Origin: Desulfonatronospira thiodismutans ASO3-1
GTDB lineage: Bacteria > Desulfobacterota > Desulfovibrionia > Desulfovibrionales > Desulfonatronovibrionaceae
Assembly (NCBI RefSeq): GCF_000174435.1
Contig: NZ_ACJN02000003.1
Span: 946,263-1,010,262, forward strand
DNA length: 64,000 bases
Direction of reading: 5' to 3'
The translations under genes and the position numbers were made by a program. Below the pieces are notes generated by a model that did not search any database, was not told the origin of the DNA, and worked only from the letters and a program-made list of their open reading frames with translations. The number at the start of each line of letters is the position of its first letter. Position 1 is the stretch's first letter. This document shows positions 1 through 64,000 of this stretch, piece by piece.

Positions 1-1
1 C

Positions 2-226
2 AGGGACAGGCGCTATGCCAGGGACCTGGCCCGTTTCTGCATTGATATACAGGAAAGCCTGCCCCAGCAAGAACAGGTATGTCGCTTCATAACGGCCTAT
101 TCGCGTTTTGCGACAAGAACCCCAAAGTCTATCATGGAGCATACCCTCCCCTATCATATGAAAATCGCTGCCAAACACAGGGCAAAGTATGGCATAGAGC
201 CAACCCCACTAAAACTGGATCCATAA
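2..226 (+). CDS. C-terminal fragment, LPS-kinase-like protein (tentative)
   Basis: An open frame runs in from the left edge and stops at TAA 224-226, giving 74 residues of a protein whose start lies outside the window. The visible part is basic and helical, with RYARDLARFCIDI near its beginning and AAKHRAKYGIEP near its end. This resembles the helical tail of Kdo/heptose kinases of the WaaP/InaA type, and several kinase-fold genes lie downstream, but no catalytic motif is visible, so the family call is weak. Its stop codon lies inside the left target duplication of the small mobile element at 231-403. Before that insertion the gene probably overlapped the glycosyltransferase start at 404 by four bases (ATGA). 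Confidence 0.4.
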   Translation, partial: RDRRYARDLARFCIDIQESLPQQEQVCRFITAYSRFATRTPKSIMEHTLPYHMKIAAKHRAKYGIEPTPLKLDP

Positions 227-230
227 ACAT

Positions 231-403
231 GTAACCATTCAGGGGTCTGTTACCGGCCATGGGACAGTCCCAGCGAAACTTTTCCTGCACAATACAAAAA
301 GTGCAGACGGGAAATTTTATGAAACTGCATAATCATTACTTAGCGGGGACAGTCCCCTGGCCTTGTGCAATTAGTCACCACTGAAGACCCACTGAATGGT
401 TAC
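231..403 (-). mobile_element. GTAA-ended MITE, copy A (173 bp)
   Basis: The left end GTAACCATTCAGGGG (231-245) is mirrored by a right end CTGAATGGTTAC closing at 403. Inside are GGGACAGTCCC-type arms and a core that is the reverse complement of the core in copies at 5156 and 47492. Flanks 223-230 (ataaacat) and 404-411 (atgaatat) agree at 6 of 8 positions, fitting a decayed 8-bp target duplication. The right flank contains the ATG of the next gene. Confidence 0.8.
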
Positions 404-1471
404 ATGAATATCCTGTTTGTAAACACTTCAAGAATCTGGGGCGGCAACGAGAAATGGACTCATATGGCCAGCCATGCTCTGGCCAGCCGACACAATGTCC
501 TTCTGGTTTACCGCTGTCCTTATCTTGGCAGTCGCTTCTCCATAAAAAAAATGAAGCTGCCCTTCATCAACAGAGTTGATCTTTTCACGCTGTATTGTCT
601 TAAAAAAATAATACAAAGAGAACATATAGACATACTGATATCTACCAACAGAAAGCATTATCTTCTGGGTGTACTGGCCTCTAAAATCACTGGCTGTAGA
701 CATTTTGTACGTTGCGGAATAGTCTGGAATGTTCCGGATAATATATATAATCGCTTTTTGTTTCGTGAAATCGACGGCATAATAGTAAATGCCCGGGCAA
801 TACAAGACATGCTCATCAAAAGCGGGGTTGTTCGCAAAGACAAGATTCATGTCGTTTATAATGGACTGGATACTGACATTCTGGATAAATCAAAACTTAA
901 ATATAAAAGCAGGGATGAATTTGTTATCATATCCAGCGGCGAACTCGTGCCCAGAAAAGGCTATATTTTTTTGCTTCATGCATTTGCGAAATTTCTTAAA
1001 ATGCAGCCAGACTCCAATGTTCAACTTATATTAATAGGCAAGGGAAGGCAGGAACAAGAACTCAAGTCTGTTGCAAAAAAACTTGGCATTGAACAACAGG
1101 TAACATTTGCTGGATTTCTGGACGATCCATACTCTTTGATAATTCAAAGCAATCTTTTTGTTTCAGTGTCACAAAATGAAGGCATCTCAAATGCCTTGCT
1201 GGAAGCTATGTACCTGGGTATTCCTGTTGTCACCACTCCTGCCGGAGGCAGCTTGGAAGTCATCTCACACGGGGAAAACGGTTTTTTGATTAAAAACAGC
1301 AGTGAAAAGTATTTAGCGGACATCTTCAGGCAGGCATACTTGAACAGCAGCTTATTTCAGGATATAGGACGTGCTGGCCAAAGTACAGTTAAAAGTAAAT
1401 TTTCTTTAGCAAGCATGAGTTCTCATTTAGAAAACATATTTAAGTCATATTTAGGCAGAAAAAAAACTTAG
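404..1471 (+). CDS. Glycosyltransferase family 4
   Basis: This 355-aa GT-B enzyme probably adds a sugar from an activated donor to a growing surface polysaccharide or LPS core at the cytoplasmic face of the inner membrane. The N-terminal domain begins MNILFVNTSRIWGGNEKW, with the glycine-rich acceptor-side loop. The C-terminal domain has SSGELVPRKGYIFLL, LILIGKGRQEQEL and the donor-binding E-x7-E signature NEGISNALLEAMYLGIPVV. I chose ATG 404 over an upstream in-frame ATG at 365 because residues before it would be encoded by the right end of the mobile element at 231-403. No Shine-Dalgarno sequence precedes 404, consistent with an original start coupled to the upstream gene. Donor and acceptor cannot be inferred. 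Confidence 0.85.
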   Translation: MNILFVNTSRIWGGNEKWTHMASHALASRHNVLLVYRCPYLGSRFSIKKMKLPFINRVDLFTLYCLKKIIQREHIDILISTNRKHYLLGVLASKITGCRHFVRCGIVWNVPDNIYNRFLFREIDGIIVNARAIQDMLIKSGVVRKDKIHVVYNGLDTDILDKSKLKYKSRDEFVIISSGELVPRKGYIFLLHAFAKFLKMQPDSNVQLILIGKGRQEQELKSVAKKLGIEQQVTFAGFLDDPYSLIIQSNLFVSVSQNEGISNALLEAMYLGIPVVTTPAGGSLEVISHGENGFLIKNSSEKYLADIFRQAYLNSSLFQDIGRAGQSTVKSKFSLASMSSHLENIFKSYLGRKKT

Positions 1472-1472
1472 T

Positions 1473-2882
1473 ATGGCACACCAATTAGATAGTACACAAC
1501 ATAGAACATTATTGCATGTACCTGCTCGCATGGCAAAGTTGCTTCATTTTTTCCTGATCAGCACTTTTCCACAATCTTCCAGGGTAAAAAGAACTGATAA
1601 CTTGTACCTGGAGGTTCTGGGACTGGGAGGACTTTTTCTTTTTCTTGCCACCCTGAACCTGTCAACTGACTTGAACCGTTACGGCGAGTTCATGCTTATA
1701 GCCGCTTTTGTGCTCAGTTGGAAATACTGGGGGAAAATCCTTGTAAAACAGCCGCTTTTCTGGCTGATGATAGCATTTGCTCTGTCCCTGGTTATTTCTA
1801 CTCTAATCGGCATGCACCTGTTTCCAGAGGTCCGACACTATGCCGAAGCCAGAACCATGGCTAGATTCTGCCTGTTTGTTCCCATTGCTTGGTGGATTGG
1901 AACAAACCCGGCCTCTATCCGCAATGCTTTTTTTGTAGTGTGCCTTTTTTTCACCCTGAGCAGCATGATCTGGATTCTGGACTGGAACACCCTAAACTAT
2001 TTCCTGGAAGGCAATAGACCAGAAAGAGGTATGCTCGGACCGGAGTCTTCAAGACTTGCGGGGGAATCAATTCTACGCTATGCAAGCTGGACAGGAATGC
2101 TCCTGGTGGGGGCAAGCGTGCTGGGCAAAGACCTTTTACCTGATACCTTGCGATCCGGAAAAATAAAGCTTCTTGGTTACCTGGTTTTTAGCATTATAAT
2201 TGTCACCTTAATGCTGGGCACCTATGTAGTTCAGGCCAGGGGGGTCTGGATCGCTGTACTCATCAGCCTGTCTATTGGACTCATATGCAGATATTGCATT
2301 TTTCAGTCTGAACCAAAAACAACATTCAATAACCTGTCTATTCCGGCCTTAATATGCTTGATGCTCGTTGCCATGATTGCTTTAAATTTCAACAAAATAC
2401 AAGATCGCTTTCTTAGAGATCAGGCAAATATTACCAACCTGCTGACTGGGCAAATAGAAGAAGTGCAGACCCGCTCGGTAGGATACAGGGTACAAATGTA
2501 CCTATGGACGCTTGAAGCAGAACACAGTTTTTTTGGAAAAGGAGCCCGAGCGATACAAGCTATCAATGACAGCGATAAACTTAGTCAAAAATACAACTGG
2601 GAAGTAGGCAAAACACATCTTCACAGCGATTATCTGGCGATTTTGTATCGGTTAGGCATCATTGGAATGCTTATTGCAACTTCAATATTTTGTATTACAA
2701 CAATACAAATTCACTATAAATACAAAAAAAGAATGATAAGCCCCTCATTCTATGTTTTTTTTATAACTGCTACAATTTACATTCTCATAGCAGCTACAAC
2801 AAATATTAATATTCGAAATCATGCATTTTATGCTATACCATATGCAACGTTTTTATCTATAATATTAATGTCTAATGAATAA
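1473..2882 (+). CDS. O-antigen ligase/polymerase-like membrane protein (Wzy_C type)
   Basis: This 469-aa protein has ten or more hydrophobic segments and the features of the O-antigen ligase/polymerase superfamily (WaaL, Wzy). A short motif after a membrane segment reads VQARGVWIAVLI (about residue 256), equivalent to the SRxxW-type motif of the family. A large loop follows (about residues 300-390), and then THLHSDYLAILYRLGIIG, the conserved H-x-H/N element before the last membrane segments. It would transfer or polymerise undecaprenyl-linked glycans on the periplasmic side. It starts two bases after the glycosyltransferase stop, so the two are probably cotranscribed. Ligase and polymerase cannot be told apart from sequence. 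AT content rises towards its 3' end, where the AT-rich segment begins. Confidence 0.8.
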   Translation: MAHQLDSTQHRTLLHVPARMAKLLHFFLISTFPQSSRVKRTDNLYLEVLGLGGLFLFLATLNLSTDLNRYGEFMLIAAFVLSWKYWGKILVKQPLFWLMIAFALSLVISTLIGMHLFPEVRHYAEARTMARFCLFVPIAWWIGTNPASIRNAFFVVCLFFTLSSMIWILDWNTLNYFLEGNRPERGMLGPESSRLAGESILRYASWTGMLLVGASVLGKDLLPDTLRSGKIKLLGYLVFSIIIVTLMLGTYVVQARGVWIAVLISLSIGLICRYCIFQSEPKTTFNNLSIPALICLMLVAMIALNFNKIQDRFLRDQANITNLLTGQIEEVQTRSVGYRVQMYLWTLEAEHSFFGKGARAIQAINDSDKLSQKYNWEVGKTHLHSDYLAILYRLGIIGMLIATSIFCITTIQIHYKYKKRMISPSFYVFFITATIYILIAATTNINIRNHAFYAIPYATFLSIILMSNE

Positions 2883-3045
2883 AATAATTCTATAAAAAAT
2901 AGTGCAAATTATGATCAATAAAATACTTATCTGTAATTGCTTTATAGCAATACATATTATATATACACATTTGTGTTAGACATAAGAACATAGAAACTAC
3001 TATTTGTTTATATTTGAGACAATATATATTCATTAATTGATAGAT

Positions 3046-3906
3046 ATGAATAGAAAAATAACATTACATATCGGAATGCCTAAAACAGGATCGACCTGGT
3101 TACAGCATGAAATACTGCCAAAAATGAAATCTATCGATGTGTGCTACAAAGAAGAGTTAAGAAAGTGCATGCTTCACTGGTCAAATAAAAATATCCTGAT
3201 CAGTTATGAAAATTACGTTGGGTTTCCCCATATCAAGGAAGCAGATGTACAACAGGGATGGATAGATTCCAGAAAAAGGTCTCTTTGCAATCTAAGTTCT
3301 TTTTTTCCTGATTCAGACATTATCCTAATAGTTCGAAAACAAACCGAATTACTAAAATCTCTTTACAACCAATACATAAAAGTTGGCGGCAGCATTAGCT
3401 TTCATGAGTATATTTCAGGAGAACATCCTTATTCGATAAACATAAATGCTTTAAAATATATTGAACTGTTAAATCAAATACAGCAAAAATTTTCAGGTTC
3501 TGTACTAATTGTAGATTACAATTTTATGAAAAGTCACGTTGAGGAATTCGGTAAAGTATTTTTAAGTTTTGTGGGGTGCAACGACTTGATAGACTTCAAC
3601 AAACACTCTGGACGCAAGGTAAACACCAGCCTAAGCAACGCGCAAATAAAAAATATGCTCAGATTTAACAGACAATTTCATACATACTACTCACCGAATG
3701 GATATAAAATGTTTAGACGCAAAACATATAAAAAGATACGCACAATTATACTTAGACTAACAGATTTTGCATATGGCAATAAGCAATATGATATCTTTCA
3801 TAAAGACGATATAGAAAAACTTGAGAATTTTTATGATGACGATTGGCGTGATACACAACAAATAACAAAAGGACGTTTCAAAATAATTAACAATAAAATT
3901 TATTAA
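3046..3906 (+). CDS. Sulfotransferase-like protein
   Basis: This 286-aa protein opens with ITLHIGMPKTGSTWLQ, the 5'-phosphosulfate-binding loop (PKTGST) of PAPS-dependent sulfotransferases. A later segment SDIILIVRKQTELLKSLYNQY matches the 3'-phosphate-binding R-x(7)-S element. It probably sulfates a sugar or lipid of the surface polymer. An in-frame TTG lies at 3037, but ATG 3046 places the PAPS loop at the usual distance from the N terminus. The gene is strikingly AT-rich compared with the rest of the window, as are its neighbours to 6525, which suggests acquisition by transfer. The acceptor is unknown. Confidence 0.75.
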   Translation: MNRKITLHIGMPKTGSTWLQHEILPKMKSIDVCYKEELRKCMLHWSNKNILISYENYVGFPHIKEADVQQGWIDSRKRSLCNLSSFFPDSDIILIVRKQTELLKSLYNQYIKVGGSISFHEYISGEHPYSININALKYIELLNQIQQKFSGSVLIVDYNFMKSHVEEFGKVFLSFVGCNDLIDFNKHSGRKVNTSLSNAQIKNMLRFNRQFHTYYSPNGYKMFRRKTYKKIRTIILRLTDFAYGNKQYDIFHKDDIEKLENFYDDDWRDTQQITKGRFKIINNKIY

Positions 3907-4161
3907 TTTTAATCACTAGATTAAGAATTGATGATTTACAAAATACAAAAATAAAATTATAATTTAATTTTTTCCATTTAAAATGAATTATGTTTACTAA
4001 AAAAATAATAGAGTTTTGCACATCCTCTGTCAGTTAATTATCTATTTTATTTTTAAATATTTTATACTCATAAATGAATTTTATGTGCTCTACTAAAGAT
4101 AAATGCCTTAATTTAAGCGCTTCATATATCTATTTTTTTGTATTATAACATTAAATTAATC

Positions 4162-4953
4162 ATGCCAAAGACATCTCAACACACTATCAGCATTACAGTT
4201 ATTATTCCTACGGCAGACAGGAATCACACACTTGATCGCGCCATTAGATCAGTCTTGAATCAAACCTTGAAGCCGGATAAAATAATTGTGGTGGACAATG
4301 GGTATCAACATGCTGAAACTCACGAAGATATCAAACAGCAAGTACATTTCATAAAGACCATGCCAAGACTCGGTCCTGGGAAAGCGCGTAATGCCGGGGC
4401 TGCTATTGCTGAAACTGAATATATTTCATTCCTTGACGATGACGATGTATGGGAGAAGGATTACCTTAAATACAGCATTGAAGCCTTAAAAATTACCTGT
4501 GCTGACGCAGTTGTTGGCCAGCTTAAAAAAGCGGATCCTCATGGCCAGGCCAAGGCTTACAAGATGTTTCCGGCGGACCCAAAAAAGCAGCGCAAGGTTT
4601 ACTTTAAAAGTCCAGGTTTTGGGGGACAAAACTTAGTAATCAGCAAAAAAATGTTTGCACTTGTTGGCGGATTTGATGAAACCATGCCCGCCTCTGTTGA
4701 CCGGGATCTAGCAGCAAAAATTATTGAGCATAGAGGCTTTATAGTACCTCAGCCTTATTCTGTTGCTGTTTTGCATAATCATGAAAGCGCTAGGGTTAGA
4801 GACAATATCGTGCTTGGCAATATAATGTTCATACAAAAACACTGGAAACACATGACTTTTTTTGAAATTTTTATGGCATTCAAAACATTAATTAAACGAT
4901 ATTTAAAGCTAAAATTAAAGCATAGAAATATAAAGACCTTATTTAAGATGTGA
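4162..4953 (+). CDS. Glycosyltransferase family 2
   Basis: This 263-aa GT-A glycosyltransferase begins SITVIIPTADRNHTLDRAI, the classical GT2 opening, followed by ILNQTL-type and VVDN motifs. The metal-binding acidic motif is in SFLDDDDVW (about residues 91-99), and GGFDETM is the usual acceptor-side element. TTG 4138 is in frame upstream, but ATG 4162 gives the normal N terminus. The stop codon lies inside the left end of a second small mobile element (4947-5076). Removing that element and one copy of its ATTTAA flank would make the protein end LFNHSK instead of LFKM, so the present C terminus is probably a product of insertion. Confidence 0.8.
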   Translation: MPKTSQHTISITVIIPTADRNHTLDRAIRSVLNQTLKPDKIIVVDNGYQHAETHEDIKQQVHFIKTMPRLGPGKARNAGAAIAETEYISFLDDDDVWEKDYLKYSIEALKITCADAVVGQLKKADPHGQAKAYKMFPADPKKQRKVYFKSPGFGGQNLVISKKMFALVGGFDETMPASVDRDLAAKIIEHRGFIVPQPYSVAVLHNHESARVRDNIVLGNIMFIQKHWKHMTFFEIFMAFKTLIKRYLKLKLKHRNIKTLFKM

Positions 4954-5076
4954 CTGTAAAAAGTCATTTTTGCAGTCACATATTTAAGAGATCAGACGTC
5001 AGATATCAGTAAAAACAAAGACTTGTATAGATTTTTTTTGGAATCATTCATTTTCTCGACTTTTTGCAGGTGCATC
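4947..5076 (+). mobile_element. Second MITE family, copy 1 (130 bp)
   Basis: The ends are imperfect 20-bp inverted repeats: GATGTGACTGTAAAAAGTCA on the left and, read inward, GATGCACCTGCAAAAAGTCG on the right. Both flanks read ATTTAA (4941-4946 and 5077-5082), a probable 6-bp target duplication. An inner palindrome (4949-4980) sits at the left end and could also act as a transcription terminator for the glycosyltransferase gene. Confidence 0.6.
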
Positions 5077-5128
5077 ATTTAACCATTCAAAATAATTTAG
5101 CAAACACTTTTTATAAATAAATATATGA

Positions 5129-5428
5129 GATGCAACTGCAAAAAGTCATTTTTGCGTAACCATTCAGGGGGGACCTCGGTGGTGGCTGGTGGCACAAGGC
5201 CAGGGGGACTGTCCCCGCTAAGGATGACTATGAACCTTCACAAAATTTCGCGTCTGTACTTTTCAGTTGTGCAGTAAAAGTGTCGCGGGGACTGTCCCCC
5301 TGGCCGGTAACTGCCCCCTGAATGGTTACATTTTTGCAGTTGCAGGGGGCAGGAGTCGATAAAAAACAAAGAGTTATGAGCTTGCTTTATTGCTAAATTG
5401 TCGCAATCCGACTTTTTGTAGGCGCATC
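5129..5428 (+). mobile_element. Second MITE family, copy 2, interrupted by copy B
   Basis: The left end GATGCAACTGCAAAAAGTCA (5129-5148) and the right end, read inward, GATGCGCCTACAAAAAGTCG (5409-5428) match copy 1 at 4947-5076. The interior shares a taaaaacaaag segment with copy 1. The element is split by an insertion at 5156-5329 plus an 8-bp duplication; without it the unit is about 118 bp. No clear target duplication is seen for this copy. Confidence 0.55.
5156..5329 (+). mobile_element. GTAA-ended MITE, copy B (174 bp), with exact 8-bp target duplication
   Basis: GTAACCATTCAGGGG at the left is mirrored by CCCCTGAATGGTTAC at the right. The flanks 5148-5155 and 5330-5337 are both ATTTTTGC, an exact 8-bp duplication. 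Inner arms GGCCAGGGGGACTGTCCCC and their inverse enclose a core of about 70 bp. The element sits inside the palindromic part of another small element, whose arms rejoin when it is removed. Confidence 0.9.
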
Positions 5429-5775
5429 CTATAATAAATAATAGATAACTATTAACTTTAAAGTGCATTATTTTTATCAAATTTATTGTAACAGTTTATC
5501 AATTTTCATGTAACATGAGGACTGACTCTCCCTCCGTTTTTTTTAAGCCTGTCAATTCTCCTTCACATAACAAACGCAGGCGTTCATGTTTTTTATATTT
5601 TTAAATTTATACTTTTTAAGCTAATAGTTCTACTAACTGATACATGATATAATAACACTTCAATACACTCTTACAATTTTTGTTATTCGTAAAATATATA
5701 TTTTATAGAACAAAATGCATTTGATATGAGTAAAACATATAGCAAATTAATAAATATATTTATACATATTGATCC

Positions 5776-6525
5776 ATGATTATTAGTTATAAGCATAAAT
5801 ACATATTTATACATTGCCGAAAAACTGCTGGAAGCAGCATAAAATGTTTTTTAAATAAATACATAGGGCCTAAAGACATTCAGATAGGTTCATGGCACGA
5901 AGTTATACATAATCAAGGGTCATTCAACAGAAGATTCATTGTAGACTTGCTTGCTCCTAGATTGTTTTTTAACATATCTACCTGGAAAAATATTAAAAAA
6001 GGATTATGCAATAAAAATATTTACAAGCAATTAAACAGCATCCATAAAAAATACTACAATCTATACCACCCGTCAGCGTCCGATTTGGCAAAGTTTGATG
6101 AATCTGCTTGGAATAATTTTTTTAAGTTTTGCTTTGTACGAAACCCTTATGAAAAAGCTGTATCTGACTACATATGGCGCGTAAAAGCAAAAAATTTAGA
6201 CATCAGTTTTTTAGACTTTCTTAAACATTTAGAATCTCCTAATCTTTATAAAGATGACCACATCGTACCCACTCAAATCGATAACTGGCCGATGTACACC
6301 ATAAACGACAAAATTGCAGTAGATTTCATTGGAAAATATGAAAATCTATACCATGACTTTGAACAAATATGTAAAATAATAGGTCTTCCTTTTTACAAAA
6401 GCCAGTTCCCAAGAGTTAAACATTATGCTGACTATAAGTATAGAGAATACTATGGTGCCACGGAAAAAAGACTGGTTTCCAAGATTTACGAAAAAGAAAT
6501 AGAGTGCTTCGGATATTCATTTTAA
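5776..6525 (+). CDS. Sulfotransferase family 2-type protein
   Basis: This 249-aa protein starts YKHKYIFIHCRKTAGSSI; the HCRKTAGSS loop is the 5'-phosphosulfate-binding motif of the Sulfotransfer_2 family (heparan/chondroitin-type and bacterial relatives). The 3'-phosphate motif is FCFVRNPYEKAVSDYIW at about residue 117. It probably transfers sulfate from PAPS to a surface glycan. It is more similar in motif layout to family 2 than the sulfotransferase at 3046, so the two are not recent duplicates. The gene is very AT-rich and lies between repeat elements and an unrelated kinase-like gene. No PAPS-producing genes (cysC, cysN) are in the window. Confidence 0.8.
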   Translation: MIISYKHKYIFIHCRKTAGSSIKCFLNKYIGPKDIQIGSWHEVIHNQGSFNRRFIVDLLAPRLFFNISTWKNIKKGLCNKNIYKQLNSIHKKYYNLYHPSASDLAKFDESAWNNFFKFCFVRNPYEKAVSDYIWRVKAKNLDISFLDFLKHLESPNLYKDDHIVPTQIDNWPMYTINDKIAVDFIGKYENLYHDFEQICKIIGLPFYKSQFPRVKHYADYKYREYYGATEKRLVSKIYEKEIECFGYSF

Positions 6526-6610
6526 GTGCAAGTTAACCAAGAAGTCTCAGCCTAGTAAAAGCACACTTTGGACGATTTTTCAAACATGTAGCTTTTTTAC
6601 TCTTCAAGTT

Positions 6611-7444
6611 ATGGGATTACGCACCTGTTTAATTGGTCTGCTCAAAAAAAAGTCAATTCAGGCTTTGTATAACTCCAGCATGGTCATAGCAGATACTGAG
6701 TTTACCTGTTTACGCCCGCTGGGCCAGGAGACTCGTCCTGGGCTGACAAAAGCAGGTCGCTTATCTTTTTGTGCTATGCTGGAGGGACGGAAAGTTAAAA
6801 TTTATGAGACACATTCACAACGCCAGACAAATTTGCGGCAAAAAATTCAGAATACAGTTTTTGGAAAAAGTTTTTTACCTGGAATAATTGCATCAGAGGG
6901 CACATATGTTGTCGAAGAATGGATTCATGGCACATCTGCCTTGACCAGCAAAGCCGGTATAAAAAAAACAGTCGAGACAATGATTCAGGTACTTTTGCAG
7001 GATCCAAAACTTATCAATTTGGCGCAGGAACAGGCCATGTCGTTTTGCTATCTCCAGAACTATCTATATCCACGGGTAGCAAAATGGAGTATTTTATCCC
7101 CTGTCAAAGACTTTACTAAAGAATGGCAGAAGCGTTTCGATGAACTTAGGCCGCACCTGCCCATTAGGATTTCTCACCCGGACCTTAGCCCTGCCAATAT
7201 CATATGCCAGGAAGCTTCAGACAGGAAGGTGATTATCGACAATGAACTGCTTGGTTCCGGCTTCGGCTGGATTCTTGACTGGCACAACTCCCTGCTCAAA
7301 GAGCAAAAGTCAGTCTCATTGGAGCTTATTCAGCAGCATGTTCCAGAGGATTTTCTGGAAAAGACCTGGAGACTTAGGTTGCTGGGCTCAGCTTTGGACA
7401 GAGAGGACTACACTCAAGCGCTCAAGATTGCTAAAGGAAAATGA
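6611..7444 (+). CDS. APH-fold kinase-like protein
   Basis: This 277-aa protein has the catalytic core of the aminoglycoside phosphotransferase/choline kinase fold. The catalytic loop is ISHPDLSPANII (about residues 188-199), with Asp and Asn in place, and the metal-binding Asp follows in VIIDNELLG. The N-terminal lobe is short and lacks an obvious P-loop. Placed between a sulfotransferase and a glycosyltransferase, it more probably phosphorylates a sugar or LPS-core substrate than an antibiotic; that role is inferred from context. No clear ribosome binding site precedes ATG 6611. Base composition returns here towards that of the rest of the window. Confidence 0.65.
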   Translation: MGLRTCLIGLLKKKSIQALYNSSMVIADTEFTCLRPLGQETRPGLTKAGRLSFCAMLEGRKVKIYETHSQRQTNLRQKIQNTVFGKSFLPGIIASEGTYVVEEWIHGTSALTSKAGIKKTVETMIQVLLQDPKLINLAQEQAMSFCYLQNYLYPRVAKWSILSPVKDFTKEWQKRFDELRPHLPIRISHPDLSPANIICQEASDRKVIIDNELLGSGFGWILDWHNSLLKEQKSVSLELIQQHVPEDFLEKTWRLRLLGSALDREDYTQALKIAKGK

Positions 7445-7556
7445 TCATACACAAGTACACATAATGCCCTGGGAAACTCTCCAAAACAGTTCTCAGCAAC
7501 CTGCTGCACAAACTTAAAGACATCACTATTTTCGAAACTGAAATTTTTTTGCAAGT

Positions 7557-8696
7557 ATGAAAATTCTTTACCTGACACATTCCCAAATTCCCTCCACTTC
7601 TGCCAACAGCATTCAAGTCATGAATATGTGCCAGGCCTTTCATGCAAGCCATTCTGTTAGCCTTTTTGCCCGCCGCACTGAATATTATCCTGGTCATCAG
7701 AATATTTTCTCGTATTATGGCATTTCAGAAAAGTTTGAATTGCTCCTGCCTCAAAACAAATCCTGCGGAAGCATCAGTTCACTCTATAGCTACTGGTTTC
7801 TTTTGCATCTATTAAAAAGAAGAAAATTTGATATCTGTTTTGGACGCCATCTTAAATATCTGGCCATAGCAGGCTTTTTTGGCATGCCCATTATATATGA
7901 AGCCCATGAAATGCCAAAAAAAATCAAAGAGATGTTCTGGTTAAAGCGGGTGTTATCTTCGGACAGCTTTAAAGGCCTGGTATGCATTAGCGGTGTGCTC
8001 CGGGAAAAATACCTCAGGCTTTTTCCCGGATTGTCTGAAAACAAAGTCCTTGTAGCTCATGATGGTATCAACCTCGAGTTTTACGACAGCATCGCTTCTT
8101 TAAAGGACCAGCTTCCCGGACAGAATACTTACAATGTAGGTTACGTAGGCGGTCTGAAACCAGAGAAAGGCATTCAGCTCATTATTGAAACAGCCGGCAT
8201 ACTAAAAAATGCTGATTTTCATCTGGTGGGTGGAAGCCCTGCGGAAATTGACTACTGGGAGCAACAATGCCCGAACATGTTCAATATATTTTTTCACGGC
8301 CCTGTCACCCCGGAAAAGGCTGTTCAATATCAAAAATCCTTTGATGTACTGCTTGCTCCTTACCAGAAAAAATCCTGGACCAGTAGGGACGGCAAACTGA
8401 TGGTTGAGGACAGCCCTGAAAGGGTTATTGGAAATTCTCCTTTGAAGTTTTTCGAATACATGTCTGCTGAAAAACCCATACTTGCATCGGATATTCCTGT
8501 GGCCAGAGAGGTGTTTACGCAGGGTGTGGATGCACTTCTGAGTGACAACAGTCCTGAACAATGGGCTGAGTGGATTCAAGTACTTATGCAGGATCGAAAT
8601 TTTGCAGCAAGCCTGGCTCAAAACGCCAGACAAAAAGTGCACGGTTTTACCTGGAAGAAAAGAAGCCAGAAGATACTCAGTCGCTTTATGTCCTGA
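7557..8696 (+). CDS. Glycosyltransferase family 4
   Basis: This 379-aa GT-B glycosyltransferase opens MKILYLTHSQIPSTSANSI. It carries VLVAHDGINLEFY at the domain boundary, YVGGLKPEKGIQLIIE as the start of the donor domain, and LKFFEYMSAEKPILASDIP, the usual acidic donor-binding region (E in PLKFFEYMSA). It would extend the surface glycan on the cytoplasmic side. It is the last gene of the rightward polysaccharide group and converges on the kinase gene at 8723 with 26 bases between stops. Substrates are unknown. Confidence 0.85.
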   Translation: MKILYLTHSQIPSTSANSIQVMNMCQAFHASHSVSLFARRTEYYPGHQNIFSYYGISEKFELLLPQNKSCGSISSLYSYWFLLHLLKRRKFDICFGRHLKYLAIAGFFGMPIIYEAHEMPKKIKEMFWLKRVLSSDSFKGLVCISGVLREKYLRLFPGLSENKVLVAHDGINLEFYDSIASLKDQLPGQNTYNVGYVGGLKPEKGIQLIIETAGILKNADFHLVGGSPAEIDYWEQQCPNMFNIFFHGPVTPEKAVQYQKSFDVLLAPYQKKSWTSRDGKLMVEDSPERVIGNSPLKFFEYMSAEKPILASDIPVAREVFTQGVDALLSDNSPEQWAEWIQVLMQDRNFAASLAQNARQKVHGFTWKKRSQKILSRFMS

Positions 8697-8722
8697 TTAA
8701 AACACAGAAACAAAAAAGACTT

Positions 8723-9574
8723 TCAGCCTGATATCGCCTTTTTCCAAGGTTTTCTGACTGCTCTTTCGTCCTGGCGCTTGGCGGTTCTATCCATTACCAT
8801 TCCAGCCATTTTTCTGGATTCTGCAGGGTTCAGACCTCTTTCCCGGCAGTATTCACTAAAAAATCTCATCCTGTCGGCATTGCTCACTTTGGCCCGGATA
8901 TTTATCTGGTCCAGGTTTTTACAGACCGTCCTTGCAGTCAGCACTGGCAATTGCCTGGTATTTTCATTGTCAATGAACCAGAACAAAAATTTTCCAGCCT
9001 TCTCCTTAACCATAACATTGCTAAGACGGGTATCGCCATGCACAATGCCCCTGGCGTGCATCCGGCCCACAGTCCTGCCGAAATCCCGTATGAGACTGCG
9101 CTTACTGCCCAACGCCCTGGCAGAGTTGTTCTGACTGAGACTTTGCAGCAAATGTTTTAAAGAGGTGGCCCCTGCAACTTTTTCACATATAAACACACTG
9201 GAGGTCTTGAAAGGCCCAGACCTCTTTTCCATAAGCAAGACTGGCTTTGGAGCATAAAATCCATTGTGTCTAAGCATCAGGGTAGCTTCCAGAGCTCTTT
9301 TGCCTCTGCTGCTTCTCAAAAAATGCTTGAGTTGATCAAATCTGGACCTGAAAAGGTAGTGCTTTACAAAAACCTCCTTCACAATGTCCTGAACCTGCAT
9401 AGAAGCTTGATAAACCCGGGCGTTCTGGGATGAAGCCACCCTGGTAAAACTGCAATCACTATTGCTGGCGCAGGCTAATACCATGTCCAGGAAATCCTGT
9501 GACGGGAGCGTGCCGTCAAAATAAACAAACCAGCCCCTGAAACTGACTTTATTTTTAAAAATTAAATCAGGCAT
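8723..9574 (-). CDS. LPS kinase-like protein (Kdo/WaaP type)
   Basis: This 283-aa protein has a catalytic loop MHARGIVHGDTRLSNVMV (about residues 175-192) and a metal-binding FWFIDNENTRQL, the pattern of Kdo/heptose kinases of the WaaP/InaA/RIO-like group. A conserved FVKHYLFRSRFDQLKHFLRSSRG segment lies in the N-lobe and EKVAGATSLKHLL near the hinge. It probably phosphorylates a core sugar of LPS at the cytoplasmic face. It is the last gene of the leftward series lpxK-rnr-kinase-YrbL-like-ParB-like-kinase, though a 52-base gap separates it from the preceding gene. Confidence 0.7.
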   Translation of the reverse strand: MPDLIFKNKVSFRGWFVYFDGTLPSQDFLDMVLACASNSDCSFTRVASSQNARVYQASMQVQDIVKEVFVKHYLFRSRFDQLKHFLRSSRGKRALEATLMLRHNGFYAPKPVLLMEKRSGPFKTSSVFICEKVAGATSLKHLLQSLSQNNSARALGSKRSLIRDFGRTVGRMHARGIVHGDTRLSNVMVKEKAGKFLFWFIDNENTRQLPVLTARTVCKNLDQINIRAKVSNADRMRFFSEYCRERGLNPAESRKMAGMVMDRTAKRQDERAVRKPWKKAISG

Positions 9575-9626
9575 AGCTTAATCAGCAGTCTCAGGAGCAA
9601 GCTCCATTACTGCAGCTTATTTTGTC

Positions 9627-10322
9627 TTAACTGCTGTACATTTCTCTGACTTTCTGCATGGATAGAGCAATGTCTTCTGCCAGGCCTTCTTTACCAGCCC
9701 TGCCTGCTTTTTGCATTTCAACCCAGCTCTGATGAATATGCCGGACTCTCACAGGAATGCTTTCAATCCCGGTAATCTGGGCAGCTGCCAGCCTGTGCCG
9801 TCCCCTTGAAGTCTTAATCAGCTCCCCCTTTTCCCCTATGATTACCAGCAGTTCATCATTACTTTTTTGTGCAAGAAAACCCTCAGCGCTCATACTTTCA
9901 AGCAGTCTGACATAGTCCTGAAAGTAGCTTTCCAGGTCCTCAAGGTTTTTAAGTCGATACCCCTTAACAGGCATCACTATCTCTTTGCCTGCATCAATCC
10001 TGTCTTTAAACAGCTTAAACCTTTTTGTGCAGGTATAGTCCAGGTTGTTGTCCCACAGTTCTTTTAAAAAAATGTATTTAAAATGCTCGGAAAACAACCT
10101 GGGCTTCAGACCTCCGGTAATTATAATCTTCTTGTCGTTTCTGATGAAATGATAAATACTTTTCAGTCCGATTTTTTCTAGAAACCGCAGCTTCCGCTGC
10201 CACGGACGGTATTTGGCAAAGTACCTGATATCCCTGGGATTAACCCTCATGTTCAGACTGCTTAAAATATCAGAACAAAGCTTGTCATGTCTGCGCATTT
10301 TCTGCCTGTAAAAAAGCTGCAT
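9627..10322 (-). CDS. ParB-like nuclease-domain protein in the LPS gene group
   Basis: This 231-aa basic protein ends in a segment with a ParB-N-like signature: LVIIGEKGELIKTSRGRHRL followed by AAAQITGIESIPVRVRH (about residues 161-200). The GRHRLAAA box is the motif normally used to recognise this fold, which in ParB/Srx-type proteins binds nucleotides. The N-terminal 150 residues are not recognised. Nothing suggests a role in chromosome partitioning. Neighbouring LPS-kinase genes on the same strand point to a part in surface glycan biosynthesis, which is an inference. Confidence 0.5.
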   Translation of the reverse strand: MQLFYRQKMRRHDKLCSDILSSLNMRVNPRDIRYFAKYRPWQRKLRFLEKIGLKSIYHFIRNDKKIIITGGLKPRLFSEHFKYIFLKELWDNNLDYTCTKRFKLFKDRIDAGKEIVMPVKGYRLKNLEDLESYFQDYVRLLESMSAEGFLAQKSNDELLVIIGEKGELIKTSRGRHRLAAAQITGIESIPVRVRHIHQSWVEMQKAGRAGKEGLAEDIALSMQKVREMYSS

Positions 10323-10374
10323 GTGTTACGGGGACCGGCTCTGCCATCCCTTTTGAATGATTGCGCATGAACCA

Positions 10375-10974
10375 CTACTTGAGTATGTTCATGACTGCAT
10401 CCTTGACTTTATTGTATTCCCTGGGCCAGCGCTTCAGAGTCTTATGTCTGGCCATCCAGGGTATTCGGCTTCGGAGGTGAAAAACCATGTCCGGCTTCCT
10501 GCCCCCCAGGCCGTCTACCACCACCAGCCGGTCTCCATCACTCCCGGTCCTGAGCATCAGGTTTTTTATGTTTAGTTCAGAAATGACTACTGCATACTGG
10601 ATTGCCCAGGTTCTCAGTTCATACAGCATGCCTTTGACCATATTCCAATCCAGCAAACCATGTTCTAAGGCGGACTTCAGGGTCATGGATGGGCTGCCAT
10701 CCTGGTTCAGCACCCTTTGCAGCATTATGGCCGGCCCCATATTGGTCTCCACCCACCCCAGGCAGTCGACAGTATGCACAAAAGGAACACCTCTGGATTT
10801 CAAGCGGGCAGCAATGTAAACATCAAGTCGGCATTGCGGACAGTTTTTGCCCAGTCCTGGCTTAATGGGCACTTTAAGGCAGTGTCCAGTGGAGTCTGGA
10901 TGCATATAGCACCGGCGCTCACTTCCTGTTGCCAGCAACAGCCCGTCATGCAGATTGAGTGTATTTTTGTTCAC
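10375..10974 (-). CDS. YrbL/PhoP-network-type kinase-fold protein
   Basis: This 199-aa protein matches the YrbL family: LATGSERRCYMHPDSTGHCL at the N-lobe, GPAIMLQRVLNQDGSPSMTL in the middle and VVVDGLGGRKPDMV near the C terminus. The region equivalent to the catalytic loop reads VISELNIKNLML, with Glu where an active kinase has Asp, so activity is doubtful. The start is GTG 10974; seven bases separate it from the stop of the kinase gene upstream, so cotranscription is likely. The function of YrbL proteins is poorly known; they are often near LPS or PhoP-controlled genes. Confidence 0.7.
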   Translation of the reverse strand: MNKNTLNLHDGLLLATGSERRCYMHPDSTGHCLKVPIKPGLGKNCPQCRLDVYIAARLKSRGVPFVHTVDCLGWVETNMGPAIMLQRVLNQDGSPSMTLKSALEHGLLDWNMVKGMLYELRTWAIQYAVVISELNIKNLMLRTGSDGDRLVVVDGLGGRKPDMVFHLRSRIPWMARHKTLKRWPREYNKVKDAVMNILK

Positions 10975-10981
10975 AACTGAC

Positions 10982-11827
10982 TTATTTCATGCCGATTTTA
11001 TGCCGCAGATCACTGCTCCCCACAGCCATCCTGCGCCACTGCCGCCGCCAGGTTCTGGTCCATGCAGCCATTTTCAAAATGGTCTTTTCATGGAACCTGC
11101 CCTGGCAGTAATATTTATAAAACTGCGGATACCAGTGCTTTAAATCCAGCCTGGAAAGATCCATGGCCCTGAACCACAAAGGAACACTCTTCCTGCACCA
11201 GGCCCTGTTAAGATCCACCAGATACAGACTGTAGTCACCTCTGGGACCTGCAAGCAAAAAATTTCTAAGATTAAGATCCTTGTGCATCATCCCAGTGTCG
11301 TGCATACGCAGAGTATACCCGGCCAGCATCTGCAGGACCTTTTCCATATATATTTTTCCATCGGGCAGGGCTTTGCGGTACTGTTTCAAATCAACAAAAT
11401 CATCTACAGATTCACAGAGATAGGCGCTTCCAGAGACAAACCCCCACCGTCTCACCTCCACCGCTCCCAGGGGCAGGGGGGTGCCCAGGCCGTGCTTCAG
11501 CAGGTGGCAGGCGGCCAGGTAGGATTTGACGGCTTTGGATTTTTTCAGGGGACTGGCCAGATAATTCTGTATGCCCCGCCACCTGAACTGCTTGATTACC
11601 TGCCTGGGCCAGGGAAAATTATCGTCTGTAAGGAGGCTGGTCTGGACAATGAGGTTTGGATGTTCCTTGATCACCTGCGATTGTCCCGGCAAATCCAGGT
11701 CCGGCTCTTCAGCCAGCTTTTTCAGTATCGGAACCAGATCCGGGTGCCCCATTGCGTACAGGTTTTTCTCCCTGAGAATCTCAGGCCTGTATGGCAGGGC
11801 TGAAAACAGGGACTCATCAACTTTCAT
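10982..11827 (-). CDS. LPS kinase-like protein (WaaP/InaA type)
   Basis: This 281-aa protein has the catalytic loop HDTGMMHKDLNLRNFLL and the metal site YLVDLNRAWC of the lipopolysaccharide-kinase family, with all key residues present. It should phosphorylate an inner-core sugar. The open frame extends upstream to 11965, but those residues overlap rnr and are low-complexity. ATG 11827 overlaps the last 11 bases of rnr and gives a sensible N terminus (MKVDESLFSALPYRPEIL), so translation is probably coupled to rnr. It belongs to the lpxK-rnr-kinase-yrbL run on the minus strand. Confidence 0.75.
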   Translation of the reverse strand: MKVDESLFSALPYRPEILREKNLYAMGHPDLVPILKKLAEEPDLDLPGQSQVIKEHPNLIVQTSLLTDDNFPWPRQVIKQFRWRGIQNYLASPLKKSKAVKSYLAACHLLKHGLGTPLPLGAVEVRRWGFVSGSAYLCESVDDFVDLKQYRKALPDGKIYMEKVLQMLAGYTLRMHDTGMMHKDLNLRNFLLAGPRGDYSLYLVDLNRAWCRKSVPLWFRAMDLSRLDLKHWYPQFYKYYCQGRFHEKTILKMAAWTRTWRRQWRRMAVGSSDLRHKIGMK

Positions 11828-13925
11828 CCAGCACCAGGTCCACTTCCAGACGCTCAAGGCTGACGCTTTGCAGCACCACCTGCACCTTCTGGCCCAGGTA
11901 AAACCTTTTACCGGTGCGCCTACCCAGAAGATCCTGTTTTTCCTGCCTGAAGACGTAGTAATCATCGCTTAAAGAAGACAGCCTGACCATGCCCTCGGCC
12001 ATGATGTCTGTAAGCTCCACCCAGAAGCCGAAATCGGTAATAGAGGCCACAATGCCGCTGAAGCTCTGCCCGGTCTTATCCTTTAGAGATATTATGGTGG
12101 CCCGCTTGAGGATTTCGCGCTCTGCATCCACGGCCTTTCTTTCCAGGGAGCTTAAGGATTCGCCTGTTTTCTTGAGGCTTTTCATCCTGGCCTTGAACTG
12201 CACATCCATGCCCAGTTCGCGCTTCAGGGCCCTGTGCACCACCAGGTCGGCATAGCGCCTGATGGGCGAGGTAAAATGGCAGTAACACCTGGAAGCCAGG
12301 CCGAAGTGACCTTCATTCACCGGGGAGTATTTGGCCTGCATCATGGATCTCAATACCAGGCGGTTCACCAGAAAATCCAGGTCGCTGTCTTTGGCTATCT
12401 CCAGCAGGGTCTGCAGGCTCTTGGGCTCGCGCTCTTTGGGCAGTCTTGGCCCAAGCTCCGTGGTGGCCAGAAGCTTAAACAGGGCGTCCAGCTTGTCCCT
12501 GTCCGCCGGGGGATGGATGCGGTACAGAAATAAAGCCTCTTTTTCCTCCAGAAACTCGGCCACTGCCTCGTTGGCCGCCAGCATGCACTCCTCGATTATC
12601 TGGTGAGCAAAATTTCTGCTCTTGGCGATTATTTCCAGGGTGCCCTCGCGCAGGTTCTGCAGAACCTCTGGCTCGGGCAGGTCGAACTCGATGCTGCCCC
12701 TTTTCTCCCGCCTGGCCAGCAGCTTTCTGGCCAGCTCATCAGCGGTTTCCAGGCCGGAAAGTACTGGGGCAATCTCCTCCCGGACCTTTTTGTCCTCTAA
12801 GTACAGGGCACTGTTTACCTGGGAATAGGTAAGCCTGTGGTGGCTCTTGATCACCGCAGGGTAAAAGCTGGCCTTTTCCCGCACGCCTTGGCTGGAAAAA
12901 TGCATCTGGGCGGTCATGACCAGGCGAGGCACGCCCGGGTTCAGGCTGCACAGGCCGTTGGAAAGATTTTCCGGAAACATGGGCTCCACGGACAGGGGAA
13001 AATAGTAGGAATTGCCCCGGTCCAGGGCCTCAACATCCATTCTGGAGCCGGGCTGTACGTAGTGTGACACGTCGGCGATGGCCACATAAAGTACGTAGCC
13101 GTCCCCTTTTTTTTCCACCAGCACGGCATCGTCAAAATCCTTGGCCTGGGCCCCGTCTATGGTCACAAAGGGCAGGTCTGTCAGATCCTTTCTTTTCTGT
13201 ATGTCCTCAGGGGCTGGCTCTGAAGGAAGAGAGGCGGCCTCTTTAAGCACACCTTTGGGAAACTTGACCGGCACCTGGTGATTTTCCTTGACCACCTGCT
13301 CCTGTACAGCCAGGTCGTCTTCGGGTCCAAGCACATTTTGAATGTCGGCGGACCACAGCCTGGACTCCATCTGCTCCCCGGGCTCCACCAGGACCATGAC
13401 CCCGGGGCCAAGCTCGCCCCCTTCATCTTCCAGGATAAAGGAAAAATCCAGCTTGGGATCAGCCGGCCTGGCCAGGTACATGCCCGCCTTCATCTTCTTT
13501 ATCACCTTGGCCGGAAGCTGCTTGATGCCGCGCTCCACAATGCGCACCACCCGGCCCTCCTGGTTTTTGCCCCTGCCCCCGGGCAGAACAGAAACCAGCA
13601 CCGTGTCCCCGTGCCAGGCCTCCCCGAAATTTTTGGGATGGATAAAAATATCCCTGCGCCGCTGGTCAAAGGGCACGGCAAAGCCCACTCCGGAGCGCTG
13701 CACTTCCAGCACGGCCTTGACCACGGGCAACTCATCCACAAGACAGTAAGTTTTCCTGGCCTTGAAGATACGCCCCTCTTTCTGCAGGTTGCGCAGAATA
13801 TCCTTGAGCCTGCTGACCTCTTTTTTGTCCACCCCCAGGCCGTCGCGAATCTCGCGAATGCTCAGAGGCTTATTCATTGCCTTGAAGTGCTTGAGCACTT
13901 TTTTCTGATCCAGTTTCTTACTCAT
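11817..13925 (-). CDS. rnr: Ribonuclease R
   Basis: This 702-aa protein is a complete RNase R, a processive 3'-5' exoribonuclease. Domains in order are: a winged-helix segment (about residues 12-65, SIREIRDGLGVDKKEVSRL), cold-shock/OB folds (DIFIHPKNFGEAWHGDTVLV), the RNB catalytic domain with TIDGAQAKDFDDAVLVE, where the Asp cluster binds Mg2+, and ADVSHYVQPGSRMDVEALDR, and a C-terminal S1 domain (FSGIVASITDFGFWVEL). The basic C-terminal tail common in gammaproteobacterial RNase R is short here. The gene follows lpxK with 8 bases between them and overlaps the next kinase gene, so it sits in an LPS operon, which is an unusual home for it. Confidence 0.93.
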   Translation of the reverse strand: MSKKLDQKKVLKHFKAMNKPLSIREIRDGLGVDKKEVSRLKDILRNLQKEGRIFKARKTYCLVDELPVVKAVLEVQRSGVGFAVPFDQRRRDIFIHPKNFGEAWHGDTVLVSVLPGGRGKNQEGRVVRIVERGIKQLPAKVIKKMKAGMYLARPADPKLDFSFILEDEGGELGPGVMVLVEPGEQMESRLWSADIQNVLGPEDDLAVQEQVVKENHQVPVKFPKGVLKEAASLPSEPAPEDIQKRKDLTDLPFVTIDGAQAKDFDDAVLVEKKGDGYVLYVAIADVSHYVQPGSRMDVEALDRGNSYYFPLSVEPMFPENLSNGLCSLNPGVPRLVMTAQMHFSSQGVREKASFYPAVIKSHHRLTYSQVNSALYLEDKKVREEIAPVLSGLETADELARKLLARREKRGSIEFDLPEPEVLQNLREGTLEIIAKSRNFAHQIIEECMLAANEAVAEFLEEKEALFLYRIHPPADRDKLDALFKLLATTELGPRLPKEREPKSLQTLLEIAKDSDLDFLVNRLVLRSMMQAKYSPVNEGHFGLASRCYCHFTSPIRRYADLVVHRALKRELGMDVQFKARMKSLKKTGESLSSLERKAVDAEREILKRATIISLKDKTGQSFSGIVASITDFGFWVELTDIMAEGMVRLSSLSDDYYVFRQEKQDLLGRRTGKRFYLGQKVQVVLQSVSLERLEVDLVLDES

Positions 13926-13933
13926 ATTTTTCC

Positions 13934-15016
13934 TTAAGGGTCAGGCCGTACCTGTTTTTCAATCCCGCTGCAGGCATGCCTGACAACCTCCAGAAGAGTT
14001 TCCTCCCCGTTTTCCGAAAACAATAAACCCGTCTGCAAAATCCAGAAATTCAGGCCGGCCTGAGGCCTTAGTTTAACAGCATCCTTGGCGGTGCACAATA
14101 CATCCTGCACCCCCATTTTGCGGGCCGATTGGAAAATCTCCTGAACAGCTCTACGCTCCAGGGGATGATGATCAGGGAAAATCAGGTGTTTTACTGGCGG
14201 ATAGCCAAGGAAGTCCCAGGCTGAAGAAAAAATTTTTTCAGGCCCGGCTACGGCGGATATAAGCAGGTACTGCCTGCTTTGAATATTATATGTTGATATT
14301 TTGTCTCCCAATCTTTGCAGGGAGTTGACCTTTATCCTGAAAAAAATCACCGGTTTCCTGAAGTCTCTCAGCCTGCCATCAGCCAAGCTTTTCATCTCGT
14401 CCACAGACTTATCCCGGGTATTCACCAAAAATAAATCCGCCCGCTTCAGGGCCTGCACCCCCTCCCTCCACCTGCCCCCAGGAAAGACCCTGTCCCAGTC
14501 CTCCTGCAAATCCCGGGCGGTCAACAGCACCAGGTCCAGGTCCCGGTGCAGGCGCAGGTGCTGAAATCCGTCATCAAGAACAAAAACACTGGGGCGTAAA
14601 TGCCTCAAAGCCCACCCGGCAGCCCTTTTGCGGCTGGGATCAACCACCACCCGCAAGCGTCCGGGTATTTGCGCAAGCATCAGGGGCTCATCTCCGCAGC
14701 AGCCGGGATCATCCAGGGGATGTACCGGATGCGGGTAATGCGGCGGCCTGGCCTTGTACCCCCTGCTCAAAAGAACCGGTCTTTGACCCCATGCCAACAG
14801 GTGCTTCAAAAGAAAGGCGCAAACCGGCGTTTTGCCCGTGCCCCCCATACTGATGTTGCCCACCGACACCACCGGCACCGGAGCAGTCCAGGCCCGCCTG
14901 AGCAGATAGTGCTGCCTGAGGCTCATGGCCCGGGCATAAATACGAGAAGCAGCATGCATGGCCCTGTCCCCCGCATTTTTCAATATGCCCGATTCCGGCA
15001 ACCAATCCGACAACAC
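13934..15016 (-). CDS. lpxK: Tetraacyldisaccharide 4'-kinase
   Basis: This 360-aa protein phosphorylates the 4' position of the lipid A disaccharide precursor at the inner membrane. The Walker A region is VVSVGNISMGGTGKTP (about residues 49-64), the signature of LpxK. Downstream are SRGYKARPPH, the Walker-B-like FVLDDGFQHLRLHRDLDLV, and the C-terminal FPDHHPLERR and CTAKDAVKL elements, all standard for LpxK. Its length is normal. It is the first gene of the lpxK-rnr-kinase series and supports the reading of the whole minus-strand group as LPS modification. Confidence 0.93.
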   Translation of the reverse strand: MLSDWLPESGILKNAGDRAMHAASRIYARAMSLRQHYLLRRAWTAPVPVVSVGNISMGGTGKTPVCAFLLKHLLAWGQRPVLLSRGYKARPPHYPHPVHPLDDPGCCGDEPLMLAQIPGRLRVVVDPSRKRAAGWALRHLRPSVFVLDDGFQHLRLHRDLDLVLLTARDLQEDWDRVFPGGRWREGVQALKRADLFLVNTRDKSVDEMKSLADGRLRDFRKPVIFFRIKVNSLQRLGDKISTYNIQSRQYLLISAVAGPEKIFSSAWDFLGYPPVKHLIFPDHHPLERRAVQEIFQSARKMGVQDVLCTAKDAVKLRPQAGLNFWILQTGLLFSENGEETLLEVVRHACSGIEKQVRPDP

Positions 15017-15081
15017 CTGCCCCCTTTCTGCTTATTGATTCACCACTGCCGGGGTAGAAGCTTCAGCCTTGCAGACCGACC

Positions 15082-15480
15082 TCAAGCCTGGGCTTGTCTT
15101 TTCTTCCAGAGCTGCATTTCCTGCATTCTCTTACGCCTGTTTCTGGTCAGGGACCTGGCCACCAGAGAGGTATTTTTTTTGTATCCCCATTTGGCCTTGT
15201 ATTCCTCAGGGGTCATGCCGTGCTTGCCCAGATGCTTTTTCGTAAGAACCCTGAATGACTTGCCGCATTCCAGGCAAAGGATGCTTTTCTCCCGGATGGC
15301 CCTGGCCGGATCCACCCCTGGTGCCGCGCTTTGGGAGGCTGCCCCCGGCATTTCCCTGGCCGTTTCCCTGATACCCCGGGAAAGCGCCAGGATCATGGCA
15401 CTCATCTCCTCTTCAGTCATATTGCGCACGCTGGCCTGAGCCTTAACAATTTCCAGAGCCTCTTTTAAGTATTCTTCCAT
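15082..15480 (-). CDS. MucR/Ros-family zinc-finger regulator
   Basis: This 132-aa protein resembles the MucR/Ros transcriptional regulators. The zinc finger is CLECGKSFRVLTKKHLGKH (C-x2-C...H-x3-4-H), followed by the conserved GMTPEEYKAKWGYKKN segment. The N-terminal helix MEEYLKEALEIVKAQ is the expected oligomerisation part. ATG 15480 was chosen over an upstream in-frame start at 15528 because AGGAGG sits seven bases before it. MucR proteins bind AT-rich DNA and often repress surface polysaccharide and motility genes and themselves. The AT-rich region just upstream (15660-15960) is a plausible binding target, and LPS genes lie downstream. Confidence 0.85.
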   Translation of the reverse strand: MEEYLKEALEIVKAQASVRNMTEEEMSAMILALSRGIRETAREMPGAASQSAAPGVDPARAIREKSILCLECGKSFRVLTKKHLGKHGMTPEEYKAKWGYKKNTSLVARSLTRNRRKRMQEMQLWKKRQAQA

Positions 15481-16055
15481 ATCAAAAACCTCCTGATAAA
15501 CAGAACACATACGTGCCAGGCCTTTCAAGCCCCTGTACAGCGCCCTTGCGGCCTAAGGACTGATAGACATCCGGCTGTCGTGATTACACGCTTGCACCAG
15601 TCAGGCTTGAGCCTCTTGCTGCTAAGGCTCTGCACAAGCGCAAGGCATCTTATTTGCTGCTTTATTTTAAGAAAGGCAATGTTTATTAACGCCCTGGTAT
15701 GGACAACAAGAAAATAGCATTTTATGCAGAATAAAAATCAACTCTGCATCAAATTTCAGCAAAAGTAAACCCAAAAGCCGCCATAATAAAACACTGCATT
15801 ACACATAACCGATAAAAATATTCTATCCTGAAAAATTAAAAACAATAAACCATGATTTAAAGTATAGGATTTGCACACTAGAGACAGACACCACTTAAAT
15901 GGAGTGCAGCTGATCCCTTGCTTGCTCAGGCTGTCTTTTGGGGAACCCATTAAATTCGTCTAGATTTCTTCCTCCCGAATCCGGATGTTGAAATTTGTTC
16001 CGGAGTTTTTTAAGGAGCAACGAGCAACCCCGAAAACCTCAAACAAGGAGCCGAA
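15481..16055. other. Divergent intergenic region between mucR-type gene and tkt
   Basis: These 575 bases contain no convincing gene. The part at 15660-15960 is AT-rich and contains the inverted repeat ATGCAGA (15724-15730)/TCTGCAT (15743-15749), with 12 bases between arms. It probably holds the promoters of both flanking genes, but no clear -35/-10 pair could be assigned. Confidence 0.5.
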
Positions 16056-18056
16056 ATGTCCACCAGCAAGGATCTAGCAACCGCTATTCGTGTACTGAGC
16101 ATGGACGCAGTCCAGAAAGCCAAGTCCGGCCATCCCGGTGCGCCCATGGGCATGGCTGACATGGCTGTACCCTTATGGCGGGAAATACTGGCCCACAACC
16201 CTGCCAACCCCAAATGGCCGGACCGGGACCGCTTCGTGCTTTCCAACGGCCACGCCTCCATGCTTCTTTACTCCTTGCTTCACCTTACCGGTTACGATCT
16301 GAGCATAAACGATCTGCGCAACTTCCGCCAGCTCCATTCCAAGACCCCCGGACACCCCGAATACGGCGTCACCCCCGGAGTGGAGACCACAACCGGCCCT
16401 CTGGGCCAGGGTCTGGCCAACGCCGTGGGCATGGCTCTGGCCGAATCCATTCTGGCGGCACGCTTCAACCGGGAGAATCTGGATATTGTCAACCACTATA
16501 CTTACACCTTTCTGGGCGACGGCTGTCTCATGGAGGGGATCTCCCACGAGGCCTGCTCCCTGGCCGGCACGCTGGGGCTGGGCAAACTCATCGCCCTTTA
16601 CGACGACAACGAAATTTCCATCGACGGTCAGGTCTCTGGTTGGTTCACCGAGGACATTCCTTCCAGGTTCACTGCCTACGGCTGGCATGTCATCTCCGGG
16701 GTGGACGGGCATGATCAGGATGAAGTCAAAAACGCCATCCTGGAAGCCAGGAATGAAACCCGGCGGCCAAGTCTCATCTGCTGCAAAACCGTCATTGGCC
16801 ACGGGGCACCCAATCTCTGCGGCAGTGCCGACTGCCACGGAGCACCTCTGGGTGACGGGGAAATCCAGGCTGCCAGGGCCAACCTGGGCTGGGAACATCC
16901 TGCCTTTGAAATACCTGAATACATTTATCAGGCCTTTGACTGCCGTGAGCGCGGTGCCCGCCTGGAAGAAGAATGGAACAGCAAATTCGCAGAGTACCAG
17001 GCGGCATACCCGGAACAAGCCCGCGAATTTCTGCGCTGTATTGCCGGAGATTTACCCGGCAACCTGGATCAGACCGTCTCGGAGATGATAAAAAATTTCG
17101 ACCAGGACAAACAGCCCCTGGCCACACGCAAAGCCTCACACAAAATCATTGACGTCCTTACAGCAGAGCTTCCGGAAATGCTAGGCGGCTCCGCCGATCT
17201 CACCGGTTCCAACAAGACCATGCGCACCGGAGCCAGGCCGGTATCCAAAAAAAACAAAGACGGGGATTATATCTATTACGGAGTGCGCGAGTTCGCCATG
17301 GGTGCCATCATGAACGGCCTGGCCCTGCACGGCGGCTTTATCCCCTTTGGCGGAACATTTCTGGTGTTTTCCGACTACTCCCGCAATTCCCTGCGCATGG
17401 GGGCCATGATGGGGCTTCGCTGCATCCATGTCCTGACTCATGACTCCATAGGGGTGGGCGAGGACGGCCCCACGCATCAACCCATCGAACATACGGCTTC
17501 TCTCAGGCTGATCCCCAATATGAGCGTGTGGCGGCCCTGCGACACTGTCGAGACTGCAGTGGCCTGGCATAGTGCCCTGAAAAGAAATGACGGTCCCACC
17601 TGCCTGGTTCTCTCCCGGCACAAGCTAAAGCCCATGCAGCGCTCCACTACACAGCTGGAAAATATCAGGCGCGGAGGATACATTCTGCTGGACTGTGAAG
17701 GAACTCCCGAGGCCATCATTTTGGCCTCCGGCTCCGAGGTGGAGCCTGCCCTTGATGCTGCCAAAGAACTTGGAGCAAAAGGGCGCAGGATAAGAATGGT
17801 TTCCATGCCCAGCATCAATTTCTTCATGTCCCAGGACATCAACTACCAGAAAGAGGTCCTGCCCCGGGAGGTGGAGATCAGGCTGGCGGTGGAGGCAGGA
17901 GCAGGAGCATCCTGGCATCAGGTGCTTGGCTGCCGGGGAGAGGCTTACGGCATTGAGCGTTTCGGGGAATCCGCCCCGGGCAGCATTCTTTTCCCCTACT
18001 TCAAGATGACCTCCACAGACATTGCCCAAAAACTTCTGGATATGCTGCAGCAGTAA
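16056..18056 (+). CDS. tkt: Transketolase
   Basis: This 666-aa thiamine-diphosphate enzyme transfers two-carbon ketol units between sugar phosphates. The N-terminal domain shows [17 protein letters not shown] and [16 protein letters not shown]. The ThDP/Mg2+ motif is [18 protein letters not shown] through [10 protein letters not shown], and the central domain has the catalytic [11 protein letters not shown] and [15 protein letters not shown] elements. The length is typical. AAGGAG precedes the start. It leads the operon tkt-glpX-prk-rpe, so it probably serves regeneration of ribulose bisphosphate as well as the pentose phosphate pathway. Confidence 0.96.
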
Positions 18057-18078
18057 TTAAATTTAAAAACCATGCAGC

Positions 18079-18125
18079 GGCCATGGCCGCCAGATTAAAT
18101 GTGGCCATGGCCGCCAGATTAAATG
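18079..18125 (+). repeat. Two tandem copies of a 23-bp unit before glpX
   Basis: GGCCATGGCCGCCAGATTAA followed by ATG occurs at 18079-18101 and again at 18103-18125, a period of 24. Each copy starts with the palindrome GGCCATGGCC. It fills most of the tkt-glpX gap and ends just before the glpX ribosome binding site. Confidence 0.9.
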
Positions 18126-18146
18126 ACAAAAAAGGGGGGATACTTC

Positions 18147-19136
18147 ATGAACCAGGAAGAACCTCAAAGAAACCTTGCCCTGGATCTGGTCCGGGTCACC
18201 GAGGCGGCCGCCCTGGCCTCCTCGCGCTGGCTGGGCAAGGGAGATAACAAAAAAGGGGACATGGCAGCTGTGGATGCCATGCGCCTGAGCTTCAACGCCA
18301 TAGAGATCAAGGGCGTGGTGGTCATTGGCGAAGGTGAAAAAGACAAGGCGCCCATGCTTTACAACGGAGAATCCCTGGGCACCGGAAACGGCCCTGGGAT
18401 GGACGTGGCAGTTGACCCTGTGGAAGGCACCAAGCTTCTGGCCTATGGCCGGCCCAATGCCATTTCCGTTGTGGCCCTGGCTCCGAGAGGGACCATGTAT
18501 GACCCCGGTCCTGCCTTTTATATGCAAAAAATTGCCGTGCCTTCCCAGGCCAGGGAGCATGTGGACATAAACGCGCCGGTGCAGGACAACCTCAAGGCCA
18601 TTGCCTCTGCTCTGGGCAAATCTGTGGACGACCTGGTGGTCTTTGTCCTGGACAAGCCCCGCCACAAGCAGCTCATAGAAGATATCCGGCAGGCCGGGGC
18701 CCGCATTCAGCTGCACACCGACGGGGATGTTGCCGGGGCCCTTATGGCAGTCAGCCCTGATGGAGACGTGGACGTAATGATGGGCACTGGAGGCACTCCT
18801 GAAGGCGTACTTACTGCAGCGGCCATAATCTCCATGGGCGGGGAAATGCAGTGCCGCCTTGACCCACAGTCGGAACAGGAAAAAGAAAACCTTTTGAGTG
18901 CAGGCTACGACCTCAAGAGGGTGCTTACTGTGCGCGATCTCATCCAGAGCGAGGATGTTTTCTTCGCCGCCACCGGTATTTCCGGCGGGACTTTCCTGCA
19001 GGGGGTCAGCTTCACCGGACAGGGAGCTTTGACCCGTTCCATGGTCATGCGGGGCAAAACAGGTACATTGAGGCGCATAGAATCCCTGCACTCCTTTGAA
19101 AAACTAATGCGCATAAGCGCCATCAAGTACAAGTAA
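18147..19136 (+). CDS. glpX: Fructose-1,6-bisphosphatase class II
   Basis: This 329-aa protein is a class II (GlpX) fructose-1,6-bisphosphatase, a Mn2+-dependent enzyme that in some autotrophs also uses sedoheptulose bisphosphate. Diagnostic segments are VVIGEGEKDKAPMLYNGE, VAVDPVEGTKLLA and MMGTGGTPEGVLTAAAI; the aspartates and glutamates of these bind metal and substrate. An in-frame ATG at 18123 exists, but GGGGGG six bases before ATG 18147 makes that the better start. It lies between tkt and prk, where a bisphosphatase is needed for the Calvin cycle. Confidence 0.94.
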   Translation: MNQEEPQRNLALDLVRVTEAAALASSRWLGKGDNKKGDMAAVDAMRLSFNAIEIKGVVVIGEGEKDKAPMLYNGESLGTGNGPGMDVAVDPVEGTKLLAYGRPNAISVVALAPRGTMYDPGPAFYMQKIAVPSQAREHVDINAPVQDNLKAIASALGKSVDDLVVFVLDKPRHKQLIEDIRQAGARIQLHTDGDVAGALMAVSPDGDVDVMMGTGGTPEGVLTAAAIISMGGEMQCRLDPQSEQEKENLLSAGYDLKRVLTVRDLIQSEDVFFAATGISGGTFLQGVSFTGQGALTRSMVMRGKTGTLRRIESLHSFEKLMRISAIKYK

Positions 19137-19166
19137 TTTCAACAAGTTACAGCTTGCGAGATGTGA

Positions 19167-20093
19167 ATGCGAAGGACCAAACCCATAATCCTGGGAATCG
19201 CCGGGGACAGCGGTTCCGGCAAGACCACCCTGGCCAGGGGCATCAGGCAGATCCTGGGCAATGAAATCGTCACCGGCATCTGTATTGACGATTACCACAA
19301 GTACAGTCGGGAAGAGCGCAAGGAGCAAAACCTTTCCGCCCTGCACCCGGACTGCAATTACCTGGATATTCTGCAGAGCCACATAGCTGAACTGCGCCGG
19401 GGTAAAGCCATACTCAAGCCAGTATACGACCACAGCAAAGGTGATTTTTCCCGGTTCAAATATGTAGAGCCGGCTGATTTCATAGTTGTGGAGGGACTGC
19501 TTGCGTTTCACATCAAAAAACTGCGGGAAATGTTCGACGTCAAGATCTATCTTGATCCCGAAGATTTCCTTCGGGAAACATGGAAGATACAGCGCGACAC
19601 CAGTGAGCGCGGCTATAGCGAAAGAGAGGCCAAAAACACCCTGCACCGAAGGGCTGAACTGTCCACCCGTTATATCCGTCCCCAGCGGGAGCATGCCGAT
19701 ATTGTGCTCAACTTTTACCCACCGCCGGAACTGCCCGGGGAAACCGGAAGCAGGCTGAACGCAAGGCTCATATTGCGGCCCACCATCAGATACCCCGATT
19801 TTTCCCAGTTCATTGACCAGGACCAGGAAGCGGATGAAAACTGCCTGTCCTTCACTCTGGGCAGGGACTCGGGCACCCCGGTTGACCTTCTGCATATCCA
19901 GGGCAACATCAGTCAGGACACACTGGAATACACGTCCAGGCTCATCCTGGAGCACCTGTCCGAAGCAGGACCCACGAGCCTTGAAAACATAGGTCGCTAC
20001 CTGGAGGGCAAGACCCCCCGGAAAAGCTACCCCCTGGCTCTGGCCCAGCTGCTTGTCGGCTTCTGCCTGCACAAGCTGAAGATAAACCGTTGA
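19167..20093 (+). CDS. prk: Phosphoribulokinase
   Basis: This 308-aa P-loop kinase converts ribulose 5-phosphate to ribulose 1,5-bisphosphate. The Walker A is GIAGDSGSGKTTLARGI. ICIDDYHKYSREERKEQNL and ALHPDCNYLDI are the ribulose-phosphate-binding and catalytic segments of true phosphoribulokinase of the cyanobacterial/plant-like branch, followed by KPVYDHSKGDF, VVEGLLAF (Walker B) and IQRDTSERGYS. Uridine kinase, the main alternative, lacks the DDYH-x-RKE layout seen here. Position between glpX and rpe supports the call. No RuBisCO gene is in the window. Confidence 0.85.
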   Translation: MRRTKPIILGIAGDSGSGKTTLARGIRQILGNEIVTGICIDDYHKYSREERKEQNLSALHPDCNYLDILQSHIAELRRGKAILKPVYDHSKGDFSRFKYVEPADFIVVEGLLAFHIKKLREMFDVKIYLDPEDFLRETWKIQRDTSERGYSEREAKNTLHRRAELSTRYIRPQREHADIVLNFYPPPELPGETGSRLNARLILRPTIRYPDFSQFIDQDQEADENCLSFTLGRDSGTPVDLLHIQGNISQDTLEYTSRLILEHLSEAGPTSLENIGRYLEGKTPRKSYPLALAQLLVGFCLHKLKINR

Positions 20094-20144
20094 CAAACAA
20101 TCACACCATGGTATTGCCTGAAGAGCAATGCCGGAGGTCCAAAC

Positions 20145-20822
20145 ATGAAGAGCCAGCAGGAACTTATATTATCTCCTTCACTTCTGGCATCGGATTTCAG
20201 CAATCTGGCCGGGGAACTGAGTGCCCTGGAAGAAGCCGGCCTTACCTGGGTGCACTGGGACGTCATGGACGGGTCATTCGTGCCCAATATAACCTTTGGC
20301 CCGCCGATTATAGCCGGATGCCGCAAAAAAAGCAGGCTCTTCTTCGACGTGCACCTCATGATCGAGGAGCCCGACCGTTACCTGGAAGATTTTGTCCGGG
20401 CCGGAGCGGATCTTTTATGCGTACACGCAGAAGCCTGCAGACACCTGGAGCGCACCCTGTCCGAGATAGCCAGGCTGGGGGCCAGGCCGGCAGTAGCCCT
20501 GAATCCGCACACCCCGCTGGAAATCCTTGAGTATGTACTTCCCAGGCTGGATATGGTCCTCATCATGAGCGTAAACCCCGGTTTCGGGGGGCAGAAATTC
20601 ATTCCCTTCAGCATGGAGAAAATCCGCAGGCTCAAGTCCATGATAGCCGCCCGTGACTGCAAGACACTTATCCAGGTGGACGGCGGGGTCACCCCGGAAA
20701 ACACCGGAGAGCTTGTCCAGTGCGGGGCTGACGTGCTGGTCTCGGGCTCGGCCTTCTTTGCCCACCCCCCGTACAGGGAAAGGCTGAAGACTTTTATAAA
20801 TGCAGCCAGAGATCAGGGCTGA
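20145..20822 (+). CDS. rpe: Ribulose-phosphate 3-epimerase
   Basis: This 225-aa TIM-barrel enzyme interconverts ribulose 5-phosphate and xylulose 5-phosphate. The family signature segments are all present: LSPSLLASDFSNL, VHWDVMDGSFVPNITFGP, FFDVHLMIEEP, VALNPHTPLE, MSVNPGFGGQKFIP and IQVDGGVTPEN, which include the catalytic aspartates and metal-binding histidines. A strong GGAGG precedes ATG 20145. It closes the tkt-glpX-prk-rpe operon and converges on the hybrid kinase gene, 15 bases from its stop. Confidence 0.95.
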   Translation: MKSQQELILSPSLLASDFSNLAGELSALEEAGLTWVHWDVMDGSFVPNITFGPPIIAGCRKKSRLFFDVHLMIEEPDRYLEDFVRAGADLLCVHAEACRHLERTLSEIARLGARPAVALNPHTPLEILEYVLPRLDMVLIMSVNPGFGGQKFIPFSMEKIRRLKSMIAARDCKTLIQVDGGVTPENTGELVQCGADVLVSGSAFFAHPPYRERLKTFINAARDQG

Positions 20823-20837
20823 CACACTCTCCGGGGT

Positions 20838-23800
20838 TCATGAGTCATCCGGGGTTATTTTGTCCAAAGCAGTGCGCAGTTCCTGTACCTGTACAGGCTT
20901 GGACAGGTAGTCATTCATACCCATCTCCAGAAAACGCTCCCGGTCTCCGCCCATGGCATGTGCAGTCAGGGCAATAATGGGGATTGCCGGATAAGTGCCA
21001 TCTTCTTCCTGCCTGGAACCCCCGGCTTCAAGCCTTCTTATTTCTTTTGTCGCTTCCATGCCATCCATGACCGGCATATTTATGTCCATGAGAATACAGT
21101 CAAAAGCATGTTTTTGAAACTGCTCCAGGGCCTCCTGCCCGTTTTGCGCAATAAGGGGGATATGCCCCTCCCTTTCGAGCACCTTCTGCATGAAAAAACG
21201 GTTGGAAGGATCGTCTTCGGCCAGAAGAACCCTTAGGCCCGGTGATCCGGCTTTTACCTGGATGTTTTCTTTATTCTCCCCTGCACTTTCACCAGAACCC
21301 GCTTCCAGGGGCAGGGAGACATAAAAAGTGCTGCCCTCACCTGGAGTACTTTCCACAGATATATTGCCTCCCATCATCTGCACCAGCCTGACCACAATGG
21401 ACAGCCCCAGCCCGGCCCCCTCAAAATTGCGGGTAAAGGCCCCGTCGGCCTGGACAAAAGGATTGAAGATTTCGCCAAGCTTCTCATCGGATATCCCAAG
21501 TCCTGAGTCCGCCACGGATATGAGCACCCGGAGTTCATTTCCCTGTCGGCGCAGCAAATGCCAGTGCAACTCTACAGTATCGTCATGAGTGAATTTCAGG
21601 GCATTGCCCACCAGATTCAAGAGTATCTGCTGTATCCTGGCATCATCTCCTGCAAGTATTGGAGGCAGCCGGGGGTCGAGAGTACATGAGATGCGCACGT
21701 TTTTTTCTGCTGCGCTGGCCGCAAAAAGGTCCTCAATGGACGTGCAGAGCCTGTCCACTTCAAAATCGGCTTTGCGGATTTCCATTTTGCCCGCTTCAAT
21801 TCTGGAAAGATCCAGGATGTCCGTGAGCAGGCGGGTGAGACGCCTGGCCGAGGCAATACCCATCTCCACCAGCTGCTTTTGCTCATGGTCCAGGCTGGTG
21901 GCTTCAAGAAGCTGCAGTCCCCCCATTATGCCGTTGATGGGAGTCCGGATCTCGTGGCTCATATTGGCCAGGAACTCGCTCTTGGCTTTATTGGCGGCTT
22001 CAGCCTTTTCCCAGGCCATTTGAAGCTCCGCCTCCGACTCCTTCCTCTGGGTGATATCGCGCAAAAGCTCCACCACGTACTCCACCCTGCCCTCTTCATT
22101 CAGGATGGGATTGGCCCGGCAGCTGAAATACCTTTCAAACTGCGGAAAATAAAGCTCATGGTCCGCCTGCCCTCCTCTCTTCAGTGCATCCAGGGTGGCA
22201 CAGGGCTGGCAGGGAAATTCCTGATTCATAAGTTCATAACACTTCTTCCCCTGAACCTCATTTTCATCCATGCCCAGGAGTTCATAGCCTGTCCTGTTAT
22301 AACGCACCACGGTCAGATCCGGCAGTTTGACGCTCATAAAGTCCGGCATATTGTCCAGAACGCCGTTTAAAAGCATATTCTTGTGCCTTAGATCCTCTTC
22401 AATACTTTTAAGCCCGGTAATATCCACAATGCACACCAGTACCCTGGAGAAATCCTGTTCGCACCCGGGCATCACCGACCACTTCAGCTGCACGTTTCTG
22501 ATTTCACCGTTTAGGTTCTGAAGCCTTTTTTCTGTGAAAAAAGACTTCTCCCCATGAAAAACAGCCGCAAGCTCTCCCATGAATTCCTGCCAGGAATCCC
22601 GGGCAAAAACCGTGGCTATTCCCCTGGTGAATTCTTCTAAGGATGCAGCATGAAACTGCTTGAGAGCTGTCTGGTTTACATCAACTATCCGGACCAGTTC
22701 AGCCATTTCCTGGACAAACTGCGGATTTTCCTTCAAAAAAGAATCAAGCTCTCCGTCTGCCTGATTTTTTATTTCACCAAGGCGTTTTTGGACTTGAGAA
22801 AAATCCTCCACCAGCATAGAGGCCGGGGATTCCTGAAAAAGCTGCCTGTACCTGCTCTCGCTTTCCTCCAGGGCAGCCAGAGCCCTGCGGTTTTCGGTGA
22901 TGTCGCGTATCAGGGCTATCACCTCTTCTTCATTCAGGGGCATAATGCGCGATTCAAAATAAAAGGTCCGGGAATCTATTTCTAACTCATACTCAACCAT
23001 CTGCAGATCCCCGGTTGTCAGGGCATTATTTACACCCTGCATAAACCTGGTGCCTACCTCCTCAGGAACCACATCCGGAATGTATCTGCCCAGGACCTCT
23101 TCCTTTGGACGGTACAGTTTGGCCTGGAAATCACCAAGAACATCCAGGCATACGCCCTGTAAGTTGGTCTTGATAACGATGTCCGGCAGCACTTCCATGA
23201 TAGTGCGGATATATTCCTCGCTTTCACGCAGGGCTTTTTCCTGCTGTCTCTCCCGGGTAACATCACGTAGTACGCCCTGGATCATGTTTTCGCTCACCAG
23301 CCTGCCCCTGGTGATGACCATGATCTCCCGGCCGTCACTGCGCAGGCAGCGATGTTCCGAAAACCTGGACTGGTTTCGTTTTATATCCTCAAACTCCTCC
23401 CGGACCTGCTGCACTTCTTCCGGATGCACCAGGGAGGATGGATGCAGCCTGATCAACTCTTCCCTGGTATAGCCGAACATTTCTAAGGCGGACTCATTGG
23501 CGTCCAGGATATTGCCCTCCAGGTCATGCAAAAACACCCCTTCCGTGGACTTCTCAAACAGGTTCCTGTACCTGAATTCGCTCTCCTGCAGAGCCTTTTC
23601 CGCTGTTTTTTTCCCGGTTATATCCCTGCAGGCACCGTATACTTTTTTTGAGCCCCTTTCATCTTCCAGAAAGCAGGAGCTGGCAACCTGAAGCCAGCAG
23701 GTCTGGCCATCCCGGCGCAATATCCTTAGCTCACACTCCTTTGTCTGACCCGGTTCACATTCTGTGATATGCTCCCGGAACAGATACCGGTCTTCAGGAT

Positions 23801-24398
23801 GCACCAGAAATGACCAGCACTGATTGGCCAGGATATCTTCCACGCTGTACCCGGTTATTTTTTCCACCGCCCCGGCCAGCCATTCCAGGTTGTGTCCTGT
23901 TTGGCCCTCTACGCAGGAAAATATAAAGTCATTGGTGCTTTCGGAAAGCATGCGGTATCTTTCCTCGCTTCTGCGCAGGGCGTTTTCCGCCAGTTTGCGC
24001 TCGGAGATATCCGTGACAAACCCCCGGATATACATGAGCCTGCCGGTGTCATCCCTGATTGCCCCGGCAGTGATGGAGACCCACAAGGGGTTGTTGTCCC
24101 GGCACAGAAGGCGGCACTCGAAATTGGCGACCTCATTGTCCGCCTCCAGCATGCGGTAAAGTCCCTGCCAGTCCCTGGCATCTGCAAAGCTTTGCCATGC
24201 TGTACCCCCGGTTTTATCTAAAATATCCTGCGGATCACTGTACCCAAGTATCTGGGCCAGGGCAGGATTTGCGCTCAACAGCATTCCCCCGGGGTCTACA
24301 GTCAATATGCCTATGGGGGCGCTCATGAAAATATCATCTGTTAGTGGGCTGCCTTGAGCCTGGGAGGGGTTATTTACAGGTGAGTTGTTTTCGGGCAT
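20838..24398 (-). CDS. Multi-PAS hybrid sensor histidine kinase
   Basis: This 1186-aa cytoplasmic kinase has about six PAS/PAC units in its first 790 residues (for example IGILTVDPGGMLLSANPALA, YRNLFEKSTEGVFLHDLEGN and LLNGVLDNMPDFMSV). A HisKA domain follows (SEFLANMSHEIRTPINGIMG, phospho-accepting His about residue 830), then an ATPase domain (ILLNLVGNALKFTHDD, GAGLGLSI) and a C-terminal receiver (VLLAEDDPSNRFFM, ILMDINMPVMDGMEATKEI). No transmembrane segment was seen. A GTG at 24410 is in frame, but GGAG precedes ATG 24398. No partner gene is adjacent. The element at 24431-24492 lies just upstream of the start. Confidence 0.92.
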   Translation of the reverse strand: MPENNSPVNNPSQAQGSPLTDDIFMSAPIGILTVDPGGMLLSANPALAQILGYSDPQDILDKTGGTAWQSFADARDWQGLYRMLEADNEVANFECRLLCRDNNPLWVSITAGAIRDDTGRLMYIRGFVTDISERKLAENALRRSEERYRMLSESTNDFIFSCVEGQTGHNLEWLAGAVEKITGYSVEDILANQCWSFLVHPEDRYLFREHITECEPGQTKECELRILRRDGQTCWLQVASSCFLEDERGSKKVYGACRDITGKKTAEKALQESEFRYRNLFEKSTEGVFLHDLEGNILDANESALEMFGYTREELIRLHPSSLVHPEEVQQVREEFEDIKRNQSRFSEHRCLRSDGREIMVITRGRLVSENMIQGVLRDVTRERQQEKALRESEEYIRTIMEVLPDIVIKTNLQGVCLDVLGDFQAKLYRPKEEVLGRYIPDVVPEEVGTRFMQGVNNALTTGDLQMVEYELEIDSRTFYFESRIMPLNEEEVIALIRDITENRRALAALEESESRYRQLFQESPASMLVEDFSQVQKRLGEIKNQADGELDSFLKENPQFVQEMAELVRIVDVNQTALKQFHAASLEEFTRGIATVFARDSWQEFMGELAAVFHGEKSFFTEKRLQNLNGEIRNVQLKWSVMPGCEQDFSRVLVCIVDITGLKSIEEDLRHKNMLLNGVLDNMPDFMSVKLPDLTVVRYNRTGYELLGMDENEVQGKKCYELMNQEFPCQPCATLDALKRGGQADHELYFPQFERYFSCRANPILNEEGRVEYVVELLRDITQRKESEAELQMAWEKAEAANKAKSEFLANMSHEIRTPINGIMGGLQLLEATSLDHEQKQLVEMGIASARRLTRLLTDILDLSRIEAGKMEIRKADFEVDRLCTSIEDLFAASAAEKNVRISCTLDPRLPPILAGDDARIQQILLNLVGNALKFTHDDTVELHWHLLRRQGNELRVLISVADSGLGISDEKLGEIFNPFVQADGAFTRNFEGAGLGLSIVVRLVQMMGGNISVESTPGEGSTFYVSLPLEAGSGESAGENKENIQVKAGSPGLRVLLAEDDPSNRFFMQKVLEREGHIPLIAQNGQEALEQFQKHAFDCILMDINMPVMDGMEATKEIRRLEAGGSRQEEDGTYPAIPIIALTAHAMGGDRERFLEMGMNDYLSKPVQVQELRTALDKITPDDS

Positions 24399-24430
24399 GC
24401 ATTTCTCCACTTGAGTATGCTCAGTTCATT

Positions 24431-24492
24431 GTAACCATTCAAGGGGCAGGTACCGGCCATTAGTCACCACCGAGGACCACCTGAATGGTTAC
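24431..24492 (-). mobile_element. GTAA-ended MITE, copy C: short form (62 bp) without inner hairpin
   Basis: GTAACCATTCAAGGGG at the left and CTGAATGGTTAC at the right enclose only the two outer segments, joined at GGCC. The inner hairpin of the other copies is absent. Flanks 24423-24430 and 24493-24500 are both AGTTCATT, an exact 8-bp target duplication. Confidence 0.9.
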
Positions 24493-24514
24493 AGTTCATT
24501 TGGTAGCTCAAATT

Positions 24515-26422
24515 TCAAGTTTCTTCTCTTACAAATTGTTCTTCAGTTCCTTCAGTCCGGGACAGACCCGGCTTTGCACTTTGTTCCCTTCGGTGTATTC
24601 TTTCCACTGCACTACGGGACCAGTAGGCAAGCTGGGTGATGGCGTTGGAATTTACATCTGGCCGGGCATCTGCTGCATTGAACCACAGCTTGCCTTCCAC
24701 GGGGATACCCAGGGCGCAGATATTTTCATGGACGCTTCCGTCTGCCGCCACAAGCTGAAAGTCATGGGTGACATCCAGCCCGCCCATCTCGAAGCTTCCG
24801 GTATGATCAGAACTGGTGAAAGTGCGGACCATTTTGCGCTTCAGCAGATTCTGCATAAGCGTTGAAGTATCGTTTCTGGTATCCACGCCATGGATGCGTC
24901 CGTTGACCACATGGCTTACCTCCCTTATGGAACCGGGAACTTCCGGGCTGGACACCTGGAAAACCCCTTTTTCTTCATTTGCATGCACCTCTGGAGACGG
25001 GCCAGAAAAAGAAACAAGACCCTGTCTAACCAGGATCCAGAGTTCCTGCACACTTTCAATGGGAGGCCCCACAGCTACGCGGTTGTTGGTGCGCTCGAAG
25101 GTCTTTTTCATATACCGGTGCGAATCCGCTGTAAGCCTTCCATGATCCACTGCACTTCTCAGGGTATCACGCAGATCGCGAAGTACGGAATCCACCGCGT
25201 TTTTCACCGGGCTGCCCACATTGCCTTTTTTTGCCTCTGAAAGGTCAAAACCGATCTGCTTCAGTACAAAATCCGTGTAATGCTCCATGGATTCAAAAAG
25301 GGGCTTGCCGCTTTTTCTGGCGGCCTCCAGCTTCCAGAGCGGGTTTGCCAGGTCCTGCCAATTAAACCTGTCAGTGGACTTGACCTCTCTTTTTACCAGG
25401 TCCTGCCTCTGAGCTGAATCAAGGTATTGCAGATATTTTCGACCGAACTCATCGCCCATGAGAGTGCTGTAGTACACATATTCCATTTCCTGAAGAATAA
25501 GCGGAAAAAGATCCTTTCTGAAGTCCAGTTTTCCCTTTTCCTGTATCAGCCTGTGTACAAGATTGCTGGTGAATATCCTGGCCTGGTACTGCCCTGTCTT
25601 CTGATTTTTACCCCTTGCACAATATGGCAGGCCCAGCCTGGACCCCAGGATTATATGCGGTTCATTCCCGCTGGGAATATACCTGCCGGAACTGAAACGC
25701 CCTCCCCGGCCATGGGTGAGCCCCCTGATTACATCCGTTGCAGTAAGCCCCATGCCGATGACGTAGACAGACTGGTCAGCCTGAATATGCTCCATCTGCG
25801 AAGCTATCGGATAGGCCAGGTGAACATAGGAAATATTGCCGCCTTTTTGTTGCTGCTTTTGTGCAAACTGATGATATCTTTCCTCCCTGCTGCCCGGTAC
25901 TATCCTGTTTCTGGAATGCCCTGTGAGCAGGATAACCTCGCAGGCGCAGATTTTTTCATTATTATCCAGCACCACCTCCTGCAGCCCCTGTTCTGCAGTC
26001 TTGATATCAACGGCTTCTGCTGCATGCCGGTAAAGGCTGACCTTCTGCGGAAGATTGTCCTCCATCCAGTTGAAACACTCGGCCAGATATTCCCCGTGCA
26101 GCGCCCTGGGAGGATAATCATTTTCACCATAGTCATACCCTTTCTCCTGCAGATAGCCGCAGAGGGTCCTCCTGGACTCTTCAGCCCTGGCCGGGGCATC
26201 ATCATCGCCAAAAGCAGTGATCTGACAGGAAACAGTATTTAAAAGCAGGTAGTGCGGCTGATCTACATTGTGGACATTACCGCCCCCGAACCTGCCGGAT
26301 TTCTCCACAACGTGAATATTCACCGGATTTTCAGGAGGATCAGCAGCCAGCGCCAGAGACAGACGCCTTAAACAGTAAGTCCCCCTGGGCCCTCCTCCAA
26401 TAATGACAATATTATACTCCAT
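24515..26422 (-). CDS. FAD/NAD(P)-binding protein (NAD_binding_9 type)
   Basis: This 635-aa protein starts MEYNIVIIGGGPRGTYCLRR, a Rossmann GxGxxG dinucleotide site, followed by VVEKSGRFGGGNVH and a run rich in LLNTVSCQITAFGDDD. A second dinucleotide motif is VYVIGMGLTATDVIRGLTHG (about residue 250). This layout is typical of the large FAD/NAD(P)-binding proteins of the NAD_binding_9 family, related to lysine/ornithine-type monooxygenases, with unknown substrates. The open frame extends upstream to 26539, but GGGGGAA lies just before ATG 26422 and the extension is encoded by repeat sequence. It appears to be a single-gene unit. Confidence 0.7.
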   Translation of the reverse strand: MEYNIVIIGGGPRGTYCLRRLSLALAADPPENPVNIHVVEKSGRFGGGNVHNVDQPHYLLLNTVSCQITAFGDDDAPARAEESRRTLCGYLQEKGYDYGENDYPPRALHGEYLAECFNWMEDNLPQKVSLYRHAAEAVDIKTAEQGLQEVVLDNNEKICACEVILLTGHSRNRIVPGSREERYHQFAQKQQQKGGNISYVHLAYPIASQMEHIQADQSVYVIGMGLTATDVIRGLTHGRGGRFSSGRYIPSGNEPHIILGSRLGLPYCARGKNQKTGQYQARIFTSNLVHRLIQEKGKLDFRKDLFPLILQEMEYVYYSTLMGDEFGRKYLQYLDSAQRQDLVKREVKSTDRFNWQDLANPLWKLEAARKSGKPLFESMEHYTDFVLKQIGFDLSEAKKGNVGSPVKNAVDSVLRDLRDTLRSAVDHGRLTADSHRYMKKTFERTNNRVAVGPPIESVQELWILVRQGLVSFSGPSPEVHANEEKGVFQVSSPEVPGSIREVSHVVNGRIHGVDTRNDTSTLMQNLLKRKMVRTFTSSDHTGSFEMGGLDVTHDFQLVAADGSVHENICALGIPVEGKLWFNAADARPDVNSNAITQLAYWSRSAVERIHRREQSAKPGLSRTEGTEEQFVREET

Positions 26423-27034
26423 GGCTTCCCCCTGAAAAAATTTTGCCTGCACCCTTTTAGGCATTTCACATCCATCTTGCAACACCCCATTATCCTCTCC
26501 TCCATCTTTCGCATTCTCTTCCCCAACCCCATGCCCCATGCCCTATGCCCCATGCCCCATGCCATGCCTTCTCTTCCACTCCCATACTCCCATACTCCCA
26601 CACTCCCATACATTCTTACCAGAACCCCCCAATTCCCAATTCCTGAATCTCTTAATCCCCCGATTCCCCAATTCCCTCAATTCCTGAATACCTCAATCCC
26701 CCAATCCCCCAATTCCCCAATTCCTGAATTCCCCAATCCCTCAATTCCCAATTCCCAATCCCAGAATCCCAGAATCCCCTTATTGACAAATCCTCCATAC
26801 TGTGATTCAGGTGAATTCACTTCAGGGGAGTAGTCGCTTCGCTCACACGGGCGGAGGCGTGCGTCAACATCATCGGCTGCGGTAAAGCCGTGGCGTACGC
26901 AGCCCTTTTTGGCCTGACGAGACCTGCGGCACTGAATTTTGATTTCTGGGCCTGCCCCAGAATCCAACCCGGCCGGGCAATGAATTCAGTGTCTCTGGTT
27001 CTCGAAAACTGCCGCCCGGCCCTGGACCGCCTCT
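26423..27034. other. Gene-free stretch with heptamer-repeat tract
   Basis: These 612 bases lack a gene. The first half is a heptanucleotide-type repeat tract (26527-26780). The remainder (26781-27034) is GC-richer unique sequence with several short inverted repeats and presumably the promoter for the gene at 27035. No clear -10/-35 pair was found. Confidence 0.6.
26527..26780. repeat. Degenerate heptanucleotide tandem repeats (CCCCATG, CTCCCATA, CCCAATT types)
   Basis: Successive tracts use CCCCATG repeated, then CTCCCATA, then CCCAATTC/CCTCAATT/CCCGAATC variants. The register is mostly seven or eight bases. The tract resembles the short tandemly repeated repetitive sequences known from cyanobacteria. 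Similar tracts occur at 44343-44400 and 62321-62376. Confidence 0.85.
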
Positions 27035-27649
27035 ATGGAAGCCTTCCTTGCATCATTATTCGCCGTAGGTATAGCCGAGGTGGGAGACCGCTCCCTTTTC
27101 CTGGCCATTTTGCTGGGAGTTCAGTTCAAACGTCCATGGCCCGTTTTCTGGGGCATGGTTGTTGGACTTTTTACCAACCAGGCCTTGTCCGCGCTTCTTG
27201 GAGTCTGGCTGTTCAGCATAATAAGCCCGGAATGGCAGGGCTGGATTGTTGGAACTGTTTTTCTGGTCATGGCTATCTGGGTGCTTATCCCGGAAGATGA
27301 CAAAAACTTTAAGCAGCGTTCCACAGGGAGTATTTTTCTGGCCTCAGCCCTGGCCTTTTTCCTTCTGGAGATGGCGGACAAGACCCAGCTGGCCGTAATC
27401 ACCCTGGCCGGGGCGTTTGAAACCTTCTGGCCTGTGGTGGCAGGGGCAACCCTGGGTATTCTTGCAGTCACTACCCCGGCCCTTTGGCTTGGATCCCGTT
27501 TTGCTGCCAGGCTGCCCATGAAATTCATCAAAATATCCGCCTGCAGCCTTTTTCTTTTGATTGGATGCTGGGTTCTTCTGGATACTGCAGGCCTTTTGCC
27601 CCAAAACAGTTTTTTCCAGCCGGCAAATTTTTTTGAGGACCTGCAGTAA
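27035..27649 (+). CDS. TMEM165/GDT1-family cation transporter (UPF0016)
   Basis: This 204-aa membrane protein has six hydrophobic segments in two homologous halves. Each half carries the family motif E-x-G/A-D-K/R-S/T: IAEVGDRSLFLA in the first and LLEMADKTQLAVI in the second. The acidic residues line the cation path. Bacterial members such as MneA export Mn2+, and eukaryotic ones move Ca2+/Mn2+ in exchange for protons. A hydrophilic loop between the halves reads PEDDKNFKQRS. It precedes a cysteine-hydrolase gene on the same strand by 50 bases. Confidence 0.88.
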   Translation: MEAFLASLFAVGIAEVGDRSLFLAILLGVQFKRPWPVFWGMVVGLFTNQALSALLGVWLFSIISPEWQGWIVGTVFLVMAIWVLIPEDDKNFKQRSTGSIFLASALAFFLLEMADKTQLAVITLAGAFETFWPVVAGATLGILAVTTPALWLGSRFAARLPMKFIKISACSLFLLIGCWVLLDTAGLLPQNSFFQPANFFEDLQ

Positions 27650-27699
27650 AATATGCAGCATTGCAGGTTCCAGGCAAAACAGCTGCTCTTGAGGTATAT

Positions 27700-28269
27700 A
27701 TGACATTCAAGGACAACCCGGCCCTGGCCGTTATCGATATGCAAAACGATGTAGTTTTGCCCGGTTCACCCTGTCATGTCCCCGGTGCCATGGAAACCAT
27801 CCCGGCCATCCGCAACCTTGCCGAACACTTCAGAAACAATAAGTGGCCGGTGATATATGTTGTCAGGGGCCACCGCCAGGACGCCAGCGACCTCGAGTAC
27901 ACCCGGTTGCAGCTCTTTATGGACAAGGGGGGCATCTGTGTAACCGGGACAAAGGGCGCTGAGATTGTGGATGGACTGGAAGTAAAGCCCCAGGACTACA
28001 TCCTGGTAAAAAAGCGCTTCAGTGCCTTTTTATTCACCGAATTCGACCTGTTGCTGCGCCGCCTGAACATTAAGACCCTGGCCATAGCCGGCACCCAGTA
28101 TCCCAACTGCATCCGTTCCACTGCCGTTGACGCCCTGGCCAGGGACTACCGGGTGGTTGTGGTCACAGATGCCTGCTCTGCCAGTTCCAGGCGCATAGCC
28201 GACAACAACATAGAAGACATGCAGAATATGGGCATAGAATGCCTGTCCCTGGGCCAGGTGGTGCAGTAG
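27700..28269 (+). CDS. Isochorismatase-family cysteine hydrolase
   Basis: This 189-aa protein has the catalytic triad of the isochorismatase/nicotinamidase family: Asp in LAVIDMQNDVV, Lys in ILVKKRFSAF and Cys in YPNCIRSTAVDA. The cis-peptide region before the Cys (IAGTQYPNC) is also typical. Such enzymes hydrolyse amides, carbamoyl groups or enol ethers; nicotinamidase or a biuret/ureido hydrolase are possible, and the substrate cannot be told. GAGG precedes ATG 27700, which was chosen over an in-frame TTG at 27661. The mobile element at 28277-28431 begins eight bases after its stop. Confidence 0.85.
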   Translation: MTFKDNPALAVIDMQNDVVLPGSPCHVPGAMETIPAIRNLAEHFRNNKWPVIYVVRGHRQDASDLEYTRLQLFMDKGGICVTGTKGAEIVDGLEVKPQDYILVKKRFSAFLFTEFDLLLRRLNIKTLAIAGTQYPNCIRSTAVDALARDYRVVVVTDACSASSRRIADNNIEDMQNMGIECLSLGQVVQ

Positions 28270-28276
28270 ATTTTAT

Positions 28277-28431
28277 GTGACCATTCAGGGCATGCTTGGT
28301 GTTGACTAAGGGCATAAGGCCAGGGGGACTGTCCCGCACTTATTTTTCCAACGCCAACAGGTGAAAATGGTTCATCAAAAAATAAGTGCGGGACTGTCCC
28401 CCTGGCCGGCACCTGCCCCCTGAATGGTTAC
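28277..28431 (+). mobile_element. GTAA-ended MITE, copy D (155 bp), with exact 8-bp target duplication
   Basis: The left end is GTGACCATTCAGGG (one substitution) and the right end CCCCTGAATGGTTAC. Flanks 28269-28276 and 28432-28439 are both GATTTTAT. A 30-bp perfect inverted repeat (28318-28347 and 28378-28407) forms the inner hairpin, whose arms run on from GGGACTGTCCC into GCACTTATTTTT, a different core from copies A, B, F and G. The left duplication includes the last base of the upstream stop codon (TAG). Confidence 0.9.
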
Positions 28432-28444
28432 GATTTTATTCCGG

Positions 28445-29680
28445 TCATTTAAGCAGGGACCGGGAGGTCCAGACAACTGAAGCATTATACACACTGGCTG
28501 CTTCCTCCTGTTTTAGCCCCAGTTCCTGACAGCCGGTGAACACATCATCCCAGTAGCCCTTTTCCATGCACTTGACCAGCCTGATCCAGGGGAAAAAAGG
28601 TGTGTCGCTTGTTGCCAGAGCTTTTTTCACTTCTTCCTGAAGGGGCAGATCCTGAAGAATATCTTCCATTGGCTGACCCAGCAGGGCATCCAGCAGAGAA
28701 AAAAGACCCAGCAGAAACATGGTATGCGGTTGAAACGGAGGCTCGGGATGACTGTCTGACAATAACTCCAGAAACTTCCCCCTCTGGGCAGCCAGCCTGG
28801 AAGTCTCCTGGCCGGTAGCGGTGGTGCTCAAGTCTGACAGGATGACCACTTTCAGCCACTGGGAAACCTGTAATATCCCCAGAAGATTCACTGCATGCTC
28901 AATGGAACTGATCCTGCTTCTAAAACCGAAAAAAGCTGAATTGATATACCGGAGCAGGCGGTAGCTAAGGGCCGCATCTTCCTGGATAATCCTGGCTATC
29001 TGTTTTGGCTCCACCTCCTCCTGTGACAGCTTCTTGAACAACTCCAGCCTGGAACTCTGATTGGGTGTCAGTTTGCATCCGGACATAAGCTGAGGCGAGC
29101 AGAAGAAAAAACCCTGAAACAGGTTAAAGCCCATCTGCTTGCAATACTGGTAGATTTTGACGTGTTCTATCTTTTCCGCCAGCATGCGCACCTTTTTTTC
29201 CGAGAGGTACTCTACGATTTTCTTGATTTCTTTTGGATGCATCTTGAGGATGTCCACCTTGACTACATCGGCCAGCTCGATAAGTTCTTCATACCCCTGC
29301 TGCCCGAAGAAATCGTCCAGAGCCAGCCTGTATCCTCTCTTTTTCAGATCCAGGCAGGCCTCAATGACCTCAGGGTCCGGGCGGACTGTCTCCAGGATTT
29401 CCACCACGCACTGATCCGCCGGCAGGGCCAAAGCACTTCTTTCAAGCAGCAGGGGCTGGGGAAAATTGATGTATACAGGCTTTGGCCTGCCCATGGCTGA
29501 AGCAGCCAGGTCAAAGCCGTAGGATATAACATCCAGGGTGGCCTGAACAGGATCGACAACATTTGCTGACTGCTGCATCTGCCCGTCCCTGAAGAGCAGT
29601 TCATACCCATGCACCCGGTCATTACGAGTAAAGATGGGCTGTCTGGCCACAAAAACAGGATGGTGCTGCAGTACTTCCAC
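28445..29680 (-). CDS. EAL-HDOD protein with degenerate EAL domain
   Basis: This 411-aa protein combines an N-terminal EAL-like domain (residues about 8-205: FVARQPIFTRNDRVHGYELL, LALDDFFGQQG, VKVDILKM, AEKIEHV, GFNLFQGFFF) with a C-terminal HDOD domain (about 205-400: PKQIARIIQEDAALSYRLLR, IEHAVNLLGI). In place of the EAL signature it has ELL, and several metal ligands are changed, so cyclic-di-GMP hydrolysis is unlikely; proteins of this YuxH/CdgJ type act as signalling adaptors, often for motility. The start is GTG 29680, preceded by GGAGAG. It lies downstream of a kinase/receiver pair on the same strand. Confidence 0.9.
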   Translation of the reverse strand: MEVLQHHPVFVARQPIFTRNDRVHGYELLFRDGQMQQSANVVDPVQATLDVISYGFDLAASAMGRPKPVYINFPQPLLLERSALALPADQCVVEILETVRPDPEVIEACLDLKKRGYRLALDDFFGQQGYEELIELADVVKVDILKMHPKEIKKIVEYLSEKKVRMLAEKIEHVKIYQYCKQMGFNLFQGFFFCSPQLMSGCKLTPNQSSRLELFKKLSQEEVEPKQIARIIQEDAALSYRLLRYINSAFFGFRSRISSIEHAVNLLGILQVSQWLKVVILSDLSTTATGQETSRLAAQRGKFLELLSDSHPEPPFQPHTMFLLGLFSLLDALLGQPMEDILQDLPLQEEVKKALATSDTPFFPWIRLVKCMEKGYWDDVFTGCQELGLKQEEAASVYNASVVWTSRSLLK

Positions 29681-29748
29681 ACTCTCTCCAGTTCGGCTGT
29701 ACCTGTTTACCTATCAAGTTCGAAAAAGCCGGCATAAATAAACCCGAC

Positions 29749-30903
29749 CTAACTCTCTTTGGTAAGCTTCTTGAGAAACGCCTCAGCCTGTGCAAATCCC
29801 GGTTGCAGCTCTATTGCCCTTTCCAGGCGATTTACTGCACGTCTGAAATTACCATTGTAATAATCCGAAACAGCGGCATTGAACAACAGTCCGGGGTTGT
29901 CCGGGTCTTTTTTCAGGGCCACCGCATAAAGCTCCACAGCCCGGGCCATTTCGCCCTTTTTTCTCAGGGCAACTGCGTAGTTGTTCAGGACATCAGAACT
30001 CAGGCAATTAATGAGAAGAGACCCGAAACTTGCTTCCGCTTCCCGGCAAAGATCGTGTTTTAAATATATGTCCCAGGTCCTTGTCTTTATCCAGTCCTCT
30101 TCCGGAGCGATATTCATAGCTCTTTGAAAGCTTTCCCTGGCTTTCATGTTGTCCTCCAGATACAACAAGGTATCGCCCAGGCATAAAAAATAGTCCGCAT
30201 TACGTGGCTGTATTTCCAGGGCCCTGTTAAGGCTGGCTCTGGCCTCTTGCCAGTTTTGTTCTTCTTTTTCCAGCTCGGCTTTTAGAAACCAGGCCTTTCC
30301 CAGGAGATGATTGATGCTCAGGGCCTGCTCCACAACAGCCCTGGCCCGCTTGATTTCTCCTGCCTGAAAATACACACTGGCCATCTCAAAATAGATTCGC
30401 GACCTCATGGAAGGCAGTTCTTCCAGCAATCCTGTCAACCTGGTTACAGCCCGGCTGAAATCTTTTCGGGAACAGTCCTTTTTTACTCCCTTGAGCACAG
30501 TGGAGAGTTTCTGGCGCGGGTTGCCAGAGCCCAGGGAATCCACTTTTTCCGCGAACACATCAATGCTTAAGGGCTTGATCATGTATTCGGTGACTCCAAG
30601 ATCTGAAGCCTCGGCCACATCTTCGGATTCACTTTTTGATGTCAAAAAAATAAAGGGAAGGTCCTCCCACCTGGATTCAGAGCGCATGCTGCGCAAGAGA
30701 TCAACCCCGTTCATACGGGGCATTTTCCAGTCTGAGATAACCAGTTGAATATCTTGACTCTTCTCGAGTACTTCCAGGGCTTCTTTCCCGTCTGCTGCTT
30801 CCCTGGTATTTTTGTACCCCAGAACACGCAGGCAGTTGATTACTGTTTCCCGTGAGGGTTGGATGTCATCAACCACCAGAATAGTCTTTTCTTTGTCCAG
30901 CAT
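29749..30903 (-). CDS. Response regulator with TPR output
   Basis: This 384-aa protein has an N-terminal receiver (ILVVDDIQPSRETVINCL, VISDWKMPRMNGVDLLRSM with the phospho-acceptor Asp, FIFLTSKSESEDV, YMIKPLSIDVF) and then tetratricopeptide repeats from about residue 150 (AWFLKAELEKEEQNWQEARA, ADYFLCLGDTLLYLEDNMKA, VELYAVALKKDPDNPGLLFN). No DNA-binding domain is present, so output is probably by protein contact. It begins seven bases after the stop of the histidine kinase at 30911 and almost certainly pairs with it. Confidence 0.88.
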   Translation of the reverse strand: MLDKEKTILVVDDIQPSRETVINCLRVLGYKNTREAADGKEALEVLEKSQDIQLVISDWKMPRMNGVDLLRSMRSESRWEDLPFIFLTSKSESEDVAEASDLGVTEYMIKPLSIDVFAEKVDSLGSGNPRQKLSTVLKGVKKDCSRKDFSRAVTRLTGLLEELPSMRSRIYFEMASVYFQAGEIKRARAVVEQALSINHLLGKAWFLKAELEKEEQNWQEARASLNRALEIQPRNADYFLCLGDTLLYLEDNMKARESFQRAMNIAPEEDWIKTRTWDIYLKHDLCREAEASFGSLLINCLSSDVLNNYAVALRKKGEMARAVELYAVALKKDPDNPGLLFNAAVSDYYNGNFRRAVNRLERAIELQPGFAQAEAFLKKLTKES

Positions 30904-30910
30904 GTGATCC

Positions 30911-32218
30911 TCAATCAGGTGAATACATGGTCACGCAGAAAATGCTGCCCCCGCCAGGAGCATCTTCTACCCAGATATGCCCTTCAAGCATTGTTGCTAT
31001 ACGGTTGCAGATAAACAGTCCGATCCCGGTGCCCTGAATGTTTTTGTCCCGCTCCGCCCGGGTAAACCGGTCGAAAACCTTATTCTTGAGATCATCCGGG
31101 ACCCCCGGACCATTATCCTGAACGCCTATCTTTACCAGTCGGTTGTATTTGTCTGCTGATCTCCGGCTCTCCAGCACTTCCCACCAGACCTTTACAAGCC
31201 CGCCTTCAGGGGTATATTTTACAGCATTGGAAATGAGGTTGCCCAGCAGGTGAGACAAAAGCATATTGTCAGCTACTACTTTTATATCCTGGGCTTGATC
31301 CAGGGTGAGGGCAAGACTTTTCGACGCAAGAGTAGACCAGGCCTCCTGGACAACCTGCTGTACAACAGGCAGAAGGTCTACGGGTGCAAGCCTTCCCTTG
31401 TTTTCTTCGCTCCACTGATCCAGACGCGCAACCTCCAGAAACTCGTTGATCATTTCAAAGAGTTTTGACGCTCCGTTACGGGCGGTCTGGACAACATGGT
31501 CCTGATTCTGATTCACTCCCATGTATTTTAAAAGATCCAGGTTGGAAATCACCGCTGACAACGGGCTCTTGAAATCATGGACAACCATCTGCACCAGCTC
31601 GGAACGCTCGGTATGAGCTATCAAGAGTTCTCTTTGCTTTAACTCCAGCTCTCTCACAAGGGCCTTGTAACGCTCTTTTTCCTCGCGAATTTTGTCCATG
31701 AGGCAGGAATTTTCTACCAGCGGGGAAATCCAGGAAGCGTATTCCTGGACCATCTGAAAGTCCTGGGAGGTGAATGGGGAATCATTGTCCCGGTCGGAAC
31801 AGTTGATTACACCGATGGTATTGTTTTGTGACCCCTGAAGAGGGACGCAGAGAAGAGAAGTGGTTCTGTAGGACGAGGACCTGCCGTTTCTAGGCTTGAA
31901 CATATCGCTTTTGCTTATGTCTTCAATCATCAACGGCACGGAATTGTAAAAAACATACCCGGAAATTGAGCCGGGATTAATATCCTGGACAATGCCAATT
32001 ATATTGTGATTGGTGCTGGCTTCCACCCGCAGACTTTCCTGTTCTGAACTTTTAAGCATGATGGATCCTTTGCTGGCCTTGATTCTCTTGAGAATAAAAT
32101 CAAGACTCTTGTCCAGCCTCTCATTCAGAGGGACAGTAATGTCAGTAAGAAGCCGCACGGCACTTCTGATTGCTGCAGCTTCAATATCTTCTTGCGGGGA
32201 CCCTCTACAGTTATTCAT
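30911..32218 (-). CDS. GAF-domain sensor histidine kinase
   Basis: This 435-aa soluble kinase has a GAF domain (about residues 25-175; TSLLCVPLQGSQNNTIGVIN), a coiled-coil linker, HisKA (QMVVHDFKSPLSAVISNLDL, with phospho-accepting His about 213) and an ATPase domain (LLGNLISNAVKYTPEGG, VQDNGPGVPDDL, GTGIGLFICNRI). GAF domains bind small ligands or cofactors; no ligand-diagnostic residues were seen. It forms an operon with the receiver-TPR protein and probably the EAL-HDOD protein downstream. Confidence 0.9.
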   Translation of the reverse strand: MNNCRGSPQEDIEAAAIRSAVRLLTDITVPLNERLDKSLDFILKRIKASKGSIMLKSSEQESLRVEASTNHNIIGIVQDINPGSISGYVFYNSVPLMIEDISKSDMFKPRNGRSSSYRTTSLLCVPLQGSQNNTIGVINCSDRDNDSPFTSQDFQMVQEYASWISPLVENSCLMDKIREEKERYKALVRELELKQRELLIAHTERSELVQMVVHDFKSPLSAVISNLDLLKYMGVNQNQDHVVQTARNGASKLFEMINEFLEVARLDQWSEENKGRLAPVDLLPVVQQVVQEAWSTLASKSLALTLDQAQDIKVVADNMLLSHLLGNLISNAVKYTPEGGLVKVWWEVLESRRSADKYNRLVKIGVQDNGPGVPDDLKNKVFDRFTRAERDKNIQGTGIGLFICNRIATMLEGHIWVEDAPGGGSIFCVTMYSPD

Positions 32219-32821
32219 AGTTCCAGCTCACCCTGATTTTTAGATTCTGGACTGTTCTTCTGACGGGATTTACTGATTAAACAAGAGGTTAGGATCTGTC
32301 ACGATATAAGTGTTATATTCAGACATTTCCAGGCAGTTCTTAGCACTACAGCGAAACTTATTTATTGACCTCCGGGGACTGTCCCGCACCTACTTGGGAA
32401 TAATTTCATGAAATTGCTGGAACTTGCTGAGAAATCAAGTAGGTGCGGGACTGTCCCCAGTTTAGACAGGTTGAAAAATTTTATAAGTTTCGCTGTAGTG
32501 TTAGCGAAATATTTCTTATGGATTATTGCCTTGGAAGCTGACCCTGATCATTTGCTGGCATCTTCAATGGTGCTGGCTCCCAGTCCGCAAGGGTGACACG
32601 CTATTAACCCATTCGAGTTAATTATAAGTTTGACTTCTATTTAAATGTAACCTAGGATTTATTTTAGATCAAACCATTTTTTCAAAAAACCCTTCAATGT
32701 AGGTTTGCACCAAAATAAAACTTCGTATTCCCCAGATACATATTGAAAAAATGCAAGCAGCAGGGCGTATTCGAGAAGATTTAAGCACAGCAAGGCAAAG
32801 AAATAAAGAAAAGGAAATCTT
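32219..32821. other. Gene-free stretch between kinase and rod-like gene
   Basis: These 603 bases contain the palindromic element at 32344-32500 and AT-rich unique sequence from 32600 that presumably carries the promoter of the gene at 32822; AAAGGAAA precedes that start. No other feature was found. Confidence 0.6.
32344..32500. mobile_element. Palindromic element with CACTACAGCGAAACTTA ends
   Basis: A perfect 17-bp outer inverted repeat CACTACAGCGAAACTTA (32344-32360 and 32484-32500) encloses a perfect 23-bp inner inverted repeat beginning GGGGACTGTCCCGCACC (32374-32396 and 32436-32458). TTAG flanks both sides (32340-32343 and 32501-32504), a possible 4-bp duplication. The inner arms resemble those of the element at 28277, but the outer ends are unrelated. 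Confidence 0.75.
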
Positions 32822-33196
32822 ATGGTAGACAGCATTTCCGGCATGGGAGCCTTTCAGAGCTTCGGGCTGCGCCAGCAGGCAAGCGCCCACAACGTGGCCA
32901 ACGTAAACACCAGGGGTTTTGAGCCAAGCCGGGTCGTTCTGGAGGAAGCCCCGGAGCACCAGGGTGTCAGGCCCCTGAGCGTGGAAAAGGTCCGGGATCA
33001 GGCCCTGGAGCATGCCCGGGAGATGCAGGAAGATGAAGCAGCCAGGGTTCAGGAACAGGCTTTAAGGCCCAGCAACACCGATCTTATTTCCGAGCTGGTC
33101 GTGATGCAGCAAAACGAAGCAGCTTACGCCGCCAGCGCCGCCGCCACACGCACCCAGAGCGATATGCTGGGCCATGTAATGGACATGAAGGCTTAG
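32822..33196 (+). CDS. FlgC-like flagellar rod domain protein
   Basis: This 124-aa protein has both ends of a flagellar rod/hook protein: the N-terminal SISGMGAFQSFGLRQQASAH followed by NVANVNTRGF (the A-x-N-x-AN-x-NT-x-GF signature), and a C-terminal SNTDLISELVVMQQNEAAYA region that coils with it. The middle is a short acidic, Gln-rich linker with no D1 domain. It is close to the FlgC/FlgB size class. No other flagellar gene is near. It may be an accessory rod-type protein; the exact family member cannot be named. Confidence 0.75.
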   Translation: MVDSISGMGAFQSFGLRQQASAHNVANVNTRGFEPSRVVLEEAPEHQGVRPLSVEKVRDQALEHAREMQEDEAARVQEQALRPSNTDLISELVVMQQNEAAYAASAAATRTQSDMLGHVMDMKA

Positions 33197-33222
33197 CAGG
33201 CTTTCAGGTCTTGCGGTATTTA

Positions 33223-35097
33223 TCAGGACAGACCCAGTCCTTTTCTTTTGCTGGTGATGCGCTCGTCAATCATTTCAGCAGCCTTGAAAGGATCCGGCTC
33301 AATGCCGAAGCTTGCTCCCACCAGGCTCTCCAGGCCGGACAGGGCAAGGTTGGTCACTGTTTCAGAACCGGTGATATTTGGCGGATGCCCCAGATGGGTA
33401 AAGATGCCTGAGGCCACGCAATAAGTCCCTATGGCTGCCGCCTTTTCCGAATACCATTCCGGCGAGGAACCAGCCAGGGGCAGATCAGAAATGTCCACTC
33501 CCAGCTCATTGGCCAGGATTCCGGCGAGCTGAAGTATCCGGGCGTTATCCACACAGCTGCCCATGTGCAGTACAGGCGGCACTCCCAGAGCCTTACATAT
33601 TTCATGCAGGCCGGCCCCGGCCTCATCTGCAGCCTCAGGCATCAGCAGCCCGGCCTTGCCCACCGCACTGGTTACACACCCGGTAACCAGCACCAGGATA
33701 TCTCGCTTTATAAGCTCTTTGGCCAGGTTGACGTTGCCGTAATCCTGCCTGTACTTGGGATTGTTGCATCCCACGATTGCCGCCGCGCCCCTGATTTTAC
33801 CCGCTTTTATAGCCTCAATGAGCGGCCCCGGGGTTCCGCCCAGGGCTTCAAGAATGGCCTCGTTGGAAAACCCGGTGATCATTTCCATGGGCCCCTGAGG
33901 TATCTCCACCCTGGAACTGTCTCGCCTGGAAAATCCCTCTACAGCCGTCTGCACCAGCTTGCGGGCCTGGTGGGAGGCATTGTGCATATCAAAGGGCACA
34001 TGCTCGGCCCCTGTAAACCTGGCTTTGTCCGCGGTGGTGACCATTTTGGTATGATAACAGTTGCCTGCAGTCACCAGGCTGGGCATGATGCACTGATAAT
34101 CCACCACGATAAGCTCCACCGCCCCGGTTACAATGGCCAGCTCAGTCATGAGATGATTGCCGGCCAGGGGAATCCCCTGGCGCATCATGAGCTCGTTGCC
34201 GGTGCAGCACAGCCCTGCCAGGTTGATGCCTTTGGCTCCTTTTTCCCGGGCCAGGCTGATCATTTCCGGATCATTGACCGCTTCCAGAACTTTCTCAGAA
34301 ACAATGGGGTTGTGACCATGCACCAGGATATTGACCATGTCCTCCTGGATGACCCCCAGATTCACCTTACTTTTACCGGGCTTCGGGGTACCGAAAAGAA
34401 TATCCGAGATCTCTGTGGCGATCATGGAACCCGCCCACCCGTCGGCCAGGCAGGTACGCGCGCTGTGCAGCATGAGATTGGGGGCGTCGTTGTCGCAGCC
34501 CATGTGGGTGCGGTGCATCATCTCGGCAATCTCCCGGTCCACACCCCTGGGTGTTATGCCCAGTTCATTCCAGAGCTTTTTTCGTTTTTCCGGCACCCGG
34601 ACCAAAAAAGACACCTCATGCTGCCTGCTGCCGAAGTCGGCAAAAAAAAGATCGCTTAGCTCTAAAGCCACCTCAGAAACGCCTTTGCCCTCAACAGCAA
34701 TACCCAGCTCACGGGCAATGCGCAAAAGCTTGGCTTCATCCTTGATGCTGTAATCCGTGGACTTGCCCAGGGCCACGGAATGCAGGGCTTCGATGCAGTC
34801 CCGGCCGTGATCCGAGTGACCTGCGGAACCTCCGGCAACAAAACGGCCGAAATTCCGGGCCACTATGACATCAGCGTCCGCCCCGCACACTCCCAGGGGG
34901 GCGTTTTTTCTGATCTGACACGGTCCCATGGTACAGTTGCGGCAGGTAAGGCCTGTCTGGCAGAACTTACAGTGCGGAGTCTGCTGTTCCAGACGGTCCC
35001 AGGCGGTCTCGACACCGTCCTTTTCAGCCTTGTCAAGCATCCTGGCAGCATCCGGCCAAAGGGTCTTTTCCTCAATGCTCTTTTTTTTCTTGGGCAT
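33223..35097 (-). CDS. cooS: Carbon monoxide dehydrogenase, catalytic subunit
   Basis: This 624-aa protein catalyses reversible CO oxidation to CO2. B-cluster ligands lie in CRNCTMGPCQI and GVCGAD. C-cluster ligands are in HGHNPIVSE (His), GLCCTGNE, VDYQCIMP, VGCNNPKY, VTGCVTS and HMGSCVDN. The base-catalysis histidines in GSAGHSDHGRD and the Lys in SEKAAAIG are present. The D-cluster cysteines are C43 and C46 (C-x2-C), not the C-x7-C arrangement of Carboxydothermus CooS-II; this variant is known in Desulfovibrio vulgaris, where it holds a [2Fe-2S] cluster. GGAGG precedes the start. No cooC, cooF, acsB or hydrogenase gene is adjacent. Confidence 0.95.
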   Translation of the reverse strand: MPKKKKSIEEKTLWPDAARMLDKAEKDGVETAWDRLEQQTPHCKFCQTGLTCRNCTMGPCQIRKNAPLGVCGADADVIVARNFGRFVAGGSAGHSDHGRDCIEALHSVALGKSTDYSIKDEAKLLRIARELGIAVEGKGVSEVALELSDLFFADFGSRQHEVSFLVRVPEKRKKLWNELGITPRGVDREIAEMMHRTHMGCDNDAPNLMLHSARTCLADGWAGSMIATEISDILFGTPKPGKSKVNLGVIQEDMVNILVHGHNPIVSEKVLEAVNDPEMISLAREKGAKGINLAGLCCTGNELMMRQGIPLAGNHLMTELAIVTGAVELIVVDYQCIMPSLVTAGNCYHTKMVTTADKARFTGAEHVPFDMHNASHQARKLVQTAVEGFSRRDSSRVEIPQGPMEMITGFSNEAILEALGGTPGPLIEAIKAGKIRGAAAIVGCNNPKYRQDYGNVNLAKELIKRDILVLVTGCVTSAVGKAGLLMPEAADEAGAGLHEICKALGVPPVLHMGSCVDNARILQLAGILANELGVDISDLPLAGSSPEWYSEKAAAIGTYCVASGIFTHLGHPPNITGSETVTNLALSGLESLVGASFGIEPDPFKAAEMIDERITSKRKGLGLS

Positions 35098-35175
35098 GGT
35101 TTCCTCCAGTTATGTTTTTAAGAAAAAGTAAAAATACTCTGATAGCGTAACGGTTCTTTCCTGCGTCTAATGGAT

Positions 35176-35540
35176 GCAGCCATTCAGGAGATGCCAGCAA
35201 TCATCATCAACAGAAGCCTTCAGGCTTACGCCCCAACAGTGAGCGGCAAAGTCGCCCGCCTGTCCCGTGAAACACCCAGCACTCACTTAAATAATTTCGG
35301 TTTCATCACAAGCAATCAAATGAAAAAGTGAGTGCTGGGTCAGCGTAGCTGGTTTCACTGGGATGTGCAGCCCACGGCTGCCCGTGCCAAAAAAATCTTC
35401 TTAGGCACGGGAAGCCTGCAGGCTTCACACAGGTGCTTTGCACACACGGTTTTAAAAAATAAAGAGCCCCAGAAAGACTTTACCGGCACCGGCCTGTCAG
35501 GCAGGAAACTTTGCATGGTTCCTGCCCCCTGAAGGGATAC
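35176..35540. mobile_element. Composite GTAA-family element, copy E (365 bp), degenerate ends
   Basis: The left end GCAGCCATTCAGGAG and right end CCCCTGAAGGGATAC are degenerate forms of the GTAACCATTCAGGGG ends. Flanks 35168-35175 (taatggat) and 35541-35548 (taatgaat) agree at 7 of 8 positions. The interior contains a hairpin CCCAGCACTCACTT/AAGTGAGTGCTGGG (35275-35288 and 35326-35339) and one unit related to the 222-bp repeat at 61814. Confidence 0.65.
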
Positions 35541-35713
35541 TAATGAATCAAACAGCCACTTTTAGATACAATAATTGTTACTACAACACTCAGGACAGGT
35601 CAAATTCACCAGGCATCCCCTGAATGGTTACGCCCTTCTGAAGACAGGCAAACTTGACAGACAAAAGTTTATGGTCAAAATGAATCCACTCCCTGCATGG
35701 GCTGTCGTCTTCT

Positions 35714-35890
35714 GTAACCATTCAGGGGCTCCTCGGTGTTGATTACTGGCACAAGGCCTGGGGACTGTCCCTCGCTGTGTAGGTCTGTGCAGGATCACAG
35801 AATTTTGCGCTTTAATTTTGGTAATTGTGAAGGCAAGGTGTCGCGGGGACTGTCCCCAGGCCGATTCCGGCACCCCCCCTGAATGGTTAC
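35714..35890 (+). mobile_element. GTAA-ended MITE, copy F (177 bp), with exact 8-bp target duplication
   Basis: GTAACCATTCAGGGG at 35714 is mirrored by CCCTGAATGGTTAC ending at 35890. Flanks 35706-35713 and 35891-35898 are both CGTCTTCT. The inner GGGGACTGTCCC arms and core match copies B and G. It lies about 75 bases upstream of bioA and may influence its transcription. Confidence 0.9.
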
Positions 35891-35965
35891 CGTCTTCTGA
35901 CGGCAAAAGAATTAAAAAATGCCTGTAACTGCAGGATAAAATACAAACAAGGAATCCCATCAGAC

Positions 35966-37252
35966 ATGGACTGGAAAGAAAAGCTTTCGTTCGACCAAGG
36001 GCACATCTGGCATCCGTACACTTCACTCATTGATCCTCTAACGGTATATCCTGTGGAATCGGCCAGTGGTGTACGCATAAGGCTTACCACCGGCCTGGAG
36101 CTCATTGACGGCATGTCCTCCTGGTGGGCTGTGATCCACGGCTACAACCACCCAGAGCTCAATAAGGCCCTGGCCGGGCAGTCACAGAAGACTTCTCACG
36201 TCATGTTCGGCGGTCTTACCCATGAACCGGCCATAGACCTGGCCCGGGAACTTGTCCGCATCACTCCGGAAGGGCTGGACAAAGTATTTTTCTGTGATTC
36301 AGGCTCTGTATCCGTGGAGGTGGCCCTGAAAATGGCTCTGCAGTACTGGCAGGCCAGGGGGGATACGTCCAGGAAGAGATTCTTGGCCTTGAGATGCGGC
36401 TACCACGGGGATACCTTCGGGGCCATGTCCGTCTGCGATCCCTTTAACGGAATGCACAGCCTGTATTCCGGCTTTCTGCCTGAAAATCTTTTTGCCCCGG
36501 CCCCAAAATCCGGTTTTGACGGACCTTGCACCCCCGAGGACCTGCAGGCCGTGGAAGAGATCATGGCCTCACATCACCAGGAACTGGCCGCGTTCATCCT
36601 GGAACCTGTAGTCCAGGGAGCCGGGGGAATGCGCATGTATTCTCCGCAATATCTGGCCCGGGTTCGAGAACTCTGCCGCAAATACCAGGTGCTTTTAATC
36701 GCCGATGAAATCGCCACAGGCTTTGGGCGTACAGGCAGACTTTTCGCCTGCGAACACGCCGGCATCACCCCGGACATAATCTGCCTGGGCAAGGCCCTCA
36801 CCGGGGGCTACATGAGCATGGCCGCCACCCTTTGCACCACGCATATCGCCGAAACCATCTGCAGGGGCGATCCAGGCGTTTTCATGCACGGCCCGACCTT
36901 TATGGCCAACCCCCTGGCCTGCAGCGTTTCCCTGGCCAGCATCCGCCTGCTGCAGGAAAGCGGCTGGCAGGAAAAGACCGCCCGCATCCAGGAGCAGATG
37001 CAGCGCGAACTGATTACGGCAGGCAATATTCCCGGAGTACGCCAGGCAAGAGTGCTGGGGGCCATTGGTGTCCTGGAGCTGGACCGGCAGGTCCCTGTAG
37101 GCGACATCCAGCAGATGTTCGTCCAGGATGGGGTATGGATCAGGCCTTTTATGAATCTCATTTACATCATGCCCCCGTATATCATAGAGTCCGGGGACCT
37201 GAGCAGATTGACCTCAGCCATGCTCAAGGCTGCCAGACACATTGGATCTTGA
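35966..37252 (+). CDS. bioA: Adenosylmethionine-8-amino-7-oxononanoate aminotransferase
   Basis: This 428-aa PLP enzyme makes 7,8-diaminopelargonate using S-adenosylmethionine as amino donor. The family signature is at the N terminus (HIWHPYTSLIDPLTVYPV and GMSSWWAVIHGYNHPEL). The cofactor site includes CDSGSVSVEVALKMA, LIADEIATGFGRTGRLFAC and the Schiff-base Lys in CLGKALTGGYMSMAA. The length is normal. It is followed by a LysM protein gene, then bioD and bioB on the same strand, a biotin operon interrupted by one unrelated gene. Confidence 0.95.
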   Translation: MDWKEKLSFDQGHIWHPYTSLIDPLTVYPVESASGVRIRLTTGLELIDGMSSWWAVIHGYNHPELNKALAGQSQKTSHVMFGGLTHEPAIDLARELVRITPEGLDKVFFCDSGSVSVEVALKMALQYWQARGDTSRKRFLALRCGYHGDTFGAMSVCDPFNGMHSLYSGFLPENLFAPAPKSGFDGPCTPEDLQAVEEIMASHHQELAAFILEPVVQGAGGMRMYSPQYLARVRELCRKYQVLLIADEIATGFGRTGRLFACEHAGITPDIICLGKALTGGYMSMAATLCTTHIAETICRGDPGVFMHGPTFMANPLACSVSLASIRLLQESGWQEKTARIQEQMQRELITAGNIPGVRQARVLGAIGVLELDRQVPVGDIQQMFVQDGVWIRPFMNLIYIMPPYIIESGDLSRLTSAMLKAARHIGS

Positions 37253-37332
37253 CTGCTGCCTGTCCATGGCTGTAATATTTAGAAAAACTGTAACTGCCTG
37301 AAACCTTTTTCTCATTAACAAGAGGTAATACC

Positions 37333-37953
37333 GTGGAAAAGAAAAACTGGATAAACAAACTTGATGATCTGGAAGAAGATCAGCCTAAAGAAAACAGCAA
37401 CCCCAGGCGCAAACAGTTCGGGATGGGCCGTCCTCCGGACAACCTGATTTCCTACATTGCCGGCGGAGCGGGCATTGCCCTGGTTATTATCCTGGTGGTC
37501 ATATTCGCCAGGGGCGGAGATGACGTGTCTTCTCAAGAACTACAGGAAATCTCTTCAAAGCTGCAAAATTTAGAAGAACGTATGCAAATCCTGGAAGAAC
37601 AGGCTGAAGAAAGGCAGGTGGCCTTTACCGATATCTGGGAAACCTCCCGGGATTTAAATCGCAGACTTGAAGACCAGCGGGAAAACATTGACGACATGCG
37701 CCAGCAACTGGCCGCACTGGAAGAAGATCCTCCAGTCAGGCCTGACCCTGAGCCGGTGCAGCCACCGGAACCGGCAGAAAGGCCTGAGCCCGAAGCTGAC
37801 GAGGAGTATGTCTATCATGAGGTGCAGGCCGGAGAGAACCTTTTTCGCATCAGCCTTGAGTACGACATTTCTGTTGACGAGATACGCGAACTAAATGACC
37901 TTGGTCCTGACGACCCCATTCAGCCCGGCCAGAAAATCAGGGTCAGCCAGTAG
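37333..37953 (+). CDS. Membrane-anchored LysM protein with coiled coil
   Basis: This 206-aa protein has a basic N terminus, one transmembrane segment (about residues 40-59, LISYIAGGAGIALVIILVVI), a coiled coil (about 68-135, rich in Glu and Gln heptads), a Pro/Glu-rich spacer and a C-terminal LysM domain (about 158-205: YHEVQAGENLFRISLEYDIS, INLGP-like DLGPDDPIQPGQKIRV). LysM binds N-acetylglucosamine-containing glycans, so the protein probably links the inner membrane to peptidoglycan. The start is GTG 37333 with AGAGGT upstream. It lies between bioA and bioD, 11 bases from the latter, with no known role in biotin synthesis. Confidence 0.8.
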   Translation: MEKKNWINKLDDLEEDQPKENSNPRRKQFGMGRPPDNLISYIAGGAGIALVIILVVIFARGGDDVSSQELQEISSKLQNLEERMQILEEQAEERQVAFTDIWETSRDLNRRLEDQRENIDDMRQQLAALEEDPPVRPDPEPVQPPEPAERPEPEADEEYVYHEVQAGENLFRISLEYDISVDEIRELNDLGPDDPIQPGQKIRVSQ

Positions 37954-37964
37954 GTCGAAGTCAT

Positions 37965-38582
37965 TTGCTTTTCCCGCGGTGTTTTTTTGTAACCGGCACT
38001 GATACCGGAGTGGGCAAGACTGTCATCAGCGCCCTGCTGGCTGCCGGGCTTGAGGCTTATTACTGGAAGCCGGTGCAAAGCGGATCAGACCAGGGCCTGG
38101 ACAGCCAGCAGGTTGCCCTGTGGGCAGGGCTTGACCGGGTAAAAATCATCCCCGAGGCCTACACACTAAGGCAGCCCCTTTCGCCCCACCTTGCTGCAGA
38201 GCGGGATGGTGTTTTTATCGACCCCCAAAGACTGCACATACCTGATGCACAAGGCACTCTCGTCATCGAAGGTGCCGGCGGGATTATGGTTCCCCTGAAT
38301 AATGACCTGCTCATCTTGGACTGGGTCCGGTCTCTGGCTGTTCCGGTGCTCATAGTCGCCCCCAACAGACTGGGGGTGATTAACCATACCCTGTTGACCA
38401 TAAACGCCCTGGGCTGTTACGGCGTGAAGATTCTGGGGGTTATTTTAAACGGCGAGCCCAATATGGACCATGTTCAGGCCATCGAATATTTCGGCAGAAC
38501 ACCGGTCCTGGCTCAGGTGCAGACCATGCCGGAAATCACTCCACAGCTGCTTAAATCAAAATTTGCGGAATACTTTGGATAA
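37965..38582 (+). CDS. bioD: Dethiobiotin synthetase
   Basis: This 205-aa enzyme closes the ureido ring of dethiobiotin with CO2 and ATP. The P-loop is CFFVTGTDTGVGKTVISALL, followed by YYWKPVQSG with the catalytic Lys, VIEGAGGIMVPLN and VAPNRLGVINHTLLT, all characteristic of BioD. The most reasonable start is TTG 37965, which puts the P-loop at the usual position. It begins 11 bases after the LysM gene and ends three bases before bioB, so the three are surely cotranscribed. Confidence 0.93.
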   Translation: MLFPRCFFVTGTDTGVGKTVISALLAAGLEAYYWKPVQSGSDQGLDSQQVALWAGLDRVKIIPEAYTLRQPLSPHLAAERDGVFIDPQRLHIPDAQGTLVIEGAGGIMVPLNNDLLILDWVRSLAVPVLIVAPNRLGVINHTLLTINALGCYGVKILGVILNGEPNMDHVQAIEYFGRTPVLAQVQTMPEITPQLLKSKFAEYFG

Positions 38583-38585
38583 AAT

Positions 38586-39554
38586 ATGCAGTACTTCCTG
38601 GACCTGGCCCTGAAAACAGCCCAGGGCAACATGCTTGCAGACTCGGAGCAGAAAACACTCCTTGAACTGCCCTATGAGGAAACACACAGACTTTTCCCCG
38701 GGGCCGAGCTCTTACGACGCAACTTCTGCGCAAATAAAATCAGGGTCTGCGCCATAACCAATGCCAAGTCCGGCAAATGCTCCGAGGATTGTGCCTTTTG
38801 CGCCCAGTCAGCCCACCACAACACCAGTATAAACAGCTATCCCCTGAAAAACCCGGGACAGATGAGCCTTGAAGGACGCAACATGTCTGCCCAGGGGGTG
38901 AACCGGTTTTCCCTGGTCACCTCAGGCAAGGGGCTTGAGGCAGAAGAGGTGCAACAGGTCTGTCGGGTGACAAGAGAGCTTGCATCTCAGGGCATAAGCC
39001 CCTGCGCCTCCCTTGGAGTGCTGAAGCAACAAGAACTCCAGGAACTAAAAGATGCCGGCCTGACCCGCTATCATCACAACCTGGAAACCGCTCCTGGATT
39101 CTTCCCCAGCATCTGCACCACTCACGACTACTCCCAGAGAACTGAAACGGTGCGCCTGGCCAGACAGACCGGGCTGTCTGTCTGCAGCGGAGCTGTATTC
39201 GGCCTGGGGGAGAGTGACGCACACGTCCTGGAACTGGCTCTGACTCTAAGAGAGCTTGATGTGGACGCAGTGCCGGTAAATTTCCTGGTTCCCATACCCG
39301 GCACACCACTGGAAAATAATGACCAGTTAACTCCCCTGCGGTGCCTCAAAATCATCTGCATGCTGCGTTACATGCTCCCCAGGCATGAAATCATCGTCTG
39401 CGGCGGAAGGCTGGAAAACCTGGGAGAACTCCACCCCCTGATCTTCATGGCCGGGGCCAGCGGGCTAATGACAGGCAATTATCTTACCCGTCAGGGCAGA
39501 GGAGTTGCAGAGGATATGCAGATGATCACGGACATGGGTCTGGAACCCGCCTGA
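38586..39554 (+). CDS. bioB: Biotin synthase
   Basis: This 322-aa radical SAM enzyme inserts sulfur into dethiobiotin. The [4Fe-4S] motif is C-x3-C-x2-C in SGKCSEDCAFCAQSAHH (about residues 60-76). Later segments YHHNLETAPGFFP, GAVFGLGESDAHVLELALTL and NFLVPIPGTPLE are family hallmarks. It lies three bases after bioD. The protein length matches the shorter bacterial BioB type. Convergent with the bioC-like gene, 15 bases away. Confidence 0.95.
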   Translation: MQYFLDLALKTAQGNMLADSEQKTLLELPYEETHRLFPGAELLRRNFCANKIRVCAITNAKSGKCSEDCAFCAQSAHHNTSINSYPLKNPGQMSLEGRNMSAQGVNRFSLVTSGKGLEAEEVQQVCRVTRELASQGISPCASLGVLKQQELQELKDAGLTRYHHNLETAPGFFPSICTTHDYSQRTETVRLARQTGLSVCSGAVFGLGESDAHVLELALTLRELDVDAVPVNFLVPIPGTPLENNDQLTPLRCLKIICMLRYMLPRHEIIVCGGRLENLGELHPLIFMAGASGLMTGNYLTRQGRGVAEDMQMITDMGLEPA

Positions 39555-39569
39555 CAACCTCTCACTGAC

Positions 39570-40316
39570 TCATTTCTTTTGCCCCCGGATATAAAGCACC
39601 CGGTAATCCACAGGGATCCGGCCGCCTTCACCATATGTTTCCAGGTACATGCGGCAGAAATTTCGATAACACTGCCTGCCGAACACCGGCCTCCTGCCAG
39701 TGTACCCGGCCCCGGTGCCCTTGTGGCTCTTTAAAAATCCCTGCACTGAATCATAATAGACTGTATAGTTTTCAACCCGGGACGTATATTCTGTCCCGGA
39801 TCTGGCCATGGCAGCCATACATTCCCGGACCCGGGGCAGAGGATAGACTGAGCCAAAGCCCGACATGGAGCTTATATGTTTCATTTGCCGGAAAGTTCCG
39901 GCCACAAAAAAAGACAGGGAGAAAAATCCGCCCGGGCACAAGAGCCTTAAGCTGCGGGCAATACTTTGCCCCCCTCCTGCATACCACTGCATCACCGAGG
40001 AACTTACGAGCAGATCAAGTGATCCCTCCCTCAAGGGCGGAGTCTCCCCATCCCCCTGAACAGGGACAACACTGTCCCGGGGCAAAAGCCCCAGCATGGA
40101 AAAAGAAACATCCATGGCCAGATATATACCGGCCCGGATTCTTTCCAGGCAGTGCCGGGTAAGAAGCCCCCCTCCGGCTCCTATTTCCAGGACCCTGGGG
40201 TAGTATCCCCGGGGTATGTTCCCGGCGCATTGCCCGGCCGCCTCCTCCTGGATCACGGCCTCTTCCAGGTATGTATCTGCAGCCCGGTCAAAATATTTTT
40301 GTACCTGTCTGCTCAT
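39570..40316 (-). CDS. BioC-like malonyl-ACP O-methyltransferase
   Basis: This 248-aa SAM-dependent methyltransferase begins MSRQVQKYFDRAADTYLEEA, the BioC-type opening, and has the SAM-binding motif RVLEIGAGGGLLTRHCL, then LDLLVSSSVMQWYAGGGQSI (BioC-typical SS-x-x-QW) and LLCPGGFFSLSFFVAGTF. BioC methylates malonyl-ACP to start pimelate synthesis. The open frame extends to 40427, but ATG 40316 matches BioC N termini. The gene overlaps the 3' end of the esterase gene by 29 bases. Location opposite bioA-D-B strongly supports the role; I withhold the symbol only because ubiquinone-type methyltransferases share the motif. Confidence 0.8.
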   Translation of the reverse strand: MSRQVQKYFDRAADTYLEEAVIQEEAAGQCAGNIPRGYYPRVLEIGAGGGLLTRHCLERIRAGIYLAMDVSFSMLGLLPRDSVVPVQGDGETPPLREGSLDLLVSSSVMQWYAGGGQSIARSLRLLCPGGFFSLSFFVAGTFRQMKHISSMSGFGSVYPLPRVRECMAAMARSGTEYTSRVENYTVYYDSVQGFLKSHKGTGAGYTGRRPVFGRQCYRNFCRMYLETYGEGGRIPVDYRVLYIRGQKK

Positions 40317-40914
40317 GGATAATTTGCCATATTCTTTCTTCAGCAATAAAATGTCCGCCGGGAGTATAAACCGGTCTTCCCTGGCCCAGGGCCGCATGCA
40401 CCTCGAGTAAAGCCTGCCTGGGAACAATTTTATCCTGGTTTGCGTGGATAAGGGTTGCAGGAAATTTCATTTCCCGGTGTTGGACGTGTTCAGGTCCTGG
40501 CTGCATAAGGTATTCAAGTCCCCTTGCAAGTCCTTCTACATCACCACGCCTGACCCGGGGTGCAGATTTTATCCCGCATCTGCGCCAGAACCAGCGCACA
40601 GTGGTTTCAGGATTTTTGCCCAGACCATTTAACATGTCCTGAATGCCGTTAACCGGGGTGTGCCGGGTAAAATCCAGAAAGGGAGCTATCAGAACCAGAT
40701 GTCTGGTACTTATTGATCCAAGGCATTGCAGACACAGGCTGGCCCCCAGGGACCAGGCCAGGACAATATCCCATGCATGGGAGCGCAGAAGTTTTTTTAT
40801 GTCGCTCTGACTGTGAGAGACGAAAGGAAGGACAAAAAAAGAATGGGTGCCGAGATGCGGGAAAAGCTCAGGATATCCGGCCCAGCCCGAGATGAAAAGT
40901 ACCCTTTTTGCCAT
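40288..40914 (-). CDS. Alpha/beta hydrolase, probable pimeloyl-ACP methyl ester esterase
   Basis: This 208-aa protein has the alpha/beta-hydrolase nucleophile elbow in DIVLAWSLGASLCLQ (Ser in W-S-L-G-A), the acidic residue in LIHANQDKIVP and the His in TPGGHFIAEE. It begins ISGWAGYPELF, near the usual oxyanion loop. Size and motifs resemble the BioH/BioG/BioV-type esterases that release pimeloyl-ACP methyl ester, the step after BioC. It overlaps the bioC-like gene, which makes this role likely. Which subclass it belongs to cannot be stated. Confidence 0.7.
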   Translation of the reverse strand: MAKRVLFISGWAGYPELFPHLGTHSFFVLPFVSHSQSDIKKLLRSHAWDIVLAWSLGASLCLQCLGSISTRHLVLIAPFLDFTRHTPVNGIQDMLNGLGKNPETTVRWFWRRCGIKSAPRVRRGDVEGLARGLEYLMQPGPEHVQHREMKFPATLIHANQDKIVPRQALLEVHAALGQGRPVYTPGGHFIAEERIWQIIHEQTGTKIF

Positions 40915-40972
40915 GGGTTCTGGTTAAAGATGGTCCAGTGGAACATGGGCATGCAGAAAGCCAGGCAGAAAA

Positions 40973-41179
40973 TCACTCCCCGAGCATGCCCATAAGGGTG
41001 TTGACCACTCCTGCGGAGATAAAGGAAAGATTGTCCGCCAGCCCCCTGGTGTCCTGGGTTTCAATGCTCTGAAGCTGGGCTGCCGATCCGGTGGGCATGG
41101 GCATGGCAAACTCCGAGGAGTTCAGGGGCGCAGCCAGGAGAAACAGGTATATGACGGTAATGCAGATGATTTTTTTCAT
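40973..41179 (-). CDS. Small secreted protein, unknown function
   Basis: This 68-aa product has a typical signal peptide: MKKIICITVIYLFLLAAPLN followed by a small-residue cleavage region. The mature part is only about 45 residues, with no cysteines, ending LSFISAGVVNTLMGMLGE, which could be an amphipathic helix. No family was recognised. It lies 58 bases upstream of the esterase/bioC-like pair on the same strand. A GTGG/AAG-like ribosome site lies a few bases before ATG 41179. Confidence 0.5.
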   Translation of the reverse strand: MKKIICITVIYLFLLAAPLNSSEFAMPMPTGSAAQLQSIETQDTRGLADNLSFISAGVVNTLMGMLGE

Positions 41180-41350
41180 ATCTTACCACAGGTTATGTTG
41201 TATGACTAAACTTGGCAACTGCTAAACAAAATTGCAAAAAAAATCAAGCTCTTTTTTGCCTGATTTATTTTTTTGTCAACTATTGCTATTTACTCGTTAC
41301 GCAACAAGCTGCTTAAAAAAGCTTAACTTCTTACCCGGAGGACCAGCAGA

Positions 41351-42274
41351 TTGACCAGATGGATTAGACCTTCCACCAGAGCTTTTTTTACCGAGGCGTC
41401 CCGGGATGCGGATGACTCTCTTTCTTCCAGGCTGCACGGATATATATACGGCCGCTGGCCGTATTTTTATATTTCCCTGGCCACGGGCAGGCACCCTTTG
41501 TCCGGGCCTGCCGGCAAAGTTCTCCGTTCTGTCCGGGTGCTTCTGCGCGCCAATGACTCACGGGCCAGGGCCAGAGCCAGAATAAAATTCGCCCACGGCT
41601 ATCACGGTAAAGTCTTGCCTGTCCAGGAGGCCAAAAGACTGGTACAGATCAACAAAAGCGTGGACCTGGGAAATCTGGAACAGGTCATTCCCTACGACCG
41701 GGCCAGGCGCATCGTACTTAAAAACCCAGGGCACATAGTGGCCCTTAAGTGCCCCTGCAGGGCCTCCAGTCCGCATCCCTGCGAGCCTTTGCAGGTCTGT
41801 CTCATAATAGGCGAGCCCTTTGCAGGCTTCATCCTGGAGCACCATCCCGGCAAGGCCCGAAGAATCACCTCTGATGAGGCCTGCCGGATACTGGAGCAGG
41901 AACACGCCAGGGGACACGTGCAGCATGCCTTTTTCAAGGATGCCATGCTGGGCAGGTTCTACGCCATCTGCAACTGCTGCTCCTGCTGCTGCGGGGCCAT
42001 GCAGGCGCACAGAAACGGTGTGCCCATGCTGGCCTCATCAGGTTACGCAGCAGATGCGGACCAGGAGCTGTGCATCAAGTGCGGCGAATGCGCCCAGGCA
42101 TGTCCTTTTCAAGCCATCGCCATGTCCAGGGAAGGCCCCGTGGTCTCACAGGACCTGTGCATGGGCTGCGGAGTGTGCGTGAGCAGGTGTCCCGTGCAGG
42201 GACTTAAACTCAAACGACAAAAGGACAAAAGCCCGCCCCTGGAGGTGAACAGCCTGCTACATGGCCGCCCATAA
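41351..42274 (+). CDS. 4Fe-4S ferredoxin-type protein with CNCCSCCC motif
   Basis: This 307-aa protein ends in two [4Fe-4S] binding motifs: CIKCGECAQACPFQAI and CMGCGVCVSRCPVQGL (about residues 238-290). Before these is an unusual cysteine run, ICNCCSCCCGAMQ (about residue 205), and an upstream pair KCPCRASSPHPCEPLQVC. The N-terminal 130 residues have a RARARAR-rich stretch and are not recognised. The combination recurs in anaerobic bacteria as a ferredoxin-like protein of unknown role, possibly in electron transfer with a metal site at the CNCCSCCC run. The start is TTG 41351 with GGAGG about ten bases upstream. Confidence 0.65.
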   Translation: MTRWIRPSTRAFFTEASRDADDSLSSRLHGYIYGRWPYFYISLATGRHPLSGPAGKVLRSVRVLLRANDSRARARARIKFAHGYHGKVLPVQEAKRLVQINKSVDLGNLEQVIPYDRARRIVLKNPGHIVALKCPCRASSPHPCEPLQVCLIIGEPFAGFILEHHPGKARRITSDEACRILEQEHARGHVQHAFFKDAMLGRFYAICNCCSCCCGAMQAHRNGVPMLASSGYAADADQELCIKCGECAQACPFQAIAMSREGPVVSQDLCMGCGVCVSRCPVQGLKLKRQKDKSPPLEVNSLLHGRP

Positions 42275-42302
42275 CATACAGGAAACCACAACTTCAGTTC
42301 AA

Positions 42303-43967
42303 TCATTTCCTAAACCGCCGTCTCCTGGAACGAAGCATGGTCACCACAAGATTCAGGCACAGGACTGTGGCCACAGCGTATCCCAGAGTGCCCAGCAGAG
42401 GGTGCCCCCACAGCATGGGGCCTGTATCCGCGACAAAAATCATGCTCGCCCCCAGAAAAAGGGCCGCGGCAATTATGCCCGCCACCAGCCTGTTGACCAC
42501 TGTTTCCATGGTGGTCTGCATGCCTTCCAGGTTTTCATGCCGAAAGCGGATGGCCAGTTGTCCCTGGTCCAGCTTGCTGATGATATCCATGGCCTGCCTG
42601 GGCAGCTGGTACTGAAACCTGAGCAGGTATCTGAAGTTTTTGTACAGTCCCTTGAGCAGATTGTCCGGCTTGAAGCGCTCCTTACCTATACTGCGCAGAA
42701 TGGGTTCGGCCTCCCCCACTACATCCAGGTCCGGGTAGAGCATCTTGGCCGTCTGCTCAGCGGTTATCAGGGACTTGATCATTATGGAAAGATCCGATGT
42801 CAGCACCCTGCCGTGCTCCCGCAGGGCAGTGGTCAACTCCATCAAAAGCCGGCCCAGGTTGATCTCCTTAAGCGGCATGCGGGTGAAGTGGCTGACGATT
42901 TCCAGCACCTCCCCCTGCAGGGCATCCATATTGATGTTTTCCGTGCCCGAGGTAAAGTTGAGCAGAAGCTCGGTAACCTCGTCCACATCGTTTTCCACTA
43001 TAGCCGCGATGAGGTCTATGAGATCATGGCGCACCTTGGGGGTGAGTCTGCCCACCATGCCCCAGTCCAGGATGATCAGGTTTTCCTCGTCGTCCACAAG
43101 GATGTTGCCTGGATGGGGATCGGCATGAAAAAAACCCTGGCCCAGCACCTGGCGCAGGGTGAAGTGCAAAGCGCTTTTTGCCAGTTCTTCCCTGCCTGTA
43201 AGCCCGGCAATATCTACGTTCTTCATCTGCGTGCCCTTGCAAAGCTCCATGACCAGCACCTGCGAGGTGCTTAGCTCCGGAAATGTATCCGGAACCCTGA
43301 GCCTTTGCTCATTCTTCATCTGAGCCGCAGCCACCTGCATATTGCGCAGCTCGTAGGTGAAGTTGAGTTCGGAAAAAATGAGCTTCTTGATACGCCGCAC
43401 CAGTTGCGGCAGGTTGTAGACTTTGAAATACTCCATACGCCCGTCCAGCTGCACAGCGATTTTCTCCAGTATCTCCAGATCATTTTTAATGGTCTCTTCA
43501 ATGCCCGGACGCTGAACCTTCAGGGCCACTTCCCGGCCGTTTTCTCTTAGCCGGGCCCGGTGCACCTGGGCCATGGAGGCTGCAGCCAGGGGCAAAGGAT
43601 CTATTTCCGAAAAGATATCATCCAGAGGTGCTGCGTAGTTTTTTTCCAGGACCTTTTTTATGTCCTCAAAGTCTTCGGCATGCACATCATCCTGCAGTTT
43701 GCTGAGCTCCTTCATCAGCCCTTCGGGAACGATATCCGCCCGCTGGGAAAGGATCTGGCCAAGCTTTATAAACGTAGGTCCAAGCTCCTCCAGTATCTTG
43801 CGCACCCGCTCCCAGGTGTGCAGGTCCTCATGCTTTGGCTTGACTTTCTTCAGATACTTGAGCCCCGGTATCTCCAGGCGCTCCACTATGTCGTGGAACC
43901 CGTATTTTGCCAGGGTGGTGATAATCTCCCGGAAACGTCCAAGATGTGCAATTGATCTGATGTCCAT
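42303..43967 (-). CDS. ABC1/UbiB-family atypical kinase
   Basis: This 554-aa protein is of the UbiB/ADCK (ABC1) family. Conserved elements are LGPTFIKLGQILSQRADIVP (the KxGQ motif), LAAASMAQVHRARLR (the Ala-rich nucleotide loop), EVALKVQRPGI, FFHADPHPGNILVDDEENLI and ILDWGMVGRLTP. Two hydrophobic segments near the C terminus (about residues 500-540) anchor it to the membrane. Such proteins support quinone biosynthesis or lipid homeostasis. An in-frame ATG at 44087 exists, but AGGAGA lies before ATG 43967. It is divergent from the desulforedoxin gene. Confidence 0.88.
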   Translation of the reverse strand: MDIRSIAHLGRFREIITTLAKYGFHDIVERLEIPGLKYLKKVKPKHEDLHTWERVRKILEELGPTFIKLGQILSQRADIVPEGLMKELSKLQDDVHAEDFEDIKKVLEKNYAAPLDDIFSEIDPLPLAAASMAQVHRARLRENGREVALKVQRPGIEETIKNDLEILEKIAVQLDGRMEYFKVYNLPQLVRRIKKLIFSELNFTYELRNMQVAAAQMKNEQRLRVPDTFPELSTSQVLVMELCKGTQMKNVDIAGLTGREELAKSALHFTLRQVLGQGFFHADPHPGNILVDDEENLIILDWGMVGRLTPKVRHDLIDLIAAIVENDVDEVTELLLNFTSGTENINMDALQGEVLEIVSHFTRMPLKEINLGRLLMELTTALREHGRVLTSDLSIMIKSLITAEQTAKMLYPDLDVVGEAEPILRSIGKERFKPDNLLKGLYKNFRYLLRFQYQLPRQAMDIISKLDQGQLAIRFRHENLEGMQTTMETVVNRLVAGIIAAALFLGASMIFVADTGPMLWGHPLLGTLGYAVATVLCLNLVVTMLRSRRRRFRK

Positions 43968-43998
43968 ACAACTCTCCTTAATAATTTTTTTGCAGGTC

Positions 43999-44027
43999 TT
44001 GCCCGGATGGCGACAATGGTTTATAAT
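43999..44027 (+). promoter_or_regulatory. Probable sigma-70 promoter for desulforedoxin
   Basis: TTGCCC (43999-44004) and TATAAT (44022-44027) are separated by exactly 17 bases, close to the sigma-70 consensus. The -10 ends about 92 bases before the desulforedoxin ATG at 44119. The 5' leader contains AGCAGTATAGCTGTGC, which may fold. This promoter points away from the ubiB-like gene. Confidence 0.5.
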
Positions 44028-44118
44028 ACTGACTGATCTCACAGCAGTATAGCTGTGCAGATATTGGTCATTCATGCGGATTATCAATCAAACCATCAAC
44101 TTATGACGGAGGAAAGTC

Positions 44119-44232
44119 ATGCCCGAAACTGGAGAAATCTACAAGTGCGAAATCTGCGGCAATGTTGTTGAAGTCAAGGAAGCCGGAGGCGGCGAACTGG
44201 TCTGTTGCGGCCAGCCCATGGTCAAACAGTAA
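44119..44232 (+). CDS. Desulforedoxin
   Basis: This very short gene encodes 37 residues beginning [19 protein letters not shown] and ending CCGQPMVKQ. The four cysteines, C-x2-C and adjacent C-C (residues 10, 13, 29 and 30), make the distorted Fe(Cys)4 site of desulforedoxin, a homodimeric electron-transfer protein first found in Desulfovibrio gigas; the same domain opens desulfoferrodoxin. GGAGGAAAG precedes the ATG. A promoter lies upstream and a hairpin terminator follows at 44263, so it is a monocistronic unit. No superoxide reductase domain is attached. Its presence is a strong taxonomic hint. Confidence 0.93.
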
Positions 44233-44262
44233 TACAGACAGCATAAAACCGGCACAAAAAAA

Positions 44263-44299
44263 CGGCCGCATCCTGGATATGCTCTCCAGAATGCGGCCG
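44263..44299 (+). terminator. Intrinsic terminator after desulforedoxin
   Basis: CGGCCGCATCCTGGA pairs with TCCAGAATGCGGCCG (one mismatch) across a loop of about seven bases, followed by a T-rich tract (cttacttattttt). It lies 30 bases after the desulforedoxin stop. Confidence 0.8.
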
Positions 44300-44342
44300 C
44301 TTACTTATTTTTGGCTTTAAAATCTGCCGCGGGCCACCCCGC

Positions 44343-44400
44343 AACCTCAATCCCTCAACCCCACAATCCCTGAATCCCTAAATCCCTGAATTCAAAATTC
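44343..44400. repeat. Short heptamer-repeat tract (CCCTGAAT type)
   Basis: Tandem units of ACCTCAAT, CCCTCAA, CCCTGAAT and CCCTAAAT, seven to eight bases each, run up to the stop codon of the molybdopterin oxidoreductase gene. They resemble the tracts at 26527 and 62321. Confidence 0.8.
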
Positions 44401-44405
44401 ACAAA

Positions 44406-46490
44406 TTATGCCTTTTCCACCTTTACAAAATGTTCCTGCAGGGCCACTGCACCTCCGGCAGGATCCCAGATGTCCAGGCCGCCTTTCATGAGCCGGTGGT
44501 CGGCAACTCCCTTGTTTCTGGCCCTGGTTTCCGCCGGGACGTCACTTCCGAAGCCGTGGACCATGAATACCGCGTCCGGATGCATAAATTCCGTCACATA
44601 AGCCTTGATCTTGCCTGAATAACCGTTGGAGCCGCTGACCTTGACTAAGTCATTGTTGCTTATGCCCATTTCCGCGGCTTTTTTGTCGTTGATCCAGAGT
44701 TCGTTCTCGGGCATCTGCTCATGCAGGATTGGATTATTCTGGGTATGACCCTGGGTATGTACGCCGCAGCGACCGAAGGTGATCCTGAACCAGCCCTTCT
44801 TGGGAGCCTGTTTGTCCTCATACGGCTTAAGAGAAGGAATGCCTGCCTCTTCCCATTTGGGGGCGATTATTTCAATTTTTCCCGAGGCGGTCTTGAACTT
44901 GAACTGCTCCCTGGGAAAATAGATGGGCTTGTCAGTTAGAGATACCATGCCGGTGGCCTTGAAGTCCTCAGGTTTTACCCCGGTATCCGCAAGCTGGTAG
45001 CGCCAGATGTCTTCGATGGATTCAAAAGCCAGCTTATCCAGACCCATTTTCTGGGACAGGCCGCAGAGTATCTCCCAGTCGGCCCGGGTGTCGTACTTGG
45101 GCGGCAGTGCCCTGTGGCGCACAAAGAAATGCGGCTTAAGGCCGTTTTTAGCGGCTATGATGCTTTCGCGCTCCAGATATGGAGACAAGGGCAGGACCAC
45201 GTCGGAATTCCAGGCCGTGGCTGACCAGGAGAAAGTAACCGATACCATGAGGTCCAGGTTGTCCGTAATCTTCTTCAGGGCCTCGGGGTCGGGAAAGGCC
45301 ATGAATGGATCGTGCCGGTAAGCTATGTAGGCCTTTACCGGATATGGATCCTGCTTTTCTATGGCCTGAAAGCCCAAATGCAAAAGCCCTGGACCCGGAT
45401 CAAAATGTCCATACCTGGTGCCTACCCCGTCAGCCCGCTCATCTTCGGGCTTGGGATAAAGGGATGCCAGGGCCTTGAGGCCCTTGCTGCCGCAGTCCCC
45501 GGGTTTGGCCATGAAGGGCAGGCCGCCCTTGACCCCGATGCTGCCAAGCAATGCATTGATAATATATATGGTCCTGGAGACATAGAAAGAATCGGTATAT
45601 CTTGCGGTATTCCAGCCGGGATGCCAGACTACGGAAGGCATGGCCTTGACCAGGTCCACCACAAAGTCGCGGATCTCCCTGGCCTTGATGCCTGTCTTTT
45701 TCTCGGCCCATTCCGGAGTATAGTCCTGGACAAAATTGCGCAGCTGATCAAAATCCTGCACAAAGCTGTGCACATAGTCTGCATCATAAAGGTTCTTGTT
45801 GATGAGCTCGTTGATGACAGCCAGATTAAAGGCATAATCTGTTCCGGGCCTGATCATGAGAAAACGGTCCGCCTTGCCCGCGGTCTTGGTGGCCCGCACA
45901 TCTATGACCGTGACCTTGCAGCCGTTGTCCACGGCATCCAGAAGGTCGTTGACTTCTTTTACATTGATTGCTTCCAGGATATTGCGTGTTTGCAGCACAA
46001 CATGTTTTGCGTTTTTAAGATCATAAGCCACCCCCTTGCGGCCGTAACCCATGACCGACATGGCCGCGTGCTGCACATTGCGAGCGCAGGAAGCGTCGTG
46101 GTTGCTGTAGTTGGGCGAACCAAGACCGCGTACGAATGCCTGATGCAGATCACGGAAAGGCCCTCCCCGGTCTGACCACAATAAAGAGCGCCCGCCATGC
46201 TCCTGAATTATCCCCCCAAGCTTGTCCGCCACATAATCCAGTGCTTCATCCCAGGATGCCTTGCGCCACTGTCCTTCTCCGCGCTTGCCCGTACGGATCA
46301 GGGGGTGACGGATGCGGTCCGGATCGTTGATAAGCCCGGCACCTGCTCCGCCGCGGGCACACAGGGCGCCCTTGAGGGCAGAGTGGGGATTGCCCTGTAT
46401 GAACTTGAGCTGGTCCCCATGCACTTCCACTTCTATGGGGCACCTGACCGTACACATGCCGCATACACTGTAAACTTTGTTGTCAGTCAT
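44406..46490 (-). CDS. Molybdopterin oxidoreductase, PsrA/PhsA-like, no Tat signal
   Basis: This 694-aa protein belongs to the DMSO-reductase family, nearest in pattern to polysulfide/thiosulfate reductase catalytic subunits. The N-terminal [4Fe-4S] site is VCGMCTVRCPIEVEV with a fourth Cys in ALKGALCARGGAGAG. A Cys in NHDASCARNVQHAA is the likely Mo/W ligand. Further cofactor segments are VIDVRATKTAGKAD, HPGWNTARYTDSF and the C-terminal HTQGHTQNNPILHEQ. AGGAT precedes ATG 46490; the extension to 46640 is not a twin-arginine signal. The protein therefore looks cytoplasmic, unusual for PsrA/PhsA. It is divergent from a NuoI-like gene; substrate not proven. Confidence 0.85.
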   Translation of the reverse strand: MTDNKVYSVCGMCTVRCPIEVEVHGDQLKFIQGNPHSALKGALCARGGAGAGLINDPDRIRHPLIRTGKRGEGQWRKASWDEALDYVADKLGGIIQEHGGRSLLWSDRGGPFRDLHQAFVRGLGSPNYSNHDASCARNVQHAAMSVMGYGRKGVAYDLKNAKHVVLQTRNILEAINVKEVNDLLDAVDNGCKVTVIDVRATKTAGKADRFLMIRPGTDYAFNLAVINELINKNLYDADYVHSFVQDFDQLRNFVQDYTPEWAEKKTGIKAREIRDFVVDLVKAMPSVVWHPGWNTARYTDSFYVSRTIYIINALLGSIGVKGGLPFMAKPGDCGSKGLKALASLYPKPEDERADGVGTRYGHFDPGPGLLHLGFQAIEKQDPYPVKAYIAYRHDPFMAFPDPEALKKITDNLDLMVSVTFSWSATAWNSDVVLPLSPYLERESIIAAKNGLKPHFFVRHRALPPKYDTRADWEILCGLSQKMGLDKLAFESIEDIWRYQLADTGVKPEDFKATGMVSLTDKPIYFPREQFKFKTASGKIEIIAPKWEEAGIPSLKPYEDKQAPKKGWFRITFGRCGVHTQGHTQNNPILHEQMPENELWINDKKAAEMGISNNDLVKVSGSNGYSGKIKAYVTEFMHPDAVFMVHGFGSDVPAETRARNKGVADHRLMKGGLDIWDPAGGAVALQEHFVKVEKA

Positions 46491-46893
46491 ATTATCCTCC
46501 AAGCTTTTTATTGTCAGTAGCAAACACCAGGATTTATGACAAGCAAAAAAGTATTTCGAGAAAAAAAACACATTCTCTCCCATCCAGAACAGCACCAAAG
46601 CCTGATGACAGGTAAAACAACAGCTGATATGGATAAGCATATCCGTAAAAAATGATGTCTAAATAGATATTTTAAATTACAAAACTCATGTGATTATTCA
46701 GAACACGCAGCTTGTACTTTTCAGGACATGCAGACTTGCAAGAAAACTGTTTTACAAAGAAAATGTAATGAGTTATACTGCAAGAACAATATTCCTACAC
46801 AATAAGTATGTTTTTCCTCTGAGGGTACAGGAAGATACTGCATTACATCTGATGATGCACTGCCTTCTGGTACCGCCTGCTAACCTGACAACA
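46491..46893. other. Divergent region between oxidoreductase and NuoI-like genes
   Basis: About 400 AT-rich bases that probably carry divergent promoters. Open frame extends through 46690-46893 upstream of the NuoI-like start, but its translation has no resemblance to the NuoI family and looks non-coding. No operator could be identified. Confidence 0.45.
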
Positions 46894-47523
46894 ATGATGG
46901 AAGCCATGTTTTTCAGCACTATCAGAAAAACTATCAAAGGACTGTGGAGCCTGGGCGTAGGACTCAAGGTCACGTCTGTCAATTTTTTCCGTCCTCCCGT
47001 TACTGTTCATTATCCGCGGCAGGTTGTACCTTCCCTGGAAGGATACCGAGGCCATGTGGAACTGGTTCCATCCGCGGAAGACCCGGGGGCCTCCAGATGC
47101 ATCGGCTGCGGTGCATGCGTCAGAATCTGCCCCGGGGCCTGCATTTCCATCAAGGTCTCTCACAAAAGACCTCACCTTGCTCCAAAAAAGACCGGCAAGC
47201 CTCCTGACCATGACCAGGGGCATTTTCTCATTCCCATGCCCAAAGCCAGGGCCCTGCCGGGGATTGCCAGGCGCAGCCCCACATCTTTCAAGCTGAACTA
47301 CAACTACTGCAGCCTGTGCGGTCTGTGTGTGGAGACCTGTCCAGCCGGGGCACTGGCCTTCTCCAGCAACATCTATCTTGCCGGATACACCCGCAACGAA
47401 TTCAAATACGACCTGCTGGCCAGGCTCGAGTACAGGGCCAGGGATAAAAGCAGGCCGGCTGAAGGAAGCAGAGTTCAGGACAATGGCCGTGATAACCATT
47501 CAGGGGGTCTTCGGTGTTTATAA
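46894..47523 (+). CDS. NuoI-like two-[4Fe-4S] protein with C terminus altered by insertion
   Basis: This 209-aa protein resembles NADH-quinone oxidoreductase subunit I. It has the N-terminal TIKGLWSLGVGLKVTSVNFF and FRPPVTVHYPRQ segments, and two ferredoxin motifs, CIGCGACVRICPGACI and CSLCGLCVETCPAGAL. It stands alone, without other complex I genes, and may shuttle electrons to the divergent molybdopterin enzyme. The open frame starts at 46690, but ATG 46894 (or the next codon) matches NuoI N termini; there is no clear ribosome site. The final codons are encoded by the mobile element at 47492; with the element removed the protein would end DNGRE. Confidence 0.7.
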   Translation: MMEAMFFSTIRKTIKGLWSLGVGLKVTSVNFFRPPVTVHYPRQVVPSLEGYRGHVELVPSAEDPGASRCIGCGACVRICPGACISIKVSHKRPHLAPKKTGKPPDHDQGHFLIPMPKARALPGIARRSPTSFKLNYNYCSLCGLCVETCPAGALAFSSNIYLAGYTRNEFKYDLLARLEYRARDKSRPAEGSRVQDNGRDNHSGGLRCL

Positions 47524-47667
47524 CTGGCACTAGGCCGGGGACTGTCCCCGCTAAGTACTAACTGTGCAGATTCACAAAACTTCGCGTCTGTAATTTTGGT
47601 ATTTGTGCGGGAAAGGTGTCGCGGGGACTGTCCCCGGGCCGGTTTAGGCATCCCCCTGAATGGTTAC
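47492..47667 (+). mobile_element. GTAA-ended MITE, copy G (176 bp), in the 3' end of the NuoI-like gene
   Basis: The left end ATAACCATTCAGGGGG (one substitution) and right end CCCCCTGAATGGTTAC enclose GGGGACTGTCCCCGC arms and the same core as copies B and F. Flanks 47484-47491 and 47668-47675 are both TGGCCGTG, an exact 8-bp duplication. The insertion is inside the gene and supplies its present stop codon. Confidence 0.92.
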
Positions 47668-48162
47668 TGGCCGTGAATAAAGGCAATGGTAGACATAATT
47701 CATGTGAACATGATCATTAATTACCTGACACAGGATAAATCAGACACACTCCAGGAAGACATGCAAAAAATAAAAATACAGTTATACAAGATAATTGCAA
47801 AAAAATCTCCAAAAAAAGATTGTTATTTTCAGCACACTGTTGCCATGTGCAAGCATCTGAACCTATCAGTGACACGAGAATGTTAAAAGCTATTTAACAT
47901 TAAATCCGGATAAAAAGATATGCATTTTCAAAAATACGCAACAGCTTTTACCAGACCCTGCAGGAAGCTTCAAACTCAATCTCAACCTTAATTATTTCAC
48001 TTATGTTGCTATCAGTTTGTCATTTTATACGTACACCACAGTCTACCCCCCTCCCTGGTTAAGGAGAGGCCGGGGTGGTTCGTTATAAAAGCGCTTACAG
48101 GCGGGCATCCGGGATGCTTAAAGATACAATTTCAATCAGGCCATACTTAAGGAGGTCAAGAC
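47668..48162. other. Gene-poor stretch before the PsrB-like ferredoxin
   Basis: Nearly 500 AT-rich bases. An open frame at 47686-47886 would encode 66 Lys-rich residues with no recognised family, and I do not call it a gene. The downstream end holds a GC-rich inverted segment near 48045-48080 and TAAGGAGG before the ATG at 48163. Confidence 0.5.
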
Positions 48163-48678
48163 ATGAGCAGCTATCTCATCAAGATCAACGGTAAAAGGTG
48201 CATCAGCTGCAAAGCCTGCGAAGTGCACTGCAAAGCCAAAAACAGGGTTCCCGAGGGAGCCAGGCTGGGCCAGCTGGTGACCATCGGCCCGGTCAAGAGA
48301 AAGGAAAAGCCCAGGTATCTGAATCTTTTTCTGCCCTGTTTTCACTGTGAAACCCCCTGGTGCGTGCATGCCTGCCCCACAGGTGCTTTGTACAAGCGGG
48401 ACAAGGACGGCATAGTCATGGTCCAGGAGGAACTTTGCGTGGGCTGCAAGGCCTGCATAATGTCCTGTCCCTGGGATATTCCGCAGTGGGACGAGACCAA
48501 TGGGCGAATCATGAAGTGCGACTACTGCAGCGACCGCATAGACCGGGGAGAGAAACCGGCCTGTGTTACAGCCTGTACTGCCCACGCCCTGAGCTTCATT
48601 GATCCCAACCAGGCTTCGGCCAGAACCAGGGAGAGCTTTGCAAGTCGTGTTCTGTTATCCAGACAGGACAAAAAATAA
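48163..48678 (+). CDS. Four-[4Fe-4S] ferredoxin subunit, PsrB/DmsB-like
   Basis: This 171-aa protein carries sixteen cysteines in the four-cluster pattern of PsrB/PhsB/DmsB electron-transfer subunits: CISCKACEVHC, CFHCETPWCVHAC, CVGCKACIMSCPWDIPQW and CDYCSDRI plus PACVTAC. It should pass electrons between a molybdopterin catalytic subunit and a membrane or soluble partner. No signal peptide is present, which agrees with the cytoplasmic look of the nearby oxidoreductase. TAAGGAGG precedes ATG 48163. It heads a rightward run with a TauE/SafE permease 35 bases downstream. No PsrC-like membrane anchor is present. Confidence 0.88.
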   Translation: MSSYLIKINGKRCISCKACEVHCKAKNRVPEGARLGQLVTIGPVKRKEKPRYLNLFLPCFHCETPWCVHACPTGALYKRDKDGIVMVQEELCVGCKACIMSCPWDIPQWDETNGRIMKCDYCSDRIDRGEKPACVTACTAHALSFIDPNQASARTRESFASRVLLSRQDKK

Positions 48679-48712
48679 GTATTTTCCAATCTATTACTTT
48701 TAGGAGGGACCC

Positions 48713-49900
48713 ATGCACAAAAAATTTTTCCTTGCCTGCCTTTTTTCACTGGCCCTGTTTCTGGCTCTGCAGGGCATGGCTTTTGCGGATGTAGATGTTG
48801 AGGAAATCATCGAAGATCCTCATCTCCTGGAAGAAGCCATCCAGAGTGCCCACGAATCAGGACATCTGGACAAAGACGACCCGGAAGGGTATCTGGGCAT
48901 ACCCGGTGCGCCGCAGATCAATCTGTTTATCGCCTTTATCTGGGCCATCGTGGTTGGCTGGATTTTTTCCACAGTCGGAGCTTTTGGCGGAATTGCCGCA
49001 GGCATAGGTCACATATCCATCTATGGACTGGGGGCCTATGCAGACAAGTTCGAAGGTAAATCTGCAGCCATAAATACCGCTGTTACAGACTCCATCCGGG
49101 TATCCAACCAGTTTATGGTGGGCTTCAGCGCCCTGGTCTCCACCCTCAACTACTGGAAGCTGGGCCGGCTGGTTATTCCGGTGGGCATTGCCCTGGCCAT
49201 AGGCTCCATCCTGGGCAGCTATCTGGTGCCCACCCTGACCGCCGGGCGTATCTCCTTCGAAGACTACATCTCTCTCTTCGGCATCTTTGTTCTGGCCCTG
49301 GGCTGCTGGATGTTCTACCAGACCACCCCCAGGGGACAGAAAAGCAAGAAAAAGGCCAAAGAAGCAGCCCAGGCCTTTGAAGAAACCATGAAACGCAAGA
49401 GAAGCGGCGAAGCCATTGACACTTCCGAGCTCGGGGTGAAAATGACCTCCTTTAACCCCAAAAAGATCAGTTTTGCCTTTTATGGGGTGGAATTCTCTTT
49501 TAACCCCCTGTTCCCCATACTGGGCGGCTTTGTCATCGCAGCCATTGCCGCATTTCTGGGTGTGGGCGGTGGCTTCATGCTGGTGCCCTTTATCACTGCC
49601 GTGGCCGGACTGCCCATGTACCTGGCCGCAGGGACTTCGGCCCTGGCCGTGCTCGTGGGCATGATCACCGCTATCCTGAGCTACCTGGCTGCAGGCGTGC
49701 TGGTTCACTGGTCTCTTATCGGGACTCAGCTGGTGGGCATATTCATCGGCTCCATGATAGGACCGCGCACTTCGCAGTATATTCCGGAAAAGGTCCTCAC
49801 CAGGATATTCATCGTCCTGGCCTTTTACGTGGGCATCAACTACATCATCATGGGCATCACCGGCACCCAGATCCATGAATTCCTGGCCGGTGCCGGCTGA
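48713..49900 (+). CDS. TauE/SafE-family permease
   Basis: This 395-aa membrane protein starts with a hydrophobic leader (MHKKFFLACLFSLALFLALQ...AFADVDVEE), likely a signal peptide, followed by an acidic periplasmic stretch of about 45 residues, then eight or so transmembrane segments in two halves. The glycine-rich AAIAAFLGVGGGFMLVPFI and family-type LGSYLVPTLTAGRI are TauE/SafE signatures. Members export sulfite, sulfoacetate and related anions. A long cytoplasmic Lys-rich loop (about residues 205-250) divides the halves. AGGAGG precedes the start. Position after a PsrB-like ferredoxin suggests export of a sulfur oxyanion. Confidence 0.88.
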   Translation: MHKKFFLACLFSLALFLALQGMAFADVDVEEIIEDPHLLEEAIQSAHESGHLDKDDPEGYLGIPGAPQINLFIAFIWAIVVGWIFSTVGAFGGIAAGIGHISIYGLGAYADKFEGKSAAINTAVTDSIRVSNQFMVGFSALVSTLNYWKLGRLVIPVGIALAIGSILGSYLVPTLTAGRISFEDYISLFGIFVLALGCWMFYQTTPRGQKSKKKAKEAAQAFEETMKRKRSGEAIDTSELGVKMTSFNPKKISFAFYGVEFSFNPLFPILGGFVIAAIAAFLGVGGGFMLVPFITAVAGLPMYLAAGTSALAVLVGMITAILSYLAAGVLVHWSLIGTQLVGIFIGSMIGPRTSQYIPEKVLTRIFIVLAFYVGINYIIMGITGTQIHEFLAGAG

Positions 49901-49944
49901 TTGACCAGGCCCTAAACCTGCAGTCTAAAGTGACTTGACAATCC

Positions 49945-49975
49945 AGGGCGGCTTTAACCGGGTTAAAGCCGCCCT
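49945..49975 (+). terminator. Perfect 15-bp-arm hairpin, probable terminator or attenuator
   Basis: AGGGCGGCTTTAACC (49945-49959) and its exact inverse (49961-49975) form a strong hairpin followed by gcttgcTTTTTG. It lies 45 bases after the permease stop and about 50 bases before the next start, so it may end or reduce transcription into the downstream genes. Confidence 0.7.
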
Positions 49976-50027
49976 GCTTGCTTTTTGCCGCTGCTTCTGC
50001 GATAGTTTTTCAAACAACGGATACCTT

Positions 50028-50654
50028 ATGAACTGGTGGGATCACTTGATAATCATGCTGGACCTGGTGCTCATCGCCCCCTACAGGTGGTTTGAAAACC
50101 CGGTCAACGGCTTCTTCTTCGGCACTTTTGTCCTCTGCCTTTGGTGTGTGTTCGCCGGGGAAATAACTTTCCGCATCGGATCCTGGATCAACCGCAACCA
50201 TATCCGACGGTTCCGGTCCAACATGGTCAGAATGCACAACCTCTCGGTCAAGGCGCTTCTGCTCAAGGACAAGGAAAACTACCGGGCTTGCAACAAGGAA
50301 GCCAACGAGGCCTTTGGCAAATACTTCTTCAATATGCTCACCATGGGGGCAGCCGTTCTATGGCCGGTCCCCTTTGCCCTGGGCTGGATGAATACCCGGT
50401 TCGGCCACATCGAGTTTGCACTGCTTTTCCCTCTGCCTGTTCTGGGCCAGAGCGTGGGCTTTGCCGCGGTTCTCATCCCCATGTATATCCTGTGCCGCAT
50501 ATTCTGGGCGCAAATCAAAAAGAAAATGCCGGATACACCGGCTGAGCCCGGTCTAAAGCCCGGTGAAACAGGGCAGGAAGAAATGATAAGTATGCACGAA
50601 GTGGAAAAAGAGGGCAGGATACCCGAAAGATTCTGGGACAGCAGCAAATCATAA
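50028..50654 (+). CDS. Membrane protein of unknown function
   Basis: This 208-aa protein has three or four hydrophobic segments: about residues 7-19, 24-43 (FFFGTFVLCLWCVFAGEITF), 103-120 (FFNMLTMGAAVLWPVPFALG) and 133-160 (LLFPLPVLGQSVGFAAVLIP). Between the second and third is a charged region, INRNHIRRFRSNMVRMHNLS, ending in a short segment like a helical hairpin. The C-terminal tail is acidic and Pro-rich. No family was recognised with certainty. ATG 50028 was chosen because the open frame upstream (to 49935) is encoded by the terminator hairpin. It lies between the TauE-like and FmdE-fusion genes. Confidence 0.65.
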   Translation: MNWWDHLIIMLDLVLIAPYRWFENPVNGFFFGTFVLCLWCVFAGEITFRIGSWINRNHIRRFRSNMVRMHNLSVKALLLKDKENYRACNKEANEAFGKYFFNMLTMGAAVLWPVPFALGWMNTRFGHIEFALLFPLPVLGQSVGFAAVLIPMYILCRIFWAQIKKKMPDTPAEPGLKPGETGQEEMISMHEVEKEGRIPERFWDSSKS

Positions 50655-50689
50655 ACAGCAAATCAATAGTTACAACAGGGGAGACAAGA

Positions 50690-52306
50690 ATGCGTATCGG
50701 CGGTTATGAGTTCGAAGAATTTCTGGAGGTGGTTCGAAATTTTCACGGCAGCCCGGCCCCGGGTATAATAGTAGGCGGGATCATGGTGGATATGGCCAGG
50801 GATGCCCTGCCCCCGGACACCATCTTTGACGCCGTGGTGGAAACCCCCAAGTGCCTGCCCGATGCGGTTCAGCTCCTGACTTTATGCACAGTGGGCAACA
50901 GCTGGCTGAAAATAGTCAACCTGGGACGCTACGCCCTGACCTTCTACGACAAGTATACAGGACAGGGGGTGCGGGTATTCGTGGATCCTGTAAAACTTGA
51001 GAAATGGGACGAAATAAAAGGCTGGATTCTGAAACTCAAGCCCAAACAGGAACAGGATTTTGAACGGCTCATGCATCAGATAAGAACTGCCGGCCGGGAC
51101 ATACTTACCGCCAGGCCCATGCAGGTGGACATGGATCAGCTTACCCGCAAAAAAATGTCCAGCATTGCAGTCTGCCCCATATGCAATGAGCCATATCCTG
51201 CAGATGACGGCGCGGCCTGCAGGGGATGCCACGGGGACAGCCCCTATATATCAGAAGGCGAGGATATGCAGGAGCCGGAACTGGAGCAGGTGTCCGTACA
51301 TGAGGCCGTGGGGCAGAAGGCCGCGCACGATATGACCGGCATAGAGCCCGGCAAATCCAAGGGCGTGGTCATCAAACGCGGACAGGAAATAAATTTCTCT
51401 GATATCTGCCGCCTGCAGCAGATCGGCAGGCAGAACCTCTACACCGAAGCTGCGCCCAGCGATAAGGACTGGGTACATGAGGACGAGGCAGCCGAAAGTT
51501 TTGCCCGGGCCATGGCCGGTGAAGGAGTGGAGCTTGGCCTGCCTCCCAGAGAAGGCCGGGTCAATCTCAAGGCGGGCCGGGACGGCCTGCTTGTGGCCCA
51601 GAAAGACAATCTTCTGGCTTTCAACCTGGTGCCCCAGGTCATGTGCGCCAGCCGTCAGAGCTATATGCTGGTGAAAAAAGGTTCTGTCATCGCAGGTACC
51701 AGGGCCATACCCCTGTACCTTCCCAGATCTAACTTCAATAAGGCCATGCAGGTACTGAACCAGGGGCCGCTTTTCAAAGTCCTGCCGCTTATGCAAAAAA
51801 AGGTGGGGCTGCTCATCACCGGGACAGAGGTTTTCGAGGGTATTATCCAGGACCGCTTCGAGCCCATCATAAAGGACAAGGTGCAAAAACTTGGCTCGGA
51901 GGTAAACAGGTCTATAATCTGCCCAGATGACAAAGAAGAGATAAAATCCTGCCTTACCCGGCTTCTGGATTCCGGCTGCGATATGATCATAACCACGGCC
52001 GGACTTTCTGTTGACCCTGACGATGTCACCCGCAAAGCCATTCAGGAGGCAGGGGCCAGTGAAATGCTCTACGGAGCCCCCATCCTGCCCGGAGCCATGA
52101 CCATGCTCTGCTGGATTGATTCTGTACCGGTCATTGGAGTGCCGGCCTGTGCACTTTATTTCAAGACCACCAGCTTTGATCTGCTGCTGCCGAGGCTTCT
52201 GGCCGGCTTAAAAATAACCCGTCTGGACCTGGCCCAGATGGCGGACGGATCCCTGTGCCTGGCCTGCAAGTCCTGCACATATCCCAAGTGTCCCTTTGGG
52301 AAGTAG
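50690..52306 (+). CDS. FmdE-domain / molybdopterin-binding (MoCF) fusion protein
   Basis: This 538-aa protein joins an N-terminal FmdE domain (about residues 5-150: FHGSPAPGIIVGGIMVDMA, TLCTVGNSWLKIVNLGRYAL), a four-Cys zinc-ribbon-like site (CPICNEPYPADDGAACRGC), a MoeA-like middle (about 220-350) and a MoCF molybdopterin-binding domain (about 365-500: KKVGLLITGTEVFEGIIQDR, DMIITTAGLSVDPDDVTRKA, LPGAMTMLCWIDSVPVIGVP). It ends in a second Cys cluster (CLACKSCTYPKCPFGK). FmdE accompanies tungsten/molybdenum formylmethanofuran dehydrogenases and formate dehydrogenases; the fusion may deliver or mature a molybdopterin cofactor, perhaps for the nearby oxidoreductase. Confidence 0.8.
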   Translation: MRIGGYEFEEFLEVVRNFHGSPAPGIIVGGIMVDMARDALPPDTIFDAVVETPKCLPDAVQLLTLCTVGNSWLKIVNLGRYALTFYDKYTGQGVRVFVDPVKLEKWDEIKGWILKLKPKQEQDFERLMHQIRTAGRDILTARPMQVDMDQLTRKKMSSIAVCPICNEPYPADDGAACRGCHGDSPYISEGEDMQEPELEQVSVHEAVGQKAAHDMTGIEPGKSKGVVIKRGQEINFSDICRLQQIGRQNLYTEAAPSDKDWVHEDEAAESFARAMAGEGVELGLPPREGRVNLKAGRDGLLVAQKDNLLAFNLVPQVMCASRQSYMLVKKGSVIAGTRAIPLYLPRSNFNKAMQVLNQGPLFKVLPLMQKKVGLLITGTEVFEGIIQDRFEPIIKDKVQKLGSEVNRSIICPDDKEEIKSCLTRLLDSGCDMIITTAGLSVDPDDVTRKAIQEAGASEMLYGAPILPGAMTMLCWIDSVPVIGVPACALYFKTTSFDLLLPRLLAGLKITRLDLAQMADGSLCLACKSCTYPKCPFGK

Positions 52307-52413
52307 TTGTTGCCTGTTGATAGTTAATGGTTAATAGTTATTTGTTATCCGGAAGTGCAGTCTTCAACCTGCCTTCATCTTACCTCATACCTAATAACAG
52401 ATAACTGGGCTGG

Positions 52414-52562
52414 TATCTGTTTAGCGCTTTGCATGTGGCATGGGGACTGGCTCTTCCGGGACCCACTTGTCCCAAAAAATGAGATATTTTAAGCACAAAA
52501 TGATGCTCAAGTGGGTCCCGGAGTGCCTGTCCCCTGCTTTCCTTAAAAGCGCTAAACAGATA
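52414..52562. mobile_element. Palindromic element with TATCTGTTTAGCGCTTT ends
   Basis: A perfect 17-bp outer inverted repeat TATCTGTTTAGCGCTTT (52414-52430, 52546-52562) encloses an inner inverted repeat with GGGGACTGGC...CCGGGACCCACTTG arms (52442-52469 and 52508-52534, imperfect). A 17-bp direct repeat AACAGATAACTGGGCTG occurs at 52396-52412 and 52555-52571, overlapping the right end. Inner arms resemble those at 28318 and 32374. Confidence 0.6.
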
Positions 52563-52698
52563 ACTGGGCTGCAGGCACATTCCGCGTTAGTGGTTTATTC
52601 CTGAAATCCTGTCAGAAAAAACAAGAAACTTAGACAGGATTAACAGGATTGACAGGATAAGCAATCAGCGGCCGGAAGCCGCAGATTACATTAGCCAT

Positions 52699-52808
52699 CC
52701 GGCACTCACTTTCTTCCGGCATTCATGAGTACCGGACAGTACTCAGTAAAGCTTCCGGCCCATAGGGTCTACGCCCCGGTGGGATTACTCCTAAAAAGTG
52801 AGTGCCGG
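52699..52808. repeat. Inverted repeat CCGGCACTCACTTT
   Basis: Arms at 52699-52712 and 52795-52808 are exact inverse copies. The same GCACTCACTT core occurs at 35275/35326. The intervening 82 bases contain two more short CCGG-rich repeats. Confidence 0.7.
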
Positions 52809-53031
52809 AGTGATTACCTTTTGGCCTGGCTTCCGCCTGTCCCGTTTAATTGCTCGCAGAGCAAGCCCGAAGGGCATTAAACTGGGAGCCAGGACAAAAA
52901 TGGTTTTCTCTTAATCAATCTCTTAATCTATGCCTGCCACGCGTCTTTGGCGTGGTTAATCCTGTCAAATAGCTCTTTTCTTTATTGGGTTGCGGGCGTA
53001 GCCCGCTTTGGATATTGAAAAGGTTGACTTT

Positions 53032-53955
53032 ATGCACAAAAAAAGCGTACTTTGCCTGATGCTACTTGTCCTGTCGCTGGGTTTTCTTTTTTCCTGCGGC
53101 GAGGACGAAACCCCGGTCAAGGTGAGCCTGGAAAAACGCGAGGAGATCTCCATCAGGCCCCAGGCCGCCGCACTGACTTATGCCTATCTTCCCCAGTACT
53201 CCCATACGGAATCCTTTCAGCGGCACAACCGTCTGGTGGAGTACCTGTCTCAGGAAACCGGGCTGTCCATCCGCCAGGTGTTTCCGGATACTTTCGACGA
53301 TCATATAAATAAATTCGGCCAGGGAAAAATAGACATTTCCTTTTCCAACCCCTTTGTCTACGCCAAGCTGGCCGGTCGCTTCGGCGGAGAAGCCTTCACC
53401 CGCATTATTGAAGAGGACGGGAGGGCCGAGTTCCGGGGCAAGATTATAGCCCGCAGGGATAACCAGGAAATACAGACCTTAGAAGACTGCAAGGGCACCT
53501 CCTGGGTTGCAGTGGATCCTTCCTCTGCCGGGGGATACCTCTTTGTCCTGGGCCACTTTGTGGAACACGAAATAACCCTTGATGATTTTGCAGAAGTTGT
53601 ATTTGCAGGAGGCAGGCAGGAAAACGTGATCCTCGGAGTTTATTCCGGGCTGCATGATATCGGTGCCATCCGGGAAGGCTCCCTGAGCGTGGTGGAAGAC
53701 AAGATCGATACCCGTCAAATCAAAGTCATTGATCACAGCAGGTGGTATCCGGGGTGGGTCTACGCACACAGCCCAAGGCTTACAGATGAAACTGTTGCAA
53801 AAATTAAAGAGGCCATGCTCAAACTGGATTACGACGATCCCGAACATAGGGACATACTGGAAGCGGCGCGTTTCAAAGGTTTTGTCCCTTCAAGTGATGA
53901 GGATTTCGATCCCATCCGGGATCTTAGCAAAAAGGTAGGGCTGGAGCTTGACTGA
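53032..53955 (+). CDS. PhnD-like substrate-binding lipoprotein
   Basis: This 307-aa periplasmic-binding protein is of the PhnD/PtxB (phosphate/phosphite/phosphonate-binding) fold. It starts MHKKSVLCLMLLVLSLGFLFSC, a lipoprotein signal with lipobox FLFS-C. Family segments include YAYLPQYSHTESFQRHNRLV, IDISFSNPFVYAKLA, WVAVDPSSAGGYLFVLGHF, VFAGGRQENVILGVYSGLHD and the later TRQIKVIDHSRWYPGWVYA. Family members bind phosphonate, phosphite or related anions or act as sensor inputs. No ABC transporter is adjacent; the next gene is a sensor kinase that overlaps its end, so it is probably a ligand-sensing partner. ATG 53032 (AAAGG upstream) was chosen over TTG 53008. Confidence 0.82.
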   Translation: MHKKSVLCLMLLVLSLGFLFSCGEDETPVKVSLEKREEISIRPQAAALTYAYLPQYSHTESFQRHNRLVEYLSQETGLSIRQVFPDTFDDHINKFGQGKIDISFSNPFVYAKLAGRFGGEAFTRIIEEDGRAEFRGKIIARRDNQEIQTLEDCKGTSWVAVDPSSAGGYLFVLGHFVEHEITLDDFAEVVFAGGRQENVILGVYSGLHDIGAIREGSLSVVEDKIDTRQIKVIDHSRWYPGWVYAHSPRLTDETVAKIKEAMLKLDYDDPEHRDILEAARFKGFVPSSDEDFDPIRDLSKKVGLELD

Positions 53956-56029
53956 CAGGTTGAAGAGCTTTCTTTTCCGGCTCAGGTTCAGGACCAAGAT
54001 CACCCTGGGCATGGCGGCCATGCTGATCTTAAGCTGCGTTATAATCGGGCTGACCCTGTCCAACATGGCCTCCACCGCCCTTCTGGAAGAGGGCAAAAAG
54101 CGGGGCAGCGCCCTTAGCTCCGGTCTGGCCTTCCGTCTGGCCGAACCCATACTGGCCACGGATTTCCTGCAGATGAAAAACCTCATCGACAACGTTCACA
54201 CCCAGTATGAAGACGTGGTATACGTCTTCTTGATTGACACCGAGGGTAACGTCTTGTCCCATACCTTTACCGGAGGATTTCCCACCGACCTGCTCCAGGT
54301 GAATATGGACCCCTCAGACCCTCAGCCTCTGCTTTTGTCCACGGAAAAAGGCACCATATACGACTGCGCTTCTCCTGTCCTTCTCGGAGACAGGAACCTG
54401 GGCACGGTGCGGCTGGGTCTGTCCAGGGACCACCTGGAGATTCTAATCCAGCGCCAGCGCTGGACCGCTCTTCTGACCACCCTGGGGGTGCTCACCCTGG
54501 GCCTGGTGCTTTCATCCTGGTTCGCCACCACTGTCACCAGACGTCTGAACAAGCTGCGCTGGTCCGCTGAAGAGGTGGTACAGGGCAACCTGGACATCCA
54601 GACCAGCTCAGAGCCTCGCAGGCATTGCTGGGAAATAATGCAGTGCGGCAAACAGGAGTGCCCCGCCTACGCAGACACAAGACGGCGCTGCTGGTATATC
54701 CCGGAAACCCTGTGCGAGGACTGCCAGAACATAGGCCACAGGCAAAAGATTGAAAACTGCCGCAAATGCAGAGTATACAGACAACTGGTAGGCGATGAGA
54801 TCCAGGACCTGTCCGAGGCCTTTGACGTCATGGCCCTGACTGTAAAAAATCACATCAACGAACTGATTGAGCGGGAAAAAACCATTGTCCAGCAGCAGGG
54901 GCTTCTCAAAACAATAATGAACGTCACCCCGGACTTTATCACCCTGCAGGACAGAAATCTCAAGTATCAGTTTGCCAGCAAGGCCTTTTGCGACTATTTC
55001 GATCTCAAAGAAGATGACATCCTGGGCAGGACGGACTTTGAAATCTTTCCGGAAGAACAGGCAGACAGCAACTACCACGAGGACCGCCAGATTCTGTCCA
55101 CAGGCAGGCCCCTGTCCAAGGAGGTGACCCTGAGCAGAAAAGGGCGGGAAGTATGGATGCACGTACTCAAAGTCCCTGTTTACGACCAGGAAAAAAACAT
55201 TATCGGACTGTTGCTCACCGCCCGGGATATAACCATGCTCAAGAAGTATCAGGAGCAGCTCATCCAGTCCCAGAAAATGGAGGACCTGGGTCGCCTGGCC
55301 GGAGGGGTGGCCCACGAGATCAACACCCCCCTGGGGATTATCCTGGGCTATACCCAGCTGCTTCTGGAAGAGGTGGAAAATGATGAGTGGGCAGAGGACT
55401 TAAAGACCATAGAAAAGCAGACCAAGATCTGCCGCAAAATAGTTGCCGACCTTCTGGGCTTTTCCAGATATTCACAGTCCACCTCCCAGCCTGTGGACAT
55501 GAACAGGTCCCTGGAAGAAGTCATCAAGCTGGTGGAGCATGTCCTGTCCCTGAGCCATATAAGGATCTATAAATCTTTGGACCCCAATATTCCTCCTTTT
55601 GTCGGCGATCACGAACGCCTGAAGCAGGTCTGGCTCAACCTCATAAACAATGCTGCAGACGCCATAGGCCAGGACGGAGTTATATACGTCAAATCCAAGC
55701 TTTGCGCCCACAGGCAGAGAATCATAATCAGCATAGCTGATACCGGCGCAGGAATAGAAGAAGAGTCCCTGAGCAAGATCTTCGATCCCTTCTTCACCAC
55801 CAAGAGCGTGGGCAAAGGCACCGGGCTTGGCCTGTCTGTGTCCTTCGGCATTATCAAGGACCATGGCGGGGATATATCGGCGCTTAGCCCCCCGCCTGTG
55901 GAATACCTGCCCCGGGATTTTCCCAGATCACCGAGTTACGGCCCGGGTACAGTATTTATCGTAGAGCTGCCCCTGGAAGGAAAAACCCTTGAAAAGGAGA
56001 ACGAAGATGGCGGTCATTGCAGTACTTGA
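53948..56029 (+). CDS. Membrane sensor histidine kinase with Cys-rich linker
   Basis: This 693-aa kinase has TM1 (about residues 18-38), a periplasmic domain (about 39-175), TM2 (about 176-197), a HAMP segment, a cysteine-rich linker (about 225-285: CWEIMQCGKQECPAY, CWYIPETLCEDCQ, CRKCRVYRQL; the two-CW type) then PAS (about 315-435), HisKA (LAGGVAHEINTPLGIILGY) and ATPase (LINNAADAIGQDG, GTGLGLSVSFGI) domains. It starts at TTG 53948 inside the end of the PhnD-like gene, so translation is coupled. The lipoprotein is probably its input, and the linker probably binds a metal or [Fe-S] cluster; both are inferences. Confidence 0.88.
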   Translation: MTDRLKSFLFRLRFRTKITLGMAAMLILSCVIIGLTLSNMASTALLEEGKKRGSALSSGLAFRLAEPILATDFLQMKNLIDNVHTQYEDVVYVFLIDTEGNVLSHTFTGGFPTDLLQVNMDPSDPQPLLLSTEKGTIYDCASPVLLGDRNLGTVRLGLSRDHLEILIQRQRWTALLTTLGVLTLGLVLSSWFATTVTRRLNKLRWSAEEVVQGNLDIQTSSEPRRHCWEIMQCGKQECPAYADTRRRCWYIPETLCEDCQNIGHRQKIENCRKCRVYRQLVGDEIQDLSEAFDVMALTVKNHINELIEREKTIVQQQGLLKTIMNVTPDFITLQDRNLKYQFASKAFCDYFDLKEDDILGRTDFEIFPEEQADSNYHEDRQILSTGRPLSKEVTLSRKGREVWMHVLKVPVYDQEKNIIGLLLTARDITMLKKYQEQLIQSQKMEDLGRLAGGVAHEINTPLGIILGYTQLLLEEVENDEWAEDLKTIEKQTKICRKIVADLLGFSRYSQSTSQPVDMNRSLEEVIKLVEHVLSLSHIRIYKSLDPNIPPFVGDHERLKQVWLNLINNAADAIGQDGVIYVKSKLCAHRQRIIISIADTGAGIEEESLSKIFDPFFTTKSVGKGTGLGLSVSFGIIKDHGGDISALSPPPVEYLPRDFPRSPSYGPGTVFIVELPLEGKTLEKENEDGGHCST

Positions 56030-56384
56030 CGACGTCCAGGACGCCACCATTCTGGTGCAGAGGATTCTTGGACGCAAAGGACATACAGTGCATCCCTTCA
56101 CCGAGGAGGACGATTTTTTCGCCCATCTCAGGGAAAACCACGTGGACCTGGCCATACTGGACATCAAGCTCAAAAAGATGAGCGGGGTGGACGTTCTGGA
56201 AGAAGCCAAAAAGATAACTCCCGGTCTCAGGGTGCTCATGCTCACGGGATATCCCACCCTGGAAACCGCCCAGAGGGCTCTGCAGCTGGGAGCGGACGAG
56301 TACCTGGTCAAGCCCATAGACAAGCACGAACTCGAGGAAAAGGTGGCCCAGGTCCTGGCCGATGAGGCAAAGGGGCCGGGCTGA
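56007..56384 (+). CDS. Single-domain response regulator
   Basis: This 125-aa receiver-only protein has the acidic pocket VIAVLDDVQDATILVQR, phospho-acceptor Asp in LAILDIKLKKMSGVDVLE, Thr in VLMLTGYPTLETAQRAL and Lys in YLVKPIDKHE. It should receive phosphate from the kinase at 53948, whose end it overlaps by 23 bases. AAGGAG precedes ATG 56007. Its stop overlaps the next start (TGATG), so it may act directly on or with the PEP-synthase-like protein. There is no output domain. Confidence 0.9.
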   Translation: MAVIAVLDDVQDATILVQRILGRKGHTVHPFTEEDDFFAHLRENHVDLAILDIKLKKMSGVDVLEEAKKITPGLRVLMLTGYPTLETAQRALQLGADEYLVKPIDKHELEEKVAQVLADEAKGPG

Positions 56385-58777
56385 TGTGGCTTACCCAGCT
56401 CCTTGGCTACTGGTCCAGGCAGGTCTTTGCCCCCGGGGCCCAGCTACGCCGAAAATACCAGTACTTCAGGGACCTGCTGGCCCAGGACAGGCACTGCCTG
56501 GAAAAAATGGCCGAAATCGAGGAAATCCATTACCGCGGCCTGCACTGTGATTATGCCCGGGTGGCCAGGCTGTGCAGAGAGCTCCTGCGGGACGTGGACA
56601 TGCTGGTCAAGAGCCTGGTGGCCCTGAATCCGCTTCGCTACAGGGTGCTCAAGGATTACAAAAAAAAAGTCTCCTTTTACGTGGAGCTTGCTCTCGACGT
56701 GCAGTCAGGCCCGGATGAGCGCCCCTGGTTTCTAAACCTGGACTCACCGCACGCCAGCCAGGAGCTTCTGGGAGGCAAGGCCCACAACCTGGCCCTGATC
56801 AGCAAAAAAGGCTTTCCTGTTCCCCGGGGCTTTTGCATCACCACCCGGGCCTTCAATCACTTTTTAAACGCAAACAATCTGCGCCCCCGCATAAACGAAA
56901 TCCTGGGGAACATCTGCCTGGACTCGGCAGACCTGGAAGAATACTCCAGGCAGCTGCAACAGCTTGTCCTGGATGCAGAAATCCCCCAGGACCTGTACCT
57001 GGCCCTCCAGGACAGGCTCCAGGAAATGCCTCAAGGAAGACTGGCCTTTCGTTCCAGCGCCTTTGGAGAGGACAGTGAGCTAAGCTTCGCCGGGCAGTAC
57101 GAAAGCCTTTTAAACGTGGACCGTGAAAACTGGGTCCAGGCCTACAAGGAAGTCCTGGCCGGAAAATACTCCCCCCGGGCCTTGAGCTACCGCATAAGAG
57201 CCGGTTTCCCCGACGAGCTCCTGTCCATGGCCGTGCTGGTGCTGGAAATGCTGCCGGCCCGGGAAAGCGGGGTGATCTACACCTCAGATGTGAATCATCC
57301 AGAACATATGGGCATCTACACTGTTTCCGGGCTGGGAGACAAGCTGGTGGGCGGGGAAGCCAGGGCCAGGGAATATTTCCTGGAAAAAGACAAAGAGCCT
57401 GCCCCCTCCAGTGATCATCCAGCCTATCTGCCAGACCTGCACCGCTTTGCCCTGGAGCTTGAAAATTATTTTGAATTTCCCCAGGACATCGAGTGGGTAG
57501 CAGACCAGCAGGACCGAGTCATCCTGGTCCAGACCCGTCCTTTTCACAGTGCCAGCGAAGGGCAAAAAGGTTTGGAACCTGACCTGCCGGTCTTGTGCAA
57601 AGGCCAGTGGGCCTCTCCGGGCATGGCCCAGGGCCCGGTTTTCAGGCTGCGCTCCCGGGAGAACATTTCCCAGATTCCCAAAGATGTCATCGTAGTTACT
57701 CCAGGCCTCTATCCGGAACTGACAGCGGTTCTGGACAGGATAAGCGCAATTATAGCCCTGGAAGGCAGTGCGGCCAGTCACCTGGCCACTATAGCCAGGG
57801 AAGAGGCAGTCCCGGCGGTTATCAATGTGGATAAAGACATGCCGCAGTGGGAAGACGGCCTCTGGGTTACAGTGGACGGTTATCGCGGCACTGTACACGA
57901 GGGACGGTCCCAGGCTGCACAGTCAGCTCCCACCCAGAGGCAGACCTGGATGGGCGAAAAGATGCGCTCAGTGCTTAAAAGCATCTCCACCCTGAACCTG
58001 AAAGACGCCCAGTCAGAAGATTTTATCCCCCAGAACTGCCGCTCCGTGCATGATATCATCAGGTTCACCCATGAAATGGGGGTCCGCGAAATGTTCTCCC
58101 TGTCCGGGTCCAGGGGCAAAGGCCTGGGCAGCTCCAGAATCCTTGAGCTGGAGATTCCTATGTCCTTTCGTGTCCTGGACCTGGAAGAGGGGCTGCACCC
58201 TTCAGCGGAAAAACAGGAGCGCATCACCCTGGACCAGGTGGCCAGCAAACCCTTTCAGGCACTGTTTCAGGGCTTGACCTGGAAAAGCATCAAGTGGGAT
58301 CACAGCACCTGGCATTTCGACTGGCAGGAATTCGACCGAATGAGCGCAGGCATCTTCGACCCGGCCAAGTCCGCTGCCCTCAGCAGCTATGCCCTGGTGG
58401 CCAGGGATTACATGCATGCCCAGATCCGCTTTGGTTACCATTTTGCAGTGGTGGACTCCCTCATGAGTTCTAACAGGGATCAGAACTACGCCCAGTTCAG
58501 CTTCAAGGGAGGAGGAGCCCGCGAAGAGCAGAAGATATTAAGGCTTGAGGCAATCAAAATCGTCCTGGAACAATTCGGCTTTACCTGCTTTATCAAGGGA
58601 GATATGCTGAGCGCTGAAACAGCCCGCGAGGACGAGCAGGCTATCTGGCGGTCCATGCTGGTACTGGGCTACCTCCTGGGCAGGACCAGGCTTCTGGACA
58701 TGAGCATGCACAGGCTGGATGTAAACGACCTGGCCAGGCAAATAATAGAGGAAATCGATGCAGCTTTGGCCCTTTAG
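56384..58777 (+). CDS. PEP-synthase-like phosphotransfer protein lacking the PEP/pyruvate barrel
   Basis: This 797-aa protein has an N-terminal helical region (about residues 1-120), a PPDK/PEP-synthase ATP-grasp domain (about 125-395: LLGGKAHNLALISKKGFPVP, RLAFRSSAFGEDSELSFAGQ, YSPRALSYRI, VEW-type IEWVADQ, VILVQTRPF) and a phospho-His mobile domain (about 410-505: LEGSAASHLATIAREEAVPA, catalytic His in SHLA). In place of the usual TIM-barrel, about 290 unrecognised residues follow. Such proteins are seen in dikinase-type enzymes that phosphorylate other substrates. It starts in the stop of the receiver gene and overlaps the phosphatase gene by 20 bases. Confidence 0.8.
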   Translation: MWLTQLLGYWSRQVFAPGAQLRRKYQYFRDLLAQDRHCLEKMAEIEEIHYRGLHCDYARVARLCRELLRDVDMLVKSLVALNPLRYRVLKDYKKKVSFYVELALDVQSGPDERPWFLNLDSPHASQELLGGKAHNLALISKKGFPVPRGFCITTRAFNHFLNANNLRPRINEILGNICLDSADLEEYSRQLQQLVLDAEIPQDLYLALQDRLQEMPQGRLAFRSSAFGEDSELSFAGQYESLLNVDRENWVQAYKEVLAGKYSPRALSYRIRAGFPDELLSMAVLVLEMLPARESGVIYTSDVNHPEHMGIYTVSGLGDKLVGGEARAREYFLEKDKEPAPSSDHPAYLPDLHRFALELENYFEFPQDIEWVADQQDRVILVQTRPFHSASEGQKGLEPDLPVLCKGQWASPGMAQGPVFRLRSRENISQIPKDVIVVTPGLYPELTAVLDRISAIIALEGSAASHLATIAREEAVPAVINVDKDMPQWEDGLWVTVDGYRGTVHEGRSQAAQSAPTQRQTWMGEKMRSVLKSISTLNLKDAQSEDFIPQNCRSVHDIIRFTHEMGVREMFSLSGSRGKGLGSSRILELEIPMSFRVLDLEEGLHPSAEKQERITLDQVASKPFQALFQGLTWKSIKWDHSTWHFDWQEFDRMSAGIFDPAKSAALSSYALVARDYMHAQIRFGYHFAVVDSLMSSNRDQNYAQFSFKGGGAREEQKILRLEAIKIVLEQFGFTCFIKGDMLSAETAREDEQAIWRSMLVLGYLLGRTRLLDMSMHRLDVNDLARQIIEEIDAALAL

Positions 58778-59816
58778 AAAAAAACAAAAAAAAAGCAGCT
58801 TGGTAAGCTGGGTTACGCCCTACCTGGCGGTAGGCCCTGCACCCATGTCCCACGCCCACCTGCAGCATCTGAAGCAGGCCGGGATTGACGCCATCCTGAA
58901 CCTGTGCGCCGAGTTCCCGGACCTGCCGGAAATCGAACGCCGGGCCGGCTTTGATGTTTACTACCTGCCTGTGGAGGACGAGGAAACCCCGGACATGGAA
59001 ACCATGGACAACGCCCTGGAATGGATGGACGAATCCATTTACTTAGGCAAAAAAGTCCTGGTACACTGCCGCCACGGCATCGGCCGCACCGGCACCCTCA
59101 CCGCGGCTTACCTCCTGCGCAAGGGCCTGACTTCCAGAAAGGTAAACAAACTGCTAAATCCCCTGCGCTCCCAGCCGGCCAACTACAATCAGTGGAGCCT
59201 GCTCAGGCAGTACGGGCGTCTCCAGGGCCGGCTACAGATCCGTGAGCCCAGCCTGGAACAAAAAAACATTGTGGATCTCACCCCTTTCTTCAAGGACCTG
59301 GAGGTCCTGCTAAACAGAGTCGAGATAAACCTGGAGGGGAGGCGTCTGTGCGGCAGAGAACATATCCTGTGCTGCTCACTGGACGTCCGGGTGAGCTTAG
59401 TGGAGGCGGTTTACATCTCCCACAAGATAAACACCGTTTTAACCCGGGAAAGCAGGCAGGAGCTCATCCGCAAGGCCTGTGGAACCAACGGGACCGGAGA
59501 GGGAGATGAGCCCCTGGAATGTTCCCTGTGCCCCCTGAACCAGAACCGCAAGTGCTCTTTCTTCCACCACCGCCCCCTGGCCTGCCGCCTCTTCGATTAC
59601 AGCGACCTGGGATCAAAAGAATATGCTGATATAATGGATCAGGTAGGCCAGCTCTCCCGCAACCTTTTTCTGGCCTTTGGAGGACAGTTTCTGCAGCAGG
59701 ACATAAATTTTGACTTGACCCGGGTCATCTCCGGAAAGTATGTCCAGGACTTTTTCCATATCCTCATGCAATGTGCTGAGGGAAACAACCGGATTTCACC
59801 TGAAAAAGAGCTCTGA
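58758..59816 (+). CDS. Dual-specificity phosphatase fused to YkgJ-type Cys-cluster domain
   Basis: This 352-aa protein has an N-terminal dual-specificity phosphatase (about residues 15-150). The catalytic P-loop is VLVHCRHGIGRTGTLTAAYL (H-C-x5-R with Gly and Thr), with the general acid probably in VEDEETPDM. The C-terminal half (about 180-350) carries cysteines of the CxxCxxCC/YkgJ kind: ILCCSLDV, CSLCPLNQNRKCSFFHHRPL and ACRLFDY, probably a metal or [Fe-S] site. The fusion suggests redox- or metal-gated phosphatase activity. It overlaps the end of the PEP-synthase-like gene by 20 bases, so the two are likely coupled in translation and function. Confidence 0.85.
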   Translation: MQLWPFRKKQKKSSLVSWVTPYLAVGPAPMSHAHLQHLKQAGIDAILNLCAEFPDLPEIERRAGFDVYYLPVEDEETPDMETMDNALEWMDESIYLGKKVLVHCRHGIGRTGTLTAAYLLRKGLTSRKVNKLLNPLRSQPANYNQWSLLRQYGRLQGRLQIREPSLEQKNIVDLTPFFKDLEVLLNRVEINLEGRRLCGREHILCCSLDVRVSLVEAVYISHKINTVLTRESRQELIRKACGTNGTGEGDEPLECSLCPLNQNRKCSFFHHRPLACRLFDYSDLGSKEYADIMDQVGQLSRNLFLAFGGQFLQQDINFDLTRVISGKYVQDFFHILMQCAEGNNRISPEKEL

Positions 59817-59842
59817 ACACACAAGACAAAGTATTGCCGTAA

Positions 59843-60745
59843 ATGACCCTGGACACCCTGCACACCTCGGCCATGCTCTTTTTGAGCATTGTTTTCGAGT
59901 CCGCCCCGTTTATTCTCCTGGGAGCGCTCTTTTCCTCTCTGGTACTGGTATTTATCCCCGCGGACTTCTTCAGAAGAAAGCTGCCCCGAAACCCGGTACT
60001 TTCCCTGCCTCCGGCCCTGGCCCTGAGCGCGGTTTTTCCGGTGTGCGAGTGCGCCATAATCCCCGTGGTGCGCGGACTGGTGCGCAAGGGCATGCCCATA
60101 AGTGCAGGCACAGTGTTCCTCGTGGCCGCCCCCATTTTAAACCCGGTGGTCCTGGCCTCTACATTTTATGCCTTCAGGTTCAACCTGGACGTAGTTGTGC
60201 TCAGGTTTGTCCTGGCTGCTGCGGCAGCCCTTATTGTGGGCTTTATTGTCTACCTGGCCTTAGAATCAGGCGGCCGTCGCCCCTTTGCCAGGGATCTCCC
60301 CATGGCTGGAGAGACACACTCCAGGCCCTCTTTCTTCAGTCCCGGCACCTGGAAAAGGGTGCTGGATCACAGCATTGACGAATTTTTCACCATCGGCAAA
60401 TATTTCATCCTGGGGGCCGGGGTGGCCTCGCTTTTTCAAACCTATATGAGCCAGCAGGCGGTCATGGCCTTTACCGAATCCGCTTTTATCGCCCCCATGG
60501 TCATGATGCTCCTGGGATACGTGCTCTCGCTTTGCTCCACTGCGGATGCCTTTGTGGCCGCATCCTTCGCCGGCACCTTCACTCCCATGTCCATCGTGGC
60601 ATTCCTGGTGTTCGGACCCATGCTGGACATTAAAAACACGGCCATGCTCCTGGGATACTTTCCCCTGCGCTTCGTTATTTTATTCATTGCCGCGGCAGCC
60701 GCCACTGTTTATACACTGGTTGTAACCATGCAGTTTCTGTTGTAA
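59843..60745 (+). CDS. UPF0718/ArsP-type permease
   Basis: This 300-aa membrane protein has about eight hydrophobic segments and the hallmark FPVCECAIIPVVRGLVRKGM (about residues 61-80), a conserved cysteine-containing motif of the UPF0718 permease family. A second half has EFFTIGKYFILGAGVASLF and LSLCSTADAFVAASFAGTFT. Family members include ArsP organoarsenical exporters and B. subtilis YcgR, which is paired with YcgQ (TIGR03943), as here. The transported species is unknown. It lies 26 bases after the phosphatase gene. Confidence 0.85.
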   Translation: MTLDTLHTSAMLFLSIVFESAPFILLGALFSSLVLVFIPADFFRRKLPRNPVLSLPPALALSAVFPVCECAIIPVVRGLVRKGMPISAGTVFLVAAPILNPVVLASTFYAFRFNLDVVVLRFVLAAAAALIVGFIVYLALESGGRRPFARDLPMAGETHSRPSFFSPGTWKRVLDHSIDEFFTIGKYFILGAGVASLFQTYMSQQAVMAFTESAFIAPMVMMLLGYVLSLCSTADAFVAASFAGTFTPMSIVAFLVFGPMLDIKNTAMLLGYFPLRFVILFIAAAAATVYTLVVTMQFLL

Positions 60746-60754
60746 AAATAAGCC

Positions 60755-61711
60755 ATGCTCAAGACAATAATCCTTTTCGCCCTGGCCATCCTGCAGGTCA
60801 AACTCATATATACCGGGGACATCCTGTACTACCTGTCCCCCAAGATGCTGCCCTTTTTCTACTTCTCCACCACTGTATTTCTGCTGCTGGCGGCTTACAG
60901 GGCCATGCTCATCCTGGCGGAATCAAGCGGTCTGGAAACCACCTCCCAGGCCTGCGACTGCTGCGCCCACGACGAGGATGCCTCGAAGTTTTCCAGGACC
61001 GCCATGTATATCCTCTTCTGCCTGCCCCTTTTGACCGGCTTTCTGGTCCCGCCCAAGCTTTTGGACAGCTCTCTGGTGGACAAAAAAGGCATAATCTACC
61101 GGGAAGTTGCCTCAACCCCTTCTGATCAGCTCCCTTCAGAGACAAGGCAGCAGTACACGGATCAGCCGGGGGAAATTGACCATGAATGGTGGGAAGAATA
61201 CGAGTTTGAAACTCAAGAGCAAAACGTGCAGGAGGAAGAACAGCAGGCCCTGCGCGACGAACTGGGCATCTGGTACGATGAGGACTACTATAGGGACCTG
61301 GCTGACAGGCTCATTGATGGTGATAAAATCGTGGTCAGCGATTCAGGGCACCTGGATGTCATGCTGGTCATCGCCGCTTACCAGGAAGAATTCCAGGGCC
61401 GGGAAATAGAACTTACCGGATTTGTCTACCGCGACGATCACATGAGCAGGGACGAAGTCGCCCTGACCAGGACAGCCATTACCTGCTGTCTGGCGGATGC
61501 GACATTCTACGGCACCCTGATCCGCGGTGAAGACCTGCACCGCCTGGAACGCGACCAGTGGATAACCGTAAAAGGCGAAATCGACCTGGCCCGGGTCCAG
61601 GGACAAAACATGATCATGATCAACGCCAGGCAGGTCCAGGAGATCGACCCGCCGGATTCACCCTACGTCTACCCTTATCTCTATCAACAATACAACCCGG
61701 AGGCGCAGTGA
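60755..61711 (+). CDS. TIGR03943-family permease-associated protein (YcgQ-like)
   Basis: This 318-aa protein has three or four hydrophobic segments in the first 110 residues (LKTIILFALAILQVKLIYTG, FYFSTTVFLLLAAYRAMLI, MYILFCLPLLTGFLVPPKLL) and a CDCCAHDED motif between them. A long acidic region (about 125-190) precedes the conserved soluble domain (about 195-310: EIELTGFVYRDDHMSRDEVA, LTRTAITCCLADA, WITVKGEIDLAR). This is the pattern of the TIGR03943 family, always paired with a UPF0718 permease, as at 59843. It ends the seven-gene operon. Confidence 0.88.
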   Translation: MLKTIILFALAILQVKLIYTGDILYYLSPKMLPFFYFSTTVFLLLAAYRAMLILAESSGLETTSQACDCCAHDEDASKFSRTAMYILFCLPLLTGFLVPPKLLDSSLVDKKGIIYREVASTPSDQLPSETRQQYTDQPGEIDHEWWEEYEFETQEQNVQEEEQQALRDELGIWYDEDYYRDLADRLIDGDKIVVSDSGHLDVMLVIAAYQEEFQGREIELTGFVYRDDHMSRDEVALTRTAITCCLADATFYGTLIRGEDLHRLERDQWITVKGEIDLARVQGQNMIMINARQVQEIDPPDSPYVYPYLYQQYNPEAQ

Positions 61712-62368
61712 AAAAACACAGGGCAAGGAAACATCCTGACCATAAACCGCCCGTAACCATTCAGTGGGTGCCAGTAATCACCAGCGAAAGTAGACGTCAG
61801 GCGTACTCCCCAACCGTGTGCGGCGAAGCCGCCCGTGTGCAGCCCACGGCTGCCAGTGCCAAAAAATCTTCTCCGGCACGGGAAGCCTACAGGCTTCACA
61901 CCCGACTAAAATACGCTTTGCTGTCCTACGGAATTTTAGCGGGCAGGCAGGTGCTCCGCACACACGGTTTTGAAGAATAAAGAGCCCAGACAGCATGTCA
62001 GGCAAGAAACTCTGCATGACAGGCTCCACTCTTAACCGTGCGCGGCGAAGCCGCCCATGTGCAGCCCACGGCTGCCAGTGCCAAAAAATCTTCTTAGGCA
62101 CGGGAAGCCTACAGGCTTCACACCCGACTAAAATACGCTTTGCTGTCCTGCGGAATTTTAGCGGGCAGGCAGGTGCTCCGCACACACGGTTTTGAAGAAT
62201 AAAGAGCCCAGACAGCATGTCAGGCAAGAAACTCTGCATGACAGGCACCACTCTTAACCGTGCGCGGCGAAGCCGCCCGTGTGCAGCCCACGGCTGCCAG
62301 TGCCAAAAAATCTTCATCTTCCCCATGCCCCATGCTACTCTCCCTCAATCCCTCAATACCTCAATTCC
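61712..62368. other. Gene-free stretch of repeats
   Basis: These 657 bases consist of a GTAA-family left end at 61753, 2.3 copies of a 222-bp tandem repeat (61814-62318) and a heptamer tract (62321-62376). The open frames in it are repeat artefacts. Confidence 0.75.
61753..62318. repeat. GTAA-family left end followed by 222-bp tandem repeat (2.3 units)
   Basis: GTAACCATTCAGTGGG (61753) opens the block. Units begin at 61814, 62036 and 62258 (CCGTGYGCGGCGAAGCCGCC), the third cut off near 62318. Each unit has several hairpins: GGCGAAGCCGCC, GCAGCCCACGGCTGC, GTGCC...GGCAC and GAAGCCTACAGGCTTC. One diverged unit occurs in the element at 35176-35540. No right end is seen. Confidence 0.85.
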
Positions 62369-62376
62369 TCAATTTA
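62321..62376. repeat. Heptamer-repeat tract (CCCCATG and CCTCAAT types)
   Basis: CCCCATG repeats followed by CCCTCAAT, ACCTCAAT and TTCCTCAAT units. It runs into the stop codon of the amidase gene at 62369. Same type as 26527 and 44343. Confidence 0.8.
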
Positions 62377-63154
62377 TACCCCCAAAATCCACAAGAAAAA
62401 AATCAGACCTGCGGCTGTCGAAGCCCCTGCGGTCCGTGAGGATCACTTCCGCCTGCAGCCCGGATTTCTTCAGCCCCACTTCCTTGCTCAGGCTGAATAC
62501 GGTTTTGCCCCAGGAGGTAATCAGGCATGAATGTCCGGCCAGGTCCCCCAGTTCGGAAGCCCCTGTACCGTTGCACCCCAGAACGTAACACTGGTTCTCG
62601 ATGGCCCTGGCCTTTAAAAGGGCCTGCCAGTGCTCCACCCTGGCCATGGGCCACTGAGACGTGAGTATAAAAAGATCCGGCTCGAATTCGTGCTGGTACA
62701 GAAAAAGCTCAGGATAGCGCAGATCATGGCAGATACCGAAACCAATTTTTATGCCTTTCCATTCAAAGCACTGCGGTGCATGCCGCCCCGGTTCAAAGTG
62801 CATATTCTCCTTGCCCGGCTTAAACAGGTGCAGTTTCTGGTATGGCGAACACTTTTCCCCGTCCGGAGTGAAAAGCTCAAAGGCGTTGTATATCCTTCCA
62901 TCCTTTTCCTCCCAGAAGCTCCCGGCCAGGACATTCTCCGTTCTGGATGCGAACTCGCTCATTATCTGCCTGACCTCCAGATTCATCTCCAGGCAGCGGT
63001 CCCTTTGCAAATAATCAAATCCGCCCATGAACAGTTCAGGAAACACCCAGAGACAGGGACCCTGCTGCCTTTCAATCAGGTCCAGCCAGGGCAGGATATC
63101 ATTTACCCGGCGCATCACCCGGGTCTGGCAAACTCCGACAGCTACTGCCTCCAT
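62369..63154 (-). CDS. Carbon-nitrogen hydrolase (nitrilase superfamily, omega-amidase-like)
   Basis: This 261-aa protein has the Glu-Lys-Cys triad of the nitrilase superfamily: Glu in WVFPELFMGGF, Lys in YQKLHLFKPG and Cys in IGFGICHDLRYPEL. It resembles omega-amidase/Nit2-type enzymes that hydrolyse alpha-keto acid amides. Its start is two bases from the thiM stop, so the two are cotranscribed; a specific link to thiamine metabolism is possible but not established. The last two codons and stop are in a heptamer-repeat tract, so the 3' end may have shifted. Confidence 0.88.
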   Translation of the reverse strand: MEAVAVGVCQTRVMRRVNDILPWLDLIERQQGPCLWVFPELFMGGFDYLQRDRCLEMNLEVRQIMSEFASRTENVLAGSFWEEKDGRIYNAFELFTPDGEKCSPYQKLHLFKPGKENMHFEPGRHAPQCFEWKGIKIGFGICHDLRYPELFLYQHEFEPDLFILTSQWPMARVEHWQALLKARAIENQCYVLGCNGTGASELGDLAGHSCLITSWGKTVFSLSKEVGLKKSGLQAEVILTDRRGFDSRRSDFFLVDFGGIN

Positions 63155-63958
63155 TTATACCTCTTCCTTGATGTGCATGCCTTGCAGCATCTCTTTATCC
63201 ATTGCATACAAAATATCCAGAAATCCTGTCTGCAGGCTTCCCGGACCACTGGCTTCCTGGACGGCCCTTTCCCCGGCCAGGCCCATGACCGCCATGCCCA
63301 TAGCCGCAGCCTGCAAAAAATCCTTTTCCACGGCAGAAAATGCCGCCACCAGACAGGTGCTGCAGCATCCCATCCCGGTAACCCTGGTCATCATGGGGTG
63401 GCCGTTATTGACTGTCAGGACCTTATCCCTGGAAACCACCAGGTCCTTCTCCCCGCTGACGCAGACTACGCATTCATAACGACTGGAAAGTTCCCTGGCC
63501 GCTTCCAGGGCCAGGGCAGATCCATGCAGGCTGTCCACCCCCCTGGGCTTGTCCCCGGAGCCCCCCAGGGCCATGATCTCCGAGGCATTGCCCCGCAGAA
63601 TACTTACCCAGCCCTTTTTCAAAAACTCCATGGGAGCATCCACACGCAGCTTGCTGGCCCCGGCCCCCACAGGATCCAGCACCACCGGGACACCCAGCTT
63701 TACCGCCCTGGATGCACCCAGGCGCATGGCCTGGACCTGGTTCATACATGGCGTGCCCATGTTTAAAACCAGTGCAGAACCAAGAGATGTCAGCTCCTCC
63801 ACTTCGTGCTCCGACCTGGTCATGGCCGGGGATGCCCCCAGGGCCAGAAGCGCATTGGCCGTAATACTGGTCACCACTATATTAGTCAGGTTGAGCACCA
63901 GTGGCCTTTTCTCCCTGATTTCCTCCAGCCTTTCCCAGACCTTTTCAGATGTAATCAT
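63155..63958 (-). CDS. thiM: Hydroxyethylthiazole kinase
   Basis: This 267-aa enzyme phosphorylates 4-methyl-5-(2-hydroxyethyl)thiazole in thiamine salvage. Family segments are PLVLNLTNIVVTSITANALL, ASPAMTRSEHEVEEL, VVLDPVGAGASKLR, ILRGNASEI and VTGMGCCSTC, the last containing the catalytic Cys region. Two in-frame ATGs lie close together; ATG 63958 has GGGGG at proper spacing, while 63964 is too near it. No thiD or thiE follows within the window. The upstream leader, where a TPP riboswitch could be, lies at the window edge and cannot be judged. Confidence 0.93.
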   Translation of the reverse strand: MITSEKVWERLEEIREKRPLVLNLTNIVVTSITANALLALGASPAMTRSEHEVEELTSLGSALVLNMGTPCMNQVQAMRLGASRAVKLGVPVVLDPVGAGASKLRVDAPMEFLKKGWVSILRGNASEIMALGGSGDKPRGVDSLHGSALALEAARELSSRYECVVCVSGEKDLVVSRDKVLTVNNGHPMMTRVTGMGCCSTCLVAAFSAVEKDFLQAAAMGMAVMGLAGERAVQEASGPGSLQTGFLDILYAMDKEMLQGMHIKEEV

Positions 63959-64000
63959 TTCCATTCCCCCAGACTTTCCCTAGTTCTTGCCCAGCCCTCT

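Follow-up and report, generated by a model that had tools for sequence, protein, structure and literature searches.

A probable Desulfonatronospira counterpart of the Desulfovibrio nitrate cluster as a candidate sulfur-oxyanion sensing system with a dikinase/phosphatase pair

What process might bring together, on one strand and with hardly any intergenic space, the genes for a periplasmic binding protein, a two-component pair, a PEP-synthase-like dikinase, a phosphatase and a permease? This question is raised by positions 53032-61711 of the 64,000-nucleotide stretch of Desulfonatronospira thiodismutans ASO3-1 DNA analysed here (hereafter referred to as the window), in which seven ORFs, all on the plus strand, encode SBP, HK, RR, PEPS, DSP, an ArsP_1 permease and a TIGR03943 protein (Table 1). 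The first five ORFs overlap by 8 bp (SBP/HK, 53948-53955), 23 bp (HK/RR, 56007-56029), 1 bp (RR/PEPS, 56384) and 20 bp (PEPS/DSP, 58758-58777), and are followed by gaps of 26 bp (DSP/ArsP) and 9 bp (ArsP/TIGR03943). On re-checking of the ORFs, the seven genes, overlaps and gaps proved to be exactly those given in the initial annotation. Its domain assignments also held: PF12974; Cache, PAS, HisKA and HATPase; Response_reg; PPDK_N with PEP-utilizers; a DSP-type phosphatase; ArsP_1; and DUF1980/TIGR03943, the last of these with a score of 168.7 bits, above the cut-off of 88.8.

Table 1. Genes of the locus and its upstream region, in window coordinates.
Feature	Coordinates	Strand	Basis or remark
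PhsA-like molybdopterin oxidoreductase, predicted cytoplasmic (no Tat signal)	44406..46493	-	PhsA model below cut-off; 2vpw nearest structure
NuoI-like 4Fe-4S protein	46690..47523	+	Profile; also in L179 and L182
DmsB-like 4Fe-4S electron-transfer protein, molybdoenzyme partner	48163..48678	+	Profile; recurs beside core
TauE/SafE-family anion transporter, likely effector (Dde_0598/DVU0251 type)	48713..49900	+	PF01925, E=7e-28
P9, small membrane protein, TauE partner (Dde_0600/DVU0250 type)	49935..50654	+	Very weak EMC3-like signal
FmdE-like protein with MoCF (molybdopterin-binding) domain	50690..52306	+	PF02663 and PF00994
SBP, PhnD/PtxB-like periplasmic lipoprotein, presumed oxyanion sensor (Dde_0601/DVU0249 type)	53032..53955	+	PF12974, E=1e-59
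HK, membrane sensor kinase, Cache-HAMP-(Cys-rich)-PAS-HisKA-HATPase (Dde_0602 type)	53948..56029	+	Domain profiles; kinase motifs
RR, single-domain receiver without output domain (Dde_0603/DVU0247 type)	56007..56384	+	PF00072
PEPS, PEP-synthase/PPDK-like dikinase (Dde_0604/DVU0246 type)	56384..58777	+	Domain profiles, catalytic residues
DSP, dual-specificity/PTP-type phosphatase, Cys-rich C-terminal domain (Dde_0605/DVU0245 type)	58758..59816	+	PF22784/PF00782
ArsP_1-family permease, lineage-specific neighbour outside conserved core	59843..60745	+	PF03773
TIGR03943/DUF1980, partner of ArsP-type permease, lineage-specific neighbour	60755..61711	+	TIGR03943 profile

Neighbourhood counts were based on locus maps built by tblastn. 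SBP, HK, RR, PEPS and DSP recur as a unit of fixed order across Desulfobacterota, and also in one Nitrospirota MAG. Of the 93 loci that extend far enough upstream, 41 have the order SBP-HK-RR-PEPS; DSP lay directly 3' of PEPS in 93 of 100 loci, so this gene order is not due to chance. The initial annotation had joined all seven genes, a view that an order not kept elsewhere would contradict; the order is indeed conserved for genes 1-5, but not for genes 6 and 7. ArsP and TIGR03943 adjoin the core in only three genomes (the window genome, G303 and G306, from the same family), and the seven genes were therefore rejected as an evolutionary unit. The co-occurrence statistics that had been proposed as a check were calculated for 110 genomes of the order: RR was present in 67 of the 68 genomes with DSP, as was SBP (67/68), with p-values inflated by the common ancestry of the genomes compared. 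The core is nearly all-or-none even where the operon is split, the sensor and dikinase modules lying far apart in G317, G319, G380 and G408. Three genomes (G337, G344 and G356) have SBP and RR without DSP, and PEPS-DSP is kept without SBP-HK of this type at many loci, above all in Desulfobulbales. At one locus, PEPS and DSP are fused into a single protein of 1259 aa (L027:361-4137). The co-occurrence and this fusion support the earlier suggestion that a receiver without an output domain is coupled to a phosphotransfer/phosphatase pair. A search of the longer PEPS proteins (L096 and L027) for a fused receiver gave none, only the fusion of PEPS with DSP and a tail weakly resembling a lectin.

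The conserved gene set extends upstream of position 53032, where the initial annotation began. TauE and SBP are encoded no more than 6 kb apart in 40 of 69 genomes, and the PhsA-like enzyme is linked to TauE in 37 of 57. P9, the true start of which is probably an ATG near 50028, is found next to the core at 27 of 112 loci and is distantly related to c13, the partner protein of a different TauE type; the FmdE-like gene is found at few loci (4/112). Contiguous TauE-P9-SBP-HK-RR-PEPS-DSP arrangements occur in L180, L182 and L184. The PhsA-like enzyme scored 492.5 bits against NF012032 (PhsA thiosulfate reductase), below the equivalog cut-off of 694, and can therefore be called PhsA-like only; its closest solved structure was deposited as a thiosulfate reductase, and a Tat signal is absent from its orthologues with a readable N-terminus. 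These previously overlooked upstream partners (TauE, its small membrane partner, and the cytoplasmic PhsA-like molybdoenzyme with its Fe-S protein) are more regular companions than ArsP and TIGR03943. The idea of a permease as effector survives in altered form: a permease is the likely effector, but the conserved one is TauE, encoded upstream of the interval first delimited, rather than ArsP.

The composition of the locus had been thought to match no described system. This was wrong, as Korte et al. (2014, PMC4001038) described it, with mutants, as the “nitrate cluster” of D. vulgaris (DVU0251-DVU0245) and D. alaskensis (Dde_0598-0605), consisting, in order, of TauE, a hypothetical protein, a PtxB-like protein, HK, a receiver, a PPDK-like protein and DSP (Table 3 of PMC4001038). 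At the domain level, all seven gene types are found in the window (7/7), in the same order, with FmdE inserted. We therefore matched the first five genes, together with TauE and P9 upstream, to the nitrate cluster, as its Desulfonatronospira version, by annotation, order and roughly agreeing gene sizes. Our literature search retrieved no description of the cluster other than that of Korte et al., and the cluster was not mentioned in the sulfur-disproportionation literature searched. Transposon mutants of DVU0246, 0247, 0250 and 0251 displayed unhindered growth in 100 mM nitrate; loss of the dikinase, receiver, membrane protein or transporter thus results in nitrate resistance (PMC4001038). The mutant of DVU0245 (phosphatase) remains nitrate-sensitive (PMC4001038), as expected if DSP opposes the dikinase; the D. 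alaskensis DSP mutant also gained fitness (2.08; PMC4001038), which fits a simple on/off pair poorly. On thiosulfate, G20 strains mutated in the cluster were mildly sick, according to unpublished data cited in PMC4001038, and Korte et al. and related work are cited in PMC9723548 for putative thiosulfate transporters behind nitrate resistance.

PEPS comprises a helical N-terminus (residues 1-110), an ATP-grasp domain (113-395), a phospho-His domain (400-510, with His466) and a C-terminal domain (538-797). The catalytic residues GGK132, R223, E370, Q383/R385 and H466 are conserved and align with PEP synthases; among solved structures, the ATP-grasp/His part is most closely related to PEP synthase, rifampin phosphotransferase and HpeI. 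In the C-terminal domain, H556, D557, R560, H563 and E564 are invariant. There was no Pfam match past residue 502, alignments to PDB sequences ended near residue 545, and searches with this domain alone gave no convincing solved fold (best Foldseek E=0.04, best VIA-align Z 5.7), a result that does not show the fold to be new. A C-terminal PEP/pyruvate-binding domain was not found by Pfam, PDB sequence alignment or structure search of the isolated domain. The residue two before the catalytic His is mostly Ala, not Thr; a Thr at this position is the target of the known PPDK/PEPS regulators. DSP has the motif HCRHGIGRTG, and H103, C104, G107, G109 and R110, together with Cys206, Cys258, Cys266 and Cys276, are invariant in 20 orthologues.

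These features bear on two other readings of the pair. PEPS and DSP might synthesize and dismantle a small phosphorylated compound, whether metabolite or messenger, instead of modifying a transport protein; the C-terminal domain would then bind a small substrate bearing hydroxyl groups, as rifampin phosphotransferase and HpeI-type dikinases do, and the receiver would gate flux. The kinship of the ATP-grasp/His part and a third domain that is not a PEP/pyruvate barrel but carries five invariant residues are consistent with this reading, which we nevertheless consider less likely: metabolic genes are not among the recurring neighbours of PEPS-DSP, which are regulators, a transporter and a redox enzyme, and the mutant phenotype is one of anion sensitivity (PMC4001038). 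Far less probable is a classical PEP synthase/PPDK under two-component control that ties carbon flow to the respiration of oxyanions and has DSP as its regulatory phosphatase. The PPDK_N and mobile-His domains and the conserved catalytic residues would suit such an enzyme, but its C-terminal region has no PEP/pyruvate domain by sequence, no Pfam family and no convincing solved fold, and the regulator-target Thr is mostly replaced by Ala; an ordinary PEP synthase was rejected because the PEP/pyruvate domain is missing.

The nearest solved structures to SBP are PtxB and ArrX, with AioX also among its nearest solved relatives. In SBP orthologues, the lipobox Cys22 is the sole conserved Cys, and a DPSSAGG motif is conserved. 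His456 and the kinase motifs of HK are conserved in 80 sequences, as are D8, D9, D52, T80 and K102 of RR in 78. A PhnD-family gene adjoins HK and RR genes, as in the AioX/ArrX type, and the function predicted from the outset, in which a PhnD-type sensor of oxyanions passes its signal to a two-component pair, is supported. The metal or arsenic response also envisaged, with SBP as an AioX/ArrX-type sensor and ArsP/TIGR03943 as the efflux effector, would agree with the structural relatives of SBP and with the short gaps preceding ArsP_1 and TIGR03943, but is very improbable and was disfavoured because the mature window SBP has no Cys beyond the lipobox, unlike AioX, which binds arsenite via Cys106, conserved within its subfamily (PMC5908839), while ArsP/TIGR03943 follow the core in so few genomes and the published phenotype is nitrate-specific (PMC4001038).

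We favour, with a probability of about 0.6, a version of the nitrate cluster in which a sulfur-oxyanion sensor and a receiver acting via the dikinase/phosphatase pair control the TauE-type permease. The lipoprotein SBP would bind a periplasmic oxyanion, most likely thiosulfate, the leading candidate, or a related sulfur oxyanion, and would signal through the membrane-bound HK to the lone RR. Phosphorylated RR may act on the dikinase-like PEPS by protein contact; phosphate would then pass from ATP to His466 and on to an acceptor held by the C-terminal domain, from which DSP would strip it. The phosphorylated state might turn on, or be required for, uptake via TauE and P9, possibly by direct control of TauE, and this uptake would feed the cytoplasmic PhsA-like molybdoenzyme, which may split thiosulfate. 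Nitrate would be toxic to Desulfovibrio because it leaks in through the same TauE route. TauE-family proteins transport several sulfur anions and can work as exporters. More generally, and at slightly less than even odds, the output of a lone receiver may be a PPDK-type dikinase paired with an opposing dual-specificity phosphatase, with reversible phosphorylation of a transporter or small effector gating oxyanion entry, in a system widespread in Desulfobacterota. We know of no precedent for two-component output via a dikinase/phosphatase pair.

Nitrate is used against souring by sulfate reducers, and the nitrate cluster decides whether nitrate enters and inhibits their cells. The wide conservation, the all-or-none co-occurrence, the natural fusion of dikinase with phosphatase and the link to an enzyme resembling thiosulfate reductase lead to a specific, testable model, in which a sulfur-oxyanion sensor would gate TauE via a dikinase/phosphatase switch.

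In plants, alpha-glucan water dikinase and SEX4-type dual-specificity phosphatase set a PPDK-type dikinase against a phosphatase on one substrate. By analogy, the window may oppose the same two enzyme types; it differs in its two-component input and other accessory domains, and no carbohydrate link was shown. With the dikinases rifampin phosphotransferase, PEP synthase and HpeI, PEPS shares an architecture of ATP-grasp and swivelling phospho-His domains, but its third domain is unrelated by sequence and has no confident solved-structure match. AioXSR and ArrXSR (PMC5908839) govern a molybdoenzyme system and likewise have a PhnD-family binding protein next to a sensor kinase and a response regulator; the window, in contrast, lacks the binding Cys of the AioX subfamily, has a receiver without an output domain, and adds dikinase and phosphatase genes. 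Relative to the nitrate cluster itself, the window carries the FmdE-like gene and a 725-bp gap between P9 and SBP, has ArsP/TIGR03943 after DSP, and contains an HK ORF, whereas the D. vulgaris HK is annotated as a pseudogene. Beyond the description of 2014, the present analysis shows that the system is widely conserved, that its genes co-occur tightly, that dikinase and phosphatase can be naturally fused, and that there is linkage to an enzyme resembling thiosulfate reductase.

All seven open reading frames of the initial annotation were present, with the overlaps (8, 23, 1 and 20 bp) and gaps (26 and 9 bp) exactly as it described, and its domain assignments stood up: a PhnD/PtxB-like lipoprotein (SBP), a sensor kinase (HK), a lone receiver (RR), a PEP-synthase/PPDK-like dikinase (PEPS), a dual-specificity phosphatase (DSP), ArsP and a TIGR03943 protein. 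The seven-gene list itself held only in part. The first five genes constitute a conserved core, the last two are passengers, and the likely effector, a TauE/SafE transporter encoded upstream, had been missed. Just downstream of the TIGR03943 gene there is a 222-bp tandem repeat in three copies, the third partial, that are 97% identical.

Features of the window discussed in the text (window positions; strand where reported)
Feature	Position	Strand	Remark
PhsA-like molybdoenzyme	44406-46493	-	recurring partner
TauE/SafE transporter	48713-49900		recurring partner
P9, small membrane protein	49935-50654		ORF as listed
Stem-loop	49944-49976		terminator-like
SBP	53032-53955	+	core
HK	53948-56029	+	core
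RR	56007-56384	+	core
PEPS	56384-58777	+	core
DSP	58758-59816	+	core
ArsP	59843-60745	+	passenger
TIGR03943	60755-61711	+	passenger
Tandem repeat	61812-62315		222-bp unit

PEPS homologues were gathered from genomes including named GTDB genomes, and their surroundings were mapped with all window genes by tblastn, yielding 112 distinct loci. Conservation of the gene order in other genomes had been set beforehand as the test of the initial annotation, and it was observed for the core: DSP lay directly 3' of PEPS in 93 of the 100 loci with enough sequence, and the order SBP-HK-RR-PEPS was found in 41 of the 93 loci whose upstream sequence was long enough. By contrast, ArsP was detected in three and TIGR03943 in two of the 112 loci, and genes of this pair followed the core in the window and in genomes G303 and G306. 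The partial dikinase gene of a Desulfonatronospira MAG (locus L101) was 100% identical to the window PEPS across its 422 residues. Named hosts included Pseudodesulfovibrio, Solidesulfovibrio, Halodesulfovibrio, Humidesulfovibrio, Desulfopila, Desulfogranum, Desulfocapsa-type MAGs and one Nitrospiraceae MAG, and PEPS-DSP alone was retained in some Desulfobulbales and Desulfobacterales. In three Desulfobulbales loci (L155, L162 and L175), the genes immediately 5' of PEPS-DSP encode a TauE of another type (protein group c12), which carries an additional periplasmic domain, and another small membrane protein (c13). By hhalign, c12 is a relative of the window TauE (probability 100), and c13 a weak one of P9 (probability 72). 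A similar HK-RR pair lies near PEPS-DSP in the Desulfocapsa-type loci L131, L134, L140 and L143, the first three of which additionally carry a TorD-fused molybdoenzyme (c17).

Co-occurrence was assessed in 110 genomes of the order with a completeness of at least 90%. DSP was present in 68, RR in 71, SBP in 72 and PEPS, counted at a strict threshold, in 60. The agreement of DSP was 67/68 with RR and 67/68 with SBP (Fisher p ~1e-23 and ~1e-22, respectively, both inflated by ancestry). At genus level, DSP and RR occupied the same 22 of 31 genera, because every mismatch between them falls in two genera holding both. In four genomes (G317, G319, G380 and G408) the modules are far apart, yet all parts have been retained; this retention of separated modules is stronger evidence of a functional link than operon position.

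The recurring partners sit upstream, outside the interval initially annotated, and consist of the PhsA-like molybdoenzyme, a DmsB-like Fe-S protein, the TauE/SafE transporter and P9. TauE lay within 6 kb of SBP in 40/69 genomes, and the molybdoenzyme was linked to TauE in 37/57, at times at a site apart from the signalling genes. The molybdoenzyme scored 492.5 bits against the PhsA model, under the cut-off of 694, and its closest solved chain is 2vpw, deposited as a thiosulfate reductase. No Tat signal was seen in orthologues with a readable N-terminus, and the enzyme is therefore probably cytoplasmic. Between TauE and P9, a 15-pair stem-loop precedes a T-rich tail, and transcription of P9 may therefore be separate or depend on read-through. 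The listed start of the P9 ORF overlaps this structure, and an ATG near 50028 is a likelier start.

SBP resembles PtxB, ArrX, PhnD and AioX among solved relatives, and its lipobox cysteine is its only one. RR retains D8, D9, D52, T80 and K102. The HAMP-PAS interval of HK (residues ~228-282) contains a Cys-rich insert, CWEIMQCGKQECPAY...CRKCRVY, which resembles, in its sequence, a site for a metal or an Fe-S cluster and may provide an additional redox input. PEPS (predicted model, pLDDT 85.6) shares its ATP-grasp and phospho-His residues with PEP synthases. It is extended at the N-terminus by a helical segment, and H556, D557, R560, H563 and E564 are invariant in its C-terminal domain; this last domain matched no Pfam family and had no convincing match among solved folds. 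In DSP, the HCxxGxGRTG loop is intact, and four cysteines of the C-terminal part are invariant. At locus L027, PEPS and DSP are fused as a single 1259-aa protein, which argues strongly that both enzymes act on one target. The C-terminal tail of a PEPS paralogue (L096:5371-8499) is weakly lectin/3-keto-disaccharide-hydrolase-like (E=0.002, below the cut-off), a possible carbohydrate hint.

We propose a model in which SBP-HK-RR would form an oxyanion sensor acting, through a putative receiver-dikinase contact, via the PEPS/DSP pair; this pair would act on the TauE-P9 transporter, which would feed the cytoplasmic thiosulfate-reductase-like enzyme. The ligand and the acceptor in this scheme are likewise putative.

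The system is real and conserved. As a gene cluster it is already described, contrary to the initial statement that no such system was known. In transposon fitness experiments, DVU0251-0245 of D. vulgaris and Dde_0597-0605 of D. alaskensis were found to cause nitrate sensitivity (Korte et al. 2014, PMC4001038); compared by gene content and order, that cluster matches the one in the window. Nitrate at 100 mM did not hinder the growth of individual transporter, P9, receiver or dikinase mutants, whereas it did hinder that of the phosphatase mutant (PMC4001038). That the published phenotypes of the dikinase and phosphatase mutants differ is consistent with a PEPS that opposes DSP, but the phosphatase result from D. 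alaskensis is not. Korte et al. proposed a leaky thiosulfate transporter, mild sickness on thiosulfate being reported as unpublished data (PMC4001038), and the leaky-transporter view is restated in PMC9723548. By analogy only, the pairing of a dikinase with DSP is reminiscent of plant glucan water dikinase and SEX4.

Follow-up and report, generated by a model that had tools for sequence, protein, structure and literature searches.

A PEP synthase-like dikinase variant without the PEP/pyruvate barrel in a nitrate cluster-type locus of Desulfonatronospira thiodismutans

The closest described counterpart of the locus analysed here is the 'nitrate cluster' of Desulfovibrio (DVU0251-DVU0245 / Dde_0597-0605), whose genes are annotated as TauE, a hypothetical protein, PtxB, a kinase, a receiver, a PPDK-like protein and a dual-specificity phosphatase (PMC4001038). 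Tn mutants in DVU0246 (PPDK-like), DVU0247 (receiver), DVU0250 and DVU0251 (TauE) grew equally well with and without 100 mM nitrate, while a Tn mutant in DVU0245 (phosphatase) was still nitrate-sensitive and a phosphatase mutant of D. alaskensis G20 displayed a fitness of +2.08 in nitrate (PMC4001038). For DVU0250 and DVU0248, the pooled and single-mutant data conflict, and the kinase gene of DvH is annotated as a pseudogene, its Tn mutant having little or no advantage (PMC4001038). The nitrate-resistance phenotype has been published for DvH and G20 only, and a leaky thiosulfate transporter was the suggestion of the authors (PMC4001038). In our literature search on the protein described below and its cluster, this was the only paper to treat the cluster; PMC3431258 also contains one of its locus tags, whereas the accessible text of PMC10102598 contains neither the four cluster locus tags searched for nor TauE or PEP-type terms. 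PMC4001038 presents the PPDK-like protein of the nitrate cluster by annotation only, and its accessible parts do not discuss the missing barrel.

The Desulfonatronospira counterpart of this protein, here named PPSL (PPS-like dikinase), has relatives among well-known enzymes. PEP synthase and PPDK carry an ATP-grasp domain followed by a swivel histidine, in the same order as PPSL, but PPSL is without their PEP/pyruvate barrel and has an extra N-terminal domain. Rifampin phosphotransferase (RPH; 5hv3) shares with PPSL the combination of an ATP-grasp domain and a swivel phospho-histidine domain with a third domain that is not for pyruvate; however, its order is ATP, RIF and His, while that of PPSL is N-terminal domain, ATP, His and third domain (PMC4844700), so that the catalytic H466 precedes the third domain instead of lying at the C-terminus. 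The HpeHI/phenylphosphate synthase dikinases resemble PPSL, whose own dikinase chemistry is presumed from its family, in having another acceptor domain, but they consist of two polypeptides and are catabolic, whereas PPSL is one polypeptide encoded among signalling genes (PMC12167813). PPSL is a variant of the PPS/RPH-type dikinases, with a chemistry presumably like theirs, in a gene cluster that has been reported and is unexplained. This type of gene goes by the name of phosphoenolpyruvate synthase in sulfate-reducing bacteria.

The window, i.e. the whole stretch of 64,000 nucleotides of Desulfonatronospira thiodismutans ASO3-1 that was analysed, contains TauE, small protein, PhnD, kinase, receiver, PPDK-like and phosphatase genes in the order of the nitrate cluster, and by gene order, annotation and sizes the two clusters match (PMC4001038). 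The window differs in having an FmdE/MoCF gene inserted and a PhsA-like reductase adjoining (PMC4001038). The latter is a molybdopterin oxidoreductase encoded on the minus strand (44406..46640), for which PhsA is the best NCBIfam match among the listed families, although its 492 bits stay below the cut-off of 694 for thiosulfate reductase PhsA. The genes that follow lie on the plus strand, starting with a neighbouring 4Fe-4S ferredoxin-type protein (46690..47523), a DmsB-like 4Fe-4S electron-transfer subunit (48163..48678), a DVU0251-like permease of the TauE/SafE family (48713..49900), a DVU0250-like small membrane-like protein that has no Pfam family (49935..50654) and the FmdE/MoCF_biosynth molybdopterin-binding protein (50690..52306). 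They are followed by a PhnD/phosphonate-type periplasmic binding protein (53032..53955), a candidate oxyanion sensor for the membrane histidine kinase encoded next (53948..56029; PAS, HisKA and HATPase, with weak single-Cache and HAMP matches), and no ABC permease gene was found among the neighbour genes of the PhnD-like protein examined. A stand-alone receiver without output domain (56007..56384), PPSL (56384..58777), a dual-specificity phosphatase with a Cys-rich C-terminal part (58758..59816) that overlaps the end of PPSL, and an ArsP_1-type permease with a DUF1980/TIGR03943 partner (59843..61711) complete the series, this last pair adjoining the cassette in the closest relatives only. The reading frames from PhnD to the phosphatase overlap end to end, the receiver stop codon and the PPSL start codon sharing one base, the last of the former and the first of the latter. 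The HisKA/HATPase kinase and the receiver, in which D14, D15, D58, T86 and K108 (numbered from 55989) are invariant in 51 aligned rows, make up a two-component system, and the phosphatase keeps its HC(X5)R motif and cysteines 198, 205, 258, 266 and 276 in 66 rows.

PPSL is 797 residues long (ATG to TAG). Its ATP-grasp domain (about residues 126-391; 56759..57556), identified by Pfam, structural match and conserved residues, matches PPDK_N at 4.5e-61 in two stretches, the best being 127-339, and its phospho-histidine swivel domain (about residues 403-510; 57590..57913), with H466 (codon 57779-57781), contains the PEP-utilizers mobile domain on residues 431-502 at 3.2e-16. Both domains of the earlier note are therefore there, with their catalytic histidine. 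The remainder of the protein (residues 515-797; 57926..58774) forms a third domain which profile, model and conservation evidence define as a new family. In a Pfam scan, PPSL had no match to PEP-utilizers_C (PF02896) at E<=1, although this model works in the Desulfonatronospira genome since it finds two other places there. AlphaFold2 prediction from 68 sequences (pLDDT 89.7, pTM 0.80) produced a mixed alpha/beta arrangement of helices and strands, and the TIM barrel that would have contradicted the earlier note did not appear. On the strength of the missing PF02896 and the predicted non-barrel fold, a TIM barrel and a PEP synthase were both rejected as readings. PPSL does have the ATP-grasp and phospho-histidine domains of PEP synthases with catalytic Lys, Arg and His, and NCBIfam PEP synthase models score it at 223 and 217 bits, but the higher score falls on residues of the first two domains and both lie far under the equivalog cut-offs (598 and 739.75, respectively). 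With PF02896 proteins encoded elsewhere in the genome in addition, a divergent PEP synthase acting on pyruvate is very hard to credit, and the note's expectation that pyruvate is an unlikely acceptor gains support because no TIM barrel is predicted. The NCBIfam rifampin phosphotransferase model gives only 133 bits against a cut-off of 999. Residues 1-114 (56384..56725) form an N-terminal helical domain (helices 2-15, 17-50, 57-81 and 88-104) that had no match in Pfam or PHROG; it is a further domain without a family, absent from the earlier note, in which P17, D35, D56 and P83 are conserved in the cassette members.

In a full-length PPSL model (pLDDT 88.9), residues 112-507 align with rifampin phosphotransferase bound to AMPPNP (379 residues, Z 37.5, 3.2 A), the best structural match (5hv3); the model aligns with PPDK over 348 residues (Z 29.2). 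When 136 full-length proteins were aligned (PPSL of the window, 87 cassette members and 48 paralogs), K132, R223, E229, E370, Q383 and R385 of the ATP-grasp domain and H466 are identical in 135/135 relatives. In RPH, Lys and Arg act in ATP binding and His in phosphotransfer (PMC4844700), and a residue-by-residue match of PPSL to these catalytic residues may be assumed from the alignment. A tree of these proteins parts the cassette members (88 including the window) from the 48 paralogs with a support of 1.0, the group labels having been assigned by the way in which the loci were fetched.

The third domain could be assigned to no described family. When 68 members were scanned singly, no Pfam family was matched on residues 505-797 by more than two of them (best E 0.0064, for one member; best E of the window's own domain 0.12), which agrees with the earlier description of this part as unrecognised, and a profile searched against PDB sequences returned only E values of 0.1 and 0.53. 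Foldseek searches of the predicted domain against PDB and BFVD gave nothing at E<=0.001 (best 0.038, against PDB). VIA-align found a ferredoxin-like second half (top Z 7.4 over 64 residues) and alignments to RCC reductase, coproporphyrinogen oxidase and PcyA (Z 5.4-5.9, 131-143 residues), all of them partial or weak and under the trust level of the tool itself, so that no fold family is claimed; no match to the RIF-binding domain of RPH was listed. Conservation of the domain is nevertheless far from chance: an alignment of 40 divergent copies shows 14 invariant columns.

One scan of genome contigs returned at least 576 relatives of the third domain, and the titles of the best 80, which were retained for the study of loci, are nearly all those of delta-proteobacterial sulfate reducers. 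Within the phylum Desulfobacterota, the domain was found in 107/297 sampled genomes, many with several copies, the Desulfonatronospira genome having a single one. No relative was found in plasmid, PADLOC, PHROG or viral-contig searches, the last of which yielded 30 pattern-matching stretches and 0 confirmed cases.

The residues conserved in the third domain bear on what it might do. H556, D557, H563, E564, G709, G710, R720 and D772 are identical in 135/135 relatives and H686 is retained in 133/135. An invariant set of this kind (H, D, R, E and Gly) is enzyme-like, and RPH and HpeHI, whose third domains are changed, phosphorylate small molecules (PMC4844700, PMC12167813). PPSL could thus be a small-molecule dikinase, the third domain of which would bind a metabolite, like the rifamycin-binding domain of RPH, and the product of which would be a signal or an activated intermediate, with the receiver playing a purely regulatory role. 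However, the family is found in signalling and transport clusters with no recognisable biosynthetic or catabolic pathway, and the third domain is retained in variants without a kinase, which makes this possibility an unlikely one, if a serious one.

These variants are two natural proteins, G199 (393 aa) and G389, in which the N-terminal domain is linked to the third domain, the ATP-grasp and phospho-histidine domains being absent. They come from two families of one order, are 48% identical to each other and have receiver and phosphatase genes next to them. Of the third-domain positions checked, three depart from the family residue: G199 has Tyr for H556 (which is His in G389) and Arg for W638, and R682 is replaced by Lys in both proteins and also in the full-length relative of G387. 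The Tyr of G199 had suggested H556 as a phosphoacceptor, a candidate that was dropped as the kinase-less G389 keeps the His. The existence of these variants, which is counted against a simple acceptor-domain reading, means that the third domain is not an acceptor site only; either it has a role for which no kinase in cis is needed, or the full-length paralogs that both genomes also carry serve in trans. Following the first option, the N-terminal and third domains might be a regulatory scaffold or effector that the ATP-grasp and swivel domains modulate by autophosphorylation, with no separate acceptor. The conservation of this arrangement in two families, beside receiver and phosphatase, speaks for such a scaffold, but there are just two examples and their paralogs could act in trans, and we find it quite improbable.

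Across relatives, a conserved cassette consists of the PhnD-like protein, histidine kinase, lone receiver, PPSL and dual-specificity phosphatase, often preceded by the TauE/SafE permease and the small membrane protein. Among the 75 of the 80 related loci with at least 1.3 kb behind PPSL, the phosphatase follows directly, within 400 bases and on the same strand, in 69, although the 80 loci lean towards the cassette because they are those that match the third domain of the window best. Thirty-eight loci had 7.5 kb or more before PPSL and 2 kb or more behind it; among them, the phosphatase was found in 35, the receiver in 29, the kinase in 25, PhnD in 23 and the TauE-type permease and the DVU0250-like protein in 17 each; a molybdopterin enzyme was found in 12 and an FeS protein in 10, with several flanks stopping inside the molybdopterin gene. 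The coupling of PPSL to a receiver and a phosphatase, from which the earlier note surmised that it may phosphorylate a protein or a small molecule, therefore holds in most of these loci. Loci L098 and L101 (Desulforhopalus and Desulfopila) represent a minimal form, in which the TauE, DVU0250-like and PPSL genes are adjacent and the fetched flanks contain no receiver and no phosphatase.

The best-conserved part of the cassette is the receiver, with a median identity to the window of 66% against 38% for PPSL (34 loci with all five genes). Since it also directly precedes PPSL, and since paralog clusters often have a lone receiver flanked by two PPSL genes, H466 might hand its phosphate to the receiver aspartate in a phosphorelay, so that the receiver would have another input in addition to the histidine kinase. 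We know of no precedent for a PPS-type swivel histidine donating to a receiver, which counts against this idea; the receiver would still require an output, and the resemblance to the window's receiver is much lower for those next to paralogs (about 24-37%). That receiver and PPDK-like mutants of DvH show a phenotype despite an annotated kinase pseudogene (PMC4001038) would fit such a relay, which we nonetheless judge improbable.

Paralogs outside the cassette provide a link to anion transport. A TSUP or DASS transporter was found in 14 and TSUP alone in 13 (against 0.79 expected from gene density) of 20 paralog loci that were hand-picked from the phylum sample, favouring tandem pairs and a 1050-aa class, so that these ratios are not those of a random sample; Pfam confirmed the families for five examples. 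No TSUP/DASS match was obtained in the five 1050-aa loci (L174-L178) or in L190, and in 17 further paralog loci (L054-L070) such transporters were found in only 7. Other frequent neighbours of paralogs are receivers and kinases, and some loci also contain genes for CBS and universal stress proteins.

Taken together, these findings lead us to propose, with about an even chance of being right, that PPSL is a phosphotransferase of the dikinase type, coupled to signalling and part of a module controlling an oxyanion permease. The PhnD-like protein would bind thiosulfate or an oxyanion related to it and inform the membrane histidine kinase. The kinase would then phosphorylate the lone, output-less receiver, in which the receiver residues are conserved, and the receiver would gate PPSL by docking, probably at the N-terminal helical domain. 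As in PEP synthase and rifampin phosphotransferase, ATP would phosphorylate H466 with release of AMP and Pi, and the swivel domain would carry the phosphate to the third domain. The latter may bind an acceptor or act as an effector on the TauE-type permease and its DVU0250-like partner, and the dual-specificity phosphatase would reverse the process. The outcome would be an active permease and the uptake of thiosulfate-type ions, whose entry loss of the module would block. Such a block fits the nitrate resistance published for Desulfovibrio strains mutated in the syntenic cluster (PMC4001038), and thiosulfate is in keeping with the neighbouring PhsA-like enzyme and FeS subunit of the window, with the reservation that the PhsA-like score is under its cut-off. 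In contrast, the positive fitness of the G20 phosphatase mutant misfits a phosphatase that simply opposes PPSL (PMC4001038), and the fact that fewer than half of the 38 loci (17) have a TauE-type permease is counted against permease control. The kinase-less variants also weigh against the proposal, as do the annotation of the DvH kinase gene as a pseudogene and the small or missing advantage of its Tn mutant (PMC4001038). It could also be the expression of the permease, rather than its activity, that is controlled. In a broader form of the proposal, which is possible yet rather doubtful, the module would represent a novel type of output for a two-component system: the third domain of this receiver-controlled dikinase would phosphorylate TSUP/DASS permeases to switch them on and the Cys-cluster phosphatase would be the off switch, in a system widespread and multiplied in Desulfobacterota that would represent a general control of oxyanion entry in sulfate reducers.

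The nitrate resistance published for this type of locus, a phenotype that bears on the control of souring, is unexplained, and in the accessible parts of PMC4001038 the PPDK-annotated protein is not examined as an enzyme. The domain that sets PPSL apart is absent from Pfam and yet present in about a third of the sampled genomes of the phylum. With the barrel missing, this domain present and a tie to anion permeases, a misannotated gene becomes part of a system for controlling oxyanion uptake that can be put to the test.

In two natural variants of the PPS-like dikinase (PPSL), the ATP-grasp and phospho-His domains are both absent and the N-terminal domain is fused to the third domain (L196:6308-7489 (-) and L206, about 1570-2313 (-)), and in both of these loci genes for the receiver and the phosphatase adjoin the kinase-less variant. 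At another locus of a PPSL relative, L141:3420-7202, the phosphatase region is entered by continuing the PPSL frame and the phosphatase matches are split over two frames; this is a gene pair that is either broken or fused.

Outside the cassette group, a subclass of PPSL paralogs of about 1050 aa (L174-L178, L054, L055 and L063) carries some 220-230 additional residues at the C-terminus, which match no Pfam family. No TSUP transporter was found near these paralogs, and the one DASS match among their loci, in L055, is weak (26%). Near PPSL in Desulfobacterales-type loci (L131:5678-7360, L132:6234-7994 and others) there is a larger TSUP-like protein, which is extended at its N-terminus and measures about 550-600 aa.

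In the window itself, the DVU0250-like membrane protein (49935-50654) matches no Pfam family, and a loop of it, in which S104, D112 and N120 are invariant and H101 nearly so among 15 sequences, is a candidate target. A mechanically called ORF at 61778-62326 (-) has a near-exact internal repeat in its translation, and the DNA therefore contains direct repeats of roughly 200 bases. The cassette phosphatase (58758-59816) has at least five Cys that are invariant in its C-terminal part across 66 rows, and matches weakly a CxxCxxCC metal-chelating family. This Cys set may form a putative metal or FeS site, through which the phosphatase may act as a sensor.
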